Made by a program: the position numbers and the translations under genes
In this document: piece by piece, positions 1 to 64,000 of the stretch
How positions within the stretch are numbered: position 1 is the stretch's first letter
Layout of the letters: every line of letters begins with the position of its first letter
Source of the DNA: Streptomyces thermolilacinus SPC6
GTDB lineage: Bacteria > Actinomycetota > Actinomycetes > Streptomycetales > Streptomycetaceae
DNA length: 64,000 nucleotides
NCBI RefSeq assembly: GCF_000478605.2
Contig: NZ_ASHX02000001.1
Span: 4,231,001 to 4,295,000 of the forward strand
Direction of reading: 5' to 3'
Notes under the pieces: model-generated
The model's input: the letters and a program-made list of their open reading frames with translations, nothing else
Told to the model about the DNA's origin: nothing
Database searches by the model: none

Positions 1-587
1 GTGACGCTCTCGCCGCGCACCTGCTCGGGCGACATGAAGCCGGGCGACCCGACCATCACCCCGGTCCGGGTCCGCACGTCGGCGGCGGCGCTCCGCCCGT
101 CCAGGGCGCGGGCGATGCCGAAGTCGATGACGCGCGGCCCGTCGACCGTGACCAGGATGTTCGACGGCTTCAGGTCCCGGTGGACCAGCCCCACCGCGTG
201 GATGGACGCCAGTGCCTGTGAGAGCCCGCTCGCCAGGGCCCGTACGGACGTGTCGGGCAGCGGCCCGTGGTCCCGGTCCACCACCTCGGTCAGCGAAGGC
301 CCCGGTACGTACCCGGTGGCCACCCACGGCACGGCCGCTTCCGTGTCGGCGTCCAGCACCGGGGCGGTCCACTGCCCGCCGACGCGCCGCGCGGCGGCCA
401 CCTCCTGGGCGAAGCGGCGCCGGAACTCCTCGTCGCGGGCCAGCTCCTGGAGGACCAGCTTCACGGCGACCGTACGACCGCCCTCGCTGCGCGCGAGGTA
501 CACGCGGCCCATGCCTCCGGCGCCGAGGCGGCCGAGGAGACGGTAGGGGCCTATCCACGCGGGGTCTTCAGCGGTGATGGGATGCAC
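1..587 (-). CDS. Serine/threonine protein kinase, N-terminal part (cut by window edge)
   Basis: Eukaryote-type (Hanks) kinase domain read on the minus strand from a GTG at 587; about 195 codons are inside the window and the C-terminus is missing. Visible motifs in order: glycine loop LGRLGAGGMGRVYLA, the ATP-binding lysine in VAVKLV, catalytic loop HRDLKPSN, the DFG motif in VIDFGIA, and the activation-segment end GSPGFMSPEQ. The start follows other streptomycete kinases, which open with a short TAEDP-like stretch just before the glycine loop; no upstream ATG is in frame. Whether there is a transmembrane segment or extracellular sensor cannot be seen. It is divergent from the GH18 gene, with about 260 bp between them. 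Function: phosphorylation of unknown protein targets. Confidence 0.93.
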   Translation of the reverse strand, partial: MHPITAEDPAWIGPYRLLGRLGAGGMGRVYLARSEGGRTVAVKLVLQELARDEEFRRRFAQEVAAARRVGGQWTAPVLDADTEAAVPWVATGYVPGPSLTEVVDRDHGPLPDTSVRALASGLSQALASIHAVGLVHRDLKPSNILVTVDGPRVIDFGIARALDGRSAAADVRTRTGVMVGSPGFMSPEQVRGESV

Positions 588-751
588 CGTCGGATCTTCG
601 CACAGCCGCGCCGACGGGGGTTCCGGGGCCGGGCGCCCGGTCGCGACGCCCCGGCCAGGCCCGACCATTAATCCACGCCGATGCGTTCCTTAAGCGCGGC
701 CTAAGATCCACGACTGCCGCCCTGAACGGGCTTTTTGTCCGGTTCGGGCCC

Positions 752-757
752 GCTAGC
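752..757 (+). promoter_or_regulatory. Possible -10 element of the GH18 gene
   Basis: TAGCGT lies about 90 bases before the GH18 start in a 259-base gap shared with the divergent kinase. It fits the loose TAnnnT pattern of streptomycete vegetative promoters. The following leader is a C-rich run with almost no G. No CebR or DasR box was found here. Confidence 0.3.
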
Positions 758-846
758 GTCTGCGCCGACCCCACCCCCACACCCCCCACATCCCCACCCC
801 CGAGACCCCCCGACCCCCCACCCGGCAGGACGAGGCAGGCACAGCG

Positions 847-2349
<1,503 letters not shown>

Positions 2350-2469
2350 CCACTGCGGGCCCCGAAGCCCTGGGACCCGGGCTTCCCGGACCCTCGCACC
2401 GGCGCCCCCCGGGCCCCCGCCCCCGTGAACCGCCACCCCCCACACGCGCGCCCCGGCCGTCGACCCCAC

Positions 2470-2579
2470 CCCGGCCGGGGCGCGCTCCCGCGCACGGCCC
2501 GTACGGCCCCGCAAGCCCCGCACCCCCGCACGCCCCGGCCGGGCGCGGCGTCCCGGCCGGGCAGGCGGCCCCGGCCGGG
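2470..2579. repeat. Four CCCGGCCGGG palindromes in the GH18-bglC convergent gap
   Basis: The 246-base gap between two converging genes holds the 10-base palindrome CCCGGCCGGG at 2470, 2534, 2552 and 2570. The sequence is C-rich and holds no gene. The palindromes may act as bidirectional terminator-like structure, but none has a T tract. Confidence 0.5.
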
Positions 2580-2595
2580 TGCGGGCCCGGCGCGG

Positions 2596-4044
2596 TCAGT
2601 CCGCGTCGGCGTCCCGCGCGGGCAGCTCGCCGCTCCTGGCCACGCGCGCGTACCAGTGGGCGCTCGCCTTCGGGGTGCGCTGCTGCGTCGCGTAGTCCAC
2701 GTGCACGGCGCCGAACCGCTTCCCGTACCCGTACGCCCACTCGAAGTTGTCCAGCAGCGACCACAGGAAGTACCCGCGCACGTCCGCGCCGTCCTCCACC
2801 GCGCGGTGCACCGCCTCCAGATGGCCGTGCAGGTAGGCGATGCGCTCCGGGTCGTGGACCGTGCCGTCCGGGCCGACCACGTCCTCGTACGCGGCGCCGT
2901 TCTCCGTCACGTACAGCGGCAGCTCCGGGTACTGCCGTGCCAGCCGCGTCAGCAGGTCGTACAGGCCCGACGCGTCCACCGACCAGCCCATCGCGGTCAG
3001 CTCGCCCGGCGGCTGGTGGAACACGACCTCGTCCGCGCCCGGCCACGGCGAGAACGCGCCGCCGCCGTGCCCGCCGTCCGCCATGCCCGGCTCGGCGCCG
3101 CCGGGGGCCGAGACGACGGTCGGCGTGTAGTAGTTGACGCCCAGGAAGTCCAGCGGCTGGTGGGCCGTCGCCGTGTCGCCGGGCCGGACGAACGCCCAGT
3201 CCGTGAGCCGCGCCGTGTCCGCGGGCAGGTCCTCCGGGTACGTGCCGTCGAGCATCGGGCCGAGCCAGATCCCGTTGCCGACCGTGTCGATGCGCCGCGC
3301 CGCCTCCACGTCGCCGGGCGCCCGCGTCAGCGGCCTGACCTCGTGGAGGTTGAGGGACACTCCGACCTCGGCGCGCGGCGGGAGGGCCGCGCGCAGCGCC
3401 TGCACGGCCAGACCGTGCGCGAGGTTCAGGTGGTGGGCGGCGCGGAGCGCGGCGACCGGGTCCGTGCGCCCCGGCGCGTGCACCCCGGAGCCGTATCCGA
3501 GGAACGCGCTGCACCAGGGCTCGTTGAGCGTGGTCCACCGGTCCACCCGGTCGCCCAGCGCGTCGGCGACGAGCGTCGCGTACTCCCCGAACCGTTCCGC
3601 CGTGGCGCGCTCCGGCCAGCCGCCGGCGTCCTCCAGCTCCTGCGGCAGGTCCCAGTGGTACAGGGTCAGCGCGGGCCGGATGCCCGCCGCGAGCAGCTCG
3701 TCCACGAGCGCCCGGTAGAAGTCGAGGCCCTTCTGCACGGCCGGGCCCCGCCCGGTCGGCTGCACCCGCGACCAGGAGACGGAGAAGCGGTACGCGGTCA
3801 GGCCGAGGCCGGCCATCAGCCGGACGTCGTCGCGGAACCGGTGGTAGTGATCGACGGCCACGTCCCCGGTGTGCCCGGCGAACACCTTTCCGGGCGTGTG
3901 CGAGAACGTGTCCCAGATGGACGGCGTACGGCCGTCCTCGGCGGCCGCACCCTCGATCTGGTACGCGGCGGTGGCGGTCCCCCACAGGAAACCGGACGGG
4001 AACCTGCGGATCGCGGTGAGCGGCCGTGCTTCGGACGCAGTCAT
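2596..4044 (-). CDS. bglC: GH1 beta-glucosidase BglC
   Basis: 482-residue cytoplasmic GH1 enzyme that hydrolyses imported cellobiose and cellotriose to glucose. No signal peptide. The GH1 start signature [14 protein letters not shown] is near residue 20. The acid/base is Glu175 in TLNEP and the nucleophile Glu381 in [16 protein letters not shown] and LYHWDLP are also typical. The ATG at 4044 was chosen because it begins directly before the conserved domain and an operator-like sequence overlaps its ribosome-binding region; longer upstream frames run through the tandem-repeat gap. It lies downstream of cebEFG on the same strand, the known ceb order, but 260 bases away, so it may have its own CebR-controlled promoter. 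Confidence 0.96.
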
Positions 4045-4045
4045 A

Positions 4046-4059
4046 GGAGAGCGCTCCCA
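4046..4059 (-). promoter_or_regulatory. CebR operator in front of bglC
   Basis: TGGGAGCGCTCTCC on the minus strand matches the CebR palindrome TGGGAGCGCTCCCA at 12 of 14 positions. It ends 1-2 bases before the bglC ATG, so it also supplies the Shine-Dalgarno region. Bound repressor here would block elongation or initiation close to the gene. Confidence 0.75.
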
Positions 4060-4110
4060 ACGCGGAGAGGAAAGGGCTACGGAAAGGGGAAACGAGCGAC
4101 GGGACGACAA

Positions 4111-4209
4111 GGCGCGCCACGGAGCGACGAGGCGCGCCACGGCAGGGCGGGGCGCGCCACGCGACGGCGGGACGCGCCACGGAGGGCGGAACGCGCCACG
4201 GAGGGGCGG
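4111..4209. repeat. Five imperfect 20-bp tandem repeats between cebG and bglC
   Basis: Units start at 4111, 4131, 4151, 4171 and 4190; each begins with (G/A)(G/A)CGCGCCAC followed by a variable GC-rich half. They fill much of the 260-base cebG-bglC gap. No open frame with good codon use covers them. They are too short, and the spacers too similar, for a CRISPR array. Confidence 0.8.
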
Positions 4210-4304
4210 CGGACCTGAGGCAGGGCGACGGGCTGCGGGAAGGCGACGGGCCGTGGAAGGGCCGGCCGCCGCCGCGGGGAAGGCCACGGCGGCGGGGCCT
4301 GCCG

Positions 4305-5153
4305 TCAGCTCTTGACGGCGCCCGAGGTGATGCCGCCGACGATGTGCTTGCCCAGCACGGCGAAGACCGCCAGCAGCGGCAGCGTGGAGATCAGCGCGCC
4401 GGTCAGCACGATGGCCTGGTTGACCGTGTGGTTGCCGGAGCCGAGTCCGGCCAGGGCGACCTGGAGCGTCGGATTGCCGTCCGGGGTGAGCGCGATGAAC
4501 GGCCAGAAGAAGTCGTTCCACGCCTGGACGAAGACGAGCATGCCCAGGACGGCCATCGCGGGCCGCGCCACGGGGAACACGACGTGCCAGATGATCCGGA
4601 GGCTGTGGGCGCCGTCCACGCGGGCGGCCTCGATCAGTTCGACCGGCAGCGCCTCCAGCAGGTACTGCCGCATGAAGAACACCCCGAACGCCGCCACCAG
4701 CGACGGCAGCACGACCGACTGGAGCTGGTCCACCCACCCCAGGTCGGTGATGATCTGGTAGAGCGGGATCACGCTGAGCTGCGGCGGGATGGTCATGGTC
4801 GCCACGACCAGGGCGAGCAGGACGTTGCGGCCGCGGAACGGCAGCTTGGCGAAGGCGAACCCGGCGAGCGTGGAGAACACGACCGTGGACGCCGCCACGA
4901 GTCCCGCGACGACCGTCGTGTTGATCAGCGCCTCGCCCATGTCGACCTGGTTCCAGGCGAAGGTGAGGTTCTCGAACAGCCGGGGCCCGGGCAGCAGCGG
5001 GGCCGGTGCCTCGACGACCCGCTCGCCCGAGTGGGAGGCGGCGACGAGGTTCCAGTACAGCGGGAAGAGTGACACCAGGGCGGCGAGCCCGAGCAGGACG
5101 TAGGTGACGGGTCCGGCGTGGTGCTGCCGCCCGGCGGTCTGCTTCAGCTTCAT
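4305..5153 (-). CDS. cebG: Cellobiose/cellotriose ABC transporter permease CebG
   Basis: 282-residue inner-membrane permease of the MalG type (binding-protein-dependent sugar transport). A first membrane segment lies near residues 15-40 and five more follow. The cytoplasmic EAA loop that contacts the ATPase is [20 protein letters not shown]. The start ATG is 3 bases past the cebF stop, so the two are translated from one message. CebG pairs with CebF to form the channel for cellodextrins delivered by CebE. No ATPase gene is nearby; in characterised streptomycete ceb systems the shared ATPase MsiK is encoded elsewhere. Confidence 0.95.
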
Positions 5154-5156
5154 GGG

Positions 5157-6116
5157 TCAGCCCTCCAGCTTCCGGCGGTTGACGCGGGCGGCGAGCAGCC
5201 GCAGGCCGCCGATGAGCAGCAGGAGCAGCAGCATCACCCAGGCGATGGCCGACGCCTGGCCCAGCGCTCCGGTCACCCAGCCCTTCTCGTACATGAGCAG
5301 GCTCAGCGTCTGGAACTGGTTGCCGCTGCCGCCGCTGACGCCCAGGCTGCCGCCGAACAGCATCGGCTCACCGAACAGCTGGGTCGCGCCGATGGTCGAG
5401 ACGACGATGGTGAAGAGGATGGTGGGGCGGATGGACGGGATGGTGACGCTGATGAACTGCCGCCAGCGTGACGCCCCGTCGAGCGAGGCCGCCTCGTACA
5501 GGTCCTGCGGGACGGCCTGCATCGCGGCGAGGTAGATCAGCGCGTTGTAGCCGGTCCACCGCCAGGTCACGATCACCGAGATGGCGATCTGCGCGGGCCA
5601 CTTGGACGACTCCCAGCTGACCGGTTCGAAGCCGACCCAGCCGAGCACGGTGTTGATCAGCCCGTAGTCGCTGTTGAACAGCTGGGCGAAGACGAGCGTC
5701 GCGGCGGCGATGGAGGTGGCGTACGGGGCGAGGACGGCGACCCGGAAGAAGCCGCGGCCGCGCAGCTTGTAGTTGAGCAGGTGCGCCAGGCCCAGCGCCA
5801 TGAGGAGCTGCGGCACGGTGGAGATGACGCCGATGGTGAAGGTGTTGGCCAGCGCGTTCCAGAAGAAGTCGCTGTCCCACAGGGCGGTGTAGTTGTCGAA
5901 GCCGCGCCACTCGGCCTCGCCGCCCAGCTCCACCCGGTGCAGCGAGAGCCACCCGGTGTAGATCAGCGGGAACAGCCCGAACGCGGCGAAGCAGAGGAAG
6001 AACGGCGCGACGAACGCGTACGGCGTCGCCTTCAGGTCCCACCGGTACAGCCGGCTGCGCCACCCGGCACGCACCGGGACGGGCGGAGGTTTCGGTGGTG
6101 CGGAGGGGGTGGCCAC
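5157..6116 (-). CDS. cebF: Cellobiose/cellotriose ABC transporter permease CebF
   Basis: 319-residue MalF-type permease. After a Pro-rich cytoplasmic start come six membrane segments, the first in [20 protein letters not shown]. The EAA loop is [20 protein letters not shown]. The GTG at 6116 was chosen because GGAAGGA lies 10 bases upstream and upstream frames run into low-complexity sequence. The gap to cebE upstream is 350 bases and very GC-rich, with a strong hairpin directly after cebE, so the permease genes are probably expressed at a lower level than the binding protein. Confidence 0.94.
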
Positions 6117-6430
6117 GGGAGCGTCGTCCTTCCAGGGGGATGCGGAGTGAGCTGCTGCGGGGGCTCGGGGCGGTGCGGTCCGGAACGGGCGGGTGCCTTG
6201 ACCGGGGCGGTGCTGTCGGGGCCGTACGCGCCGAGGCGCGGCGTCCGGGGCACCACCCACGGGGCAACGGGCCAGTTCCGGGCACCGCCGTGGGGCGTAG
6301 GGGCGCACCGCCCCGGGGGTGTTCGGGGGGTGCGCCCCCGGGGCCCAGGGGGCGGGCGGCCCACGGGGCCGGGGGGCGCGCCGCCCATGGGCCCAGGGCC
6401 CACGGCGCGGGCGCGGGGCCCAGGGGAGGT
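6117..6430. other. GC-rich leader between cebE and cebF, no gene
   Basis: This stretch consists largely of runs of C and G such as GGGCCCAGGGCCC and repeats of GGGGCNCACGGG-like units. No frame within it has a start, ribosome site and protein-like composition. It probably is transcribed leader between two operon genes. Confidence 0.6.
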
Positions 6431-6462
6431 GCCGCCCCGGCACGGGGCACCGGGGCGGCGCC
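6428..6462 (-). terminator. Stem-loop just after cebE (attenuator or mRNA stabiliser)
   Basis: GCCGCCCCGG at 6431-6440 pairs perfectly with CCGGGGCGGC at 6450-6459 around a 9-base loop; adding flanking bases gives a 12-13 bp stem with one mismatch. It begins about 8 bases past the cebE stop codon and precedes cebF in the same transcript direction. There is no U tract. In binding-protein transporter operons such structures commonly limit read-through or protect the upstream message. Confidence 0.65.
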
Positions 6463-6466
6463 CCGG

Positions 6467-7819
6467 TTACTTGGCGATCTTGTCGTCGATCAGCTTCTTC
6501 ACCGTCGCCCAGGCGGCGTCCGGCGCCGTCCCGCGCTGCTCCACGTCAAGGATCCCGTTGTCCGTCAGGAACGTCTTGACCTGCCCGTCCCACCGGCTGA
6601 CCGGCGCCGGGGTGATCCCGGCCGCGGCCGACGAGTAGATCTTCCCGACGGGCGTGTCCCCGAAGTACGGGATCTTCGCGTTCTGGACGGCGGGCGAGTC
6701 CAGCGTGTCCTTGGTGGACGGGATGTTGCCGTTCACGCCGAAGACCTTGGCGTGCTGCTCGGGCGCCGTCAGCCACGCGGCGAGCTTCGCGGCCTCCTCG
6801 GCGTGCTTGCCGGCCTTCGGTACGGCGAGGAAGGAGCCGCCCCAGTTGCCCGCGACGGGCGGCGCGGCGATGTCCCACTTGCCCTGGTTGGCGGGCCCGG
6901 CCTGGTCCTTGATGATGCCGGTCATCCAGGACGGGCAGGCGACGGTGGCGAACCGGGAGTTCTTGAAGCCGGCGTTCCACGTGCCCTTCTCGTCGAACTG
7001 GCGCAGCTTCGCGGTCATCCCGCCCTGCGCGGCCTCCACGGCGAGGTTCCAGGCGGTCTTGACGCCGGGGCTGTTCTCCCAGTCGAGTTCGCCCTTGTCG
7101 TTGGCGTACTGCTGGGGCTGGCTGGACAGGACGGCGTTGAACAGGCCGCTGGCGGAGTCGTGGAAGGCGGTCCCGGCGGGCGCGTTGCGCTGGTACGTCT
7201 TGCCGGTGGCGACGAACTTCGCCCAGTCGCCCGCCCACAGCCTGGCGACCTGCTCGCGGTCGGTGGGCAGTTTGGCCTTGGCGAAGAGGTCCTTGTTGTA
7301 GCAGATGGCCATGGGGCCGATGTCGGTGCCGAGGCCGATGACCTTGCCGTCGGCGGTGGTGGCCTGCTTGACCTTCCAGTCGAGGAAGGCGCCCAGGTCG
7401 GCGCCGCCGGTCTTCGACAGGTCCACCCACTTGCTGCCGAGGGTGGGGCCGGTCGCCTCGGCGATGTAGCCGACCTCGACGGCCTGGATGTCGGCGAGGC
7501 CGCTGTTGCGGGAGAGGCGCAGCTTGAGGGTGTCCCAGTACTTCTGGCCGTCGGCGACGTTCGACTCGACGATCTTGATGTGCGGGTTCAGCTTCTCGTA
7601 CTCGGCGTAGAGCTTGGCGCCGTTCTCGTTGTCGTAGCCGAACGAACCGAAGGTGCCGATCCGCAGGGTGATCTTCCCGCCGCCGTCCGCGGCGGAGTCG
7701 TCGTCCCCGCCGTCGCCGCACCCGGCGATCAGGGCCGCGCAGGCCATGAGGGCGGTCGCCGCGAGCGCGCGGCGGCGGCGTCTGCCGGGCAGGTCGGGGG
7801 TGCTGCTGGTAGTGCGCAT
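6467..7819 (-). CDS. cebE: Cellobiose/cellotriose-binding lipoprotein CebE
   Basis: 450-residue extracytoplasmic solute-binding protein (family 1, MalE-like). The N-terminus has a basic stretch, a hydrophobic core and a lipobox LIAGC with the lipidated cysteine at residue 34. The mature part has the sugar-binding layout of this family (WDTLKLRLSRNSGLADIQ near 90, then GTDIGPMAICYNKDLF). The ATG at 7819 is preceded by GGAGAG. It is the first gene of cebEFG; a perfect CebR palindrome lies 182 bases upstream of the start. It captures cello-oligosaccharides released by the secreted cellulases and hands them to CebFG. Confidence 0.95.
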   Translation of the reverse strand: MRTTSSTPDLPGRRRRRALAATALMACAALIAGCGDGGDDDSAADGGGKITLRIGTFGSFGYDNENGAKLYAEYEKLNPHIKIVESNVADGQKYWDTLKLRLSRNSGLADIQAVEVGYIAEATGPTLGSKWVDLSKTGGADLGAFLDWKVKQATTADGKVIGLGTDIGPMAICYNKDLFAKAKLPTDREQVARLWAGDWAKFVATGKTYQRNAPAGTAFHDSASGLFNAVLSSQPQQYANDKGELDWENSPGVKTAWNLAVEAAQGGMTAKLRQFDEKGTWNAGFKNSRFATVACPSWMTGIIKDQAGPANQGKWDIAAPPVAGNWGGSFLAVPKAGKHAEEAAKLAAWLTAPEQHAKVFGVNGNIPSTKDTLDSPAVQNAKIPYFGDTPVGKIYSSAAAGITPAPVSRWDGQVKTFLTDNGILDVEQRGTAPDAAWATVKKLIDDKIAK

Positions 7820-8000
7820 TCTCCACTCTCCTCGTCCAGGGCGGTGGTGCTGGTCGTGCGCCGGGTGGCGGGCGGGGCCATGGCCCGGCGGTCCCGCGCC
7901 CGCTCGCGGGGGCGGGTCTTCCTGATGGATGCGGACGGCGTGCGGCGGCTCGGTCGGGCGCCGGTCGGGCAGGGGGCGGGGTACGCCCGGGAAGAGCTCA

Positions 8001-8014
8001 TGGGAGCGCTCCCA
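8001..8014. promoter_or_regulatory. CebR operator, cebE side
   Basis: Perfect 14-bp palindrome TGGGAGCGCTCCCA, the established CebR binding motif. It lies in the cebE-cebR intergenic region, 182 bases from the cebE start, so the cebE message has a long leader. Confidence 0.92.
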
Positions 8015-8169
8015 CATCGCTATGCCCGGAAGGTTGCTGCCTGGCGGGTGCGGGTGTCAAGAGATGAACGCCGATTGCCCGGTTCGGAGTTGCGGGACGT
8101 CCGCAGTGCGGTGCCCGCCTTCGGTTCCTCAAGGCGACCGCTGGAGCCGTACGCCACGATCCGCTACGT

Positions 8170-8183
8170 TGGGAGCGCTCCCA
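8170..8183. promoter_or_regulatory. CebR operator, cebR side
   Basis: Second perfect TGGGAGCGCTCCCA, 156 bases from the other box (centre to centre about 169) and about 95 bases before the cebR start. It fits autoregulation of cebR and possible looping with the first box. Confidence 0.92.
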
Positions 8184-8278
8184 CCACCCAGGGTCAGGTC
8201 CTGGGCCTCCCGCTGAGGCCGGGGAGCGGTGCAGGCTCTAGGTTGGCTGCATCGACACTGGACGGGAGACGTGACGCC

Positions 8279-9307
8279 ATGGCGGTGAACGGACGGCAGG
8301 GCGGCAGGCCCACCCTGGAGGAGGTCGCGGCCCGGGCCGGCGTCGGCAGGGGCACGGTGTCCCGCGTGATCAACGGTTCGCCCCGCGTCAGCGACCGTGC
8401 GAAGGCGGCGGTCTCCCAGGCGATCGCCGAGCTCGGCTACGTGCCGAACCGCGCCGCCCGCGCGCTGGCGGGGGCCCGTACGGACGCGGTGGCCCTGGTG
8501 ATCCCGGAGACGGAGGCGCGGCTGTTCGCGGAGCCGTACTTCCTCGACATCATCCGCGGTGTGAGCGCCGAACTGGGCGACGCGGACAAGCAGTTGCTGC
8601 TCACGCTGATCCGGTCCGACCAGGAGCGGCAGCGCTTCGAGCAGTACCTGGCGGCGCAGCGCGTGGACGGGGTGCTGCTCGTGTCGGTGCACGCGGACGA
8701 CCCGCTGCCGGACGTGGTGCGGGGCCTGGACATCCCGGCCGTCCTCAACGGCCGCCGCTCGGAGGAGGAGCCGGTGGCGTACGTGGACTCCGACAACGTG
8801 GGCGCGGGCTGCTCGGCGGTGGCGCACCTGGCGGAGCGCGGCCGCCGCCGGATCGCCACGATCACGGGCCCGCTCGACATGTACGTGGCCCGCTGCCGCC
8901 TCGACGGCTACCGGCAGGGCCTGGCGGCGGCGGGGCTCGCGGCCGACGAAGCGCTGGTCGCCGCCGCCGACTTCACCGAGGAGGGCGGCCGCCGGGCCAT
9001 GCGCGGGCTGCTGGAGCGGTGCCCGGACCTGGACGCGGTGTTCGCGGCGTCGGACGTGATGGCGGCGGGCGCCCGGGTGGCGCTGCGCGAGGCGGGGCGG
9101 CGCGTCCCGGACGACGTGGCGCTGATCGGCGTGGACGACTCGGCGGTGGCCCGCCACATGGACCCGCCGCTGACGAGCGTGCGCCAGCCGATCGAGGAGA
9201 TGGGCCGCGTGATGGCCCGCGTACTGCTCCAGGAGATCGCCGGTGCGGAGGCGGAGCCGCGGCGGCTGGTGCTGCCGACGGAACTGGTCGTACGCGAATC
9301 GGCCTGA
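8279..9307 (+). CDS. cebR: LacI-family repressor CebR
   Basis: 342-residue LacI/GalR regulator. The N-terminal helix-turn-helix is clear (TLEEVAARAGVGRGTVSRVI), with the hinge-helix motif VPNRAARALAGAR near residue 60. A periplasmic-binding-protein-like sensor follows, with the usual IGVDDSAVARHMDPPLTSVR near the end. ATG at 8279 has GGGAG 10 bases upstream. It is divergent from cebEFG-bglC, and the motif it is known to bind occurs here at five sites, including the cellulase promoters. In characterised streptomycetes CebR releases DNA on binding cellobiose or cellotriose. Confidence 0.95.
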   Translation: MAVNGRQGGRPTLEEVAARAGVGRGTVSRVINGSPRVSDRAKAAVSQAIAELGYVPNRAARALAGARTDAVALVIPETEARLFAEPYFLDIIRGVSAELGDADKQLLLTLIRSDQERQRFEQYLAAQRVDGVLLVSVHADDPLPDVVRGLDIPAVLNGRRSEEEPVAYVDSDNVGAGCSAVAHLAERGRRRIATITGPLDMYVARCRLDGYRQGLAAAGLAADEALVAAADFTEEGGRRAMRGLLERCPDLDAVFAASDVMAAGARVALREAGRRVPDDVALIGVDDSAVARHMDPPLTSVRQPIEEMGRVMARVLLQEIAGAEAEPRRLVLPTELVVRESA

Positions 9308-9469
9308 CGCCCGGCCCGGCGCCGGCCGGAGGCGGCACCCTGTCGCGGGGTGCTCGACGAAGCGCAATCCACCGTTGCCCCTCCCGCCCGGCCGTCGAGC
9401 CGGTCGCGCCCGGCACGCGGGGAGGGCAACCCCCGACATGGGCTACTCAACTTTGACTAGTCTGTCGGC

Positions 9470-10174
9470 ATGGGAGAGCAGACCGTTCCGATCCTGCCGT
9501 GCCGGGACCTCCGTCCCGTCCTCGACTTCTACACCGCCCTCGGCTTCGAGGTGACCTTCCGGCAGCTGAGCCCCAACCCGTACGCCGTCGTGCGCCGGGG
9601 CGGCGTCCAGCTGCACTTCTTCGCCATGCGGCGCTACGAGCCCGCCGAGTCGTACAGCACCTGCCTCGTACGCACCGACGACATCGACGTGCTGCACCGG
9701 GAGTTCCGCGCCGGACTGAAGGCGGCGTACGGGCGGATACCCGCGCGGGGCCTGCCGCGCATCGGGGCGCTGCGCACCGCCTCGCACGGGGTGCGGCAGT
9801 TCCTGATGACCGACCCGGGGGGCAACTGCGTGCGCGTCGCGCAGGGCCTCGGCGGGGACCAGCACCACCGGCCCGCTCCGGAGGGCACGTTCGCCCGCGC
9901 GCTGCACCACGCCGCGCTGTTCGCCGACTCGCGGGAGGACCCGGCCGCCGCGGCTCGCGTCATCGACCGCGCGTTCGCGGCGGCGGAGGAGGAGCCCACG
10001 CCCGTACAGGCGCTGCGGCTGCTCGTGCTGCGCGCCGACGCGGCCCGGCGCCTCGGCGACGAACGCACCGCCGCCGACTGCCTCACGCGGGCGCGGGCCG
10101 TCGGGCTGAGCGGCGCCGAGCGGGAGGAGGTGTACGACGCCCTCCGGCGGCTGGGTGAGCTGCTGGAGGAGTGA
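9470..10174 (+). CDS. VOC-superfamily protein with C-terminal helical extension
   Basis: 234 residues. Residues 1-120 form a glyoxalase/bleomycin-resistance type (VOC) domain (TVPILPCRDLRPVLDFYTALGFEV, then FLMTDPGGNCVRV). The C-terminal half (about 135-234) is Ala/Arg/Glu-rich and helical, with a repeat-like pattern (AALFADSREDPAAAARVIDRA, LRLLVLRADAARRLGDERTAADCL) resembling tetratricopeptide helices. VOC proteins bind metals or small toxic compounds; the substrate here is unknown. No Shine-Dalgarno is visible, but TAGTCT ends about 8 bases before the ATG, so the message may be leaderless. It stands alone after cebR. Confidence 0.85.
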   Translation: MGEQTVPILPCRDLRPVLDFYTALGFEVTFRQLSPNPYAVVRRGGVQLHFFAMRRYEPAESYSTCLVRTDDIDVLHREFRAGLKAAYGRIPARGLPRIGALRTASHGVRQFLMTDPGGNCVRVAQGLGGDQHHRPAPEGTFARALHHAALFADSREDPAAAARVIDRAFAAAEEEPTPVQALRLLVLRADAARRLGDERTAADCLTRARAVGLSGAEREEVYDALRRLGELLEE

Positions 10175-10264
10175 GGGTCCGTGAGGGGCCGCTCGCCCCG
10201 GCTCCGGGGGCGAGCGCCGCTCGGGCGCGCCCGGGGGTGGGTGCCCCTCGGGCGGGCCCGCTGG

Positions 10265-10831
10265 TCAGGGCGCACCGAGCAGTGCCGCCACGGCCGCGCG
10301 GGCGTGGCGGGCCGGGGCCGGGTCGCCGCTGATGCCCGCCGTCACGATCGCCCCCTCGGCGAGGAGGAAGACCGGTTCGGCCACCGGCACCCCCGTGGCG
10401 GCGACCCACTCGGCGATCTGGTCGTGGAACGCCCGCTTGTGCGCGCGGACCTCGGCCAGCACCGCCTGGGAGGAGGAGCCGAGCTCCCCGTGGACGTTGA
10501 CCCAGGCGCACCCCCGGAAGCCGGGCGTCCCGAACCACTCGGCGAGCCAGTCGAAGACCGCGAGCACCCGCTCCCGCGGGTCCTGGACCTGCTCGACGCG
10601 GGCGGCCAGTTCGCCCCTCCACCGCTGGTCGCGCCGCCGGAGCACCGCCACCACCAGGTCCTCCTTCGCCGCGAACATCCGGTAGATCCGCTTCAGCGGC
10701 AGGCCGGACGCCGCGCGCACCTCGTCCATCCCGACGGCCTGGATGCCCCGCTCGTAGAAGAACCGCTCGGCCGTGTCGAGCAGCGCCTCGCGGTCCAGGC
10801 GGTTCTGCTCCTCGGTGATCGGGGCCGGCAT
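10265..10831 (-). CDS. TetR-family transcriptional regulator
   Basis: 188 residues with the TetR DNA-binding domain at 14-60 (ALLDTAERFFYERGIQAVGMDEV, then SGLPLKRIYRMFAAKEDLV) and a helical ligand-binding part. It is divergent from a DUF1348 gene, and two inverted repeats sharing half-sites GAACG/CGTTC sit between them. That layout points to repression of both genes and release by an unknown small molecule. Confidence 0.92.
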   Translation of the reverse strand: MPAPITEEQNRLDREALLDTAERFFYERGIQAVGMDEVRAASGLPLKRIYRMFAAKEDLVVAVLRRRDQRWRGELAARVEQVQDPRERVLAVFDWLAEWFGTPGFRGCAWVNVHGELGSSSQAVLAEVRAHKRAFHDQIAEWVAATGVPVAEPVFLLAEGAIVTAGISGDPAPARHARAAVAALLGAP

Positions 10832-10849
10832 CCGGGGCTCCTTGACGTA

Positions 10850-10863
10850 GAGAACGATCGTTC
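10850..10863. promoter_or_regulatory. TetR-type operator 1
   Basis: Contains the perfect 12-bp palindrome GAACGATCGTTC (10852-10863), 21 bases upstream of the TetR start. Its half-sites are the same as in operator 2. Confidence 0.75.
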
Positions 10864-10885
10864 CCTACCTTAGTCCGCACCAGTG

Positions 10886-10901
10886 GAGAACGAGCGTTCT
10901 C
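10886..10901. promoter_or_regulatory. TetR-type operator 2
   Basis: GAGAACG-AG-CGTTCTC: two perfect 7-bp arms around 2 bases, about 20 bases before the GTG of the DUF1348 gene. Same GAACGnnCGTTC core as operator 1; the two centres are 36 bases apart. Confidence 0.75.
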
Positions 10902-10920
10902 TACATCTCGGGAGGTCACC

Positions 10921-11382
10921 GTGCCGGAAGATCGTCCGCCGTACCCGCCGTTCGACCGGGAGTCGGCCCTGCGGAAGGTCCAGGCCGCCGAGGACGCGTG
11001 GAACACCCGCGACCCGAGGCGCGTGGCGCTCGCCTACACACCGGACTCGGTGTGGCGGAACAGGGACGTGTTCCTCCAGGGCCGAGAGGAGATCGTCGCC
11101 TTCCTGACCCGCAAGTGGGAGCGGGAGCGGGACTACGCGCTCCGCAAGAGCCTGTGGGCGTTCGACGGCGACCGGATCGCCGTCCGCTTCCAGTACGAGT
11201 GGCGCGACGCGGACGACCAGTGGTGGCGCAGCTACGGCAACGAGCTGTGGGAGTTCGACGAGCGCGGCCTCATGCGGCGCCGCGAGGCGAGCATCAACGA
11301 CACCGCCATCGCCGAGGCCGACCGGCGCATCCACGGCCCCCGGCGCGCGGACGAGCACGGGACCGACATCCCGCTCCGGTAG
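10921..11382 (+). CDS. NTF2-like protein, DUF1348 family
   Basis: 153 residues from a GTG with GGGAGG upstream. The whole protein matches the DUF1348 pattern of the NTF2-like fold ([52 protein letters not shown]). Members are small alpha/beta-cone proteins whose reaction is not settled. It is divergently paired with a TetR gene and probably induced when that repressor is released. No membrane or export signal. Confidence 0.88.
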
Positions 11383-11412
11383 CGCCCGCCTGCGCCCCCG
11401 CCCCGAGCTCCC

Positions 11413-11475
11413 GTTCCCGCGCCGGGCCGCCCCGTTCCCGCGCCGGGCCGCCCCGTTCCCGCGCCGGGCCGCCCC
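11413..11475. repeat. Three perfect 21-bp tandem repeats
   Basis: The unit GTTCCCGCGCCGGGCCGCCCC occurs three times in direct succession (11413, 11434, 11455) in the gap after the DUF1348 gene and about 45 bases before the insertion sequence. Noncoding as far as can be seen; it may act as a terminator region. Confidence 0.9.
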
Positions 11476-11541
11476 GCTCCCGGCCGCGTGGCCGGGGAGG
11501 GGGGCCGGGACACGACCTAGGGCGTCTCTTTCGGATCATGC

Positions 11542-11877
11542 CTAAACGGCGTCGTCCTCCGCGCGCACCCAGATCAGCTGCGCGTCGCTCAGCGGGGGGT
11601 CGAACCCTTCCGGGAACATCAGCATCAGTGGTTGCGGCCACATGCTCTCGGGCCCGTGCTCTTGGCAGTGCAGGGCGATGACATGCGGCCCTTCCCCACA
11701 GGACTCGTGCCAGTAGGGGCGGTCATGGGCCTGGCAGAAGTACCCGAACCTGTAGCAGCTGTCCTCATTGCTCGGCTCGTAGAAGCCGGGATCACGGACG
11801 ATCTGGGTTACCGGCTCCTGCCGATTGAACCGGGGGATGGGCCGGGGATCACGCCACAGCAGTCGGGGAGGAAGCAC
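11542..11877 (-). CDS. IS passenger: small Cys/His-rich protein of unknown function
   Basis: 111 residues from a GTG at 11877 with AGGA 8-10 bases upstream. I do not recognise the family. Cysteines at 41, 48, 60 and 71 alternate with histidines at 51, 57, 65, 70 and 74, which suggests a bound metal such as zinc; the end (LMLMFPEGFDPPLSDAQLIWV) looks like a folded hydrophobic part. The stop codon lies only a few bases inside the left terminal repeat, just as the transposase stop overlaps the right repeat, so the element is packed end to end. Codon use is less GC-biased than in host genes, which fits foreign origin. It could be a gene picked up by the element. Confidence 0.6.
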   Translation of the reverse strand: MLPPRLLWRDPRPIPRFNRQEPVTQIVRDPGFYEPSNEDSCYRFGYFCQAHDRPYWHESCGEGPHVIALHCQEHGPESMWPQPLMLMFPEGFDPPLSDAQLIWVRAEDDAV

Positions 11878-11895
11878 GAGCTCATCCTGTACCGA

Positions 11896-11915
11896 GGCCG
11901 TCCCGTTCGGATCAC
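11896..11915. repeat. Internal third copy of the IS end
   Basis: GGCCGTCCCGTTCGGATCAC matches the right terminal repeat (reverse complement of 12775-12794) at 17 of 20 positions and has the same orientation as the left end. It lies 19 bases before the transposase start, where the left end of an ordinary IS of this group would be. It suggests a left end that was moved outward or duplicated around the passenger gene. Confidence 0.65.
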
Positions 11916-11933
11916 CGGGTCGTTGGTCCGGTC

Positions 11934-12778
11934 ATGTCGTTGACTGATGTGCAGTGGCCGCGGATCGAGCCGCTGCTTCCGGACGGGACTCAGCGACGTG
12001 GCGGGCGGTGGCGTGATCACCGGCAGGTGATCGAGGCGATCGCCTGGAAGTACCGGACGGGCTCGCCCTGGGAGGACATGCCCTCCGAGTCCGGTTCGTG
12101 GAAGGGCGTCTACACCCGCTTGCGGAAGTGGGCGCTCGACGGCGCCTGGGAGCGGGTGTTCACCGCTCTGCTCGCCCAAGCGGACGCCGACGGGGATCTC
12201 GGTTGGGTCGTCGCGGTCGACTCAACTGTCGTCCGCGCCCATCAGCACGCTGCCGGCGCCCGTAAGAAGGGGCTCTGGCCGGCGAGCCAGAAGACCATGC
12301 CCTCGGCCGTTCCCGTGGCGGACTGACCACCAAGGTCCACTTGGCGGCGGACGACCGCTGTCGGCCTCCCGCTTTCGTGCTGACCCCCGGACAGGCAGGT
12401 GACGCACCCGCATTTGAACGGGTCATGGCCACAATCCGGGTGCCTCGCCCACTCGGGCGGCCTCGGGTGAGACCGGCCATGGTCCTGGCGGACAAAGCCT
12501 ATTCCCCCCGCGCGATCCGTGATCACCTCCGCAGACGCGGCATCCGGGCCGTCATCCACCAGTCCTCCGGCCCGATGGCCAGCCGAAAGCGTCGAGGCCG
12601 CCACGGCGGAAGGCCGCCGGGCTTCGACAAGGCTGCCGACAGGCAGCCGAACACCGTGGAACGGTGCATGAACAAAGCTCAAGAGTGGCGCGGCCTTGCC
12701 ACCCGATACGACAAGACCGCGACCATCTACCAGGCCGGCCTGCACCTCGCGGGCATCCTCATCCGGGCCGCGCGGTGA
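11934..12778 (+). CDS. IS5-family DDE transposase, two frames joined by -1 frameshift
   Basis: The first frame (11934-12326) opens with MSLTDVQWPRIEPLLPD and carries the first catalytic Asp in VAVDSTVVRAH. The second (continuing to 12778) carries the second Asp in MVLADKAYS and the Glu in NTVERCMNK. A shift of -1 near 12269-12275, at AAGAAGGGG, gives the continuous reading ARKKGALAGEPEDHALGRSR and then GGLTTKVHLAAD, which is the usual sequence of this family. So the enzyme is probably made by programmed frameshifting, as in many IS427-group elements; a plain inactivating mutation cannot be excluded. All three catalytic residues are kept. Confidence 0.85.
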
Positions 12779-12793
12779 TCCGAAAGAGACCGC

Positions 12794-13177
12794 CTAGGCG
12801 GGACGCGCGTACGGGCGCGTGATGATCTCCATGTTGTGCCCGTCGGGGTCGTCGAAGTACGCGCCCCGGCCGCCGAAGAGGCGGTTGATCCGGCCGGGCT
12901 CGGTGTGGTGCGGGTCGGCGTAGTACGTCACGCCCGCCGCCTGCAGCCGGTCGATCATCGTGTCGAACTCCTCGTCCGGCACGAGGAACGCGTAGTGCTG
13001 CGACGCGACGGGACCTTCGGCGGCGTAGAAGTCCAGCGTCACGCCGTTGCCCGTGTCCACGGGGATGAACGGCCCGAACGGCGCGCCCACCTCCAGCCCG
13101 AGGACTCCGGCGAGGAACTCGGCGGACGCCTGCTTGTCGGAGGCGTGGACGACGGTGTGGTTGAGATCAGCGGTCAA
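12794..13177 (-). CDS. VOC-superfamily (glyoxalase/dioxygenase-like) protein
   Basis: 127 residues from a TTG at 13177 with GGAG 6 bases upstream. A single VOC domain of the paired beta-alpha-beta-beta-beta type: NHTVVHASDKQASAEFLAGVLGL at the start and AYFDDPDGHNMEIITRPY at the end, with candidate metal ligands His7, His62 region and Glu in NMEII. Substrate unknown; relatives are often annotated as bleomycin-resistance or lactoylglutathione lyase-like. Its TAG stop lies exactly in the CTAG flanking the IS right end, so the insertion just spared or re-created the stop codon. Confidence 0.88.
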   Translation of the reverse strand: MTADLNHTVVHASDKQASAEFLAGVLGLEVGAPFGPFIPVDTGNGVTLDFYAAEGPVASQHYAFLVPDEEFDTMIDRLQAAGVTYYADPHHTEPGRINRLFGGRGAYFDDPDGHNMEIITRPYARPA

Positions 13178-13403
13178 GGAACACTCCAGGACTGGGCAGG
13201 GGTATGGATGTCAGCGGCGGCGCGCTTCCGCATGCGCGCGCGGCATCCCGGCGGGCCCCTGGCCCACCCGGCCCTCACGAAGAGGCCGGGGACTTCCCTC
13301 GCTCATGGCCCATGGCCGACCCGGCAGTCACCCGTCGACCCTAACCACCCCGGCCGCCCCGCACCACGTGTTTCCAGCCGACATCGCGGCATGGTTGGGG
13401 CCC

Positions 13404-13435
13404 CCGCCCCCGGGTCTGGACCACACCGGGGGCGG
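13404..13435 (-). terminator. Stem-loop downstream of the GH6 cellulase
   Basis: CGCCCCCGG (13405-13413) pairs with CCGGGGGCG (13426-13434), 23 bases past the GH6 stop. No clear U tract, which is common in streptomycete terminators. Confidence 0.6.
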
Positions 13436-13457
13436 AGGCTCGTTCAGGGGCGGAGCG

Positions 13458-15218
13458 TCAGAGCGCCGGGTGGGCGTTCTTCAGCAGCTCCTGGAACTGG
13501 GCCGAGAACCAGTGGCCCGAGATGGGCGCGTCCGGCAGGGCGCCCGACATGTTGTTGTTGTTCCGCGGGTTGCCCGGGTACGTCGGGTCGCACATCCGGT
13601 CGAAGCCCTTGCCCTCGGTGTTCGGGATGGGCTTGCTCGACCCGTCGGACTCGCCCGGGGGCTTCATCCACACGTACGCGTCGATGCCCGGCTCCGGGTT
13701 GGCCCGGGGCCGCTCGCCGAGACCCGCGCCGGCCTGGTTGCACCAGTTGCCGAGGTGGATGCGACGGTCGTAGCGGCCGCCGTCCACGTACGCGTCGACG
13801 CTCGTCGTCGCGCCCGGGCCGCTGGGCCGGGCCGTGCCGCCCCAGCCGTTGCGGGACGTGTCGATGAGCATGCCGAGCTTCGGGTCGAAGCCGATGCGCA
13901 CCAGCTCGTTGCGCATGGCCTGCGCGTACGACAGCTCGTCCGTGTACCGGTTCCAGTCGATCCACTTGGAGGTGCGCACCGACTGGCCGTTGACCGTGTC
14001 GTTGACGGTGAAGTGGTCCTCCTTCAGGGCGCTGTAGTTGGCCGTGTTGACGATGAAGCCGTGGACGTTGGCGACCGTGGAGCCCTCGGCCGTCGCCGCC
14101 TGCTTGAAGATCTGGGCGGAGGCGCCGAAGTTGTCGTCCCAGCCCAGCCAGCCGTGGTGCCCGGCGTCCACGTAGTTGTAGACGTTCTTGACGGCGCCGA
14201 GCTTGGCCAGCGCGTACCCGACGCCCTTGACGTAGTTGCCGTTCGCCTTCATGACGTCGCAGTTCGGCGTGGCGGTCGGGCGCGGGGTGACGTTCGTGAC
14301 CAGGTTCGGGAGGCTGTCGATCTCGACGGTGGTGACGATCCGCAGGCCCGCGTACTTCGGGTCGGCGAGGATCTGCGCGATCGGGTCGATGTACTCCGTC
14401 TTGTAGCGGTCGATCTCCGTCGGGCCCAGCTCGCCGTTGGAGGCGAGGGCGGCGCAGTCGCGGCCCGGCAGGTTGTAGATGACCAGCTGGATCGCGAGTT
14501 CGCCGTTGCCCTTCTGGCGCAGCGCCTCGTCCAGGTGGTCGCGCAGGCCCATGCCGCCGTTGACGCCGTTGATGGCGGCGATCCGGTCCAGCCAGACACC
14601 CGTGGGCTGGTTGGAGACCTTCGTGCCACCCGGCTCGGCGGCGGCCTTCGCGGACCACTCGGGGTTCACGTACACCTTGGCGCCCGCGTACGGGTTGTCC
14701 ACGCGGTCGCCGACCGGCGGCGGGTCGGTGGGCGGCGGGTCCGTCGGCCCGGTCGCGCCGTTGCAGACGACGCCGTTCAGCTTGAACGTGGCCGGGACGG
14801 CGTTGGTCCCGCTGTACGAGGCGTTGAACCCGAACGTCGCCGACGCGCCGGTCGCGAGCGAGCCGTTCCACGACACGTTCTTCGCGGTGACGGCCGCGCC
14901 GGACTGGGTGATCCCGGCGTTCCAGTGCTGCGTGACCTTCTGGTCGCCGCCGAACGACCACTCCAGCGTCCAGTTGCCGACCGGGTCGCCGGTGTTGGTG
15001 ACGGTGACGTTCGCGCCGAAGCCGTTGCTCCACTGGCTGGTGACCGCGTAGTCCACCTTGCAGCCCGGGGCGGCGGCCCCGGCGGGGGAGGACAGGGCGG
15101 TCGCGGTGGCCCCGGCGGTGGCGATCAGGGTGCAGGCGGCGAGCACGGCCGTCCTGCGGCGGCGCGGAGGGGGTTGGGGGGTGGTGTGGGTGACGGAAGT
15201 GGTGCTGGTGCGGCTCAT
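13458..15218 (-). CDS. Secreted CBM2-GH6 cellobiohydrolase
   Basis: 586 residues. Signal peptide in about 1-50 (RRRR, hydrophobic core, AGAAA). CBM2 at about 53-152 (CKVDYAVTSQWSNGFGANVTV, ending in a Cys). A short PPPTDPPP linker, then a GH6 domain from about 175 to the end. The GH6 signatures are VIYNLPGRDCAALASNGE (Asp254) and VEIDSLPN (Asp301, matching the proton donor Asp221 of fungal Cel6A). Length and loops such as DAGHHGWLGW fit the exo-acting bacterial Cel6B type, which releases cellobiose from non-reducing ends. Divergent from the GH48 gene, which acts from the other end; the two probably synergise. CebR-type boxes lie upstream. Confidence 0.95.
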   Translation of the reverse strand: MSRTSTTSVTHTTPQPPPRRRRTAVLAACTLIATAGATATALSSPAGAAAPGCKVDYAVTSQWSNGFGANVTVTNTGDPVGNWTLEWSFGGDQKVTQHWNAGITQSGAAVTAKNVSWNGSLATGASATFGFNASYSGTNAVPATFKLNGVVCNGATGPTDPPPTDPPPVGDRVDNPYAGAKVYVNPEWSAKAAAEPGGTKVSNQPTGVWLDRIAAINGVNGGMGLRDHLDEALRQKGNGELAIQLVIYNLPGRDCAALASNGELGPTEIDRYKTEYIDPIAQILADPKYAGLRIVTTVEIDSLPNLVTNVTPRPTATPNCDVMKANGNYVKGVGYALAKLGAVKNVYNYVDAGHHGWLGWDDNFGASAQIFKQAATAEGSTVANVHGFIVNTANYSALKEDHFTVNDTVNGQSVRTSKWIDWNRYTDELSYAQAMRNELVRIGFDPKLGMLIDTSRNGWGGTARPSGPGATTSVDAYVDGGRYDRRIHLGNWCNQAGAGLGERPRANPEPGIDAYVWMKPPGESDGSSKPIPNTEGKGFDRMCDPTYPGNPRNNNNMSGALPDAPISGHWFSAQFQELLKNAHPAL

Positions 15219-15650
15219 GGGGGTGGGGTTTCCTCTCTGGGGATGGGAACGCCCCGGCGCCTCGGCGTCACGGCGTTCCGGTGCGGTGGTGCGGTGGTGC
15301 GGTGGTGCTCTGGTGCTCGGTGTCCCGGCGTCGCCGTGGCCCGGTTCCCCGGACGCCCGGGGTCGCCCCGGACGCCCGTGCGGCCCGGTCGCCCGTGGTC
15401 CGGGCGGTCCTGGCGGTCCGGGTGGCCCCGGTCGCCCGTGGGTCCGGGCGGTCCGGGCGGTCAGGCCACGCCCCGTCGGCGCACGGCGGGGCCGTGGCCC
15501 GCGGGGTGCGGGTCTCGGGGGCTGGGCACGGGGATGCCGTCGTAGCCGCCGATCAGCGCGGTACCGGGTGTTTCCAGGGGCGGGCCGGGCCTGGTCGGGA
15601 CCCGGCGCCCTGGCGATCAAGGCGCGTGCATGACAACACGCCGACGGGAA
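15219..15650 (-). other. Long repetitive leader upstream of the GH6 gene, no gene
   Basis: About 430 bases separate the GH6 start from the nearest CebR box. The stretch holds short repeats (GTGCGGTG three or more times near 15290) and then many CCGGNCGCCCG and GGTCCGGGCGG-like units. No convincing coding frame. If the GH6 promoter overlaps the CebR box, this is a long, highly structured 5' leader. Confidence 0.55.
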
Positions 15651-15664
15651 TGGAAGCGCTCCCA
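15651..15664. promoter_or_regulatory. CebR operator in the GH6-GH48 intergenic region, GH6 side
   Basis: TGGAAGCGCTCCCA matches the CebR palindrome at 13 of 14 positions. It lies 433 bases from the GH6 start and 195 bases from the GH48 start. Confidence 0.82.
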
Positions 15665-15783
15665 CTGGTGCCGCCGACCGTAGCGCCGCCCCGCCGTCAG
15701 GCAACAGAGGGTGGGCCGACTTTTTCTTTCGAACTTCTTCGACTCTTCAAGCACCTTGACCCCGCTTCGCCCCCTCCCCATAG

Positions 15784-15797
15784 TGGGAGCGCTCCCA
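15784..15797. promoter_or_regulatory. CebR operator in front of the GH48 gene
   Basis: Perfect TGGGAGCGCTCCCA, 61 bases before the GH48 start, preceded by an AT-richer stretch (TTTTTCTTTCGAACTTCTTC) that could hold the promoter. Confidence 0.92.
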
Positions 15798-15858
15798 CTG
15801 GTTCAAGGCTTGTCACCCCCACCTCCTGCCCCACTGAGCCGCTAGGAGAGACACCCGC

Positions 15859-18780
15859 ATGTCGCCAGGACCACGTACGCGTCACCGGGGCCGGCTGACC
15901 ACCGCCCTGGCCGCGGTCCTCGCCCTTCCCCTGGGCATGACCGCGGCCGCCGAATCCCCCGCCGAGGCACGCGCCGCAGCGGCCGTGCAGTGCGGCGTCG
16001 ACTACAAGACCAACGACTGGGGGTCCGGCTACACCGCCGAGCTGACCCTCACCAACCGGGGCACCGAGCCCATCGACGGCTGGACCCTCCGCTACGACCA
16101 GACCGGCAACCAGCAGCTGACCAACGGCTGGAACGGCACCTGGACCCAGTCCGGCAAGACCGTCACCGTCACCAACACGGGCTGGAACCGGACCGTCGCC
16201 GCGGGCCAGGCGGTCACCACCGGCGCCCAGTTCACCTACAGCGGCGCCAACGCCGCACCCACCACCTTCACCGTCAACGGCACCGTCTGCGGGGCCGCCC
16301 ACCAGCCGCCCATCGCCGTGCTGACCAGCCCCGCGCCCGGCGCCACCTACACCGCCGGGGACCCGGTCCCGCTGGCCGCCACCGCCGCGGCCGCCGACGG
16401 GGCCACCATCGGCAAGGTCGAGTTCTACGACGACACGACCCTGCTCGGCACCGACACGACGTCGCCGTACACCTTCACCGCCCAGGGCCTCGCCCCCGGC
16501 ACCCACTCGCTCTACGCGAAGGCGTACGACAGCCGGGGTGCCGCCGCCGAATCGGCGCCCGTCGGCATCACCGTCGCCGCGGGCCCGGCCCTCGTGGCGA
16601 CCCCGGCCCAGCTCCCCGTACGGCAGGGGCAGTCGGCCACCTTCGACGTGAAGCTCTCCACCCGCCCGGCCGCGAACGTCACGGCCACCGTCGCCCGCAC
16701 CTCGGGCACCACGGCCCTCACCGCCGCCCCCGGGACGCTCACCTTCACGCCGGCCAACTGGAACACCGCCCAGAAGGTGACCGTCACCGCCGCCGCGTCC
16801 GGCACCGGATCGGCGGTCTTCGCCGTGACCGCCCCCGGCCACACGAAGGCGGAGGTCACCGCCACCCAGCTGGACGGCGACTCCACGTACGACGCGCGGT
16901 TCCTGGCCATGCACGCCAAGATCACCGACCCGGCGAACGGCTACTTCTCGCCCGAGGGCATCCCGTACCACTCCGTCGAGACGCTCATCGTCGAGGCGCC
17001 GGACCACGGACACGAGACGACGTCCGAGGCGTACAGCTACCTCATCTGGCTCCAGGCCATGTACGGCAAGGTCACCGGCGACTGGAGCAAGTTCAACGGC
17101 GCGTGGGACACCATGGAGAAGTACATGATCCCCACCCACGCGGACCAGCCGACCAACGACAAGTACAACGCCTCGAAGCCCGCCACCTACGCGCCGGAGC
17201 ACGACCTGCCGTCGCAGTACCCGGCGCGCCTCGACGGCGGCGTCCCGACGGGTTCCGACCCGATCGCCGGTGAGCTGAAGGCCGCGTACGGCACCGACGA
17301 CGTGTACGGCATGCACTGGCTCCAGGACGTGGACAACGTGTACGGCTTCGGCAACGAGCCCGGCAAGTGCTCCGCCGGTCCCTCGGCCACGGGACCGTCG
17401 TACATCAACACCTTCCAGCGCGGCCCGCAGGAGTCCGTCTGGGAGACCGTCACCCACCCGACCTGCGACAACTTCACCTACGGCGGGCCCAACGGCTACC
17501 TGGACCTGTTCACCGGTGACGCCTCCTACGCCAAGCAGTGGAAGTTCACCAACGCCCCCGACGCCGACGCCCGCGCCGTCCAGGCCGCCTACTGGGCCGA
17601 CATCTGGGCCAAGGGGCAGGGCAAGGGCTCCGCGGTCTCCGGCGTCGTCGCCAAGGCCGCCAAGATGGGCGACTACCTGCGGTACTCGTTCTTCGACAAG
17701 TACTTCAAGAAGGCCGGGAACTGCGTCGGCGCCACCACCTGCCCCGCCGGGACCGGCAAGGACAGTGCCCACTACCTGATGTCCTGGTACTACGCCTGGG
17801 GCGGCGCCACCGACACCTCCGCGGGCTGGGCCTGGCGCATCGGCTCCAGCCACGCCCACAGCGGCTACCAGAACCCGCTCGCCGCGTACGCGCTCAGCGA
17901 GTACGCACCGCTGAAGCCCAAGTCGCCGACCGGCGCGCAGGACTGGGCGAAGAGCCTGGACCGGCAGGTCGAGTTCTACCGCTGGCTCCAGTCCGCCGAC
18001 GGCGCCATCGCGGGCGGCGCCACCAACAGCTGGCAGGGCCGCTACGCCACGCCGCCGGCCGGGACGCCCACCTTCTACGGCCTCTTCTACGACGAGAAGC
18101 CCGTCTACCACGACCCGCCGTCCAACCAGTGGTTCGGCTTCCAGGCGTGGTCGATGGAGCGGGTCGCCGAGTACTACCACCAGAGCGGTGACGCCCTCGC
18201 CAAGAGCGTCCTCGACAAGTGGGTGGACTGGGCCCTGTCGGAGACCACCGTCAACCCGGACGGCACGTTCCGCTTCCCGTCCACCCTCCAGTGGTCGGGC
18301 AAGCCCGACACGTGGAACCCGGCGTCGCCGGGCGCCAACGCGGGCCTCCGCGTCACCGTCGCGGACTACACCAACGACGTCGGCGTGGCCGCCGCGTACG
18401 CCAAGACCCTGACGTACTACGCCGCCAAGTCCGGCGACGCGGACGCCAAGCGGGTCGCGAAGGCGCTCCTCGACGGCATGTGGCAGCACCACCAGGACCC
18501 GCTGGGCATCGCCGTCCCGGAGACCCGCGCCGACTACAACCGGTTCGACGACCCGGTGCACGTGCCGAGCGGCTGGACCGGCGTCATGCCGAACGGCGAC
18601 CGGATCGACTCCACGTCCACGTTCGCCTCGATCCGCTCCTTCTACCAGGACGACCCCGCCTGGTCGAAGGTCGAGGCCTACCTGAAGGGCGGCGCCGCGC
18701 CGGTCTTCACGTACCACCGCTTCTGGGCGCAGGCGGACATCGCCCTCGCCATGGGTTCGTACGCGGAGCTTCTCGAATAG
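15859..18780 (+). CDS. Secreted CBM2-GH48 reducing-end cellobiohydrolase
   Basis: 973 residues from an ATG with AGGAGAG 8 bases upstream. Signal peptide in 1-38; CBM2 at about 42-148 ([22 protein letters not shown]); an Ig-like module at about 150-240 ([19 protein letters not shown]); a second beta-sandwich module at about 245-338; then GH48 from about 345 to the end. GH48 catalytic landmarks are [13 protein letters not shown], with Glu379 and Glu390 corresponding to Glu44 and Glu55 of clostridial CelF (Glu55 being the acid). The family processively cuts cellulose from reducing ends and is usually the most abundant enzyme of bacterial cellulolytic sets. Probably CebR-controlled. Confidence 0.96.
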
Positions 18781-18807
18781 CCCCGCGCTGACTCCGCGTA
18801 CGTCACC

Positions 18808-18841
18808 AGCCGGGTGGGCCGCGCCCGTGGCCCACCCGGCT
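18808..18841 (+). terminator. Terminator after the GH48 gene
   Basis: AGCCGGGTGGGCC pairs perfectly with GGCCCACCCGGCT (13 bp, 8-base loop), 28 bases past the GH48 stop and before the GH74 gene. Confidence 0.8.
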
Positions 18842-18947
18842 TCCGTCTGCGTACGACCGCACGCCCGGCGCATCCCGTACGCGCGCGCCCTCGTACGCCC
18901 CGCACGTCCCCGTGACGCCCTCGTCGTCCCCCTCCGAGAGGAGCACC

Positions 18948-21623
18948 GTGCGCACGAAGTGGAACCTGTTCACCGGACTGGCCCTGGCGGCCGCCCTGCT
19001 CACCGCCGCCCCGCCCCCGGCCGCCGAGGCCAAGCCCCCACCGGCCCCCGCCCCCGCGCCGCTCGCCGCCGACACGTACGCCTGGAAGAACGTGCGCATC
19101 GACGGCGGCGGCTTCGTCCCCGGCATCGTCTTCAACCGCTCCGAGAAGAACCTCGCCTACGCCCGCACCGACATCGGCGGCGCCTACCGCTGGCAGCAGT
19201 CCACCAAGACGTGGACGCCGCTGCTCGACCACATCGGCTGGGACCGCTGGGGCCACACGGGCGTCGTCAGCCTCGCCACCGACGCGGTGGACCCCGACCG
19301 CGTGTACGCCGCCGTCGGCACGTACACCAACAGCTGGGACCCCGGCAACGGCGCCGTCCTGCGCTCGACCGACCGGGGCGCGACCTGGCGGACCGCCGAC
19401 CTGCCGTTCAAGCTCGGCGGCAACATGCCGGGCCGCGGCATGGGAGAGCGCCTCGCCGTCGACCCGCACCGCAACAGCGTCCTCTACCTCGGCGCGCCCA
19501 GCGGCCACGGCCTGTGGCGCTCCACCGACTCCGGCGCCACCTGGTCGAAGGTCACCGCCTTCCCCAATCCCGGGAACTACGCCCAGGACCCGTCCGACAC
19601 CAGCGGTTACTCCTCCGACAACCAGGGCATCGTCTGGGTCACCTTCGACGAGTCCACCGGCACGCCCGGCAACGCCACGAGGACCATCTACGTGGGCGTC
19701 GCCGACAAGGAGAACGCCGTCTACCGCTCCACCGACGCGGGCGCCACCTGGACCAGGCTGCCCGGACAGCCCACCGGGCTCCTCGCCCACAAGGGCGTCC
19801 TCGACGCGGTGAACGGTCGGCTGTACCTGGCGTACAGCGACACCGGCGGCCCGTACGACGGTACGGACGGCGCGGTCTGGCGGTACGACACGAAGACAGG
19901 CGCCTGGCGGGACATCACGCCCGACGCCGACCCGTACTACGGCTTCAGCGGCCTGAGCCTGGACCGGCAGCGGCCCGGCACCGTCATGGTGACCGGCTAC
20001 AGCTCCTGGTGGCCCGACACGCAGATCTTCCGGACCTCCGACAGCGGGGCGACCTGGACCCGGGCGTGGGAGTTCACCTCGTACCCCAGCCGCACCAACC
20101 GCTACACGATGGACGTGTCCTCCTCCCCGTGGCTGGGATGGGGCGCGCAGCCGTCGCCGCCCGAGGAGTCCCCGAAGCTCGGCTGGATGACGGAGGCCCT
20201 GGAGATCGACCCGTTCGACTCGAACCGGATGATGTACGGCACCGGGGCGACCGTCTACGGCACCGAGAACCTCACCCAGTGGGACACCGGCGGAAAGATC
20301 ACCATCAAGCCGATGGTCCAGGGCCTGGAGGAGACGGCCGTCAACGACCTGGTGTCCCCGCCGTCCGGCGCCCCGCTGATCAGCGCGCTCGGCGACATCG
20401 GCGGCTTCCGCCACACGGACCTCACCAAGGTCCCGTCGGTGATGTTCACCTCCCCGAACTTCACCAGCTCCACCAGCCTCGACTACGCGGAGGCCAAGCC
20501 GGACACGGTCGTCCGCGTCGGGCACCTCGACTCGGGCCCGAGGATCGCGTTCTCCACGGACAACGGCGCCAACTGGTTCGCCGGGCAGGAGCCACCGGGC
20601 GTCTCGGGCGGCGGCACGGTCGCCGCGGCGGCGGACGGCAGCCGGTTCGTGTGGAGCCCGGACGGGACCGGGGTGCACACGACGAGCGGCTTCGGCGGCG
20701 CGTGGACCGCGTCGCGCGGCATCCCGGCGGGCGCCGTCGTGGAGTCCGACCGGGTGGACCCGAAGCGGTTCTACGGCTTCAAGTCCGGGACGTTCTACGT
20801 CAGTACGGACGGCGGCGCGACCTTCACCGCCGCGGCGACCGGCCTGCCCGCCTCGGGACCCGTCCGCTTCAAGGCGGTGCCCGGCCGGGCCGGTGACATC
20901 TGGCTCGCGGGCGGCGCCACCGGCTCGTACGGGCTGTGGCGCTCCACCGACGCGGGCGCCACGTTCACGAAGGTCCGGGGCGTGGAGGAGGCCGACACGA
21001 TCGGCTTCGGCAAGGCCGCGCCGGGCGCGTCGTACGACACGCTCTACACGAGCGCGAAGATCGGCGGCGTACGCGGCATCTTCCGCTCCACGGACGAGGG
21101 CGCGAGCTGGACGCGGATCAACGACGACGCCCACCAGTGGGGCTGGACCGGCGCTGCCATCACGGGCGACCCGCGGATCTACGGGCGGGTGTACGTCGCC
21201 ACGAACGGCCGGGGCATCGTCTACGGCGACACGGCCGGCACGCCCACGGACCCGCCGGGCCCCACGGACCCGCCGGGCCCCACGGACCCGGCGTCGTGCG
21301 AGGCCACGTACAAGGTGACCAACCAGTGGCAGGGCGGCTTCCAGGCCGATGTGACGGTCAGGAACACCGGCTCGGCCGCCTGGGACGGCTGGCGCGCCGG
21401 ATGGACGTTCCCCGACGGGCAGCGCGTCACCCAGGGCTGGAACGCCGAGTACGCCCAGGCGGGCGCGGACGTGGCCGTCACCAACGCGGGCTGGAACGGG
21501 CGGGTCGCGCCGGGCGGGACGGTCGCGTTCGGGTTCACCGGATCGTGGTCGGAGGCCAACAGGCCCCCGACCACGATCAGCGTGAACGGCCGTCCCTGCC
21601 AGGCGGGGACTACGGGGTCGTGA
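18948..21623 (+). CDS. Secreted GH74-CBM2 xyloglucanase
   Basis: 891 residues from a GTG at 18948; GAGAGGAG sits 4-5 bases upstream, better than the in-frame ATG 36 bases earlier. Signal peptide in about 1-30. The catalytic part (about 45-780) is built from sialidase-like repeats with Asp-box motifs (STDSGATW, STDAGATW, STDGGATF). The two GH74 catalytic aspartates are Asp75 in RTDIGGAY and Asp483 in LGDIGGFR. A TDPPGP linker leads to a C-terminal CBM2 (about 790-885, CEATYKVTNQWQGGFQADVTV). GH74 enzymes cut the glucan backbone of xyloglucan. No CebR box was found directly upstream. It overlaps the convergent PL11 gene tail to tail. Confidence 0.95.
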   Translation: MRTKWNLFTGLALAAALLTAAPPPAAEAKPPPAPAPAPLAADTYAWKNVRIDGGGFVPGIVFNRSEKNLAYARTDIGGAYRWQQSTKTWTPLLDHIGWDRWGHTGVVSLATDAVDPDRVYAAVGTYTNSWDPGNGAVLRSTDRGATWRTADLPFKLGGNMPGRGMGERLAVDPHRNSVLYLGAPSGHGLWRSTDSGATWSKVTAFPNPGNYAQDPSDTSGYSSDNQGIVWVTFDESTGTPGNATRTIYVGVADKENAVYRSTDAGATWTRLPGQPTGLLAHKGVLDAVNGRLYLAYSDTGGPYDGTDGAVWRYDTKTGAWRDITPDADPYYGFSGLSLDRQRPGTVMVTGYSSWWPDTQIFRTSDSGATWTRAWEFTSYPSRTNRYTMDVSSSPWLGWGAQPSPPEESPKLGWMTEALEIDPFDSNRMMYGTGATVYGTENLTQWDTGGKITIKPMVQGLEETAVNDLVSPPSGAPLISALGDIGGFRHTDLTKVPSVMFTSPNFTSSTSLDYAEAKPDTVVRVGHLDSGPRIAFSTDNGANWFAGQEPPGVSGGGTVAAAADGSRFVWSPDGTGVHTTSGFGGAWTASRGIPAGAVVESDRVDPKRFYGFKSGTFYVSTDGGATFTAAATGLPASGPVRFKAVPGRAGDIWLAGGATGSYGLWRSTDAGATFTKVRGVEEADTIGFGKAAPGASYDTLYTSAKIGGVRGIFRSTDEGASWTRINDDAHQWGWTGAAITGDPRIYGRVYVATNGRGIVYGDTAGTPTDPPGPTDPPGPTDPASCEATYKVTNQWQGGFQADVTVRNTGSAAWDGWRAGWTFPDGQRVTQGWNAEYAQAGADVAVTNAGWNGRVAPGGTVAFGFTGSWSEANRPPTTISVNGRPCQAGTTGS

Positions 21624-23493
21624 CCGCGGGCCGGGGTGCCGTGCGCATCCCGGCCCCGATGTGGAAGCTCGGGTGCGGCGGCTGGTTGTAGCCGGTGTTC
21701 TGCCAGGCCAGCCCCGTCCGGTACATCGGGTCGTGCAGCAGGGTCGTGATCCTCGTGTCCGTCGGATGCGGGGTCGAGTAGATCCGCAGCGCCCGGTTGT
21801 CGGCCGTGCGCCACACGACCTCCTCGCGCCAGTCGCCGAGGATGTCGCCGGAGAGGGCCGGGGTCGCCTTGGAGCCGTTGTTGGCGGCGACCCCGGCGCC
21901 GGTCAGCAGCCGCGTGTCACCGCTCGGCCCGTACTTGTCCACGCGGGTGCCGTCGAGCAGCTCGCGCGTCGGGTCGCCGTCCCACCAGGCGAGGAAGTTC
22001 ACCGCCGACGGGCGGCGGCCCTTCACCGCCCCGGCCTCGTCGCGGATGCTGCCGCCGGACGTGGACCACACCTCGGCGCCGTCGTTGCCGGACCAGATGT
22101 CCCCGGCGACGCCGCGCCCGTTGTCGCAGCAGGCGGCGAGCTTCCAGCGGATCGCGCCGTTGGCCGGGTTGATGTACAGCTCGGCGGGCTGGCTGGTGGA
22201 CTCAGACACCTTGAAGTACTCCAGGCCCGGCGTGCCCGGGTCGTGGTCGCCGAGGTGCTGGGCGTCTCCGTGCCCGGTGCGGGTCGTCCACAGGCCGCTG
22301 CCGTTGTCGTCCACGGCCATGGAGCCGTACACGACCTCGTCGCGCCCGTCGCCGTCCACGTCGCCGACGGACAGGCTGTGCGACCCCTGCCCGTCGAAGC
22401 CCCTGCCCGCGTGGGCGGAGGAGTTCGTGTCGAACGTCCAGCGGCGGGTGAACCGCCCGTCGCGCCAGTCCCAGGCGGCGATGACGCTGCGCGTGTAGTA
22501 GCCGCGCGCCATGATCAGCGACGGCCGGACGCCGTCGAGGTAGGCGGTGCCCGCGAGGAACCGGTCCACGCGGTTGCCGTAGGAGTCTCCCCAGGAGGAG
22601 ACGCTGCCGCGGGCGGGCACGTAGTCGGTGGTGCCGAGCGCGGCGCCGGTGCGCCCGTCGAACATGGTCAGGTACTCGGGCCCGGCCAGCACGTACCCGC
22701 CGGAGTTGCGGTGGTCGGCGGTGGCGCTGCCGATGACGCGCCCGGTGCCGTCGCGGGTGCCGTCGGCGGTCTTCATGGCCACCTCGGCGCGCCCGTCGCC
22801 GTCGTAGTCGTACACCTGGAACTGCGTGTAGTGCGCCCCGGAGCGGATGTTCCGCCCGAGGTCGATCCGCCACAGCCGCGTGCCCTCCACCGTGACCCCG
22901 TCCACGACGGTGCTCCCGGTGTAACCCGCCTGGGAGTTGTCCTTGGCGTTGGTGGGCTGCCACTTGAGGACGAAGTCGAGGTCGCCGTCGCCGTCGAGGT
23001 CGCCGACGGAGGCGTCGTTGGCCTCGTACGTGTAGGCGGCGCCGTCCGGCGTGGTGCCCCCGGCGGGCGGGGTGAGCGGTACGTCCTTGTACCCGGCGCG
23101 GAACTGGACGGCGTGCGGCGAGTCGCCCTGCTCGACGCCGCCGACGACGGCCCGGACGGTGTAGCCGGCGTGGCTGGGGGCGCCCGCGTGGAAGTAGTTG
23201 GTGGAGCCGGTGATGGGCGTGGCGTTCACCTTCGTACCGGCGCGGTAGAGGTTGAAGGCCACGTTGTCGGGGTCGGTGGCGAGCCAGCGCCAGCTGACGA
23301 GGTTGCCGGTCCCGGTGTGGACGCTGACGAGTCCCCGGTCGAGCCGCTCGACCTGCCGGACGGCGAGCGCGGTGGCGCCGGCGCCCGAGGCGGCGGCGTC
23401 CGAGGCGTCGGCGGGGAGCCCGACGAACACGAACGCGGCGGCCCCGGCGACCGCGACGGCGCCGAGCCCGCGGCGCGTCTTCCTGTGCTGCAC
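21610..23493 (-). CDS. Secreted rhamnogalacturonan lyase, family PL11
   Basis: 627 residues. GTG at 23493 chosen because a perfect AGGAGG lies 7 bases upstream. Signal peptide in about 1-33 (GAVAVAGAAAFVFVGLPADA). The mature protein has the PL11 eight-bladed propeller layout with repeated calcium-binding loops DLDGDGDLDF, DYDGDGRAEV and DVDGDGRDEV, and conserved blocks ERLDRGLVSVHTGTGNLVSWRW at the start and GDWREEVVWRT near the end. Related to Bacillus YesW/YesX, which cleave rhamnogalacturonan I of pectin. There is no CBM. The last 14 bases overlap the GH74 gene end. Confidence 0.94.
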   Translation of the reverse strand: MQHRKTRRGLGAVAVAGAAAFVFVGLPADASDAAASGAGATALAVRQVERLDRGLVSVHTGTGNLVSWRWLATDPDNVAFNLYRAGTKVNATPITGSTNYFHAGAPSHAGYTVRAVVGGVEQGDSPHAVQFRAGYKDVPLTPPAGGTTPDGAAYTYEANDASVGDLDGDGDLDFVLKWQPTNAKDNSQAGYTGSTVVDGVTVEGTRLWRIDLGRNIRSGAHYTQFQVYDYDGDGRAEVAMKTADGTRDGTGRVIGSATADHRNSGGYVLAGPEYLTMFDGRTGAALGTTDYVPARGSVSSWGDSYGNRVDRFLAGTAYLDGVRPSLIMARGYYTRSVIAAWDWRDGRFTRRWTFDTNSSAHAGRGFDGQGSHSLSVGDVDGDGRDEVVYGSMAVDDNGSGLWTTRTGHGDAQHLGDHDPGTPGLEYFKVSESTSQPAELYINPANGAIRWKLAACCDNGRGVAGDIWSGNDGAEVWSTSGGSIRDEAGAVKGRRPSAVNFLAWWDGDPTRELLDGTRVDKYGPSGDTRLLTGAGVAANNGSKATPALSGDILGDWREEVVWRTADNRALRIYSTPHPTDTRITTLLHDPMYRTGLAWQNTGYNQPPHPSFHIGAGMRTAPRPAVTTP

Positions 23494-23623
23494 GGTGATT
23501 CCTCCTGGGGGGAGAGGACGATGGGCACCCCCAAGTCGCCACCGCCCACGGAAGGGTTGCCGGGTCAGGACCGGGGGCAGCCCGAACGGGACGGCCACGA
23601 CGCGTCCCTGCCAGGAGGACCGC

Positions 23624-23941
23624 ATGCCGCTTCCGTCGACCGGATGGCACAAGAGCACCTGCAGCGGCGACTTCGAGGACGCGTGCGTGGAGGTACGCGC
23701 GCGTGCGGGCGGCGCGGGCGTGCGGGTCCGCGACTCCAAGGACCGCACCCGCCGTCCCCTCGACCTCTCCACCGCCGCCTGGCAGACGTTCCTGGACACC
23801 ACGGCCCACGAGCCCGCCCCGTCACGCCGAGCCGCCCCGGTGCCGGCGTGCGCGGCCAGGGCGCCGAACCGGTGGACGACTGACGGGAGGCCGGCCCGGG
23901 TCGGCCGTTACGGGGCGGGAGCCTCGGGGCCGTACGGGTGA
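23624..23941 (+). CDS. DUF397 protein, stand-alone
   Basis: 105 residues with a perfect AGGAGG 6 bases before the ATG. Residues about 8-60 are a DUF397 domain (WHKSTCSGDFEDACVEV, then VRVRDSKD). These domains usually sit directly after an XRE regulator and, in the BldB/WhiJ-linked systems, act with it in development. No XRE gene is adjacent here. The C-terminal 45 residues are longer than usual and rich in Arg/Ala/Pro, so the true domain may end early and the tail be a read-on. Confidence 0.75.
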   Translation: MPLPSTGWHKSTCSGDFEDACVEVRARAGGAGVRVRDSKDRTRRPLDLSTAAWQTFLDTTAHEPAPSRRAAPVPACAARAPNRWTTDGRPARVGRYGAGASGPYG

Positions 23942-24066
23942 GGGGCGCGGGTTCCCGTCGGGGGCGGGGGGCGTGGGGCGGTCCGGTGTCTGCGCTCGCG
24001 TCATGTGATGTACGTCATGGCGTCATCGGGCTGTACTCGTCGCCGGTGGCGGGGGCGTGAACGGCG

Positions 24067-24100
24067 AAAGGCCCGGTCCGCCTGCGCGGACCGGGCCTTT
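24067..24100 (-). terminator. Terminator of tRNA-His
   Basis: AAAGGCCCGGTCCG (24067-24080) pairs with CGGACCGGGCCTTT (24087-24100), directly after the tRNA on the minus strand; it could serve both strands. Confidence 0.8.
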
Positions 24101-24104
24101 CCGG

Positions 24105-24181
24105 TGGGGTGAGTGACGGGACTCGAACCCGCGGCATCCTGGACCACAACCAGGTGCTCTACCAGCTGAGCTACACCCACC
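24105..24181 (-). tRNA. tRNA-His (anticodon GTG)
   Basis: Cloverleaf visible on the minus strand: acceptor GTGGGTG with CACTCAC, D arm AGCTCAGCTGGTAGAGC, anticodon stem-loop CCTGG-TTGTGGT-CCAGG with anticodon GTG, and T arm with GGTTCGAGTC. The extra G at -1 (24181) opposite C73 is the hallmark of tRNA-His. CCA is encoded (24105-24107). tRNA genes are common integration sites; no direct repeat of the 3' end was noticed nearby. Confidence 0.96.
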
Positions 24182-24317
24182 ATGTCCGGTCTTTTTCCTG
24201 ACCGGCCGAGAAAAAGTGTACAGGGTTCCGGAGGGTGCTCGCGCACACGTTTCCCCGGGGCGGATCCGGCGCCGTTCCTGAGCCGGTCAGGCGCCGGACC
24301 CGAGGGCCGTCCCGGGG

Positions 24318-24929
24318 CTAGGCGCGGGGCTCCGGCGGGAGGACGTGGCGGGCCGCGATGGTCTTCGCCGTGTCCGAGTCCGGGCCGGGCTGCGGGACGA
24401 AGATCGCCTCCCGGTAGTACCGCAGCTCCGCGATGGACTCGCGGATGTCGGAGAGCGCCCGGTGGTTGCCGTTCTTCTCCGGACTGTTGAAGTACGCCCT
24501 CGGGTACCAGCGCCGCGCCAGCTCCTTCACGGAGGAGACGTCCACGATCCGGTAGTGGAGGAACGTCTCCAGCGTGGGCATGTCACGGGCGAGGAAGCCG
24601 CGGTCGGTGCCGACCGAGTTGCCGCACAGCGGGGCCTTGCCGGGCTCCTTGACGTGCTCGCGGACGTACGCCATGACCTGCGCCTCCGCGTCCGCGAGGG
24701 TGGTGCCGCCCGCGAGCTCGTCGAGGAGTCCGGAGGCCGTGTGCATCTCGCGCACCACGTCCGGCATCGTCTCCAGCGCCGCGTCCGGCGGGCGGATGAC
24801 GATGTCCACGCCCTGCCCGAGCACGTTCAGTTCCGAGTCGGTGACCAGCGCGGCCACCTCGATGAGTGCGTCGGACGTCAGCGAGAGGCCGGTCATCTCG
24901 CAGTCGATCCACACCATGCGATCGTTCAT
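24318..24929 (-). CDS. orn: Oligoribonuclease
   Basis: 203-residue 3'-5' exonuclease of the DEDDh class that degrades 2-5 nt RNA fragments (and pGpG from cyclic di-GMP). Catalytic residues: Asp9 and Glu11 in WIDCEMTG, the Asp in NSVGTDRGF, and the closing His/Asp in [15 protein letters not shown] at 24929 has AAGGTGG upstream. It follows adpA on the same strand, the known adpA-ornA order in streptomycetes, separated by an 87-base gap filled by a strong stem-loop. In S. griseus loss of ornA impairs growth and aerial mycelium formation. Confidence 0.96.
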
Positions 24930-24941
24930 GCGTCCACCTTA

Positions 24942-24994
24942 AAGGGGCCGCCGGTGACGGGGACGTGTCGTGCTCCCCTCACCGGCGGCCCCTT
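24942..24994 (-). terminator. Strong stem-loop between adpA and orn
   Basis: AAGGGGCCGCCGGTGA (24942-24957) pairs perfectly with TCACCGGCGGCCCCTT (24979-24994), 16 bp with a 21-base loop. On the minus strand it is followed by TTAAGG and then the orn ribosome site, 12 bases from the orn ATG. It looks like an adpA terminator with possible partial read-through. Confidence 0.8.
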
Positions 24995-25016
24995 CGAGGA
25001 CTGCCGTGCCGTGCGG

Positions 25017-26231
25017 TTACGGCGCGCTGCGCTGGCCCGGCAGCGTCGCCCGGCCGGACGTCAGCGCGTCCATGTGCGGCTTGCCCGGCTCACCGCCGCC
25101 CATCCCGGCCGCGGCGCCCGCCGTGGGGCGTCGCAGGCCGGGCCCGTGGCCACCGGGTCCACCGTGCGAGCCCTGCGGCGGTACGACCGCGTCGCTCATC
25201 GCCGACGCCCCCTCGCCCTGCGGGCGGCGCGCCCGGTACGCGGCCCGGTACGCGGCCGGGGACGAGCCCAGCTGCCGCCGGAAGTGGCCGCGCAGCGCCA
25301 CCGGCGAACGGAAGCCGCAGCGTCCGGCGACCTCGTCCACCGAGTAGTCGGACGTCTCCAGCAGCCGCTGCGCCTGGAGCACCCGCTGGGTGATCAGCCA
25401 CTGGAGCGGCGCGCTGCCGGTCAGCGAGCGGAACCTCCGGTCGAAGGTCCGCCGGCTCATGTACGCCCTGGCCGCCAGCGTCTCCACGTCGAACTGCTCG
25501 TGGAGGTGCTCCAGCGCCCACGCGACGACCTCGGCCAGCGGGTCGGCGCCGATCTCCTCCGGGAGGGACCGGTCGAGGTACCGCTCCTGGCCGCCGGTGC
25601 GGCGCGGTGGCACGACGAGCCGCCGGGCGAGCGCGCCGGCCGCCTCCGTGCCGTGATCGGTCCGCACGATGTGCAGACAGAGGTCGATTCCGGCCGCCGT
25701 GCCCGCGGACGTCAGTACGTCGCCGTCGTCCACGAACAGCTCCCGCGGGTCCACATGGACCGACGGGTAGCGCTTCGCGAGCGTCGGCGCGTACATCCAG
25801 TGGGTGGTGGCGGGCCGCCCGTCCAGTAATCCGGCGGCGGCCAGCACGAACGCACCCGTGCACAGGCCGACGATCCTGGCGCCCTCCTCGTGTGCGCGGC
25901 GCAGCGCGTCGAGCGCCTCGGCGGGCGGCGGCGAGGTGATCGACCGCCAGGCCGGTACGACGACGGTGCCCGCTCTGCTGATCGCCTCCAGGCCGTACGG
26001 TGCGGAGAGTTCGAGTCCCCCGGTCGTGCGCAGTGGCCCGTCCTCGCCCGCGCAGACCAGCAGCCTGTATCGCGGGACTCCGGCGTCCTGGCGGTCAATC
26101 CCGAACACCGAAAGTGGGATGGAACTCTCGAAGATGGGGCCGCCGCTGAACAGCATGACGGCGACGACCTCGCGACGGCGGCGTCCGGACAGTTTGCGTC
26201 CGGTCTCCGGTGCGGCGGAGTCCTGGCTCAT
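25017..26231 (-). CDS. adpA: Developmental master regulator AdpA (BldH)
   Basis: 404 residues. Residues about 20-215 form a DJ-1/PfpI-like dimerisation domain (VVAVMLFSGGPIFESSIPLSVF, GLCTGAFVLAAAGLLDG) and about 235-335 an AraC-type double helix-turn-helix (FDVETLAARAYMSRRTFDRRFR, then VDEVAGRCGFRSPVALRGHF). The tail is Gly/Pro-rich. This order, the length and the orn neighbour identify AdpA. Codon 135 is the rare TTA, so full-length AdpA needs the bldA tRNA. AdpA activates genes for aerial growth, secreted enzymes and secondary metabolism through TGGCSNGWWY sites and controls its own gene. Upstream is an unusually long 1.1 kb gap. Confidence 0.96.
   Translation of the reverse strand: MSQDSAAPETGRKLSGRRRREVVAVMLFSGGPIFESSIPLSVFGIDRQDAGVPRYRLLVCAGEDGPLRTTGGLELSAPYGLEAISRAGTVVVPAWRSITSPPPAEALDALRRAHEEGARIVGLCTGAFVLAAAGLLDGRPATTHWMYAPTLAKRYPSVHVDPRELFVDDGDVLTSAGTAAGIDLCLHIVRTDHGTEAAGALARRLVVPPRRTGGQERYLDRSLPEEIGADPLAEVVAWALEHLHEQFDVETLAARAYMSRRTFDRRFRSLTGSAPLQWLITQRVLQAQRLLETSDYSVDEVAGRCGFRSPVALRGHFRRQLGSSPAAYRAAYRARRPQGEGASAMSDAVVPPQGSHGGPGGHGPGLRRPTAGAAAGMGGGEPGKPHMDALTSGRATLPGQRSAP
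25827..25829 (-). other. TTA leucine codon in adpA (bldA checkpoint)
   Basis: In-frame TTA at codon 135 of adpA, in AAGLLDG. TTA is very rare in Streptomyces and is read only by the bldA tRNA. TTA-dependent adpA translation is an established control step in other species. Confidence 0.93.
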
Positions 26232-27340
26232 GACGCTAAGCCCCCCTCGGTGTTCGCGTCTCCTAGGTCCTGTCGCTCCTGCACGTTTCCCCTCGGTTTT
26301 GCACGAGACCCCGTTCTCCGATAGTCATGATCGAATCTACTGCGTCCCGCAGTGCCGGAGTGACAAGTTCCGGAACCGGCACTATGTCGACAAGGCAACT
26401 TGGCGCGAAGCATTCGATCACGAAGCGTTTCACCCTCGGGGGCCCGCAGGGAAGTGGGTCTCGCACTCATGGCCCATCCGCGTAGGGTGCGCGAGGGCTC
26501 TGCGGCCCTTATCTTCCAGGTGGCAAGGGGGTTTGCAGGCCATTCCGGCGCGTGGGGGTGGGGTCCGGGAAGTTGGCTGAAAACATACGGGTCCGGGTGT
26601 GCGAAGCCGTCACCGAGCCGGTACGTCCTCCAGGGCGGTGCCCCCAAGCCCCCCCGCCCGAGCCGCCGGTCCTCCTGAGGCTCGGCCCCGAGCCCCCCGG
26701 TACACGGTGCGTCCTCCCCTTGGGGCTCGGCCCCGAATGTCCCCCAACTTGGGGTGCCGGACTCCCCTGGGATCACCCCATGCACCGGGGGAGGCTCGAC
26801 CTCATGCCCGAGCACGCTGATGTCGTCCCTCTGGAGCTCGGCGTGACCCGTCACACGGCACCCCGGTTCCCCTCGGCTGCCCCCGATCCGCGCGCCCACA
26901 CCCGCTCCTCGCCACGGTCGGCCGCGCCCCGGCGTCACTCGGAGGGCTGCATCCGGGGGAACCCCCAAGGCCGGTGCCCGTCTCGGGGCGGGTGCCCCGC
27001 GGCGGGCTCCCACGGCTGGTCGTGTCGTGGCTGCCGGGGCCGCTTGTCCGCGGGGGCCGTGGCTCGGGGCGTGAGGGATGCGACCGGGTGCCCGGCCCGT
27101 AGGGGGCGGTGTTGCGGTTACGTACCGGGAGCGAGGGGTTACCCTACGGCGCTTGTAGGGGGCATGGGGCGTTGCGCGACGGCGCGGGCTCGTGCATGCT
27201 CCCTGGAACGCCCCTGGGCACGAGAGGAGTGGCGCCGTACCCTTGGGGGTATGGGGTTGGGAAGATGATTCCCGGACACAGCTCCGCTACCAGCAGTCCC
27301 TTGAACCCTCCCCACAAGGACCTTCTTCGCCGAGACACCC
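26232..27340. other. Long gene-free region between adpA and the usp gene
   Basis: 1.1 kb with divergent genes at both ends and no convincing open frame. The 200 bases next to adpA are AT-richer (TAGTCATGATCGAATCTACTG) and probably hold its promoters. TGGCGCGAAG at 26401 matches the AdpA consensus TGGCSNGWWY at 9 of 10 positions. The part from 26640 to 27100 has repeated CTCGGCCCCGA units and G/C runs. A small RNA or long leader is possible. Confidence 0.5.
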
Positions 27341-27862
27341 ATGGCCGGTCACGAATTCCCTGAACCAGCCGACCGCAGGCAGGTCGCCGATTCGGCGGTG
27401 GACCCCCTGGCGGCGGCAGACACGCGTCATGCCTGTGACCCCGCGTTCCAGCACGGCGTCGTCGTCGGCTTCGACGGCTCGACCTCCAGTGAGCGGGCAC
27501 TCGCCTACGCGATCGGCATGGCGCGCAGGTCCGGCTCCGGGCTGATCATCGTGCACGTCGCGAACCGCCTCCCCACCACCGTCTGGGCCGGCTGCGAGCC
27601 GCCCGTCTTCGTGGACGTCCCCGACCACAGGACCGAGGTCCTGGGCCTTGAGCTGGCCTGCGCCGACCACCTGTCCGAGGTGCCCTGGGTCCTCGTGGAG
27701 CGCGGCGGCGACATCTGTCACGAGCTGGAGGAGGTCGGCCGGGAATACTCCGCCGACGCCATCGTCGTCGGCTCGACCCACGGCCTCGTCGGCCGCATCT
27801 TCGGCTCCGTCGCCGGTCGGCTCGCACGCCGCGCCCAGCGACCCGTCGTGGTCATCCCATAG
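27341..27862 (+). CDS. Universal stress protein (UspA family)
   Basis: 173 residues with one Usp domain: VVVGFDGSTSSERALAYAIGMA at about 34-55 and the nucleotide-binding pattern GSTHGLVGRIFGSVAGRLARRA near the end (G-2x-G-9x-G-S type), which suggests ATP binding. The first 30 residues are less conserved and the visible AAGGA is far (about 20 bases) from this ATG, so the true start could be slightly further in. Role: cytoplasmic stress response; target unknown. Divergent from adpA. Confidence 0.9.
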   Translation: MAGHEFPEPADRRQVADSAVDPLAAADTRHACDPAFQHGVVVGFDGSTSSERALAYAIGMARRSGSGLIIVHVANRLPTTVWAGCEPPVFVDVPDHRTEVLGLELACADHLSEVPWVLVERGGDICHELEEVGREYSADAIVVGSTHGLVGRIFGSVAGRLARRAQRPVVVIP

Positions 27863-28068
27863 CGGACCGTACATAGTTTACGAATGAATTAGGCCATCCC
27901 GGTGCCGCTCCTCGTGTCCGGGGACCGCCGGGTCCCGGCTCGCGCTCCCGGCTGACGGTGACCGTTCGTCAACCCGCCCAGGTCGTACGGGAGATCAGCC
28001 CCCGGTCGGACCGTCTCCGTACCACGGGCTGACGTGCCCGGCCGCCCGTCCCGCCTAGCGTCCTGGCC

Positions 28069-29295
28069 ATGAAGTCGCCACGTACGCCGCGTACGGCCGC
28101 CGCCGCGGCCCTCGTCATCGCCCTCACCGCCGCCGCCCCGGCCGTCGCCCAGAGCCAGAGCGTCCAGAGCCAGAGCGTCCAGAGCCAGAGCGTCCAGGGG
28201 CACGTCCTCCAGGAGGCGCCTGCCGCCGCCGGGGTCGTGCTGCCCCGGCCCACCGGGGCCTTCCCCACGGGGCGGGAGACCCTCCACCTAGTGGACCGGT
28301 CCCGTGCCGACCTGTGGGTGCCCGAGCGGCGCCGGGAGCTGATGGTCGACATGTACTACCCGGCCCGCTCCTCGGCCGGCACCCCCGCCCCGTACGCCGA
28401 TCCCCGCGAGGCGCGGCTGCTGCTGGAGGGCGTACCGGACAGCCACCCGGACGCCGCCGACAAGCTGACCGCCACCCGGACCCACAGCGTCGCCGGGGCC
28501 CTCCCGCAGCGCGGCAAGCACCCGCTCGTCGTCCTGTCGCCGGGCTTCGGCTTGCCCCGGTACACGCTGACCACCGTCGCCGAGGACCTCGCCAGCCGCG
28601 GCTACGTCGTCGCCCTCGTGGACCACGCGCACGAGTCGCGCGGCACGGTCTTCCCCGGCGGCCGGGTGCTCACCTGTGTGGCCTGCGAGGAGGCCGAGAC
28701 GCTGGAGGACATGCGCAAGGCCACCGTGCAGCGCGGCCAGGACATCTCGTTCCTGCTGGACCGGCTGACCGGGCCGCGCCCCGCCTGGCGGTACGCCTCC
28801 GTCATCGACCGGAAGCGGATCGGCGCGGCCGGGCACTCCCTGGGCGGCGCGTCCGCGGCGTCCGTCATGGCGCGGGACGCGCGCGTGCGGGCCGGGATCA
28901 ACATGGACGGCACGTTCGGGGACCCCGTACCGGCCGACGGGCTCGGCGGGCGGCCGTTCCTCATGCTGGGCACCCACACGGACATGCACCTGCCCGACGG
29001 CCAGGACCCGACCTGGGGCGAGGCGTGGCGGAACCTCGACGGCTGGAAGCGCTGGCTCAGCGTCGAGGGCACCCACCACCTGACGTTCTCCGACGCGCCG
29101 CTCCTCTTCGACCAGCTCGGCATCCCGTACGGCGCGCCGACCCCGCCGACCATCCGCCCGGAGCGGGCCGTGGAGCTGGTCCGCGCGTACACGGCGGCCT
29201 TCTTCGACCTCCACCTGCGCGGGGTGCCGCAGCCGCTCCTCGAAGGGCCCGCGGCGGCCGACCCGGAGGTCCACTTCAACGCCCCCGCCGACTGA
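28069..29295 (+). CDS. Secreted alpha/beta-hydrolase of the PAF-acetylhydrolase/lipase type
   Basis: 408 residues. Signal peptide in about 1-27 (AAAALVIALTAAAPAVAQ), directly followed by a QSQSV triplicate. The hydrolase part has the oxyanion region LVVLSPGFGLPRY, the nucleophile elbow GHSLGG, and a late His in VEGTHHLTFSD, so Ser, an Asp and His form the triad. Layout resembles the platelet-activating-factor acetylhydrolase (isoform II) family and related streptomycete lipases. Natural substrate unknown; it probably acts on esters outside the cell. TAGCGT lies 7-8 bases before the ATG, so the message may be leaderless. Confidence 0.88.
   Translation: MKSPRTPRTAAAAALVIALTAAAPAVAQSQSVQSQSVQSQSVQGHVLQEAPAAAGVVLPRPTGAFPTGRETLHLVDRSRADLWVPERRRELMVDMYYPARSSAGTPAPYADPREARLLLEGVPDSHPDAADKLTATRTHSVAGALPQRGKHPLVVLSPGFGLPRYTLTTVAEDLASRGYVVALVDHAHESRGTVFPGGRVLTCVACEEAETLEDMRKATVQRGQDISFLLDRLTGPRPAWRYASVIDRKRIGAAGHSLGGASAASVMARDARVRAGINMDGTFGDPVPADGLGGRPFLMLGTHTDMHLPDGQDPTWGEAWRNLDGWKRWLSVEGTHHLTFSDAPLLFDQLGIPYGAPTPPTIRPERAVELVRAYTAAFFDLHLRGVPQPLLEGPAAADPEVHFNAPAD
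28150..28194 (+). repeat. Three perfect 15-bp repeats coding for (QSQSV)3
   Basis: CAGAGCCAGAGCGTC three times in a row, in frame, right after the predicted signal peptidase site of the lipase. It can vary by whole units without a frameshift. Confidence 0.93.
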
Positions 29296-29314
29296 ACCAG
29301 CCGACGGGAACGGC

Positions 29315-29356
29315 ACGTCGGCCTTCACCACCCGTCGTGGTCGTGAAGGCCGACGT
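29315..29356. terminator. Bidirectional terminator between lipase and monooxygenase genes
   Basis: Perfect 14-bp inverted repeat, ACGTCGGCCTTCAC and GTGAAGGCCGACGT, 14-base loop, between two converging genes. Confidence 0.85.
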
Positions 29357-29367
29357 CGCGCCGCTGA

Positions 29368-30231
29368 TCAGAGCACCGGCGGCCCCGCCTCGACGCGGCG
29401 CAGCACCGGCGTGAGGCGGTCCAGGTCGGGGCCGGTCTGGAGCTGCCGCTCGTCCCACCAGGTGCCACCGGCGTCGCGCAGAGGGCCGATCACGTCCCTG
29501 GCCCTCGCCGCGTCCGGGGACGTGGCACCGCCGAGCACGAGCTCGAAGGGGCGCTCGGCCCGGGCCGCACGGTGCTCGCGCACGTAGCCGACCAGCTCGC
29601 GTACCTCCGCCACGTCCGGCACATGACCGTGCCGGGCCGTTTCGAAGAGCGGCACCGCGCCGTCCCACCGGGCCGCCCGCCGCATGGGCGCACGACGCGG
29701 CCAGAACCCGCCGATCCACACCGGCGGACCGGGCCGTTGCACGGTGGCGGGCAGCAGCGTCACATCCCTGACCTCGTAATGCCGTCCGTGGTGGTTCACC
29801 GGCTCGCCGGACCAGAGGCGGCCCAACAGCTCCAGTCCCTCGTCCAGCCGCTCGGCGAGGACGCGTGGCTCGGCGGTGTCGCCGAAGCTGCGGTACTCGT
29901 CCTCCACCGGACCGCCCAGGCCGGCGGCGAAGATCACCCGGCCGCCGCTGAGGTGGTCCAGGGTGGCCACCTGGCGGGCGAGCTGCTGCGGGCGGTAACG
30001 GGGGACCGGCGTCAGGAGTGTGCCCAGCCGGATCCGGGAGGTGGCCAGCGCGGCCGCGGTCAGCAGCATCCAGGGGTCTCCGAAGGGCCGTCCCTGGTGC
30101 TGTCGGTGCAGTACGTGGTCCCAGACGAAGAGCCCGTCCCAGCCGGCCTGTTCGGCGGCAGTCGCGACGGTCGCGACGCTTCGGGGGTCCGCGAAGTCAC
30201 CGAAGTTCGGGATGTTGACGGAGAAGCGCAT
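29368..30231 (-). CDS. LLM-class flavin-dependent oxidoreductase
   Basis: 287 residues of the luciferase-like monooxygenase TIM barrel: MRFSVNIPNFGDFADP at the start, AEQAGWDGLFVWDHVL near 35, RIRLGTLLTPVPRYRP, then LDHLSGGRVIFAAGLGG. This class uses FMN or, often in actinomycetes, F420; which one is not settled by the sequence. Substrate unknown. Monocistronic on the minus strand, ending at the shared terminator with the lipase gene. Confidence 0.9.
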   Translation of the reverse strand: MRFSVNIPNFGDFADPRSVATVATAAEQAGWDGLFVWDHVLHRQHQGRPFGDPWMLLTAAALATSRIRLGTLLTPVPRYRPQQLARQVATLDHLSGGRVIFAAGLGGPVEDEYRSFGDTAEPRVLAERLDEGLELLGRLWSGEPVNHHGRHYEVRDVTLLPATVQRPGPPVWIGGFWPRRAPMRRAARWDGAVPLFETARHGHVPDVAEVRELVGYVREHRAARAERPFELVLGGATSPDAARARDVIGPLRDAGGTWWDERQLQTGPDLDRLTPVLRRVEAGPPVL

Positions 30232-30673
30232 CCCAGCAGGATGCGCAGCCGGCAGCGAAGCGGCAACCGGATTCGGGCACGGGTGTCGTCACGGCGGGCC
30301 GCGGACCGCGCACGGCGCATCAGGTGGTCCCCGGGCCGCAGCCGGACAGGACCGTCCCGTCGGGCGCGGCATGTGCGGGCGCCGGCAGGCGCCCCGTCCC
30401 CCGGAAGCGCCCCGACCGCCGACGCGGATGCGCCAACAGGGCCGGCGCCCAGGCAGGGCGGAGGCGGTGCTGCGCGGTCGGTTCGCAGGTCGGCAGGGGT
30501 GCCGGGGTCGGCCGAAAGGCGCGGGCCGCGGGGGAGCGGCACTTGTACGGGGCCCGTGCCCCTGACAGTCTTCCGGCGCGCGCCCTGCGGCGGCCGGGGC
30601 ACGGGCCAGACCCCCGGCCGGCCCCCCACCCGTTGGCTCTGCCCGATGGACGAACCGACCAGGAGTGCCCGCC
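30232..30673. other. Gap between the LLM oxidoreductase and the repeat protein, no gene seen
   Basis: About 440 bases with divergent genes on either side. High GC throughout; no frame with a good start and protein-like content, and no clear operator. It presumably holds both promoters. Confidence 0.5.
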
Positions 30674-31222
30674 ATGCCGCGTACGACATCCCGTGTGCCC
30701 CGCACGCTGCTCGCCGCCACGGCGACGGCCGCCCTCGCCCTCTCCACGGCCCTCACCACGGCGACCGCCCCGGCCGTCGCCGCCCCGGCCCCCGTCACCG
30801 CCCAGGCCCCCGAAACCGGGACCACCGCCCCGGCCGCCGAAGCCGGGACCACCGGGGCCACCTCCGGCTTCTGGGCCTGCTCCGTCCCGTCCGGCTACAC
30901 GTACACCGGGTCCCGCAGCTCCTACACCTGCTCGGGAGGGGCCAGCTACCAGACCACCGAGTTCTACGTCCAGCCGCCCGCCGACGGCCTCTGGGCGTGC
31001 CGGACCATGCCCGGCTACACCCACACCGCCGTCATGAGCAGCCACACCTGCTCCGGTGGCGGCAGCTACACGACCAGCCAGTTCCTGCTGTACAAGCCCG
31101 TGACCGGCATGTGGGCCTGTTCCGTGCCGTCCGGGTTCACGTACACGGCCGCCCAGCAGAGCCACACCTGCTCCGGCGGCGCGAGCTACACCACCACCCA
31201 GTTCCTGCTGCGCGCCCTGTAG
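30674..31222 (+). CDS. Secreted protein with three WxC repeats, unknown function
   Basis: 182 residues. ATG at 30674 was chosen over the GTG 9 bases earlier because AGGAG (30661-30665) is spaced 8 bases from it. Signal peptide in about 1-38, then an Ala/Pro/Thr-rich spacer. Three tandem repeats of about 40 residues follow, each of the form G(F/L/M)WAC-x4-G(Y/F)T(Y/H)T-x5-(Y/H)TCSGGxSYxT(T/S)xF. Each repeat has two cysteines about 20 apart, so each may be a small disulfide-closed unit. I do not recognise the family. Possible roles include cell-wall or carbohydrate binding; no catalytic signature is visible. Confidence 0.82.
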   Translation: MPRTTSRVPRTLLAATATAALALSTALTTATAPAVAAPAPVTAQAPETGTTAPAAEAGTTGATSGFWACSVPSGYTYTGSRSSYTCSGGASYQTTEFYVQPPADGLWACRTMPGYTHTAVMSSHTCSGGGSYTTSQFLLYKPVTGMWACSVPSGFTYTAAQQSHTCSGGASYTTTQFLLRAL

Positions 31223-31229
31223 ACGCCGA

Positions 31230-31274
31230 GGGCCCCGGGCGCGGGCGCCGAGGAGGCGTCCGGGCCCGGGGCCC
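31230..31274. terminator. Terminator between the repeat protein and glmS
   Basis: Perfect 11-bp inverted repeat GGGCCCCGGGC / GCCCGGGGCCC in the 67-base gap between converging genes. Confidence 0.8.
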
Positions 31275-31289
31275 ACAGGCGGGTAGCGC

Positions 31290-33107
31290 CTACTCGACCG
31301 TGACGGACTTGGCGAGGTTGCGCGGCTTGTCGATGTCGCGGCCCATGGCGAGCGCCGTGTGGTACGCGAAGAGCTGGAGCGGGATGCCCATGAGGATCGG
31401 GTCCAGCTCGTCCTCGTTCTTCGGCACGACGATCGTGTGGTCGGCCTTCTCCTGCGGCTGGTGCGCGACGGCGAGGATGCGGCCGCTGCGGGCCTTGATC
31501 TCCTCCAGCGCGGCGCGGTTCTTCTCCAGCAGGTCGTCGTCCGGGACGATCGCGACGGTCGGCAGCGCGGGCTCGATCAGCGCGAGCGGGCCGTGCTTCA
31601 GCTCGGACGCCGGGTACGCCTCGGCGTGGATGTACGAGATCTCCTTGAGCTTCAGGGAGGCCTCCAGCGCCACCGGGTAACCGCGCACCCGGCCGATGAA
31701 CATCATGGACTGGGCGCCCGCGTACGCGGCGGCCAGCTCCTTGATCTCGTCCTCCTGCTTGAGGATCTCGCCGATCTGCTCCGGCAGCTTGCGCAGGCCC
31801 TCGATGATCCGCTTGCCGTCCGTGACGGACAGGTCCCGGATGCGGCCGAGGTGCAGGGCGAGCAGCGCGAACGCGACGACCGTGTTAGTGAAGCACTTGG
31901 TGGAGACGACGCAGACCTCCGGGCCCGCGTGGACGTACACGCCGCCGTCAGCCTCACGGGCGATGGCCGAGCCGACGACGTTGACCACGCCGAGGACGCG
32001 GGCGCCCTTGCGCTTCAGCTCCTGCACGGCGGCCAGCACGTCGTACGTCTCACCCGACTGGGAGACGGCGATGTACAGCGTGTCGGGGTCCACGACCGGG
32101 TTGCGGTAGCGGAACTCGGAGGCCGGCTCGGCGTCCGCGGGGATGCGGGCCATGCCCTCGATGAGGCTCGCGCCGATCATGCCCGCGTGGTACGAGGTGC
32201 CGCAGCCCAGGATCTTGATGCGGCGGATCGTCCGGGCCTCGCGCGCGTCCAGGTTCAGGCCGCCCAGGTGGACGGTGGAGAACCGGTCGTCGATGCGGCC
32301 GCGCAGCACGCGGTCCACCGCGTCGGGCTGCTCGGAGATCTCCTTGTGCATGTACGTGTCGTGGCCGCCCATGTCGTACGAGGCGGCCTCCCACTCCACG
32401 GTCTCCGGCGTCGCGGTGGTGGTCGCGCCCGAGGTGGTGTACGTGCGGAAGTCGTCGGCCTTCAGGGTGGCCATCTCGCCGTCGTTCAGGGTGACGACCT
32501 GGCGGGTGTGGGCGATCAGGGCGGCGATGTCGGAGGCGACGAGCATCTCCTTCTCGCCGATGCCGAGGATCACGGGGGAGCCGTTGCGGGCGACCACGAT
32601 GCGGTCGTTGAAGTCCGCGTGCATCACGGCGATGCCGTAGGTGCCCTCGATGACCTTGAGCGCCTCGCGGACCTTCTCCTCCAGGGTGGTGGCCTGGGAG
32701 CGGGCGATCAGGTGGGTGATGACCTCGGTGTCGGTCTCGGAGGCGAAGACGACGCCGTCGGCCTCCAGCTTGGCGCGCAGCTCGGCGGCGTTGTCGACGA
32801 TGCCGTTGTGGACGACGGCGACCTTGTTCTCCGGGTCCAGGTGCGGGTGCGAGTTGACGTCGCTCGGCGCGCCGTGGGTGGCCCAGCGGGTGTGCGCGAT
32901 GCCGGTGGTCCCGTTGAAGCGCTTGGGGAGCTTGGCCTCCAGGTCGCGGACCCGGCCCTTCGCCTTGACCATCTTCAGGCCGGACGACTTCGGGCTGGTG
33001 ACGACCATGCCCGCGGAGTCGTAGCCCCGGTACTCCAGCCGCGCCAGGCCTTCCAGCAGCAGCGGAGCCACATCACGCTTACCGATGTAACCGACAATTC
33101 CGCACAT
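31290..33107 (-). CDS. glmS: Glucosamine-6-phosphate synthase GlmS
   Basis: 605 residues; makes glucosamine-6-phosphate from fructose-6-phosphate and glutamine, the first step to UDP-GlcNAc for the cell wall. Ntn-type glutaminase at 1-240 with the catalytic Cys2 in MCGIVGYIG and RGYDSAGM; two SIS sugar isomerase domains follow (CGTSYHAGMIGASLIE; SQSGETYDVLAA; FIGRVRGYPVALEASLKLKEISY). The C-terminus DKPRNLAKSVTVE is the usual one. No glmS ribozyme is expected or seen; a possible DasR box lies upstream of the gene before it. Confidence 0.97.
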   Translation of the reverse strand: MCGIVGYIGKRDVAPLLLEGLARLEYRGYDSAGMVVTSPKSSGLKMVKAKGRVRDLEAKLPKRFNGTTGIAHTRWATHGAPSDVNSHPHLDPENKVAVVHNGIVDNAAELRAKLEADGVVFASETDTEVITHLIARSQATTLEEKVREALKVIEGTYGIAVMHADFNDRIVVARNGSPVILGIGEKEMLVASDIAALIAHTRQVVTLNDGEMATLKADDFRTYTTSGATTTATPETVEWEAASYDMGGHDTYMHKEISEQPDAVDRVLRGRIDDRFSTVHLGGLNLDAREARTIRRIKILGCGTSYHAGMIGASLIEGMARIPADAEPASEFRYRNPVVDPDTLYIAVSQSGETYDVLAAVQELKRKGARVLGVVNVVGSAIAREADGGVYVHAGPEVCVVSTKCFTNTVVAFALLALHLGRIRDLSVTDGKRIIEGLRKLPEQIGEILKQEDEIKELAAAYAGAQSMMFIGRVRGYPVALEASLKLKEISYIHAEAYPASELKHGPLALIEPALPTVAIVPDDDLLEKNRAALEEIKARSGRILAVAHQPQEKADHTIVVPKNEDELDPILMGIPLQLFAYHTALAMGRDIDKPRNLAKSVTVE

Positions 33108-33204
33108 AGAGTTGGTAACCCCTCCTGGTTTCGGGTGTGTGCCCGGGTGGTCCGGTGGACCGAGTGGTCCGGGCCGGTGGACCGGGCGGGCCGGTCCGGC
33201 CGGT

Positions 33205-33516
33205 TCAGCCGTAGACGATGCGGCGCAGCTGGCGGAGCGAGAGCTCCGGTGGCGCCACGGCGCGGTGCGGCAGCTCCGCCGCGATGCGCTCGAAGATCTC
33301 CGAGTTCACCGCGCCGGCCGCCTGGAGTTCCCGGTGGCGGCGGCGGACGAACTCCTCCGTCGTCTCGTCGAAGTACGCCAGCACGTCGAGCACCACCCGG
33401 GTGGCCTCACCGCGCTGGAGCGCGGTGCTGCGCACCAGGTGGTCGATGAGGTCGTCATGCGACGGGCGGCGATCGAGCACCCGTAGATACTGAGGGCTGA
33501 GGGGGTCGCTTCGCAA
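33205..33516 (-). CDS. Conserved small actinobacterial protein, unknown function
   Basis: About 103 residues; the conserved part is SDPLSPQYLRVLDRRPSHDD through SLRQLRRIVYG, Arg- and Glu-rich and mostly helical. The start is uncertain: no ATG fits, and TTG codons at 33516 and 33531 are both possible; the second would place the start inside a small hairpin. Upstream reading in the same frame becomes Arg/Ser/Pro-rich and is probably not coded. It sits 97 bases upstream of glmS on the same strand, so the two may be cotranscribed. I cannot assign a function. Confidence 0.7.
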   Translation of the reverse strand: MRSDPLSPQYLRVLDRRPSHDDLIDHLVRSTALQRGEATRVVLDVLAYFDETTEEFVRRRHRELQAAGAVNSEIFERIAAELPHRAVAPPELSLRQLRRIVYG

Positions 33517-33521
33517 GAAAT

Positions 33522-33539
33522 CTGCCCGCAATCGGGCAG
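33522..33539. promoter_or_regulatory. Small perfect hairpin at the start of the gene before glmS
   Basis: CTGCCCG-CAAT-CGGGCAG, 7-bp stem with a 4-base loop, 6 bases upstream of the preferred TTG. It could be an operator or could mask the ribosome site. Confidence 0.5.
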
Positions 33540-33568
33540 GAAACTGCTTGATCGGCGGTATAGAACCG

Positions 33569-33584
33569 CTTGGTCTAGACCGTG
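33569..33584. promoter_or_regulatory. Possible DasR-type (GntR) operator upstream of the glmS region
   Basis: The core TGGTCTAGACC holds the perfect palindrome GGTCTAGACC (33572-33581). The DasR consensus is ACTGGTCTAGACCAGT; the core matches fully, the outer bases poorly (11 of 16). It lies about 55-70 bases before the start of the small gene that precedes glmS. DasR senses glucosamine-6-phosphate, the GlmS product. Confidence 0.45.
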
Positions 33585-33694
33585 AAGACCTGGAACGGCC
33601 GATTCCGGGGGAGCTTACCCGGACGCCGACCGGGCGGGGAACGGCTCCGACCGGCTGGGAACGGCACCGCCGTCCCGGGCGGGGAACCGGCGCG

Positions 33695-33733
33695 GGCCGG
33701 GGCCCGGAAGGCGGCACCCTCCGGGCCCCGGCC
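33695..33733 (-). terminator. Terminator after the small exported protein gene
   Basis: GGCCGGGGCCCGGA pairs with TCCGGGCCCCGGCC, 14 bp with an 11-base loop, 15 bases past the stop. Confidence 0.8.
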
Positions 33734-33748
33734 GCCCCCGTCGTGAGG

Positions 33749-34117
33749 TCAGGAGATGTAGGCGCCGCTCACCCGGACGCCGCCCAGCCCCGTGGGGCAT
33801 TCGGCGCGGGCGTACTGGTAGCCGGTGGCGCTGCGCTTGATGCTGCCGTCCCCGCACGCGACGGTGACGCGCACGTCGCGTCCACTCCCCACGCAGTTGA
33901 GGTGGCCCCGGCCGCGCCCGGCGTACCAGTCGATCCAGGCGCTGCAGCCGGTCGGGACGGCCAGGACGGACACCTCCGAGGCGGGGGCGGAGGCGGCCGC
34001 GGGGGCGGCCGGGGAGGCCGTTCCCGTCTCGCCGGCGGCGTACGCCGGTGCGACGGACATGGCGAGGGCGGCCCCCGCCGCCAGCGTGCCCTGGGCGATC
34101 CGCTCGATGTGACCCAC
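33749..34117 (-). CDS. Small exported protein, unknown
   Basis: 122 residues from a GTG at 34117 with GAGGAG upstream. Signal peptide in about 1-29 (IAQGTLAAGAALAMSVAPAYAAG), an Ala/Ser/Pro spacer, then a compact domain with three cysteines (GCSAWIDWYAGRGRGHLNCVG, VTVACGDG, AECPTG). The pattern of short beta strands suggests a small SH3-like or lectin-like secreted domain, but I cannot name the family. It stands alone between glmS and the des operon. Confidence 0.75.
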   Translation of the reverse strand: MGHIERIAQGTLAAGAALAMSVAPAYAAGETGTASPAAPAAASAPASEVSVLAVPTGCSAWIDWYAGRGRGHLNCVGSGRDVRVTVACGDGSIKRSATGYQYARAECPTGLGGVRVSGAYIS

Positions 34118-34375
34118 TTCGACTCTCCTCGTCTGCCGGGTGGTGCGATGTCTGCCGGGCGTTCCACGTGCTCGGATGAGCCACGCGGGCCCTCCGGACG
34201 GGGCGCCCCTCTCGCACGCCCCAGGTCCGCCGGGCCGCTCGCATCCTGTGGGGGCGGGTCGCGGGGCCGCAACGCGTCCTCGCCGTCCCGGACACCCGCG
34301 ACCGCGTCGGCGCTGGTCACGGCGGTGTCCGGGGTGTGTCCCGGACAACCGGGCGGGGGGCAGCGCCAACGGCGA

Positions 34376-34417
34376 AGCCGGGGCCCGAAGGAGGACCGTC
34401 TCCTTCGGGCCCCGGCT
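34376..34417 (-). terminator. Terminator of the des operon
   Basis: Perfect 18-bp inverted repeat, AGCCGGGGCCCGAAGGAG and CTCCTTCGGGCCCCGGCT, with a 6-base loop, 54 bases past the desD stop. The rest of the 353-base gap to 34118 holds no visible gene. Confidence 0.92.
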
Positions 34418-34470
34418 GCCGGTCGGGGGTGGCCCGAGGGCCACCGGGTGCCCCTGCGGGGCGGGCGGCG

Positions 34471-36264
34471 CTACGGGCGGTGCTTGGCGATCGGGTTGGC
34501 CAGGGTGCCGATCAGCTGGAGGGCCGCCGACGGGTCCGCCAGGTCCACCATCTGCTTGTTGTTGCGCAGCTGGAGCCGGTTCAGGCACGACAGCGTGAAC
34601 TCGTCCGCGAAGATGTCGTACCGGGCGAACTTCTCCGCCAGCTCCGGACGCGACTCCTGGTACGCCGTGACGCACTCGGCGACCGTCGCCCAGAACGTCT
34701 CCTCGTCCAGCACGCCCTCGGCGTCCAGCGTGGCGCCCAGGAAGCGGAAGAAGCAGTCGAAGACGTCCGTGAAGACCGACAGCAGCTTCTGGTCCTCGGG
34801 CACCTCGACCCGGATGCGCTCCACGGCGGGCGGCAGCACCGCGTCCGGGTCCATGACGACGATCTCCTCGGCGATGTCCTTGAAGATCGCCCGCTGGACC
34901 GTGCCGTCCTCGATGACCAGGATCACGTTCTCGCCGTGCGGCATCCACGCCAGGTCGTACGCGTAGAAGGTGTGCAGGACCGGCAGCAGGTACGCGTCCA
35001 GGTAGCGGCGCAGCCACCGGTCCGGGGCGAGCCCCGACTCCGCGATCAGCGCGCCCGCGAACGACGCGCCCTCGTGGTCGGTGTGCAGCAGCGACGCCAT
35101 CGTGGCCAGCCGCTGCCCCGGCTCCAGGGACGGCACCGGGCTCTCCCGCCACAGCGCGGCCAGCATCTTGCGGTACGGCGAGTACCGGTCGGTGGCCGCC
35201 TCGTACTCCAGGTGCCGGTAGCCGACCGCGGCGCGCTCCCGGATGATCGAGAACCGGGCGGCGCGCAGCACGCCGTCCTGGTCGATCAGCTTCGCCAGCC
35301 AGTCGTTGATGGCGGGCGTGGCCTCCATGTACGCGGCGGACAGGCCCCGCATGAAGCCCATGTTCAGCACCGACAGGGCCGTCTTGACGTAGTGCTTGGC
35401 CGGGTCGGTGGTGTTGAAGAACGTGCGGATCGACTGCTGGGCGAGGTACTGGTCGTCGCCCTCGCCCAGGTAGACGAGCCGCTGCCGGGCGATCTCGGCG
35501 GCGAAGGTCACCGTCAGCTTGTTCCACCACTGCCACGGGTGGACCGGCACCAGCAGGTAGTCCGCCGGGTCCAGGCCGCGCTCGGCGAGCGTCCGGGCGA
35601 AGCCGTCCACGGTCGCGTCGCCCAGCTCGGCGCGGATGAAGCTGTCGTACTCGATGTCCGCGCCGGCCGTGAAGGCGGTGCGGTCCCGGTGCGCGGCCAG
35701 CCAGACGAGCCGCAGCGGGCTGGCCGCCTCCGGCGCGTAGGCGTGGTACTCGTCGCCGCCGAAGCCGAGGCGGCCGTTGTTGGCGACGAAGCAGGGGTGG
35801 CCCTCGGTCATGCCGGTCTCGACGGCCTGGAAGCCGGCCTTCGCCAGTTCGGCGGCGGTGACGGGCGGCTTGGCGGACTTGTACGCCGTGCCGGACAGCG
35901 TCGAGGAGATCTCCTCCAGGTACACGGGGAGGATCTCGTCGCTCAGGCCCAGCGCGCCGCGCAGCTCGATGACGAACTCCAGCGCGTCGAGCGGCAGCTC
36001 GGCGCCGTCGCGGTGGCGGCTGATGGAGTCGGCGTACACCTGCCAGTGGTCCAGGGCGAACCGCCCGGCGGTGAAGCGGTACTCGGTGGCGCCGTCGTCG
36101 CTGAGGACGCGGTACCGGCCCTCGCCGAGCGGCTGCGGGTCGAGCAGCCGCTCGTGGGAGAACTCGGCCAGCGCCTTGCGGACGAGGAGGCGGTTGGCGT
36201 GCGCCCAGCGCTCGGGGGTGAGGTGGGCGACGGCGTCGGCGGTGCGGTGTGCGGCGGTGCTCAT
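34471..36264 (-). CDS. desD: Desferrioxamine synthetase DesD
   Basis: 597-residue NRPS-independent siderophore (NIS) synthetase of the IucA/IucC family. It joins and cyclises N-hydroxy-N-succinylcadaverine units, using ATP, to give desferrioxamine E and relatives. Family landmarks: EGHPCFVANNGRLGF (the ATP-binding region G-HP-x-K/N type), VHPWQWWNK, and RAAVGYRHLEYEAATDRYSPYRKM; the C-terminal FhuF-like helical part ends in LANPIAKHRP. The ATG overlaps the desC stop as ATGA, so translation is coupled. Last gene of desABCD. Confidence 0.97.
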   Translation of the reverse strand: MSTAAHRTADAVAHLTPERWAHANRLLVRKALAEFSHERLLDPQPLGEGRYRVLSDDGATEYRFTAGRFALDHWQVYADSISRHRDGAELPLDALEFVIELRGALGLSDEILPVYLEEISSTLSGTAYKSAKPPVTAAELAKAGFQAVETGMTEGHPCFVANNGRLGFGGDEYHAYAPEAASPLRLVWLAAHRDRTAFTAGADIEYDSFIRAELGDATVDGFARTLAERGLDPADYLLVPVHPWQWWNKLTVTFAAEIARQRLVYLGEGDDQYLAQQSIRTFFNTTDPAKHYVKTALSVLNMGFMRGLSAAYMEATPAINDWLAKLIDQDGVLRAARFSIIRERAAVGYRHLEYEAATDRYSPYRKMLAALWRESPVPSLEPGQRLATMASLLHTDHEGASFAGALIAESGLAPDRWLRRYLDAYLLPVLHTFYAYDLAWMPHGENVILVIEDGTVQRAIFKDIAEEIVVMDPDAVLPPAVERIRVEVPEDQKLLSVFTDVFDCFFRFLGATLDAEGVLDEETFWATVAECVTAYQESRPELAEKFARYDIFADEFTLSCLNRLQLRNNKQMVDLADPSAALQLIGTLANPIAKHRP

Positions 36265-36827
36265 CGGGCGGCTCCCACGGCCGCCTCGAACGCCTCGCGG
36301 GTGCAGACGCTGAGCAGGGCCTCTTTCTCGGGCTTGACGATCTTGTCCACGGGGACGAAGCCGACGGCCTCGTTGAGGGCGTGGACGGCGGTGTTGCGGA
36401 CGTCGGGCTCGACGACGACCCGCTCGACGGCCGGGTCGCGGAACAGCTCGGCCATCACGGCGGTGATCACCGCGCGGGTGAAGCCGTGGATCGGGGTGTC
36501 CGTCGGGGCGACCAGGAAGTGCATGCCCACGTCGCCGGGCTCGGCGTCGTACAGGCCGACCAGCTCGACGTGCGCGGGGTCGTAGCGCTCCATGAGGAAC
36601 GCGGGCTCGCCGTCGTGCAGGCCGAGGAACGCGTCGTGATGCGGGTGCGCGGCGATGGCCATGTAGTCCCGCTCGACGTCCTCCAGGCGGTGGTCCTGCA
36701 TCAGCCAGTAGGCCGCCTTGGGGTGGGTGACCCAGCGGTGCACCAGCCCGGCGTCGGAGAGGGGGTCGAGCGGGCGGAACGTGAGGGTGCCTATGCCGGA
36801 GGTGCCGGTGGTGCCGGTGGTGCTCAT
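36261..36827 (-). CDS. desC: N-hydroxycadaverine acyltransferase DesC
   Basis: 188-residue GNAT-type acyltransferase (IucB/AlcB family) that transfers succinyl or acetyl from CoA to N-hydroxycadaverine. Conserved block [41 protein letters not shown] near the end, and [20 protein letters not shown] at the start. The first 12 residues are a Thr/Gly-rich tail. Both ends overlap neighbours by ATGA (desB upstream, desD downstream). Confidence 0.96.
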
Positions 36828-38098
36828 ACGGTGAACTCCTGGAACGCGATGGACTTCTCGACGGGGTAGTACTCGGTCCCCAGCAGCTCGCGGATGATGT
36901 AGGAGTTGCGGTACGCCCCCATGCCCAGGTCGGGCGAGGTGACGGAGTGGGCGTGGACGCCGCCGTTCTGGAGGAACACCCCGCGCCCGGTGACGTCGAC
37001 GGAGTAGTTGCGGGCGATGTCGAACCTGCCGTGCCCGTCCCACTTCAGCCGGTCGCGCACGGGCTCCAGGAAGTCCGGCACGCTGTACTTGTAGCCGGTG
37101 GCCAGGACCAGGCCCTCGGTGCGGATCTCGTAGTCCTTGCCCTGCTCCTCCTGGCGCAGGCCCAGCGTGTACGCGCCGGTCGCCTCGTCGTACGACGCGG
37201 TGTTCAGCGACGAGTTGGTCAGCAGGCGCGTGGGGACGGGGCCGCCGGTCTCGACGTTCTTCTGGTACAGCAGGTCGAAGATGGCGTCGATCAGGTCGCC
37301 GTTGATGCCCTTGAAGAGGCCCTTCTGCTGGCTCTCCAGCCGGTAGCGGGTCTCCTCGGGCAGCGCGTGGAAGTAGTCCACGTACTCCGGGGACGTCATC
37401 TCCAGCGTGAGCTTGGTGTACTCCAGCGGGAAGAAGCGCGGGGAGCGGGTCACCCAGTTCAGCTGGTAGCCGTGGACGTCGATCTCGGAGAGCAGGTCGT
37501 AGTAGATCTCCGCCGCGCTCTGGCCGCTGCCGACGAGCGTGATGGACTTCTTCGCCTTGAGCGCGTCGCGGCTCCGCATGTACCGGGAGTTGTGCAGCAG
37601 GTCGCCGCCCAGGCCCTGGCACGCCTCGGGGACGTACGGCGGGGTGCCGGTGCCCAGCACGAGGTGACGGGCGCGGAAGGTGTCCCCGGCGTCCGTGTGG
37701 ACCGAGTACAGCTCGGTGGCCTCGTCGTACTCGACGCGCGTGACGGTCGTGCCGAAGCGGACGTTGCCCAGCTTGGCGGCGGCCCAGCGGCAGTAGTCGT
37801 TGTACTCGGCGCGCAGCGGGTAGAAGTTCTCGCGGATGTAGAACGAGTACAGCCGCCCCTTCTCCTTCAGGTAGTTGAGGAAGGAGTACGGGGAGGTCGG
37901 GTCGGCGAGGGTGACGAGGTCCGACATGAACGGCGTCTGGAGGTGGGCGCCGTCGAGGAACATCCCCGAGTGCCACTCGAAGTCCGGCTTCGACTCCAGG
38001 AACAGGCCGTCGAGCTCCTCGATGGGCTCGGTGAGGCAGGCCAGCCCCAGGTTGAACGGACCCAGTCCGATCCCGATGAGGTCAAGAGGCGTGGACAA
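36824..38098 (-). CDS. desB: Cadaverine N-monooxygenase DesB
   Basis: 424-residue flavin-dependent N-hydroxylase of the lysine/ornithine monooxygenase family; hydroxylates cadaverine with FAD, NADPH and O2. FAD motif [12 protein letters not shown] at residue 9; substrate-region [25 protein letters not shown] motif [21 protein letters not shown] near 335. Starts inside the end of desA (17-base overlap). Confidence 0.96.
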
Positions 38099-39524
38099 GG
38101 TTCTCTCCCAGGTACTGCTCGGCGTGGCCGGCTATCAGATCGAGGACGGCGGCGATGTCGTGCGCGGTCGTCTCGGGGTTGAGCAAGGTGAACTTGAGGT
38201 ACTGGCGGCCGTCCGCCTTCGTGCCGGCGACGACGGCCTCGCCCGACGCGAACAGCGCCTTGCGGGCGTGCAGGTTGGCGCGGTCGACCTCCTCCGGGGA
38301 GGCGTCGGCGCCGGGGACGTAGCGGAAGACCAGGGTGGACAGCGAGGGGCGGACCATCACGTCGTAGCGGGGGTCGGCGGCGAGCATGTCGTACCCCTCG
38401 GCGGCCAGGTCACACACCTCGTCGAACAGCTGCCCGACACCGTCGGCGCCCATGACGCGCAGGGTCAGCCACAGCTTGAGCGCGTCGAAGCGGCGGGTCG
38501 TCTGGAGCGACTTGTCGACCTGGTTCGGGATGCGCTCGGCCACCGTGCGGCGCGGGTTGAGGTAGTCCGCGTGGTACGTGGCGTGGCGCAGCGTCGCGGC
38601 GTCGCGGACGAGTACGGCGGAGGAGCTGACGGGCTGGAAGAACGACTTGTGGTAGTCGACCGTGACGGAGTCGGCGCGCTCGATGCCGTCCAGCAGGTGG
38701 CGGCGGGTGGGGGAGGCGAGCAGCCCGCAGCCGTAGGCGGCGTCCACGTGCATCCAGGCGCCGTACTCGGCGGCGAGGGCGGCGATCTCGGGGAGCGGGT
38801 CGATGGAGCCGAAGTCGGTGGTGCCCGCGGTGGCGACGATCGCCATCGGGACGAGGCCCTCGGCGGCGCAGCGGGCCAGTTCGGCGGCGAGGACGACGCT
38901 CTGCATGCGCTTGTCGGCGTCGCAGGGGATGGACACGACGGCGGACCGGCCGAGGCCCAGGAGCTGAGCGGACTTCTGGACGCTGAAGTGGCTGCACTCG
39001 GAGGTGAAGATGCGCAGCTTGGTCAGGTCGTCCGTCTTGGCCTCCTCGCGGGCCAGCAGCAGCGCCTGGAGGTTGGACTGGGTGCCGCCGCTGGTGAAGA
39101 CGCCGTCGGCGTTCGGGCCGAGGCCGACGCGCTCGGCGGTCCAGTCGATCAGGCGGCGCTCGATGAGCGTGCCGCCCGCGCTCTGGTCCCAGGTGTCCAG
39201 GGAGGAGTTGACCGCCGCGAGGACGGCCTCGCCGACGACGGCGGGGATGACGACCGGGCAGTTGAGGTGGCCCAGGTAGCGGGGGTGGTGGAAGTAGACG
39301 GCGTCACGGAGGTACAGCTCCTCCAGCTCGTCCAGGGCGGCGGACGTGTCGCCGAGCGGCCGGTCGAGGTCCACGGCGGAGACGGCGGGGGCCAGCTCGT
39401 CGGGGGTGACGCCGGTGAACGGGCGCCTGGTGGTGGCGAGTTTGCGCGCCACCCGCTCGACTCCTTCGGTGACGGAACGTCGGTACTGCTCCGCCGTCGC
39501 GTCGTTGAGCAGGTGCGAGCGCAT
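38082..39524 (-). CDS. desA: Lysine decarboxylase DesA
   Basis: 480-residue PLP enzyme of the group II (DOPA/glutamate) decarboxylase type; makes cadaverine from lysine, the first step to desferrioxamine. PLP lysine in [13 protein letters not shown]; His/Asp partners in [31 protein letters not shown] near 115. ATG at 39524 has GGGAGGA upstream. First gene of desABCD, with a 19-bp iron box about 80 bases upstream. Confidence 0.97.
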
Positions 39525-39601
39525 GCGACATCCTCCCGGATGCGGGGACTTGGGCGTCCCTCTCGGAAACGAAAGTGAGGGGCGAGGGACGTTGTACCTC
39601 G

Positions 39602-39620
39602 TTAGGTTAGCCTAACCTAA
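39602..39620. promoter_or_regulatory. Iron box (DmdR1/DtxR-type) upstream of desA
   Basis: TTAGGTTAGCCTAACCTAA is palindromic except at the centre and matches the streptomycete DmdR1 box TTAGGTTAGGCTCACCTAA. Ferrous-iron-bound repressor is expected to shut off desABCD. Confidence 0.95.
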
Positions 39621-39703
39621 CTTGATGTTGCAACGTCGCTCGCCCCTCACGGGAACGGCGTCAACTGCCACGGCCGCCCCGGCAGTTCGCGGGCCGCCGG
39701 AGG

Positions 39704-40573
39704 CTACGCCTCGGCGTCGGCGTCCGGAGTCTCGCGCAGGGCGTCCTCGCTCACGCCCTTCCGCCAGTACCCGACGAACGTGACGCGGCGCCGGTCGAAC
39801 CCGCGCTCGTTCACGAAGTGCCGCCGCAGCGCCTTCACCGAGCCGGACTCGCCCGCCAGCCACACGTACGGCGCGGCGCCCGACACCTCGGCCGCGCGGA
39901 CCGCGTCGACGGCCGGGGGAGCGCCCTCCTCCCGTACGAGCCAGGTCACCGTCGCGTCGGCCGCCGTGCGGAGCTCCAGCCGGTCCCCGGCGCGCGGGAC
40001 CTCCAGCCACACCTGCGCCCTCGTCCCGGCGGGCAGCCACTCCAGGATCGCCGAGGCGGCGGGCAGCGCCGTCTCGTCACCCCACATCAGCACCTCGTCG
40101 GCGTCCTCGGGCAGCTGGAAGCGCACACCCGTGTTGTCCGCCACCGCCGGGCCCAGCACGGCCACCCGGTCGCCCTCGGACGCGGCCAGCGCCCAGCGGC
40201 ACGCGGGGCCGCCGTCCTCGTGGACGGCGAAGTCGATGTCGACCTCGGTCGCCCCGTCGGCGGTACGGCGCTGCTCCCGCACGGTGTACGAGCGCATGAC
40301 GGCCCGTACGTCGTCCGGCATGGCCCGCCAGGCGCCCAGCGCCCCGTACAGGTCGCCGTCCACGACCGGAGGCAGGACCGGCTCGGGCTGGCCCGGGTGC
40401 GGCAGGAACAGCGACAGGCTCTGGTCCCGGCCGCCCGACGCGAAGCCCGACAGGTCCTCGTCACCGGCGCCGGTGAAGGTCACGCGGACCAGCGACGGGC
40501 CGAGCCGCCGCGTCGCCACGACCTGGAGGGGGAAGAAGTTGAACGGCAGCGCGGCGGTCTCGGCGGTCGTCAT
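39704..40573 (-). CDS. Siderophore-interacting protein (ferrisiderophore reductase)
   Basis: 289 residues. N-terminal FAD-binding barrel (RRLGPSLVRVTFTG; the flavin motif RSYTVREQRR) and C-terminal NAD(P)H-like domain ending in WLAGESGSVKALRRHFVNERG, typical of the SIP (ViuB/YqjH) family. It reduces Fe(III) in imported siderophore to release Fe(II) in the cytoplasm. Start is 4 bases past the desE stop, so it shares the desE iron-controlled transcript. Links uptake to iron release. Confidence 0.93.
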   Translation of the reverse strand: MTTAETAALPFNFFPLQVVATRRLGPSLVRVTFTGAGDEDLSGFASGGRDQSLSLFLPHPGQPEPVLPPVVDGDLYGALGAWRAMPDDVRAVMRSYTVREQRRTADGATEVDIDFAVHEDGGPACRWALAASEGDRVAVLGPAVADNTGVRFQLPEDADEVLMWGDETALPAASAILEWLPAGTRAQVWLEVPRAGDRLELRTAADATVTWLVREEGAPPAVDAVRAAEVSGAAPYVWLAGESGSVKALRRHFVNERGFDRRRVTFVGYWRKGVSEDALRETPDADAEA

Positions 40574-40577
40574 GGCG

Positions 40578-41618
40578 TCAGGCCACCTTCTTCGCGTTCT
40601 CGATCGCCTTGGCGAGGTCCTCCAGCAGCGGGGCGCACTTCTCGTACGAGTAGATGGGCTCCGTGACGCGCGGGATGACCTGGCCGGCCTTGACGGCGGG
40701 CAGCTGCGCCCAGGTCGGCTTGGAGGCGAGGTCCTTGGGCTGGATGGCCGAGGTGCGGTTGTCCATCATGATGATGTCGGCCTTGTACTTGTCGACGTTC
40801 TCCCAGCTGAGGCCCTCGAACCAGCCGCCCTGGTCGAGCTTGCCGGGCACGACGAGGTTCACGCCGAGCTCCTTGAAGTACAGCGTGTCGGTCGGGCGGA
40901 CCGGCGTGGAGACGTAGAACAGGTCGGCGCTGGCGGAGCCGATGAGGACCTTGATCTCCGGCTTGGCCTTGGCGGCGGCGCGCAGCCGGGCCGCGGCGGC
41001 CTCGAAGCGGGCCTTGCTGTCGGTGACCTTCTTGGACTCCACGTCGCCGCCGAGGCTCTCGGCCAGCTCGACGTGACGCTGGATCACCTTCGGCATGGAC
41101 TGGTCGGCGGCCCACAGGGCGACGCTCGGGGCCAGCTTGAGGATCTTGTCCTTGGACTCGTCCGGCACGTACCAGAGGGCGTCCTTCTCCCACATGTCCG
41201 TGATGAGGACCTCGGGCTGGAGCTTGATGTACTCCTCGAGGTTGAACTCGCCCCAGACGTTGCCGATGATCTTGACCTTGCTGATGTCCAGGTCGCCGGC
41301 CTGGACGTCGGGCTTGCCGTCGGCGGTCTTCGTCGGGCCGAAGACGCCCTTCACCTCGACGCCGAAGTCGTGCAGGGCGGCGGCCATGCCGGTGAAGGCC
41401 ACGATGTTCCTCGGGGTGGACTTGGCCTCCGCCACGACGCCCCGGTCGTCGGTGAACTTCCACGGGCCCGACTTCTCCGCGCCGCCCTCGCCGCCGGGCT
41501 TCTCCGCGGCCTTGTCCTTGCCCCCGCACGCGGCGAGCGCGGCGCCCAGTCCCAGGGCGCCTCCGGTGGCGAGGAGTCCGCGTCGGGTCAGGTGGGTGGC
41601 TCGGGCGTTGCTGGGCAT
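40578..41618 (-). CDS. desE: Ferrioxamine-binding lipoprotein DesE
   Basis: 346 residues. Start ATG at 41618 begins a twin-arginine-like, lipoprotein signal: LTRRGLLATGG and lipobox LAAC with Cys31; an in-frame GTG at 41654 would add 12 poorly conserved residues. Mature part is a FecB/FhuD-type periplasmic-binding fold (RNIVAFTGMAAALHDFGVEVKGVFG; EVLITDMWEKDALWYVPDE). It captures ferrioxamines outside the membrane. The permease is not here. An iron box lies about 55 bases upstream. Confidence 0.95.
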   Translation of the reverse strand: MPSNARATHLTRRGLLATGGALGLGAALAACGGKDKAAEKPGGEGGAEKSGPWKFTDDRGVVAEAKSTPRNIVAFTGMAAALHDFGVEVKGVFGPTKTADGKPDVQAGDLDISKVKIIGNVWGEFNLEEYIKLQPEVLITDMWEKDALWYVPDESKDKILKLAPSVALWAADQSMPKVIQRHVELAESLGGDVESKKVTDSKARFEAAAARLRAAAKAKPEIKVLIGSASADLFYVSTPVRPTDTLYFKELGVNLVVPGKLDQGGWFEGLSWENVDKYKADIIMMDNRTSAIQPKDLASKPTWAQLPAVKAGQVIPRVTEPIYSYEKCAPLLEDLAKAIENAKKVA

Positions 41619-41671
41619 GGCGGAGTCGCTTTCGTACGGCCGAATTCCGGCCACTGGGCTGGCGTTCGAAG

Positions 41672-41690
41672 GTAGGTTAGCCTAACCTCA
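41672..41690. promoter_or_regulatory. Iron box (DmdR1/DtxR-type) upstream of desE
   Basis: GTAGGTTAGCCTAACCTCA, the same core TAGGTTAGCCTAACCT as the desA box with changes only at the ends. Confidence 0.93.
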
Positions 41691-41772
41691 GCACTTGTCC
41701 AGAGGGTGATCGCGTCGTCCGCTGTTGATCAGGTCACGTTCGAACCGCCCCTGCCCGGCCCCGCGCACCGAA

Positions 41773-41967
41773 CCCCCGGCGGGACCCGCCGGGGGTCGTG
41801 CCCGCGCGAGCGGAGCCGAAGGGGTGCGCGGGTGTCGAGAGGCCATGGGTCCCCTGCTCGAAGCGAAGCCGAGAGTTCGGGGAGCGCGGAGGCTCTGAGG
41901 AACGATGGGGGCACCCCTGGACGGAGTCTGGGGGAGACCGAGCAGGATCGGCCTCTCGACACCCGCG
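41773..41967. repeat. Large inverted-repeat element between des and leucine clusters
   Basis: The 307-base gap holds a perfect 11-bp hairpin with a 1-base loop (41773-41795) and then an 18-bp perfect inverted repeat, CGCGGGTGTCGAGAGGCC at 41827 and its complement at 41950, with an inner pair CCTGCTCG (41853) / CGAGCAGG (41939). The inside has units such as GAAGCCGAGAG and CTGGGGGAG common in streptomycete intergenic repeats. It follows the acyl-CoA dehydrogenase stop, so it probably ends that operon. Confidence 0.8.
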
Positions 41968-41997
41968 TGGAGCGCCCCGGAGGCGGAGCGGGCCGGA

Positions 41998-43158
41998 TTA
42001 GGAGGTGAAGCCCAGTTCACGGGCGATCAGCATGCGCTGGACCTCGCTGGTGCCCTCGCCGATCTCCAGGATCTTGGAGTCGCGCCACATCCGGGCGACC
42101 GGGTACTCGTTCATGAAGCCGTACCCGCCGTGGATCTGGGTGGCCTCGCGGGCGTTGTCGACGGCGACCGTCGAGGAGTACAGCTTCGCGAGCGCCGCCT
42201 CCTTCTTGAACGGCTCGCCGTGCACCAGCCGCGACGCCGCGTCCCGCCAGCCGATGCGGGCCATGTGCGCCCGCATCTCCATGTCGGCCAGCTTGAACTG
42301 GATGGCCTGGTTGTCGCCGATGGGGCGGCCGAACGCGTGACGTTCCTTCGCGTACTTCACCGACTCGTCCACACAGCCCTGCGCCAGGCCCGTGGCGAGC
42401 GCGGCGATGGCGATGCGGCCCTCGTCGAGGATGCGGAGGAACTGCGCGTACCCGCGGCCCTCCTCGCCCAGCAGGTTCGCCGCCGGCACCCGCACGTCGG
42501 AGAACGACAGCTCACGCGTGTCCGAGGCGTTCCAGCCGACCTTCGAGTACGGGGCGGCGACCGTGAAGCCGGGCGTGCCCGACGGGACGATGATGGACGA
42601 GATCTCCGGGCGCCCGTCCGGCTTGCGGCCCGTCACGGCGGTCACCGTCACCAGGCCCGTGATGTCCGTACCGGAGTTGGTGATGAAGCACTTGGTGCCG
42701 TTGATCACCCACTCGTCGCCGTCCCGCACGGCCGTCGTGCGCGTGCCGCCCGCGTCGGAGCCGCAGTCGGGCTCGGTCAGACCGAACGCGCCGAGCATCT
42801 CGCCGGAGCACAGCTTCGGCAGCCACTGGCGCTTCTGCTCCTCCGTGCCGAACCGGTAGACCGGCATGGCGCCCAGCGAGACGCCCGCCTCCAGGGTGAT
42901 GGCGACCGACGAGTCGACGCGGGCCAGCTCCTCCAGGGCGATGCCGAGCGCCAGGTAGTCGCCGCCCATGCCGCCGTACTCCTCCGGGAACGGCAGGCCG
43001 AACAGGCCCATGCGGCCCATCTCCCGCACGATCTCGTACGGGAACTCGTGGCGCTCGTAGAAGTCGCCGATCTTCGGCGCCACCACGTCGTGGGCGAACT
43101 CCTCGACGGTGCGGCGGAGTTCCTCGTGATCGGCGGAGAGCCGGTGGTCCAGGGACAT
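41998..43158 (-). CDS. acdH: Acyl-CoA dehydrogenase, isovaleryl/branched-chain type (AcdH)
   Basis: 386-residue flavoprotein that oxidises a short branched acyl-CoA to the enoyl-CoA. Signatures: GAFGLTEPDCGSDAGGT and QIHGGYGFMNEYPVAR...ILEIGEGTSEVQR. Position right after HMG-CoA lyase and the biotin carboxylase genes points to isovaleryl-CoA (leucine). In other streptomycetes the acdH product is reported to act on several branched acyl-CoAs. ATG at 43158, 5 bases past the hmgL stop. Last gene of the operon. Confidence 0.94.
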   Translation of the reverse strand: MSLDHRLSADHEELRRTVEEFAHDVVAPKIGDFYERHEFPYEIVREMGRMGLFGLPFPEEYGGMGGDYLALGIALEELARVDSSVAITLEAGVSLGAMPVYRFGTEEQKRQWLPKLCSGEMLGAFGLTEPDCGSDAGGTRTTAVRDGDEWVINGTKCFITNSGTDITGLVTVTAVTGRKPDGRPEISSIIVPSGTPGFTVAAPYSKVGWNASDTRELSFSDVRVPAANLLGEEGRGYAQFLRILDEGRIAIAALATGLAQGCVDESVKYAKERHAFGRPIGDNQAIQFKLADMEMRAHMARIGWRDAASRLVHGEPFKKEAALAKLYSSTVAVDNAREATQIHGGYGFMNEYPVARMWRDSKILEIGEGTSEVQRMLIARELGFTS

Positions 43159-43163
43159 GGGGG

Positions 43164-44099
43164 TCACTCCTTGTGGGAGAGGGCGCGGACGGTACGTGAC
43201 GGGCTCGGGCGGCCCAGCTCCTCGGCCAGCCACACGCTGGTGGCGGTCAGCAGGCCCAGATCGACCCCGGTCTCGATGCCGAGGCCGTGGAGCATCCACA
43301 CGAGGTCTTCGGTGGCGAGGTTCCCGGTCGCGGACTTGGCGTAGGGGCAGCCGCCGAGCCCGCCCGCGGAGGCGTCGACGGTGGTCACGCCGTGCTGGAG
43401 CGCGGCGAGCGTGTTGGCGAGGGCCTGCCCGTACGTGTCGTGGAAGTGCACGGCCAGCCGGGACGCGGGCAGCCCCGCCTCGCCCAGCGCGGTCAGCAGG
43501 GCCTGTACGTGCCCGGGGGTGGCCACGCCGATCGTGTCGCCGAGGCTCAGCTCGTCGCAGCCCAGGTCCGCGAGGCGGCGCGTCACGCGGACGGCCTGCC
43601 CGACGGGGACGGGGCCCTCCCACGGGTCCCCGAAGCACATCGACAGGTAGCCGCGCACGGCCAGCCCCTCGGCCTTCGCCCGGGAGACGACCGGCTCGAA
43701 CATGGCGAGCGCCTCGTCCACCGTGCGGTTCAGGTTGGCCTTGGCGAACGACTCGGTCGCGCTGGCGAAGACGGCGACCTCGCGGGCGCCGAGCGCCAGC
43801 GCCCGGTCGAGCCCGCGCTCGTTCGGCACGAGCACCGGCAGCCGTACGTCCAGGCCGGAGACGAGCGGGAAGAGCCTCTCGGCGTCGGCGAGCTGCGGCA
43901 CCCACTTGGGGTGGACGAAGCTGGTCGCCTCGACCGTGTCCAGGCCCGCCCCGGCGAGGCGGCGGATGAACTCGGCCTTCACCTCGGTCGGTACGACGCC
44001 CTGCTCGTTCTGCAGGCCGTCGCGCGGGCCGACCTCGTGGATCCGCACGCGCGCGGGCAGCCCGTGCGCGGGAACGGTCATCGGCAGTCCGTCGGTCAC
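43164..44099 (-). CDS. hmgL: Hydroxymethylglutaryl-CoA lyase
   Basis: 311-residue TIM-barrel lyase that splits HMG-CoA to acetoacetate and acetyl-CoA, the last leucine step. Metal and catalytic motifs: [14 protein letters not shown] at the start, [16 protein letters not shown], and the family signature [14 protein letters not shown] with the active Cys. GTG start overlaps the upstream stop by 4 bases. Confidence 0.95.
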
Positions 44100-46054
44100 T
44101 TCGCTTCCTCCTCCGAGGCGTGCGGTTCGACGACGGCCAGCACCTGGTCCATGGCGACCGTCGAGCCGGGCGTGACGTCCAGCTCGACCACCGTGCCGTC
44201 GTGCGGGGCGGAGATGACGTGTTCCATCTTCATCGCCTCCACCACGAGCAGCCCCTGCCCGGCCGTCACCTCGTCGCCGACGGCGACCTTGACCACCGTG
44301 ACCGTGCCGGGCATCGGCGCGGTCAGCGAGTCGGCCCCGGAGTGCGCCGAACCGGTGAGGGAGGCGGCCACCGGGTCGTGGTCCAGCACGTTCCAGCTGT
44401 CGCCGTCCCGGCCGAGCCAGGTCCCGGCGCGGTGGAACGTGTGGGTGACGCCGTCCAGCGTGACCGTCACCCGGTCGGCGGTCACCGTGCGGTCGGTGGC
44501 CCGCGCCACGTGGGCGACGGGTTCGAGTCCCGGCACGCGCAGGTGGTGCGTGACCGGCAGCCGCTCACCGCCGATCCGCCAGCCGCTCGGCACGGAGAAC
44601 GGGTCGGTCCAGCCGCGCGCGTCGGGCCGTGCGGCGAGCGCGTCCTCCCGTACGGCGGCGGCCGCCTCGTACACCTCGTCGGGGACGCCGTCGGGGACGA
44701 GCCCGTCGGCCTCCCGCTCCACCAGGCCCGTGTCCATGTCGCCGGACACGACGTCCGGGTGGGCCAGCAGGCGCCGCAGGAACCCGGCGTTCGTCGGCAC
44801 GCCGAGGGTGACCGTGTCCGCGAGCGCGGCGCGCAGCTTGCGCAGGGCGGTGGCCCGGTCCGGGCCGTGCACGATGACCTTCGACAGCATCGGGTCGTAC
44901 AGGCTGGACACCTCGGTGCCCTCGCTGAGCCCCGAGTCCGTGCGGACTCCCGCGCCCTGCGGCTCGCGCAGCGCGAGGACCGTGCCGCCGGAGGGGAGGA
45001 AGCCGCGCGCGGGGTCCTCGGCGCACAGGCGGGCCTCCACGGCGTGCCCGGTCAGGGTGATGTCGTCCTGCCGGAACGGCAGCTCCTCACCGGCCGCGAC
45101 CCGCAGCTGCCACTCCACCAGGTCCAGGCCCGTGACCAGCTCGGTCACCGGGTGCTCCACCTGGAGGCGGGTGTTCATCTCCATGAAGTAGTACTGCGAG
45201 GGGTCGCCGCCCGGCACGATGAACTCGACCGTGCCCGCGCCCCGGTAGCCGCAGGAGAGGGCCGCCTGGACGGCCGCCTCGCCCATCGCGGCGCGCGTCT
45301 TCTCGTCCAGCAGGACGGACGGCGCCTCCTCGATGATCTTCTGGTGGCGGCGCTGGAGGGAGCACTCCCGCTCTCCGAGGTGCACCACGTGGCCGTGGCC
45401 GTCCGCCAGCACCTGGATCTCGATGTGCCGGGGCCGGTCGATCCACCGCTCCACCAGCAGCGTGTCGTCGCCGAACGACGCCCGCGCCTCCCGGCGGGCC
45501 GCCGCGATCTCGTCGGCGAGGTGCGCCTCGTCCCGCACCAGGCGCATGCCCTTGCCGCCGCCGCCCGCCGAGGGCTTCAGCAGCACCGGCATGCCGATCT
45601 CGCGTGCGGCGGCGGCCAGTTCGTCATCGGTCAGGCCGCTGCCGGAGGAGCCGGGCACGACCGGCACCCCGGCCGCCCGTACGGTCTCCTTCGCGCGGAT
45701 CTTGTCGCCCATCAGGGAGATCGCGTCGGCGGGCGGCCCGATGAAGACGAGCCCCGCGCCGGCGCAGGCCCGCGCGAACGTGGCGTTCTCCGCGAGGAAC
45801 CCGTAGCCGGGGTGGACGGCCTGGGCGCCCGTGCGGGCGGCGGCCTCCAGCAGCCGGTCCACGCGCAGATAGCTCTCGCCCGCCGCCGGGGGGCCGATCC
45901 GCACGGCCGTGTCGGCCTCCCGCACATGGCGGGCACCGGCGTCGGCGTCGCTGAACACGGCGACCGAGCGCACCCCGAGGGAGCGCAGCGTCCGGATGAC
46001 GCGGACGGCGATCTCGCCCCGGTTGGCGACGAGGACAGTGTCGAACATCGTCAT
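44096..46054 (-). CDS. Biotin-carrying acyl-CoA carboxylase alpha subunit (methylcrotonyl-CoA type)
   Basis: 652 residues: biotin carboxylase at 1-445 ([43 protein letters not shown]), a linker, and a C-terminal biotinyl domain with EAMKMEH, biotin on Lys609. Uses ATP and bicarbonate and pairs with the carboxyltransferase encoded directly upstream. Operon with HMG-CoA lyase and an acyl-CoA dehydrogenase makes 3-methylcrotonyl-CoA the likely substrate. ATG at 46054 preferred (GAGGGA 10 bases upstream); a second ATG is 6 bases on. Confidence 0.94.
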
Positions 46055-46068
46055 GGTCGTCAGGTCCC

Positions 46069-47700
46069 TCACATCCGGAAGACGCCGAAGCCGGGCGCCC
46101 CGGGCTCCCGCTGGGGGAGGGGGGCGTTGGCGCAGGCGGTCAGCGCCAGGCCCACGACCTGGCGGGTGTCGAGCGGGTCGATGACCCCGTCGTCCCACAG
46201 CCGGGCCGTCGCGTAGTACGCGCTGCCCTGCCGCTCGTACTGGGCGCGGACGGGCGCCTTGAACGCCTCCTCCGCCTCCGCCGGCCACTCCTCGCCGCGC
46301 GCCTCCATCTGGTCGCGCTTGACGGTGGCCAGTACGGAGGCGGCCTGCTCGCCGCCCATGACGGAGATCTTGGCGTTGGGCCACATCCACAGGAAGCGGG
46401 GGCTGTAGGCCCGGCCGCACATGGAGTAGTTGCCCGCGCCGTACGAGCCCCCGACGACGACCGTCAGCTTCGGCACGCGCGTGCAGGCCACGGCTGTGAC
46501 CATCTTCGCGCCGTGCTTGGCGATGCCGCCCGCCTCGTAGTCCTTTCCGACCATGAAGCCGGAGATGTTCTGGAGGAACAGCAGCGGGATGCCGCGCTGG
46601 TCGCACAACTCGATGAAGTGGGCGCCCTTCTGGGCGGACTCGGCGAACAGGATGCCGTTGTTGGCGACGATCCCGACCGGGTGTCCGTGGATCCGGGCGA
46701 AGCCCGTCACCAGCGTCTGCCCGTACTCGGCCTTGAACTCCGCGAAGCGGGAGCCGTCGGTGATCCGCGCGATGACCTCGCGGACGTCGTACGGGGTGCG
46801 CGAGTCGACCGGCACCGCCCCGTACAGGCCCGCCGGGTCGGCCTTGGGCTCCTCGACCGGCTCCACCGTCCACGGCAGCGCCCCGCGCGCGGGGAGCGTC
46901 GCCACGATGTTCCGCACGATCCGCAGGGCGTGCGCGTCGTCCTCCGCGAGGTGGTCGGTGACCCCGGACGTACGGGAGTGGACCTCGCCGCCGCCCAGCT
47001 CCTCGGCGGTGACGACCTCGCCCGTGGCGGCCTTCACCAGCGGCGGGCCGCCCAGGAAGATCGTGCCCTGGTTCCGCACGATCACGGCCTCGTCGCTCAT
47101 GGCCGGGACGTACGCCCCACCGGCCGTGCACGAGCCGAGGACGGCCGCGATCTGCGGGATGCCCGCGCCCGACATGCGGGCCTGGTTGTAGAAGATCCGC
47201 CCGAAGTGGTCCCGGTCCGGGAACACCTCGTCCTGCATCGGCAGGAACGCGCCGCCCGAGTCCACCAGGTACACGCAGGGCAGCCGGTTCTCCAGGGCCA
47301 CCTCCTGCGCGCGCAGGTGCTTCTTGACCGTCATCGGGTAGTACGTGCCGCCCTTGACCGTCGCGTCGTTGGCGACGACGACCACCTCGCGGCCGCTGAC
47401 CCGGCCGATACCGGCGATCACCCCGGCGGCGGGCGCCTGGTCGTCGTACATGCCGTTCGCCGCGAGCGGGGCCAGCTCCAGGAAGGGCGAGCCCGGGTCC
47501 AGAAGCGAATCGACGCGGTCGCGCGGGAGCAGTTTGCCGCGCGCCGTGTGCCGGGCGCGCGCCTTCTCGCCGCCGCCGAGCCGGGCGGCGGCGAGCCGCG
47601 CCCGGAGGTCGTCGGCCAGCTCCCGGTGCGCCGCCTCGTTGGCCTGCCAGGCCGCCGACGCGGGATCTGCCGCGCTCGTCAGCACAGGTGCCTGCTGCAT
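46069..47700 (-). CDS. accD1: Acyl-CoA carboxylase carboxyltransferase subunit (methylcrotonyl-CoA type)
   Basis: 543-residue carboxyltransferase with N and C halves: [39 protein letters not shown], typical of methylcrotonyl-CoA rather than propionyl-CoA carboxylases; oxyanion glycines in [11 protein letters not shown] and [19 protein letters not shown]. First gene of the leucine operon. Two TetR-type operators separate it from the divergent regulator. Confidence 0.94.
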
Positions 47701-47730
47701 CGTGTCGAGCCCCCTTGCCCGTACAACAGC

Positions 47731-47746
47731 GTTAATGAGCGTTAAC
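47731..47746. promoter_or_regulatory. TetR operator 1 of the leucine operon
   Basis: GTTAATG-AG-CGTTAAC, inverted 7-base arms with one mismatch, 31 bases upstream of the carboxyltransferase start. Confidence 0.78.
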
Positions 47747-47759
47747 GTGTGGACTTCAG

Positions 47760-47775
47760 GTTAACGACCGCTAAC
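47760..47775. promoter_or_regulatory. TetR operator 2 of the leucine operon
   Basis: GTTAACG-AC-CGCTAAC, same pattern as operator 1 and 29 bases away. It ends 10 bases before the TAGAAT -10 element of the regulator gene. Confidence 0.78.
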
Positions 47776-47796
47776 CGCGTTGTCTAGAATCGATCC

Positions 47797-48396
47797 ATGA
47801 CGACGAGGACCGACGCCCCGACACGCCGCGAGCAGATCCTCCGGGAGGCCGCCCGCCTCTTCGCCGAGCGCGGCTTCCACGGCGTGGGCGTCGACGAGAT
47901 AGGCGCGGCGGTCGGCATCAGCGGCCCCGGCCTGTACCGGCACTTCGCGGGCAAGGACGCGATGCTCGCCGAGCTGCTCGTCGGGATCAGCGAGCGGCTC
48001 CTCGACGGGGGCCGCCGCCGCGTCGCCGAGTCCGACGGCGACCCGGAGGCACTGCTGTCGGCGCTGATCGACGGCCACATCGACTTCGCGCTCAACGACC
48101 AGTCGCTCATCACCCTGCACGACCGGGAGCTGGACCGCCTGCGGGACGCCGACCGCAAGCGCGTCCGCCAGCTCCAGCGGCAGTACGTCGAGCTGTGGGT
48201 CGAGGCGGTACGGGAGACCTACCCCGCCCTGGACGAGGCGGACGCGCGGGCGGCGGTCCACGCGGTCTTCGGCCTGCTCAACTCGACCCCGCACCTGGCG
48301 GGCTCCCTGACGGGCCGCCCCACCACGGCGGCCCTCCTCCACCGCCTCGCCCGAGGCGCCTTCGCGGCGGCCCCGGGCTCCCTGGACGCCGGCTGA
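47797..48396 (+). CDS. TetR-family regulator of the leucine-catabolism operon
   Basis: 199 residues. DNA-binding domain at 10-57 (QILREAARLFAERGFHGVGVDEIG, SGPGLYRHFAGKDAML); helical sensor domain that in related regulators binds acyl-CoA. TAGAAT ends 7 bases before the ATG and there is no ribosome site, so the message is probably leaderless. Divergent position and twin operators imply it controls both itself and the carboxylase operon. Confidence 0.93.
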   Translation: MTTRTDAPTRREQILREAARLFAERGFHGVGVDEIGAAVGISGPGLYRHFAGKDAMLAELLVGISERLLDGGRRRVAESDGDPEALLSALIDGHIDFALNDQSLITLHDRELDRLRDADRKRVRQLQRQYVELWVEAVRETYPALDEADARAAVHAVFGLLNSTPHLAGSLTGRPTTAALLHRLARGAFAAAPGSLDAG

Positions 48397-48510
48397 CCCG
48401 TACGGCGGACACCCGAAGGGCCGACCGGTCGCGCCACCGCTCGGCCGGCCGGGGCGTATGGCCGACGCGTGCCCGGGCCGGGGCTCGTGCGAGGGCGCGG
48501 GAAAGCGAGC

Positions 48511-48545
48511 GGCCCCCGCCCCGCTTCGGAAGCGGGGCGGGGGCC
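48511..48545. terminator. Strong bidirectional terminator
   Basis: GGCCCCCGCCCCGCTT and AAGCGGGGCGGGGGCC form a perfect 16-bp stem with a 3-base loop between the converging TetR and SH3-like genes. Confidence 0.92.
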
Positions 48546-48560
48546 GTGTGCGGCGGGCTG

Positions 48561-48923
48561 TCAGACTCCGAAGGCGACGCACTCCGAAGCGACCCAGCCG
48601 TCGCGTCCGTTGACACGGATCGTGGACCACGAGTCGCCGCCGCCGCAGGACGTGTACCGCTGCCCTGTCGTCTGGCCGTCCCGGTCCGTGCCGCACGGCA
48701 GCTTGGCGCCCTTGGCCAGCGTGCCGATGAGCGTGTAACGCTGTCCCGGGCCGCTGCGGATGTTCACCGCGCCCCCGGAGACGTTGTACACGTAGCAGCT
48801 CGCCGCGCGCGCCGTCGCGGTGCTGTCCGCCCCGGCGAGCGGGGCGGCGGTCGCCGGGGCCACGGCCAGCCCGAGCATCCCCAGTGCGACGGCACCGGTG
48901 GCCGCCTTGTGACGCATACGCAT
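48561..48923 (-). CDS. Small exported SH3-like protein
   Basis: 120 residues. Signal peptide in about 1-27 (AVALGMLGLAVAPATAAP). The mature part is a bacterial SH3 domain: VNIRSGPGQRYTLIGTLAKGAKL and DSWSTIRVNGRDGWVASECV. Cysteines in SCYVYN, LPCG, SCGGG and SECV may form two disulfides. Such domains bind cell wall or peptides; the partner is unknown. GGGGGAAA precedes the ATG. Confidence 0.88.
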   Translation of the reverse strand: MRMRHKAATGAVALGMLGLAVAPATAAPLAGADSTATARAASCYVYNVSGGAVNIRSGPGQRYTLIGTLAKGAKLPCGTDRDGQTTGQRYTSCGGGDSWSTIRVNGRDGWVASECVAFGV

Positions 48924-49023
48924 GACATTTCCCCCTGTCAGTTTGGTCGACCAAGATCATCTCACAGGAGTGCCGCGCGCCTCGTACGCCGCCGGGGACG
49001 GGCCACCGCGTGCCCGACGCGTC

Positions 49024-49539
49024 TCAGCAGGCGTACGTCGTGCCGTCCGCCGCGAGGTTCCAGTTGCAGGGGCTGATGGAGCCGGTGGACGTGTTGTTGT
49101 CCGGGCTGCCGGGCGTCTTCAGGCGCAGGTCCGGGTTGCGGGACCGGCCGTCGTTGGGCAGCACGTGCCGCGCGTAGCCCCGGTAGATGTGGTGCCAGCC
49201 GCTGCGGTCCCGGTGGTTGGTGCCGCTGCCGGTGTGCACGTACGCCTTGGCCCCGGCGGGCAGGCTGTACGCGGGCAGGGCCCGGCCGTACGTGTTGCTG
49301 GCGATGTCCGGGACGTACCCGCCCGTGTTCACCGTCCGCGAGGTGACGTTCTTGATGATGAAGTACTCGCCGTTCAGGTTGAGCTGACGCCCGTCCCTCA
49401 CGTCCGCGCCCGCCGTGTTGGGCCGCACATGGGTGATCATCAGCGCGCCCGTCGTGGAGGCCGCCTGCGCGTTCGTGGGCAGCGCCGCGAGGGACAGGGC
49501 GGCCGTCGCGAGGGCGACGACGCGTATCGCACGGTTCAA
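49024..49539 (-). CDS. Small exported protein with a lamin-tail-like domain
   Basis: 171 residues from a TTG at 49539 (GGAGAAAGG 7-8 bases upstream); upstream in-frame sequence is Pro/Arg-rich and looks noncoding. Signal peptide in about 1-28 (VVALATAALSLAALPTNAQA). The mature part resembles the LTD fold: LMITHVRPNTAGADVRDGRQLNLNGEYFIIKNV, then KAYVHTGSGTNHRDRSGWHHIY. Secreted LTD proteins are common in streptomycetes; the role is unclear. Two Cys near the C-terminus (PCNWNL, TYAC). Confidence 0.8.
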   Translation of the reverse strand: MNRAIRVVALATAALSLAALPTNAQAASTTGALMITHVRPNTAGADVRDGRQLNLNGEYFIIKNVTSRTVNTGGYVPDIASNTYGRALPAYSLPAGAKAYVHTGSGTNHRDRSGWHHIYRGYARHVLPNDGRSRNPDLRLKTPGSPDNNTSTGSISPCNWNLAADGTTYAC

Positions 49540-49754
49540 AGGGGTGCCTTTCTCCAGCGGTGCCGGGCACGGCGGCCCGGCCGTTCGGGGACTTCGCGTC
49601 CCGGGCGGTGGGGGTGGCGGCGCCAGTCTGCCCGCCCGTACGGGGGTTACCGGCGGGTTTCGCCGGAGGAGGGCCGAAGGTCGCTTGCGCACCCGTGGCG
49701 CCCACGCCGGGGAACACCTCGGCCACGGGGGGTGGCGGACGGCACAATGGGGGG

Positions 49755-50534
49755 ATGCCGATACCCAGCCGCGCCGCCCTCGTCGAGCACCTCGTCCGTA
49801 CGCGCATCGCGGGAGACGTCGCCACGCCCCGCGACAACAACCTCGCCCACTACCGCAAGCTCGCGAACGGCGACCGCCACTACTGGCTGGGTCTTGAGCT
49901 GGGCGACCGCTGGGCCGACGAGCAGGACGTCCTCGCCGTGATGGCCGAGCGGTGCGGGGTGAACGACGACCCGGCGCACCGGACGGGGCAGGACACGATC
50001 GACCCGGAGCTGACCGTGGACGCCCTGGACCGGATGGCCGCCCGCCTCCGCAAGGCCGCCGCGGGCCGGGAGCGGGTCCTCTTCGCGACCGGCCACCCCG
50101 GTGCGCTCCTCGACGTGCACAGCCGTACCGCCGCCGCGCTGCGCGCCGCCGGGTGCGACATCGTGCGCATCCCGGGCGGGCTCGTCGCCGACGAGGGGTA
50201 CGTCGTCCAGTTCGCGGACGTCGCCGTGTTCGAGCGGGGCGCCACCCTGTGGCACACCCACTCGCCGGAGCCGATGAACGCGATCCTCGACGGGCTGCGC
50301 GCCCTGGACCAGCCCCTCCCGGACCTGGTCGTCGCTGACCACGGCTGGGCGGGCCGCGCGGCGCAGCGCGGCATCGACGCGGTCGGCTACGCGGACTGCA
50401 ACGACCCGGCCCTGTTCATCGGCGAGGCCGAGGGCACGCTCCAGGTCGCCGTCCCGCTCGACGACCACGTCCTGGACCCGCGCTACTACGAGCCCCTGAC
50501 CGCCTACCTGCTGAACGGCGCCGGGCTGCTCTGA
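49755..50534 (+). CDS. Phosphatase-like conserved actinobacterial protein
   Basis: 259 residues, cytoplasmic. Recognisable blocks: DNNLAHYRKLANGDRHYWLGLELG, VLFATGHPGALLDVH, GCDIVRIPGG, VVADHGWAGRAAQRGI, and DCNDPALFIGEAEG. It belongs to a family generally annotated as phosphatase, without a well-defined substrate. No partner gene is evident; it is divergent from the LTD gene and converges with tesB. Confidence 0.75.
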   Translation: MPIPSRAALVEHLVRTRIAGDVATPRDNNLAHYRKLANGDRHYWLGLELGDRWADEQDVLAVMAERCGVNDDPAHRTGQDTIDPELTVDALDRMAARLRKAAAGRERVLFATGHPGALLDVHSRTAAALRAAGCDIVRIPGGLVADEGYVVQFADVAVFERGATLWHTHSPEPMNAILDGLRALDQPLPDLVVADHGWAGRAAQRGIDAVGYADCNDPALFIGEAEGTLQVAVPLDDHVLDPRYYEPLTAYLLNGAGLL

Positions 50535-50569
50535 CCCGCGCCCGGCGCCCTCACCCGGGGACGCCGCCC

Positions 50570-51469
50570 TCACCTGGGGACGCGGATCACGCCCTCCTGG
50601 ATGACCGTGATCGCCAGGCGGCCGTCCCGCGTCCAGATGCGTGCCTGGCCCAGGCCCCGGCCGCCCGAGGAGGTCGGGGACTCCTGGTCGTACAGCAGCC
50701 AGTCGTCGGCGCGGAACGGGCGGTGGAACCACATCGCGTGGTCCAGGGACGCGCCGACCACGTCCCCGACCGCCCAGCCCCCCCGCCCGTGCGCGAGCAG
50801 CACCGAGTCGAGCAGGGTCATGTCGGAGACGTACGTGGCGAGGCAGACGTGCAGCAGCGGGTCGCCCCAGACGGCGCCCGGCGGCGGGTCGTCCGCGAGC
50901 TTGCCGTTCGTACGGAACCAGACCTGCGAGCGCGGAGCGCGCGGCTCGCCCGGCGTCGCGTACGGGGGCTCGCCCGCGTACCGCAGGTCCACCGCCGCGC
51001 GGGCCTCCAGGAGCCGTTCGGCGATCTCCGGGCCGGTGAACCGGTCCGCGTACCGGGGGAGCGACTCCCGCGCGGTCGGCAGGGTCTCCGGGTCCGGCGC
51101 GGGCGGCATGTCCGCCTGGTGGTCGAGCCCGTCCTCGTACGTCTGGAACGACGCCGACAGGTGGAAGACCGGCCTGCCGTGCTGGACGGCGACCACGCGA
51201 CGGGTGGTGAAGGACCGCCCGTCGCGGATGCGGTCCACGGTGTAGACGATCGGCGCGTCCGGGTCGCCCATGCGCAGGAAGTACGCGTGCAGGGAGTGCG
51301 GCGTCCTGGCGGCGGGCACGGTGCGGCCGGCCGCGACCAGCGCCTGGGCCGCGACCTGCCCGCCGAAGACCCGGGGCACGATCGCGGTGCGCGACCGGCC
51401 CCGGAAGATGTCCTCCTCGATCCGCTCCAGGTCGAGCAGGTCGAGGAGGTCGCCGAGTGCTTCGCTCAC
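50570..51469 (-). CDS. tesB: Acyl-CoA thioesterase II (TesB)
   Basis: 299 residues, double hot-dog fold: the N half has FGGQVAAQALVAAGRTVP and SLHAYFLRMGDPDAPIVY; the C half has SLDHAMWFHRPFRADDWLLYDQESP, with the catalytic Asp/Gln/Thr pattern of TesB. Hydrolyses acyl-CoA to free acid and CoA. GTG start, 16 bases past the acyl-CoA dehydrogenase stop, so probably cotranscribed with it. Confidence 0.93.
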   Translation of the reverse strand: MSEALGDLLDLLDLERIEEDIFRGRSRTAIVPRVFGGQVAAQALVAAGRTVPAARTPHSLHAYFLRMGDPDAPIVYTVDRIRDGRSFTTRRVVAVQHGRPVFHLSASFQTYEDGLDHQADMPPAPDPETLPTARESLPRYADRFTGPEIAERLLEARAAVDLRYAGEPPYATPGEPRAPRSQVWFRTNGKLADDPPPGAVWGDPLLHVCLATYVSDMTLLDSVLLAHGRGGWAVGDVVGASLDHAMWFHRPFRADDWLLYDQESPTSSGGRGLGQARIWTRDGRLAITVIQEGVIRVPR

Positions 51470-51485
51470 CGGTGGTTCACCTGGG

Positions 51486-52643
<1,158 letters not shown>

Positions 52644-52702
52644 GAGCCGCCTCCTTCGGTTCCTGTCCTGGTCCGGCCGGGTGTTCCGACGCTCCGGGCA
52701 TG

Positions 52703-52720
52703 TGCCTAAGCGCTTGCTCA
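52703..52720. promoter_or_regulatory. Possible fatty-acid regulator operator
   Basis: TGAGCAAGCGCTTAGGCA on the minus strand, an inverted repeat around AAGCGCTT, 60 bases upstream of the acyl-CoA dehydrogenase start. TetR regulators of acyl-CoA genes in actinomycetes often bind AGCAAGCGCTTGCT-like palindromes; the regulator is not in the window for certain. Confidence 0.5.
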
Positions 52721-52748
52721 GCCTGTGTCAGTCGAAGTTACTCACCGG

Positions 52749-53903
52749 TCAGCCGGTCTGTCCAGACTCCGCGTCTGTGATCCAGAGCCCTTCGGCGGAG
52801 TCGTACAGGTACGCCGGCCTCCCCGCGGTCCCGCTCGTGCGGAAGGGCTTCCCGCCGTCGGTGATCCGCACCGTCCCCGAACGGCCCCCGGCGCTCCATT
52901 CCAGCTCCAGGTACCAGCGGCAGTCGCAACCCGCCGTCCGGGCGGAGACGAGCAGCTCCTCGGGGTCGGAGGAGGTGACCTTGTACGGGAAGGCCACGGA
53001 CGGGATCGTCCGGACCTCGGCGCCGGAGGCGTCAAGGCCGTCGACGGGCCTCGCGAGCGGGCGCGGCCGGTCGAGGTCCACGGCGAAGTGGCGCGGTGTG
53101 ACGGCGCCGCCGCAGCCGTTGTCCATCCGGTACGCGTTCCACGGCAGCGGCGCGGCCCGGTCGACCACGCGCACGTGCAGGGCCTGGAGGACGACGGCGT
53201 CGGACGGCGACCGGCCCTGGAGCGTGATCCGCACCAGCGCCTCCCCGCCGTGCACGGCACCGTGCGTCCGGGCCCACGCCCCGGAGTCGGCCGCGACCGG
53301 CGGCGGGGCGACCGCGCGGGGGGCCCGGTCCACGACGTAGGTGTGCCCGCAGCCGCCCTGCCAGAGCTGGGAGCCGATGGTCCAGGTGAAGGGGAGGGGG
53401 GCCGCGGTCCGCCCCGGAGGGGTGGAGGCGGGAGCGGGGGCGGAAGCCGTACGGGCGGGGTGGCCGAGCAGGGCGGCGGCGAGGGCGAGCACGACGAGCG
53501 TGACGGCGGCGGCGACGAGGAGGGGAGCGGGGGCGGCACGACGGGGGCGGGCGCGGGGCGCCTCCGGCGCGGTCGGTTCCGGGGCGGGGTCGGGTTTCGG
53601 TTCGGGCGCGGCCGGTCCGGGCGTGGGCGAGGGCACGGGCGGGGCCGTTCGGCGGCGGGCGCGGTCCGCCTCCGTCCAGGCCGCCTCCAGGGTCCGCCGT
53701 TCCTCCTCGTCCGCCCCGCACAGCAGGGCGAGGCGGTCGACCACGGCGAACTCCTCCGGGACGGTCGCGCCGGAGCAGTAGCGGTGGAGGGTGGACGCGC
53801 TGACGCTCAGGCGCCGGCCAAGCGCCTCGTAACTCCTCCCGTCCCGCGCCTTCAGCGCGCGGACGAGCCCCGCGAACTCCTCGACGGCTGCGTCCTTCGG
53901 CAT
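52749..53903 (-). CDS. Membrane-tethered XRE-type HTH protein with external domain
   Basis: 384 residues. HTH of the Cro/C1 type at 10-75 (LGRRLSVSASTLHRYCSGATVP); a Pro-rich linker at 86-118; one transmembrane segment at about 127-147; then a 235-residue external part with paired cysteines (GGCGHTYVV, NGCGGAV, GCDCRWYLELEW). The layout, cytoplasmic DNA-binding domain plus sensor outside, is found in a group of streptomycete proteins of unknown role; the ectodomain may sense a ligand or wall state. The ATG is close behind GGGGGAT. Confidence 0.85.
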   Translation of the reverse strand: MPKDAAVEEFAGLVRALKARDGRSYEALGRRLSVSASTLHRYCSGATVPEEFAVVDRLALLCGADEEERRTLEAAWTEADRARRRTAPPVPSPTPGPAAPEPKPDPAPEPTAPEAPRARPRRAAPAPLLVAAAVTLVVLALAAALLGHPARTASAPAPASTPPGRTAAPLPFTWTIGSQLWQGGCGHTYVVDRAPRAVAPPPVAADSGAWARTHGAVHGGEALVRITLQGRSPSDAVVLQALHVRVVDRAAPLPWNAYRMDNGCGGAVTPRHFAVDLDRPRPLARPVDGLDASGAEVRTIPSVAFPYKVTSSDPEELLVSARTAGCDCRWYLELEWSAGGRSGTVRITDGGKPFRTSGTAGRPAYLYDSAEGLWITDAESGQTG

Positions 53904-54069
53904 TCCATCCCCCCGACCCTGCGTCCCAGTCTTCACGTTCTTGCACGTCAGCGGGGGTGGAATGGTTCCGGGACGGATGGTGGGCGCGTGATCGTTGCAG
54001 GCGGCGGGCGCCGGCCCCACGCTGGTTGAGCACTGACCGGAAGAACGACCCGACGGGGGATCCACCACC

Positions 54070-54675
54070 ATGAACAAGCTCCGTACCGCACTCGCCACCG
54101 CCGCTGCTGCCGCCCTGGGCCTCGCGGCCCTCGCCACGGCCCCGGCGCAGGCCGCCGCCGAGCCCGCCTTCCTCGCCGCCTCCCAGATGCCGCCGTCGTC
54201 GACGCCGTGGACCGCCACCAAGGTCTTCACCGGCATCCCGGAGAACGGCGGCGCCCTCTGCGCCCCGTACAAGATCCCGGCGCAGAACACCCGCTACCGC
54301 GAGTTCAACACCGAGCTCGACACCAACGGCGTCCAGATCACCACCGTCGCCCGCACCGAGGCCGACGCCGTGAAGCTGGTCGACACCCTCCGCGAGTCCC
54401 TCGCCGGCTGCGGCTCCCTGCTGGAGCGGCAGAACCCGGGCCTGCGGGCCGTCAGCGCCTCCCACGGCAAGCTCGCCGTCGAGGAGGGCGCCTGGGTCTA
54501 CAGCCTGGACACCGCCGACCCGCAGATCGGCAACAGCGACATCCACCTGTTCTCCGTCGGCCGCGACGGCCGCACCGTCACCTTCGTCCGCTGGGGCCAG
54601 ATGGGCGACTTCAAGGACGCCCCGCTGACCGCCTTCCGCACCACGACGAAGACCGCCGTCAGCAAGCTCCACTGA
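54070..54675 (+). CDS. Exported protein, PknH-sensor-like
   Basis: 201 residues. Signal peptide in about 1-31 ([16 protein letters not shown]). The mature part has two cysteines ([16 protein letters not shown]) and the alternating helix/strand pattern of the PknH-like extracellular sensor domain, but with low similarity, so the assignment is tentative. GGGG lies just before the ATG. Divergent from the membrane HTH gene, with 166 bases between; the two external proteins may be functionally linked. Confidence 0.75.
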
Positions 54676-54707
54676 CCCGGGCGCTCCCCCGAGGGCTGAC
54701 CACAGCT

Positions 54708-54746
54708 CGACAGCGGCGAGGCCGGAACCCGGCCGCGCCGCTGTCG
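54708..54746 (+). terminator. Terminator after the exported protein gene
   Basis: CGACAGCGGCG pairs with CGCCGCTGTCG, 11 bp, 33 bases past the stop. Confidence 0.75.
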
Positions 54747-54764
54747 TGCCCTCCGGCTCAGGAA

Positions 54765-55060
54765 GGTTTCGCGTTGCTGGGGGTCCAGTCCGAGCGTGGG
54801 CTCGTCCAGCAGGAGCACTTCGGCGCGGTGCACGAGGGCCTGGGCGATGGCGACGCGCTGCTGCTGTCCGCCCGAAAGCCGGTTGATCTCGTGGCGGGCG
54901 CGGTCTTCGAGCCCGACGCGCTCCGGGGCCTGCGGGGCGGCGCCACAGGCGGCGCTCTCGCTCATGCCCTTGAGTCAGCCCGCGTAGGCGACGTGTTCGT
55001 GGCAGGTCATGCCCGGCAGGAAGTCCGGCTTCTGCGGCAAGAATCTGGCCGGAATCGGCC
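54765..55060 (-). pseudogene. ABC transporter ATPase fragment with internal stop
   Basis: One minus-strand frame reads FLPQKPDFLPGMTCHEHVAYAG, a TGA at 54975-54977 where relatives have Trp, then [35 protein letters not shown] and [19 protein letters not shown]. These are the Q-loop, ABC signature and Walker B of a type of ATPase that partners with ABC-2 permeases. The Walker A half and the end after Walker B are missing. So it is a decayed remnant with both a nonsense codon and truncated ends. No permease is nearby. Confidence 0.82.
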
Positions 55061-55194
55061 CTGGACGGCAGGCGCGAACGGTGGTTGCGGCGGGTGTGCC
55101 GGAACTGCCCGCAGCTGCGGACGGGTTGGGTTTACGCTGCTGTCCGGCGGCCCCTTCTCCCTCCGCCGCCCCGGCCTTCACCCTGGAGCCCCTC

Positions 55195-55716
55195 TTGCGT
55201 CTGCGGACAGGCAGTGCCACCCGCCCGGTGTCCCTGCTCCTGTCGGCCGTTCTCGCGGCCGCGACGCTCACCGGCTGCGCGCTGCTGGAACTGGGCCGGG
55301 ACTGCGAGGGGACCGACGGCCGGGTGAAGGAGGTGACGGCGCTCGGCATCCTCGACACCCGGCCCGAAGGGGCCACCGTCGCCCGGGGGTTCGAGGAGGT
55401 GGACGCGGGCTGCTGGGCCGACAGCGGCGACGTCGTGGTGTACGCCGACCGGACGCACGCCTTCCCCGGCACCCGGGCCGACGTGGCCGCGCACTACCGG
55501 ACGGAGGCGGTACGGGACGGATGGGTTCCGGCCCCGGACGCCCTGCCCGGCGAACTGTGCTTCACCAGGGACGGCATGGCCCTGTCGGTCGTCTTCCTCA
55601 CCGCCGAGCGCCTTCAGGAGGACGGTCACGGAAGCCGCCCCGACCTCACCACCGGGGCCGGATACTCGGTCGGCGTCGACGCGTACGTGAACGACGGTGC
55701 CGCTGCGGGCTGCTGA
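55195..55716 (+). CDS. Small lipoprotein, unknown
   Basis: 173 residues from a TTG at 55195 with GGAG 6 bases upstream; earlier starts in the frame run through the pseudogene. Lipobox LTGC (Cys near residue 27) after a short hydrophobic core. The mature domain has three further cysteines (GRDCEG, AGCWAD, ELCFTR) and a C-terminal Cys. Family not recognised. Confidence 0.75.
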   Translation: MRLRTGSATRPVSLLLSAVLAAATLTGCALLELGRDCEGTDGRVKEVTALGILDTRPEGATVARGFEEVDAGCWADSGDVVVYADRTHAFPGTRADVAAHYRTEAVRDGWVPAPDALPGELCFTRDGMALSVVFLTAERLQEDGHGSRPDLTTGAGYSVGVDAYVNDGAAAGC

Positions 55717-55738
55717 CGGCCCCTGTTATCGTGCGCCG

Positions 55739-56173
55739 ATGTCAACGATCACGCAGTTCCAAGTGACCTTCGACTGCGCGGAGCCCGCGCGTCTCGCCGC
55801 CTTCTGGTGCGAGGTGCTGGGGTACGTCGTGCCTCCGGTCCCGGAGGGCTTCGCCACGTGGGAGGAGTACCACCGCTCGCTGCCGCCCGAGGAGCAGGTG
55901 GTCTACTTCGCGTGCACTGATCCCGCAGGCGTGCGCCCGCGCCTGCTCTTTCAGCGGGTTCCCGAGGGCAAGGTCGTCAAGAACCGGCTGCACCTCGACG
56001 TGCGGGCCGGTGCCGGGCTCGTGGGTGAGGAGCGCCTTGCCACACTCGAGGCCGAGTGCGCCCGACTGGTCGCGCTGGGGGCGGTACATGTGCGAACGAT
56101 GCTTGCCGACGGCGAGAACGAGTCCTGCATCGTGATGCAGGACATCGAGGGCAACGAGTTCTGCCTCGACTGA
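55739..56173 (+). CDS. VOC-superfamily (glyoxalase-like) protein
   Basis: 144 residues, one glyoxalase-like domain: QVTFDCAEPARLAAFWCEVLGY at the start and MQDIEGNEFCLD at the end, with RLHLDVRAG in the middle, a layout typical of actinomycete glyoxalase_6-type proteins. The ATG follows GTTATCGTGCGCCG, with a TTATCG near -10 spacing, so it may be leaderless; the GTG 42 bases earlier lies within the previous gene. Substrate unknown. Confidence 0.86.
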   Translation: MSTITQFQVTFDCAEPARLAAFWCEVLGYVVPPVPEGFATWEEYHRSLPPEEQVVYFACTDPAGVRPRLLFQRVPEGKVVKNRLHLDVRAGAGLVGEERLATLEAECARLVALGAVHVRTMLADGENESCIVMQDIEGNEFCLD

Positions 56174-56493
56174 ACCCGCCGGGGCGGCTGCGAGGTGCGG
56201 AGCCGTCCCCCGGACCCCTCAGGCCCGCACGCGGGGAACGGCCCTCGGGGGCTGCGCGATGCCTTGGACCGCACCGGCACCAGGCAAGCCCGTGCGGTAC
56301 ACGCACCCCCGAAGCCAAACCTGACGTGCGTCCCTGGGGGTAGATCACCAGCCTGTACCAGGCCGGTGGCGGGGATCGGGTTCGTCCTGATCACCCTCGC
56401 CGGGAGGTTCCCCAGGGCTCGTCCTTCGACTAGACCGGTGCCGCGTCGGGTGGCGAGGCCCCGCCACGCCGTGACGGGCCGCGGTTCACGCGG
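56174..56493. other. Gap between converging genes, nothing recognised
   Basis: 320 bases of mixed, somewhat less GC-biased sequence. No frame with good start and codon use; weak complementary pieces (CACCGGCACCAGGC and GCCTGTACCAGGCCGGTG) might form structure. Confidence 0.45.
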
Positions 56494-56712
56494 TCACGGC
56501 AGGTCGCCGTTGCGGAGGGACGTGATGAACGCGGACCAGGGCCCGGCGGGGAAGAGGAGCGCGGGGCCCTGGGGGGTTTTGGAGTCGCGGACGGGGATGC
56601 CGGAGGGGTGGTCATCCAGCACCTCGACGCAGCTGTCTGAATTCGGACCGCTGTACGACGACTTGCGCCAGCCGTGCAGTGCGGAAGCGTCGAGGATGCT
56701 GTGGTCAGTCAT
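56494..56712 (-). CDS. DUF397 protein, partner of the XRE regulator
   Basis: 72 residues: GWRKSSYSGPNSDSCVEV, VRDSKTPQGPALLFPAGPWSAFI, the full DUF397 pattern. It starts 8 bases before the XRE stop, so the two are translationally coupled. Such pairs are very common in streptomycetes and are related to BldB/WhiJ-type developmental control; one model is that the small protein modulates the regulator. Confidence 0.92.
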   Translation of the reverse strand: MTDHSILDASALHGWRKSSYSGPNSDSCVEVLDDHPSGIPVRDSKTPQGPALLFPAGPWSAFITSLRNGDLP

Positions 56713-57499
56713 GGTGCCCGTAGTCCTTAGCGATTGTCCGCAACATGGCCAGCGACGCCTTCAGGGAGAGGGCGTCGCTCAGGGCCAGATCGTAGATGCC
56801 TTGCAGCTGTGCCACTACGGCCGGTGAGTCGTGCAGTTTGCCGGTGTGGTGCGCTTCTGTGTAAGCCGTTGGAGGTTGGTCCTCGAACCACATGAGCGTC
56901 AGCAAGCCTTGGCGGATCGGATGCGGCCCCGCGTCGTCGGAAAGTACATGCACACGGATGCGACCGGCTTCCCCCAGGCGGACGATGTGCATCGTCTGCT
57001 CGGCCATGACCTCGGGCCCGCCAATCGGGCGACGCAGCACCGCCTCGTCCAGCAGCGCCCACACTACGGGCGTCACCGGGTTGTCGAGGACCTTTGCTCG
57101 CTTGAGGCGTGTGACGACGTGCTTGTCACGTTCCTCGTCAGTCCTGGGAGGGAATCTCATGCCGAGAACTTCCTCTGCGTACCGCCGCGTCTGAAGGATT
57201 CCGGGCACGTACACGGGGGCGTACTCCCGGATCATCGTCGCCTGCTGTTCGAGCACTCGGGCGGGCTCGAAGTAGTCCGCGACTGTCTTGTCGTCCTCCG
57301 GCAGGAAGCTGCTGAGGACGTTTCCCGTGTTCAGGGCCCTGTCCAGGCGGCGGGCGTCCTCTCGGGACGGGACGCGGCGGCCCGCTTCGATGTGGGCGAT
57401 GTGCGAACGGGTCATGACCGCGGTCTCGGCAAGCTGCTGTTGGGTGAGGCCCGCAGCCTCCCGTTGGGCCTTCAACCACTCCCCATAGATGTTGCTCAT
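56705..57499 (-). CDS. XRE-family regulator with DUF5753 domain
   Basis: 264 residues. N-terminal HTH at about 6-60 (LKAQREAAGLTQQQLAETAVMTRSHIAHIEAGRRVP) and C-terminal DUF5753 (ATMIREYAPVYVPGILQTRRYAEEVL; VHVLSDDAGPH; FEDQPPTAYTEAHHTG). ATG at 57499 chosen over the TTG at 57505 because GGGAG is 6 bases upstream of it. First gene of a two-gene operon with DUF397; an inverted repeat lies 13 bases upstream and probably is its operator. Confidence 0.94.
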   Translation of the reverse strand: MSNIYGEWLKAQREAAGLTQQQLAETAVMTRSHIAHIEAGRRVPSREDARRLDRALNTGNVLSSFLPEDDKTVADYFEPARVLEQQATMIREYAPVYVPGILQTRRYAEEVLGMRFPPRTDEERDKHVVTRLKRAKVLDNPVTPVVWALLDEAVLRRPIGGPEVMAEQTMHIVRLGEAGRIRVHVLSDDAGPHPIRQGLLTLMWFEDQPPTAYTEAHHTGKLHDSPAVVAQLQGIYDLALSDALSLKASLAMLRTIAKDYGHHD

Positions 57500-57511
57500 C
57501 GTCAACTCCCT

Positions 57512-57532
57512 TGTGACAAATGATCTGTCACA
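57512..57532. promoter_or_regulatory. Candidate operator of the XRE/DUF397 module
   Basis: TGTGACA and TGTCACA, perfect 7-base arms 7 bases apart, in the AT-richest part of the intergenic region between the XRE gene and the divergent small genes. Confidence 0.72.
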
Positions 57533-57708
57533 TCGAAACCCCTGGTCAGCGTAGCCCAGCCGACTCCAGGCTGTGAGTGAATCGCTACAGAGCGAAGGCG
57601 CCCTCCAGGGCGTCCCGCTCGCTTCCGCCTGGGCCCGTACGCACAGGACCCCCGCGACCGCAGGAACGGCCCGGGGGCGTGGCCCTCAACTGACCAGGAG
57701 TTGACGAC

Positions 57709-58026
57709 GTGTCGCACTGTATCGCCCGCATCCTCGACCCGCTGCTGCGGCTGCTGTGGCCCGCGCCGCCCGCCCGCCATCGCGCGGTACCGTCCCCGGC
57801 CGCTCTGCCTGTCCGTACGTCGCCGCCGCTGCCGCCCCGGCCCACCCGCGCCCCGGAGCCGTACTACACGGGGGAGGACAGCGCGCTCGTCCGCCCGTAC
57901 CTGCTCGCCCACGAGCAGCGGGCCGAGGAGCGCCGCAGGCGGGCGCGGCGGCGGACGCTCTGGCTCGCCGTGCACGGCATCGACCTGGGCCCTCGCGTCA
58001 TCCACGGAATCGAGATCACGGCATGA
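57709..58026 (+). CDS. Small conserved basic protein, first of a pair
   Basis: 105 residues from a GTG with AGGAG about 8 bases upstream. N-terminus ILDPLLRLLWPAP is amphipathic, then a Pro/Ala-rich part and a conserved end ALVRPYLLAHEQRAEERRRR...LWLAVHGIDLGPRVIHG. No known domain. I recall similar genes next to XRE/DUF397 pairs in other streptomycetes. Its stop overlaps the start of the next gene as ATGA. Confidence 0.78.
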   Translation: MSHCIARILDPLLRLLWPAPPARHRAVPSPAALPVRTSPPLPPRPTRAPEPYYTGEDSALVRPYLLAHEQRAEERRRRARRRTLWLAVHGIDLGPRVIHGIEITA

Positions 58027-58340
58027 ACGACCACACCACCGGGACCGCCCGCCTGCTGCCCTGGACCGGCTCCGGGGGCAAGCCCTGCTACCTCATCGGC
58101 GACGGCAAGGGTTACATCTCCAAGGTCGCCGACCGGATCGAGAGCGTCCAGCTCGGCATGGCCGCCGAACTCCTGGGTCACGTGGCGGAGTTGCTGAGCG
58201 ACCGTAGGGCGACCTCCGACCAGCTGCGGTACGCCGTCGCCCGCATGGCCGAGTCGCTGCGGGACGTGCACCGCATCGCGGAGAGCCGAGGGGCGCGCTT
58301 GTCGGCGGAAGGCCCCGCCGAAGAGGCCGCGCCCGCGTAG
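58023..58340 (+). CDS. Small conserved protein, second of a pair
   Basis: 105 residues. Conserved core LLPWTGSGGKPCYLIGDGKGYISKVADRIE, then a helical region QLGMAAELLGHVAELLS and MAESLRDVHRIAESRGARL. Function unknown. Coupled to the previous gene by a 4-base overlap and converging on the PucR gene with a 4-base gap. Confidence 0.8.
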   Translation: MNDHTTGTARLLPWTGSGGKPCYLIGDGKGYISKVADRIESVQLGMAAELLGHVAELLSDRRATSDQLRYAVARMAESLRDVHRIAESRGARLSAEGPAEEAAPA

Positions 58341-58344
58341 GGCC

Positions 58345-59886
58345 TCACGCGCCGGGTCGTACGCGGCTCAGGGCGAACCACAGCTCCATGCGGGTCTGCG
58401 CGTCCTCCAGGTCCGCGTCCAGCAGGGCGGCGCAGCGGGCGACGCGCTGGCGGACCGTGTTGCGGTGGACGCCCAGGGCGGTCGCCGTGCGGTCCCAGCC
58501 GCCGTGCAGGGACAGCCAGACCCGCAGGGTCTCCAGCAGCGCCGGGCTGTCCAGGAGCGGGCCCAGCAGGGTGCGGGCGTGCGCGTCCGCCTCGGCCGGG
58601 TCCACCAGGGCGTCCAGGCCGCCCGGCCGGTGGCGGGCCAGGCCCGTGTGCGCGGCCTCCGCGCGGCGCAGGGCGCGGGCCGCCTGGGCGTCGGCGGCCT
58701 CCAGCGCGTCCGGGCCCGCCGGGGCGCTCACCCCCAGGGTCCAGCCCGGCTGCGGCGCCACCTCGCGGCCGACCGGGAGCAGCGCCCGTACCGTGCCCTC
58801 GGCGGCGTCCACGAGCGGGGTGCCCAGCGCGGGCGGCGGGGCCTGCGGGTCGCCCCCGCGCGCGTGGACCACCGTCCAGGGCGCGTCGCCCAGCAGCGGC
58901 GCCACCTCGTCGGGGCGGGCGCCCAGCAGGAGCCGTACCAGCGCGGCCGACCGGGTGGCCTCGTCGGCGCCCTGGTGGGGCGCGGTCAGCAGGGACAGCA
59001 GCACCATGGCCGTCTCGGCGATCCGCTGGTCGGCCTCCTCGTGCCGCGCCAGCGCCAGCCCGAGCGTCAGGCCCTCCCGGCCGGTGCCGAGGCTGTACGC
59101 GGCGAGCCGCACCTGACCGGAGGCGCCGGGCCCGCCCGTACCGCTGATACCGCCCGCGCCCGTGCCGCCCGCGCCCGGCACCGCGCCCGGCATCGTGTCC
59201 GCCGCCGACGACGGGCGCCGCTCCGCCCGCGCCACCACCGCCACCAGCCGGTCCAGCGCCGCCGCCTCCTCCGGGGTGAGCCCCCGTCCGGCCGCCGCGT
59301 ACTCGGTGCCGTCCGGCGCGTACAGCGCGGCCCGCCCGCCCAGCCGCCCCGCCAGCACCTTCAGCACCGCCGGTACGGGACCGGGCCGCGCGGCGGCGGT
59401 GGCCAGCGCCCGCTGCGCGTCCGTCACGCGGCGCAGCTCGTGCAGCCGCGCGTCCGCCATCAGCCGCCACACCGCCCGCGCGACCGCCGCGAACGTCGTG
59501 CCCGGCTCCACCTCCACCAGCGGCAGCCCGTGCCGCGCGCACGCCTCGGCCAGCGCGTCCGGCACCGTGTCGTACACCGGCGTCACGCCGAAGCCCAGCG
59601 CCGCCGCGCCCGCCCCGGCCGCCCGCGCCACGAACCGCTCCGGGTCCGCGCCCGCGTCCGCCAGCTGCACCCCCGCCGTGAGCAGCAGCTCCCCGCCCAG
59701 CAGGTACGGGTACGGGTCGGCCATCTCCGAGGTGTGCACCCAGTGCAGCTCCGTCGCCGGATCGCCCGCCACCAGCCGCAGCCCCAGCTCCGGCCGGGCC
59801 AGCAGCGCCGCCAGCCGCACCGGCGGGGCGAACGGCACCAGCGGCTCGCCCGGGGCCCCGTATCCCACCATGGACGCTTCCTCCAT
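58345..59886 (-). CDS. PucR-family transcriptional regulator
   Basis: 513 residues. N-terminal PucR domain ([46 protein letters not shown]), a GGDEF-like middle part interrupted by a Gly/Ala/Thr-rich insertion near 240-260, and the C-terminal HTH_30 domain ([33 protein letters not shown]). PucR regulators control purine, amine and amino acid use. Divergent from the agmatinase gene with a 121-base shared promoter region, so that gene is the likely target. Confidence 0.93.
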
Positions 59887-60007
59887 ATCGCGACCCTCGA
59901 ATGGAAGAAACGTACACTTCTGCGGCGCTCCCGGCCCCCGTACCGTCGTCCTCATGGACGCCGTGTGTGTGACGTACGGCGCGAGCGCAGGAAAGAAGGC
60001 ACCCCAC

Positions 60008-60985
60008 ATGAGCAGCACCAGCGGCACCCCCCGCGGCCCCATCGACTCCTCCCGCGTCCCGCGCTACGCCGGCCCGGCGACGTTCGCCCGCCTGCCGCGC
60101 CTGGACGAGGTCGGCACCGCCGACGTCGCGGTCGTCGGCGTCCCCTTCGACTCGGGCGTCTCGTACCGGCCCGGCGCCCGCTTCGGCGGCAACGCGATCC
60201 GCGAGGCGTCCCGCCTGCTGCGCCCGTACAACCCGGCGCAGGACGCCTCGCCGTTCGCCCTCGCCCAGGTCGCGGACGGCGGCGACATCGCCGTCAACCC
60301 GTTCAACATCAACGAGGCCGTCGAGACCGTCGAGGCCGCCGCCGACGAGCTGCTCGGCACCGGCGCCCGCCTGATGACGCTCGGCGGCGACCACACGATC
60401 GCCCTGCCGCTCCTCCGCTCGGTCGCCAAGAAGCACGGCCCGGTCGCGCTGCTCCACTTCGACGCCCACCTCGACACGTGGGACACGTACTTCGGCGCCG
60501 AGTACACCCACGGCACGCCGTTCCGCCGGGCCGTCGAGGAGGGCATCCTCGACACGGAGGCGCTGTCCCACGTCGGTACGCGCGGCCCGCTGTACGGCAA
60601 GCAGGACCTGACGGACGACGAGAAGATGGGCTTCGGCATCGTCACGTCGGCGGACGTGTACCGGCGCGGCGCCGACGAGGTGGCCGACCAGCTGCGCCAG
60701 CGCATCGGCGACCGCCCGCTGTACATCTCCATCGACATCGACTGCCTGGACCCGGCCCACGCCCCGGGCACCGGCACGCCCGAGGCGGGCGGCATGACCT
60801 CCCGCGAGCTGCTGGAGATCCTGCGCGGCCTGGCCTCCTGCAACCTGGTCTCCGCCGACGTGGTGGAGGTCGCCCCGGCGTACGACCACGCCGAGATCAC
60901 CTCGGTCGCCGCGTCGCACACGGCGTACGAGCTGACGACGATCATGTCCCGCCAGATCGCGGCGGCCCGCTCCACCGACGCCTGA
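60008..60985 (+). CDS. speB: Agmatinase / ureohydrolase family enzyme
   Basis: 325 residues of the arginase fold with two Mn ions: [44 protein letters not shown] carry the six ligands. The family members release urea from agmatine, guanidinobutyrate or similar; which one is not decided by sequence, and actinomycete members have been shown to act on guanidinobutyrate in some cases. ATG has GAAGG 8-9 bases upstream. Followed by a ThDP enzyme. Confidence 0.92.
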
Positions 60986-61263
60986 CCGACGGGCCGGCGG
61001 CCGCGTCGGGCCGGTCGGCCAGACCGGTCGGACTGCTCGGTCCGGCCGGTCGGCCTGCTCGGTCCGGCCGGGCCCGGTCGGCTCGACGGCCCGGTGAGTC
61101 CGGTCGGCTCGACGGTCGGCCGGCTCGCCTGGTTGGCCGCGTCGGTCCAGCCGGCCCGGTCGGCTCGTCGGCGGAGGCGCGTTAGCCTCCAAGCGGCGCC
61201 GGACGCCTCGTATGGGTTCCGGCGCCGCCGTACCGCTTCCCGGAGGCCCGGAGGCCCGCCCGC
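60986..61263. repeat. GC-rich degenerate repeats between speB and the ThDP gene
   Basis: The stretch 60990-61175 is built from irregular copies of CGGTCGG, GGTCCGGCC and GGCTCGACGG. No coding frame is evident. A sequence GTTAGCCT near 61180 may be a -10 region for the next gene. Confidence 0.65.
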
Positions 61264-62952
61264 ATGACCCACGACCACGACCTCGTCCCGCGCCCCACCG
61301 CCGCGCAGACGGAAGCCGCGCTCACCCCCCCGCCCGGCCGCACCGGAGGGGACCTCGTCGTCGAGACCCTGCGCGGGCTCGGCGCGACCACCGTGTTCGG
61401 GCTGCCCGGGCAGCACGCGCTCGCCCTGTTCGACGCGCTCGGCCGCTCCGACCTCACGTACGTGGGCCTGCGGGTCGAGAACAACGCGGGCTTCGCCGCC
61501 GACGCGTACGGCCGGGTCACCGGCGAGGCCGCGCCGCTGCTGCTGTCCGCCGGGCCCGGCGCGCTGACCGCCCTGCCCGCCCTCCAGGAGGCCGCCGCCG
61601 CCTCCGCCCCGGTCGTCGCCATCGGCGCGCAGGTCCCCGCGCGGGGCCTGGGCGGCGGGCGCCACGGGTACCTGCACGAACTGCGCGAACAGCAGGCGTC
61701 GTTCCGCGACATCGTGAAGTCCGTGCACCAGGCCCGTACGGCCTCGCAGATCCCCTCCGCCGTCGCCGCGGCCTGGGAGTCGGCGCTGACCGCCCCGCAC
61801 GGGCCCGTGTGGGTGGAGATCCCCGCCGACGTGCTCGCCGCGCCGACGGACGTGCCGGTCGTCACCGCGCCCGACGCGACCCCGCACGAGCTGGTGCCCC
61901 GCCCGGAGCTGACCGCGCTGGCGGCGCACTGGCTGTCGCGCGCCGAGCGCCCGGTGATCGTCGCGGGCGGCGGGGTCGTACGGTCGGACGCCTCCGGGAA
62001 GCTGCGGGCGCTGGCGGAGCGGCTGTCGGCGCCGGTCGTGACGACGTTCGGCGGCAAGGGCGCCTTCCCCTGGGAGCATCCGCTGTCCCTCCAGTCGTGG
62101 CTGGAGGACCGGCACACCACCGACTTCCTCCAGGACGCGGACGTCCTGCTGGTCGTCGGCTCGGGGCTCGGCGAACTGTCGTCGAACTACCACACGTTCC
62201 GGCCGCGCGGTCGGGTCGTGCAGATCGAGGCGGACCTCGGGAAACTGGAGTCCAACCACCCGGCGCTCGGCATCCACGCGGACGCCCGCCTCGCCCTGTC
62301 GGCGCTGCTGGAGACGGTGGAGGAGCGCCACGACCCGGCGGCGCCGGAGCGCGTACGGGAAGTGCTGGCAGCCGTCCTGGAGCGGATCGACGCGCAGGGG
62401 CTCACCCTGGAGCGGCAGGTGCTCGCGTCCGTGCGCGGCGCGCTGCCCGACACGGCGCCGTCCTTCTGGGACATGACGATCCTGGCGTACTGGGCGTGGT
62501 CGGCGTTCGACGCGCGGCGGCCCGGCACGATGCACTCGGCGCAGGGCGCGGGCGGCCTCGGCTACGCCTACCCGGCCGCGCTCGGCGCCGCCGCGGCCGA
62601 CCCGGACAGCCCGGTGCTGGCCGTGTCGGGCGACGGCGGAGCCCTGTACTCGGTCGCCGAACTGGCGACGGCCCGCCAGCACGACCTGCCAGTGACCTGG
62701 CTGATCGTGGACGACGGCGGCTACGGCATCCTGCGCGAGTACATGACGGACACGTACGGCGGGGCCACGGGCACGGAGCTGGCGCGGCCCGACTTCGTGG
62801 CGCTGGCCGAGTCGTTCGGTGTCCCGGCGAAGCGGACCACGCCGGAGGAGCTGGAGGGCGACCTGCGGGACGCGCTCAGGGCGCCCGGTCCGTCGGTGGT
62901 GGTGCTCCCGGCGGTCCTCCGCATGTTCGCGCCGACCCACACGGAGGACTGA
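61264..62952 (+). CDS. Thiamine diphosphate-dependent enzyme of the acetolactate synthase type
   Basis: 562 residues with the three-domain ThDP layout: GLGATTVFGLPGQHALALFDAL and VENNAGFAADAYGRVTG (catalytic Glu region) in the Pyr domain, a central domain, and a PP domain with SGDGGALYSVAELATA. The cofactor motif normally GDG-x26-NN ends here in VDDGGYG, both Asn being Asp, unlike most acetolactate synthases. So the reaction may be a decarboxylase or other lyase. GGAGG lies 9 bases before the ATG. Same direction as speB, possibly one pathway. Confidence 0.88.
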   Translation: MTHDHDLVPRPTAAQTEAALTPPPGRTGGDLVVETLRGLGATTVFGLPGQHALALFDALGRSDLTYVGLRVENNAGFAADAYGRVTGEAAPLLLSAGPGALTALPALQEAAAASAPVVAIGAQVPARGLGGGRHGYLHELREQQASFRDIVKSVHQARTASQIPSAVAAAWESALTAPHGPVWVEIPADVLAAPTDVPVVTAPDATPHELVPRPELTALAAHWLSRAERPVIVAGGGVVRSDASGKLRALAERLSAPVVTTFGGKGAFPWEHPLSLQSWLEDRHTTDFLQDADVLLVVGSGLGELSSNYHTFRPRGRVVQIEADLGKLESNHPALGIHADARLALSALLETVEERHDPAAPERVREVLAAVLERIDAQGLTLERQVLASVRGALPDTAPSFWDMTILAYWAWSAFDARRPGTMHSAQGAGGLGYAYPAALGAAAADPDSPVLAVSGDGGALYSVAELATARQHDLPVTWLIVDDGGYGILREYMTDTYGGATGTELARPDFVALAESFGVPAKRTTPEELEGDLRDALRAPGPSVVVLPAVLRMFAPTHTED

Positions 62953-62977
62953 CGGGCTGCCAGGTGGGGCCGGGCCC

Positions 62978-63823
62978 CTACCAGATGGCCTCGACCCACT
63001 CCGGGTGGTCGATGAACGGGTTCCGGTTGTGCTGGTACTTGCCGTGGATCAGGTCGTTGCGCTTGCGCTCGAACGCGTCCGGCGGGTCCTGCTCGTTCCA
63101 CTGCTTCAGCACGGACAGGCGGCCGTGGAGCGGGGCCGTGCCGTTGGTGACGGAGTCGTTGGGCTCCAGGTCCGGCCAGCCGTCGGTGCCCTCGTAGCGG
63201 ACGGCCATGTACAGGATCATGCGGGCCACGTCGCCCTTGTCGGCGGCGCGGGGCTCGAAGCTGTTGGAGTCGGTGTAGCTGCCGGGGGCGCCGCTGACCG
63301 GGCTGCCGCCCATGTCGAAGTCCTTGTTGCCGCGGATGCTGTTGACCTGGACGTCGGCCGGGCGCAGGTGGTGGAGGTCGGTGCCGGGGCCGGTGGAGGT
63401 GCCGAAGTCGCCGTGGGACTTGGCCCACACGTGCTCGCGGTTCCAGTCGCCGAGGTCGCCGCCGCTCAGGGACTTGGAGCGGGAGGTGCCGCTGTAGAGG
63501 AGGCGGACGTTGGCGCTGTTGGCCGGGTCCTCGTCGGTCTCCTTCAGGGCCGTCCAGACCGCCGAGTACGAGATCTTCGTCTGGTCGCGGATGATCGAGT
63601 GCAGGGCGCTCTTGAGGCTGGTGCCGGTCTTGCCGATGGCGGGCGCGTAGTACGTGTCGTCGTACGCGGACACGGTGGTCGTGGCCGTGGTGGTGGCCGA
63701 GGCCGTCGCCTCGGGGGCCGGGGCCGCTGCGGCGCCCGGGACGGTGACACCCACGAGCACGGCGACGGTGGCCAGGACGGGAAGCCTCCAGCGGCGTGCG
63801 GAGGCGGCCGGGGTTGACGGCAT
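62978..63823 (-). CDS. Secreted endonuclease I family nuclease
   Basis: 281 residues. Signal peptide in about 1-33 (LATVAVLVGVTVPGAAAAP). The mature part has the endonuclease I (NucM/EndA-like) active site: GDWNREHVWAKSHGDFG and TDLHHLRPADVQVNSIRGNK, including the beta-beta-alpha-metal His and Asn. Cleaves DNA or RNA outside the cell, for nutrients or during mycelial lysis. Converges on the ThDP gene with a 25-base gap. Confidence 0.93.
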   Translation of the reverse strand: MPSTPAASARRWRLPVLATVAVLVGVTVPGAAAAPAPEATASATTTATTTVSAYDDTYYAPAIGKTGTSLKSALHSIIRDQTKISYSAVWTALKETDEDPANSANVRLLYSGTSRSKSLSGGDLGDWNREHVWAKSHGDFGTSTGPGTDLHHLRPADVQVNSIRGNKDFDMGGSPVSGAPGSYTDSNSFEPRAADKGDVARMILYMAVRYEGTDGWPDLEPNDSVTNGTAPLHGRLSVLKQWNEQDPPDAFERKRNDLIHGKYQHNRNPFIDHPEWVEAIW

Positions 63824-63959
63824 GGGGAGTCCTTTCCCGAGGTGGGGACACGGGGGAACGTTTCGGCGATCTACGCGAGTTGACCGCTGGGCAAGGGGAG
63901 AGTGCCATGCCTGTGGCTACACGCGTGTGAACGGGACGGGTCGGTCCTGTGTCATTGTC

Positions 63960-64000
63960 ATGGACGTGTCGATCTGGCCGAAAGGGGCCCCTGTGAACTG
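63960..64000 (+). CDS. Possible start of a further gene (cut by window edge)
   Basis: An ATG at 63960 and a GTG at 63993 are in frame; AAAGGGG sits 5-6 bases before the GTG, which makes the GTG the better start. Only a few codons are inside the window, so nothing can be said about the product. Confidence 0.3.
   Translation, partial: MDVSIWPKGAPVN

Follow-up and report, generated by a model that had tools for sequence, protein, structure and literature searches.

Control of a cellulase set by the repressor CebR has been shown by deletion in Streptomyces sp. SirexAA-E (PMC4898821), and in S. scabies the genes scab17001-17011-17021 encode GH6-CBM2, GH48-CBM2 and GH74-CBM2 enzymes and carry two CebR boxes (PMC5332605). 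We analysed a stretch of 64,000 nucleotides from Streptomyces thermolilacinus SPC6 (the window), in which such a cassette lies beside a ceb operon in the order bglC-cebGFE / cebR > ... < GH6 - GH48 > GH74 > < PL11 - tRNA-His - ornA - adpA (Table 1). The enzymes themselves are ordinary, and enzymes, CebR regulon and divergent two-box cassette have all been published; the linkage is the unusual part. We read this arrangement as a nearly complete cellulose-use locus, predicted to be under CebR control, that has retained an old gene order, and we give this reading a probability of about 0.78.

Pfam domains and the nearest solved structures confirm the earlier note's placement of GH6, GH48, GH74 and PL11 together between cebR and tRNA-His/ornA/adpA, and the position at which that note ended its island, 23493, is the start of the PL11 gene. 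The 3' end of PL11 and GH74 overlap by 14 nt. The cebR gene, divergent from cebE, is visible only inside a long open reading frame.

Table 1. Genes and regulatory sites of the cellulose-use locus, in coordinates of the window
Feature	Position	Strand	Basis or remark
bglC, GH1 beta-glucosidase	2596..4010	-	Pfam Glyco_hydro_1 and TIGR03356; start approximate
Degenerate CebR box GGAGAGCGCTCCCA	4046..4059		2 mismatches; upstream of bglC
cebG, ABC permease	4305..5153	-	BPD_transp_1
cebF, ABC permease	5157..6150	-	BPD_transp_1; cellulase-linked lineage in CebF tree; start approximate
cebE, lipoprotein cello-oligosaccharide-binding protein	6467..7822	-	SBP_bac_8; S. scabiei CebE 8bfy 2e-111
Perfect CebR box	8001..8014		179 bp upstream of cebE start
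Perfect CebR box	8170..8183		95 bp upstream of cebR start
cebR, LacI-family repressor	8279..9307	+	LacI and Peripla_BP_3 domains; cellulase-linked CebR lineage
Non-cellulose genes: glyoxalase/Ble-like (+), TetR (-), DUF1348 (+), FosA-like glyoxalase (-)	9470..13210
GH6 exo-cellulase, N-terminal CBM2	13458..15218	-	Pfam; beta-1,4-exocellulase 4b4f 4e-195
Near-perfect CebR box TGGAAGCGCTCCCA	15651..15664		1 mismatch; between GH6 and GH48
GH48 promoter-like TTGACC-17-CATAGT	15756..15784	+	last base is first base of perfect box
Perfect CebR box	15784..15797		62 bp upstream of GH48 start
GH48 cellobiohydrolase (CBM2, Ig-like domains, GH48)	15859..18780	+	Pfam; 4jjj 4e-258
GH74 xyloglucanase, C-terminal CBM2	18948..21623	+	xyloglucanases 5jwz/6p2o; CBM2 by Pfam; GTG start inferred
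PL11 rhamnogalacturonan lyase	21610..23493	-	RGL11_C 3e-231; 4cag
tRNA-His(gtg)	24105..24180	-	constant neighbour of ornA
ornA, oligoribonuclease	24318..24929	-	RNase_T
adpA, AraC-type regulator	25017..26231	-	HTH_18 and DJ-1_PfpI

To score the CebR operator we used the 14-bp palindrome TGGGAGCGCTCCCA. All five palindromes listed in the earlier note were recovered, those at 8001, 8170 and 15784 being perfect. The 6.45-Mb genome holds 7 perfect boxes, against 0 for the reversed control and an expectation of ~0.03 under an order-4 Markov model, and all 7 precede cellulose-use genes (cebE, cebR, GH6/GH48, GH5-CBM2, GH9, GH6 and GH5). Boxes with up to two mismatches are not above background genome-wide (42 vs 51 for the control), and the box at 4046 is counted only because a bglC-upstream box with ≤2 mismatches is seen again in 56 of 72 homologues. 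A perfect box is present in all 78 GH48 upstream regions compared, accompanied in 43 of the 78 by a TGGAA[CG]CGCTCCCA box at a distance of 132-164 bp, and the GH48 promoter elements CTTGAC and CA..aTGGGAGCGCTCCCA could be aligned in 80 loci; promoter and operator are both conserved. The regulator matches the CebR/CelR group in that it is a LacI-family repressor adjoining cebEFG-bglC, has the recognition segment GVGRGT.SRVINGSPRVS, which nearly all the CebR relatives listed share almost unchanged, and is accompanied by the 14-bp operator above chance at both uptake and cellulase genes.

From these sequences we infer CebR binding, promoter blocking and co-expression at the window locus, as well as the direction of evolutionary change there. 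When cellobiose is absent, CebR would occupy its palindromes; since the box at 15784 starts on the last base of the GH48 -10 element, CebR bound there should obstruct RNA polymerase, and the second box of the pair, at 15651, would act for the divergent GH6 gene and aid repression. Basal amounts of secreted GH6 (an exo-cellulase), GH48 (acting from the other chain end) and GH74 (on xyloglucan) would free cellobiose, which CebE would capture, CebFG and an ATPase encoded elsewhere would import, and BglC would cleave. The imported sugar would then release CebR, and the cellulase, uptake and hydrolase genes would open jointly; the cellobiose response in this model is carried over from published relatives.

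The earlier note had proposed that depolymerisation, uptake and hydrolysis form one linked regulon. As predicted from sequence this is plausible, because cebE, cebR, GH6/GH48 and, weakly, bglC bear boxes above chance; the proposal holds less well in that 4 of the 7 perfect boxes fall outside the window locus (at GH5, GH9, GH6 and GH5), and membership of PL11 is unsupported because it has no box. It is possible, though we regard it as doubtful, that the genes are neighbours without full joint control, in which case only the boxed genes would respond and PL11, perhaps with GH74, would be a passenger. The box scan of the window found none at PL11 and none belonging to GH74 itself, and ~4 kb of unrelated genes separate cebR from GH6, as such a reading would have it. 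Against it, no terminator-like site was found between GH48 and the GH74 gene that comes next in the same direction, and GH74 is boxed where GH48 is missing: in the genome G006 the GH48 promoter with its box immediately precedes it, and the orphan GH74 genes of the venezuelae-like clade bear a perfect CebR box. For these reasons GH74 is probably a CebR target. We also considered whether the orphan box could be left over from a GH48 promoter since lost, and rejected this, as the flanks differ and only G006 shows a fusion of the GH48 promoter to GH74.

Among 80 evenly drawn Streptomyces genomes, only one has cellulases between cebR and ornA, to which S. ficellus is to be added. The contrast drawn in the earlier note, with the cellulases of other species lying elsewhere, was right, and its synteny comparison came out in its favour within the genus, where most relatives do not have cellulase genes in this interval. 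GH48 in other Streptomyces is usually megabases away, mostly towards the chromosome ends: of 22 unlinked GH48 genes, 18 map to the outer fifth of their contig, as does ornA in 3 of 22. Literature searches on cebR with ornA, or on a linked cellulase cluster, turned up no relevant paper, although this is no proof that none exists. The complete linked order is present in S. ficellus, where GH6 and GH48 are separated by an additional CBM2-GH5 gene; since the window lacks this gene, it is not the unchanged ancestor. No GH5 catalytic remnant exists between the window's GH6 and GH48, and a relic there was rejected. None of the window's glyoxalase, TetR and DUF1348 genes turned up at the locus in S. 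ficellus or in G006.

That the cellulase stretch stops at tRNA-His had been taken as an island edge, and this did not survive comparison: tRNA-His abuts ornA in 80/80 Streptomyces genomes and is simply its fixed neighbour. No repeat of the tRNA 3' end was found at the far edge of the supposed island; the only match, of 15 bp, is at 44518, where it lies across the tRNA from the supposed island and outside any tRNA. Foreign GC content was likewise rejected (72.4% inside vs 71.9-74.0% around). A tRNA-borne genomic island was accordingly rejected.

The linkage is most simply ancestral and the dispersal derived, because a neighbouring genus (g7) and early-branching Streptomyces share gene order and orientation, and because the GH48 tree tracks the species tree. 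GH48 stands beside tRNA-His/ornA in 6 of the 6 GH48 loci fetched from g7, and the early-branching G043 shows cebR-GH6-GH48-tRNA-His-ornA; in g7 and early-branching Streptomyces together, GH48 by tRNA-His/ornA is mostly accompanied by cebR, oriented as in the window. Core order and orientation are also found in S. sparsogenes and G096. In the GH48 tree, which follows that of rpoB, linked loci branch off one after another, and a single clade holds 49 unlinked loci. Parsimony on orthologous GH48 places linkage in the common ancestor of g7 and Streptomyces with 3 vs 4 changes at equal costs, a margin of one step, with a tie for the Streptomyces ancestor itself; with gains costing 2-5 the linked ancestor requires 4 vs 8-14, and it is preferred in 999 of 1000 bootstrap trees. 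The parsimony was rerun without G047, which was dropped as support since its GH48 is of another type. In G047 that other GH48 likewise lies linked to cebR, so linkage of this kind can originate on more than one occasion.

A derived assembly would account for the restriction of the full set to three lineages, those of the window species, S. ficellus and G006: in their common ancestor an arm cassette would have entered between cebR and ornA and so created a new linked regulon. At equal costs an unlinked Streptomyces ancestor is equally possible. We nevertheless consider derived assembly unlikely: the cassette would have had to insert repeatedly at a single site and always in one orientation, core order and orientation recur in g7, G043, S. 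sparsogenes and G096, and GH48 of the window and S. ficellus is not nested within the 49-member arm clade. The locus is thus probably not a newly assembled island. As we reconstruct it, the order cebR...GH48-tRNA-His-ornA would predate the split of Streptomyces and g7; in most Streptomyces the cellulase cassette would have moved off, usually towards the arms, with the window and S. ficellus keeping all together. The full gene set is younger than this core, because GH74 and PL11 are absent from the ornA locus in g7 and G043, and they are later additions.

The history of the ceb operon is not simply vertical, because the CebF and CebR trees hold several ceb lineages. CebF and CebR of the window group with g7 and C-type loci in a cellulase-linked lineage (SH-aLRT 99 for CebF and 95 for CebR) and outside the usual ornA-adjacent lineages, so that the cebR next to ornA in most Streptomyces is of a different ceb lineage. 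The window's CebE is ~45-50% identical to CebE of those usual operons; in a by-eye reading against PMC10714786 it apparently has F and A at the equivalents of S. scabiei CebE A73/M123, like the reti type, and other positions differ. This grouping with g7 would fit a horizontal transfer of the cluster, or of its ceb part, from a g7-like donor that settled at ornA, as would the presence of two ceb lineages at once in several species, for example the saprophytic S. bambusae. Such a transfer is improbable, since the window's GH48 lies deep within Streptomyces in the GH48 tree, far from g7, the GC content of the island equals that of its surroundings and no attachment repeat was found. More tentatively, the ceb operon and CebR of the window might be the cello-oligosaccharide system, linked to cellulases, that the Streptomyces lineage had originally. 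It would have been inherited with GH48 at ornA and displaced there in most Streptomyces by different ceb lineages retaining the operator, so that distant cellulases would have passed to a different CebR with the regulon sites unchanged.

If the main reading is correct, the scattered cellulose regulon of present-day Streptomyces arose by the break-up of one locus and was not recruited piecemeal, and the two-box operator survived that break-up. The locus would then offer a testable case of how a regulon is maintained while its genes disperse and its repressor is exchanged. The CebR and CebE lineages found beside cellulases, perhaps uncharacterised, would be useful in choosing cellulolytic strains.

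As described in the sections of the CelR paper drawn on here, Thermobifida fusca CelR and its actinobacterial relatives resemble the window's system in having a LacI repressor beside a cellobiose transporter and a beta-glucosidase, with a palindrome upstream of cellulases; in contrast to the window, no link of cellulase genes to the ornA region is reported in those sections (PMC3377646). The window shares its gene set with the cebR-cebEFG-bglC types scab, reti, gris and ceb2, and its cebR and cebE diverge, an arrangement shown also by the scab and reti types (PMC9953190, PMC10714786). SirexAA-E (cebR SACTE_2285, GH6 SACTE_0237) uses the same operator, and its cellulases are CebR-repressed and released by cebR deletion; its cebR and GH6 genes, unlike those of the window, are ~2000 locus tags apart (PMC4898821). 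With the S. scabies cassette the window shares the same three enzymes, divergent and adjacent GH6 and GH48 genes between which a perfect and a TGGAA.CGCTCCCA box are paired, and a downstream GH74 gene without its own box, and it thus contains the Streptomyces GH6<>GH48>GH74 CBM2 cassette (PMC5332605). The imperfect box of the window is one base nearer the consensus than that of S. scabies, and whereas the S. scabies cassette is listed apart from its ceb operon (scab57721-57761), in the window the two are ~4 kb apart (PMC5332605).

The identities proposed earlier for the four enzymes were borne out, each having a relative of solved structure. To their left lie bglC, cebG, cebF and cebE, all on the minus strand, with cebR on the plus strand and divergent from cebE, and to their right tRNA-His, ornA and adpA.

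Carbohydrate-active enzymes of the window (window coordinates)
Gene	Position	Strand	Support
GH6 with CBM2	13458-15218	minus	solved-structure relative
GH48 with CBM2	15859-18780	plus	solved-structure relative
GH74 with CBM2	18948-21623	plus	solved-structure relative
PL11 rhamnogalacturonan lyase	21610-23493	minus	solved-structure relative

Between cebR and GH6, about 4 kb is taken up by genes unrelated to cellulose use: two proteins of glyoxalase type, a TetR regulator and a DUF1348 protein. These appear to be lineage-specific, since none of them was found in the corresponding interval of S. ficellus or of genome G006. The 433-nt leader upstream of GH6 (15219-15650), with GC-rich tandem repeats at 15280-15462, occupies the position of the S. 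ficellus CBM2-GH5 gene; no GH5 remnant was seen in it. Adjoining bglC (847-2349) is a CBM2 protein related to a solved exochitinase (9buf, 3e-174), not a cellulase.

The linkage of these genes and their CebR boxes is real and well above chance. The 14-bp box TGGGAGCGCTCCCA occurs without mismatch at 8001, 8170 and 15784, with one mismatch at 15651 and with two at 4046. Genome-wide there are seven perfect sites, against about 0.03 expected under an order-4 Markov model fitted to the window and none for the reversed control. The four outside the window adjoin a GH5-FN3-CBM2 gene, a GH9-like gene, a GH6 gene and a GH5 gene (identified by eye from translations), so that all perfect sites lie at cellulose-use genes. 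When up to two mismatches are allowed, the number of sites in the genome does not exceed background (42 versus 51 for the control), and the bglC box at 4046 is credible only because a box with no more than two mismatches is seen again ahead of bglC in 56 of 72 homologues (shuffled mean, 5.4 mismatches). PL11 has no CebR box. A sister palindrome, TGAGAGCGCTCTCA, is present four times in the genome (C1:610170, 614396, 85423 and 354322), once at 74 bp ahead of a second CebE-like match (614470, 48% identical), which suggests another LacI-controlled sugar operon.

We sampled the 20 kb 3' of ornA in 80 genomes drawn evenly from Streptomyces. tRNA-His adjoins ornA in all 80, five have a gene of the GH6, GH48, GH74 or PL11 families within 20 kb of ornA, and only one (G006, GH48 lost) has cellulases in the interval from cebR to ornA, in agreement with the earlier note's statement that cellulases are elsewhere in other species. 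S. ficellus has the full order plus the extra CBM2-GH5 gene. We compared 80 GH48 loci of named genomes, 68 of which had enough sequence on both flanks; cebR lies beside the divergent GH6-GH48-GH74 cassette in 17 of these, one of which also has ornA, and most others carry the cassette without ceb genes. In 22 contiguous cases a distance of 0.2-5.2 Mb separates GH48 from ornA, and 18 of these have GH48 within the outermost fifth of the contig.

The earlier note had read this as a linked island forming one regulon. The gene order is indeed unusual and the boxes exceed chance, but that order is more plausibly retained from an ancestor than newly assembled as an island. In g7, a neighbouring genus in the same family that adjoins Streptomyces in the rpoB tree (100/99), GH48 lies beside tRNA-His-ornA-adpA in all six GH48 loci fetched, five with cebR upstream within the 20 kb. 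In the early-branching Streptomyces G043 the order is bglC-cebFE-cebR-GH6-GH48-tRNA-His-ornA; GH48 is within about 17 kb in S. sparsogenes and within about 9 kb in genome G096, both times in the same orientation. The GH48 tree repeats the rpoB order: g7, G043, sparsogenes/G096, then two clades, one with the window and ceb-linked loci, the other with 49 unlinked loci. Parsimony restricted to orthologous GH48 favoured a linked ancestor of g7 and Streptomyces by one step at equal costs and by 4 to 10 when gain costs two to five times loss, a preference shared by 999 of 1000 bootstrap trees; for the Streptomyces ancestor itself the states tied at equal costs. The linked order is probably ancestral, and GH74 and PL11 are later additions, since both are absent from the ornA-side GH48 locus in g7 and G043. 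Genome G047 has another GH48 type directly after cebR with its own box (L227, 2221-3991), a linkage that is apparently separate and convergent. One record titled Microtetraspora glauca NRRL B-3735 (L021), possibly misnamed or mixed, places its GH48 inside the Streptomyces tree beside S. hydrogenans-like rows.

One CebF/CebR group (support 99 and 95) unites the window with S. ficellus, G006, g7 and cassette-linked loci from the venezuelae- and katrae-like clades (informal labels for sets of named records in the present trees). The ornA-adjacent operons of most Streptomyces lie outside this group, and CebE identity across the two is mostly 45-50%. Some species have both lineages, e.g. S. bambusae and APSN-46.1, and in G006 and S. 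ficellus both are adjacent at ornA. Six Streptomyces loci (L107, L110, L139, L142, L144 and L159) have bglC and cebF beside ornA, flanked by two cebR genes. Several non-orthologous ceb types are already recognised (PMC9953190, PMC10714786), so their existence is known, and the constituents here are mostly known parts; a limited literature search found no description linking one ceb type to the cassette and the ornA-linked order.

All 78 GH48 loci compared have a perfect box upstream, and 43 of them also have a weaker TGGAA[CG]CGCTCCCA box 132-164 bp farther out. In the window, the perfect box begins on the final base of a promoter-like TTGACC-17-CATAGT, and CTTGAC and operator are aligned in register across 80 loci, an arrangement that would fit a repressor covering the -10 and start site. 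GH74 has no box of its own in the window; without a GH48 neighbour it does, both in G006 and in orphan genes of the venezuelae-like clade, where the box is perfect and the flanks differ. G006 has the promoter of the lost GH48 immediately ahead of GH74, together with its CebR box (at 4697 from ornA in L103), a promoter passed on through deletion. For the window strain, such control is predicted from sequence and from published relatives: deletion established CebR control of cellulases in SirexAA-E (PMC4898821), and paired boxes are published for S. scabies (PMC5332605).
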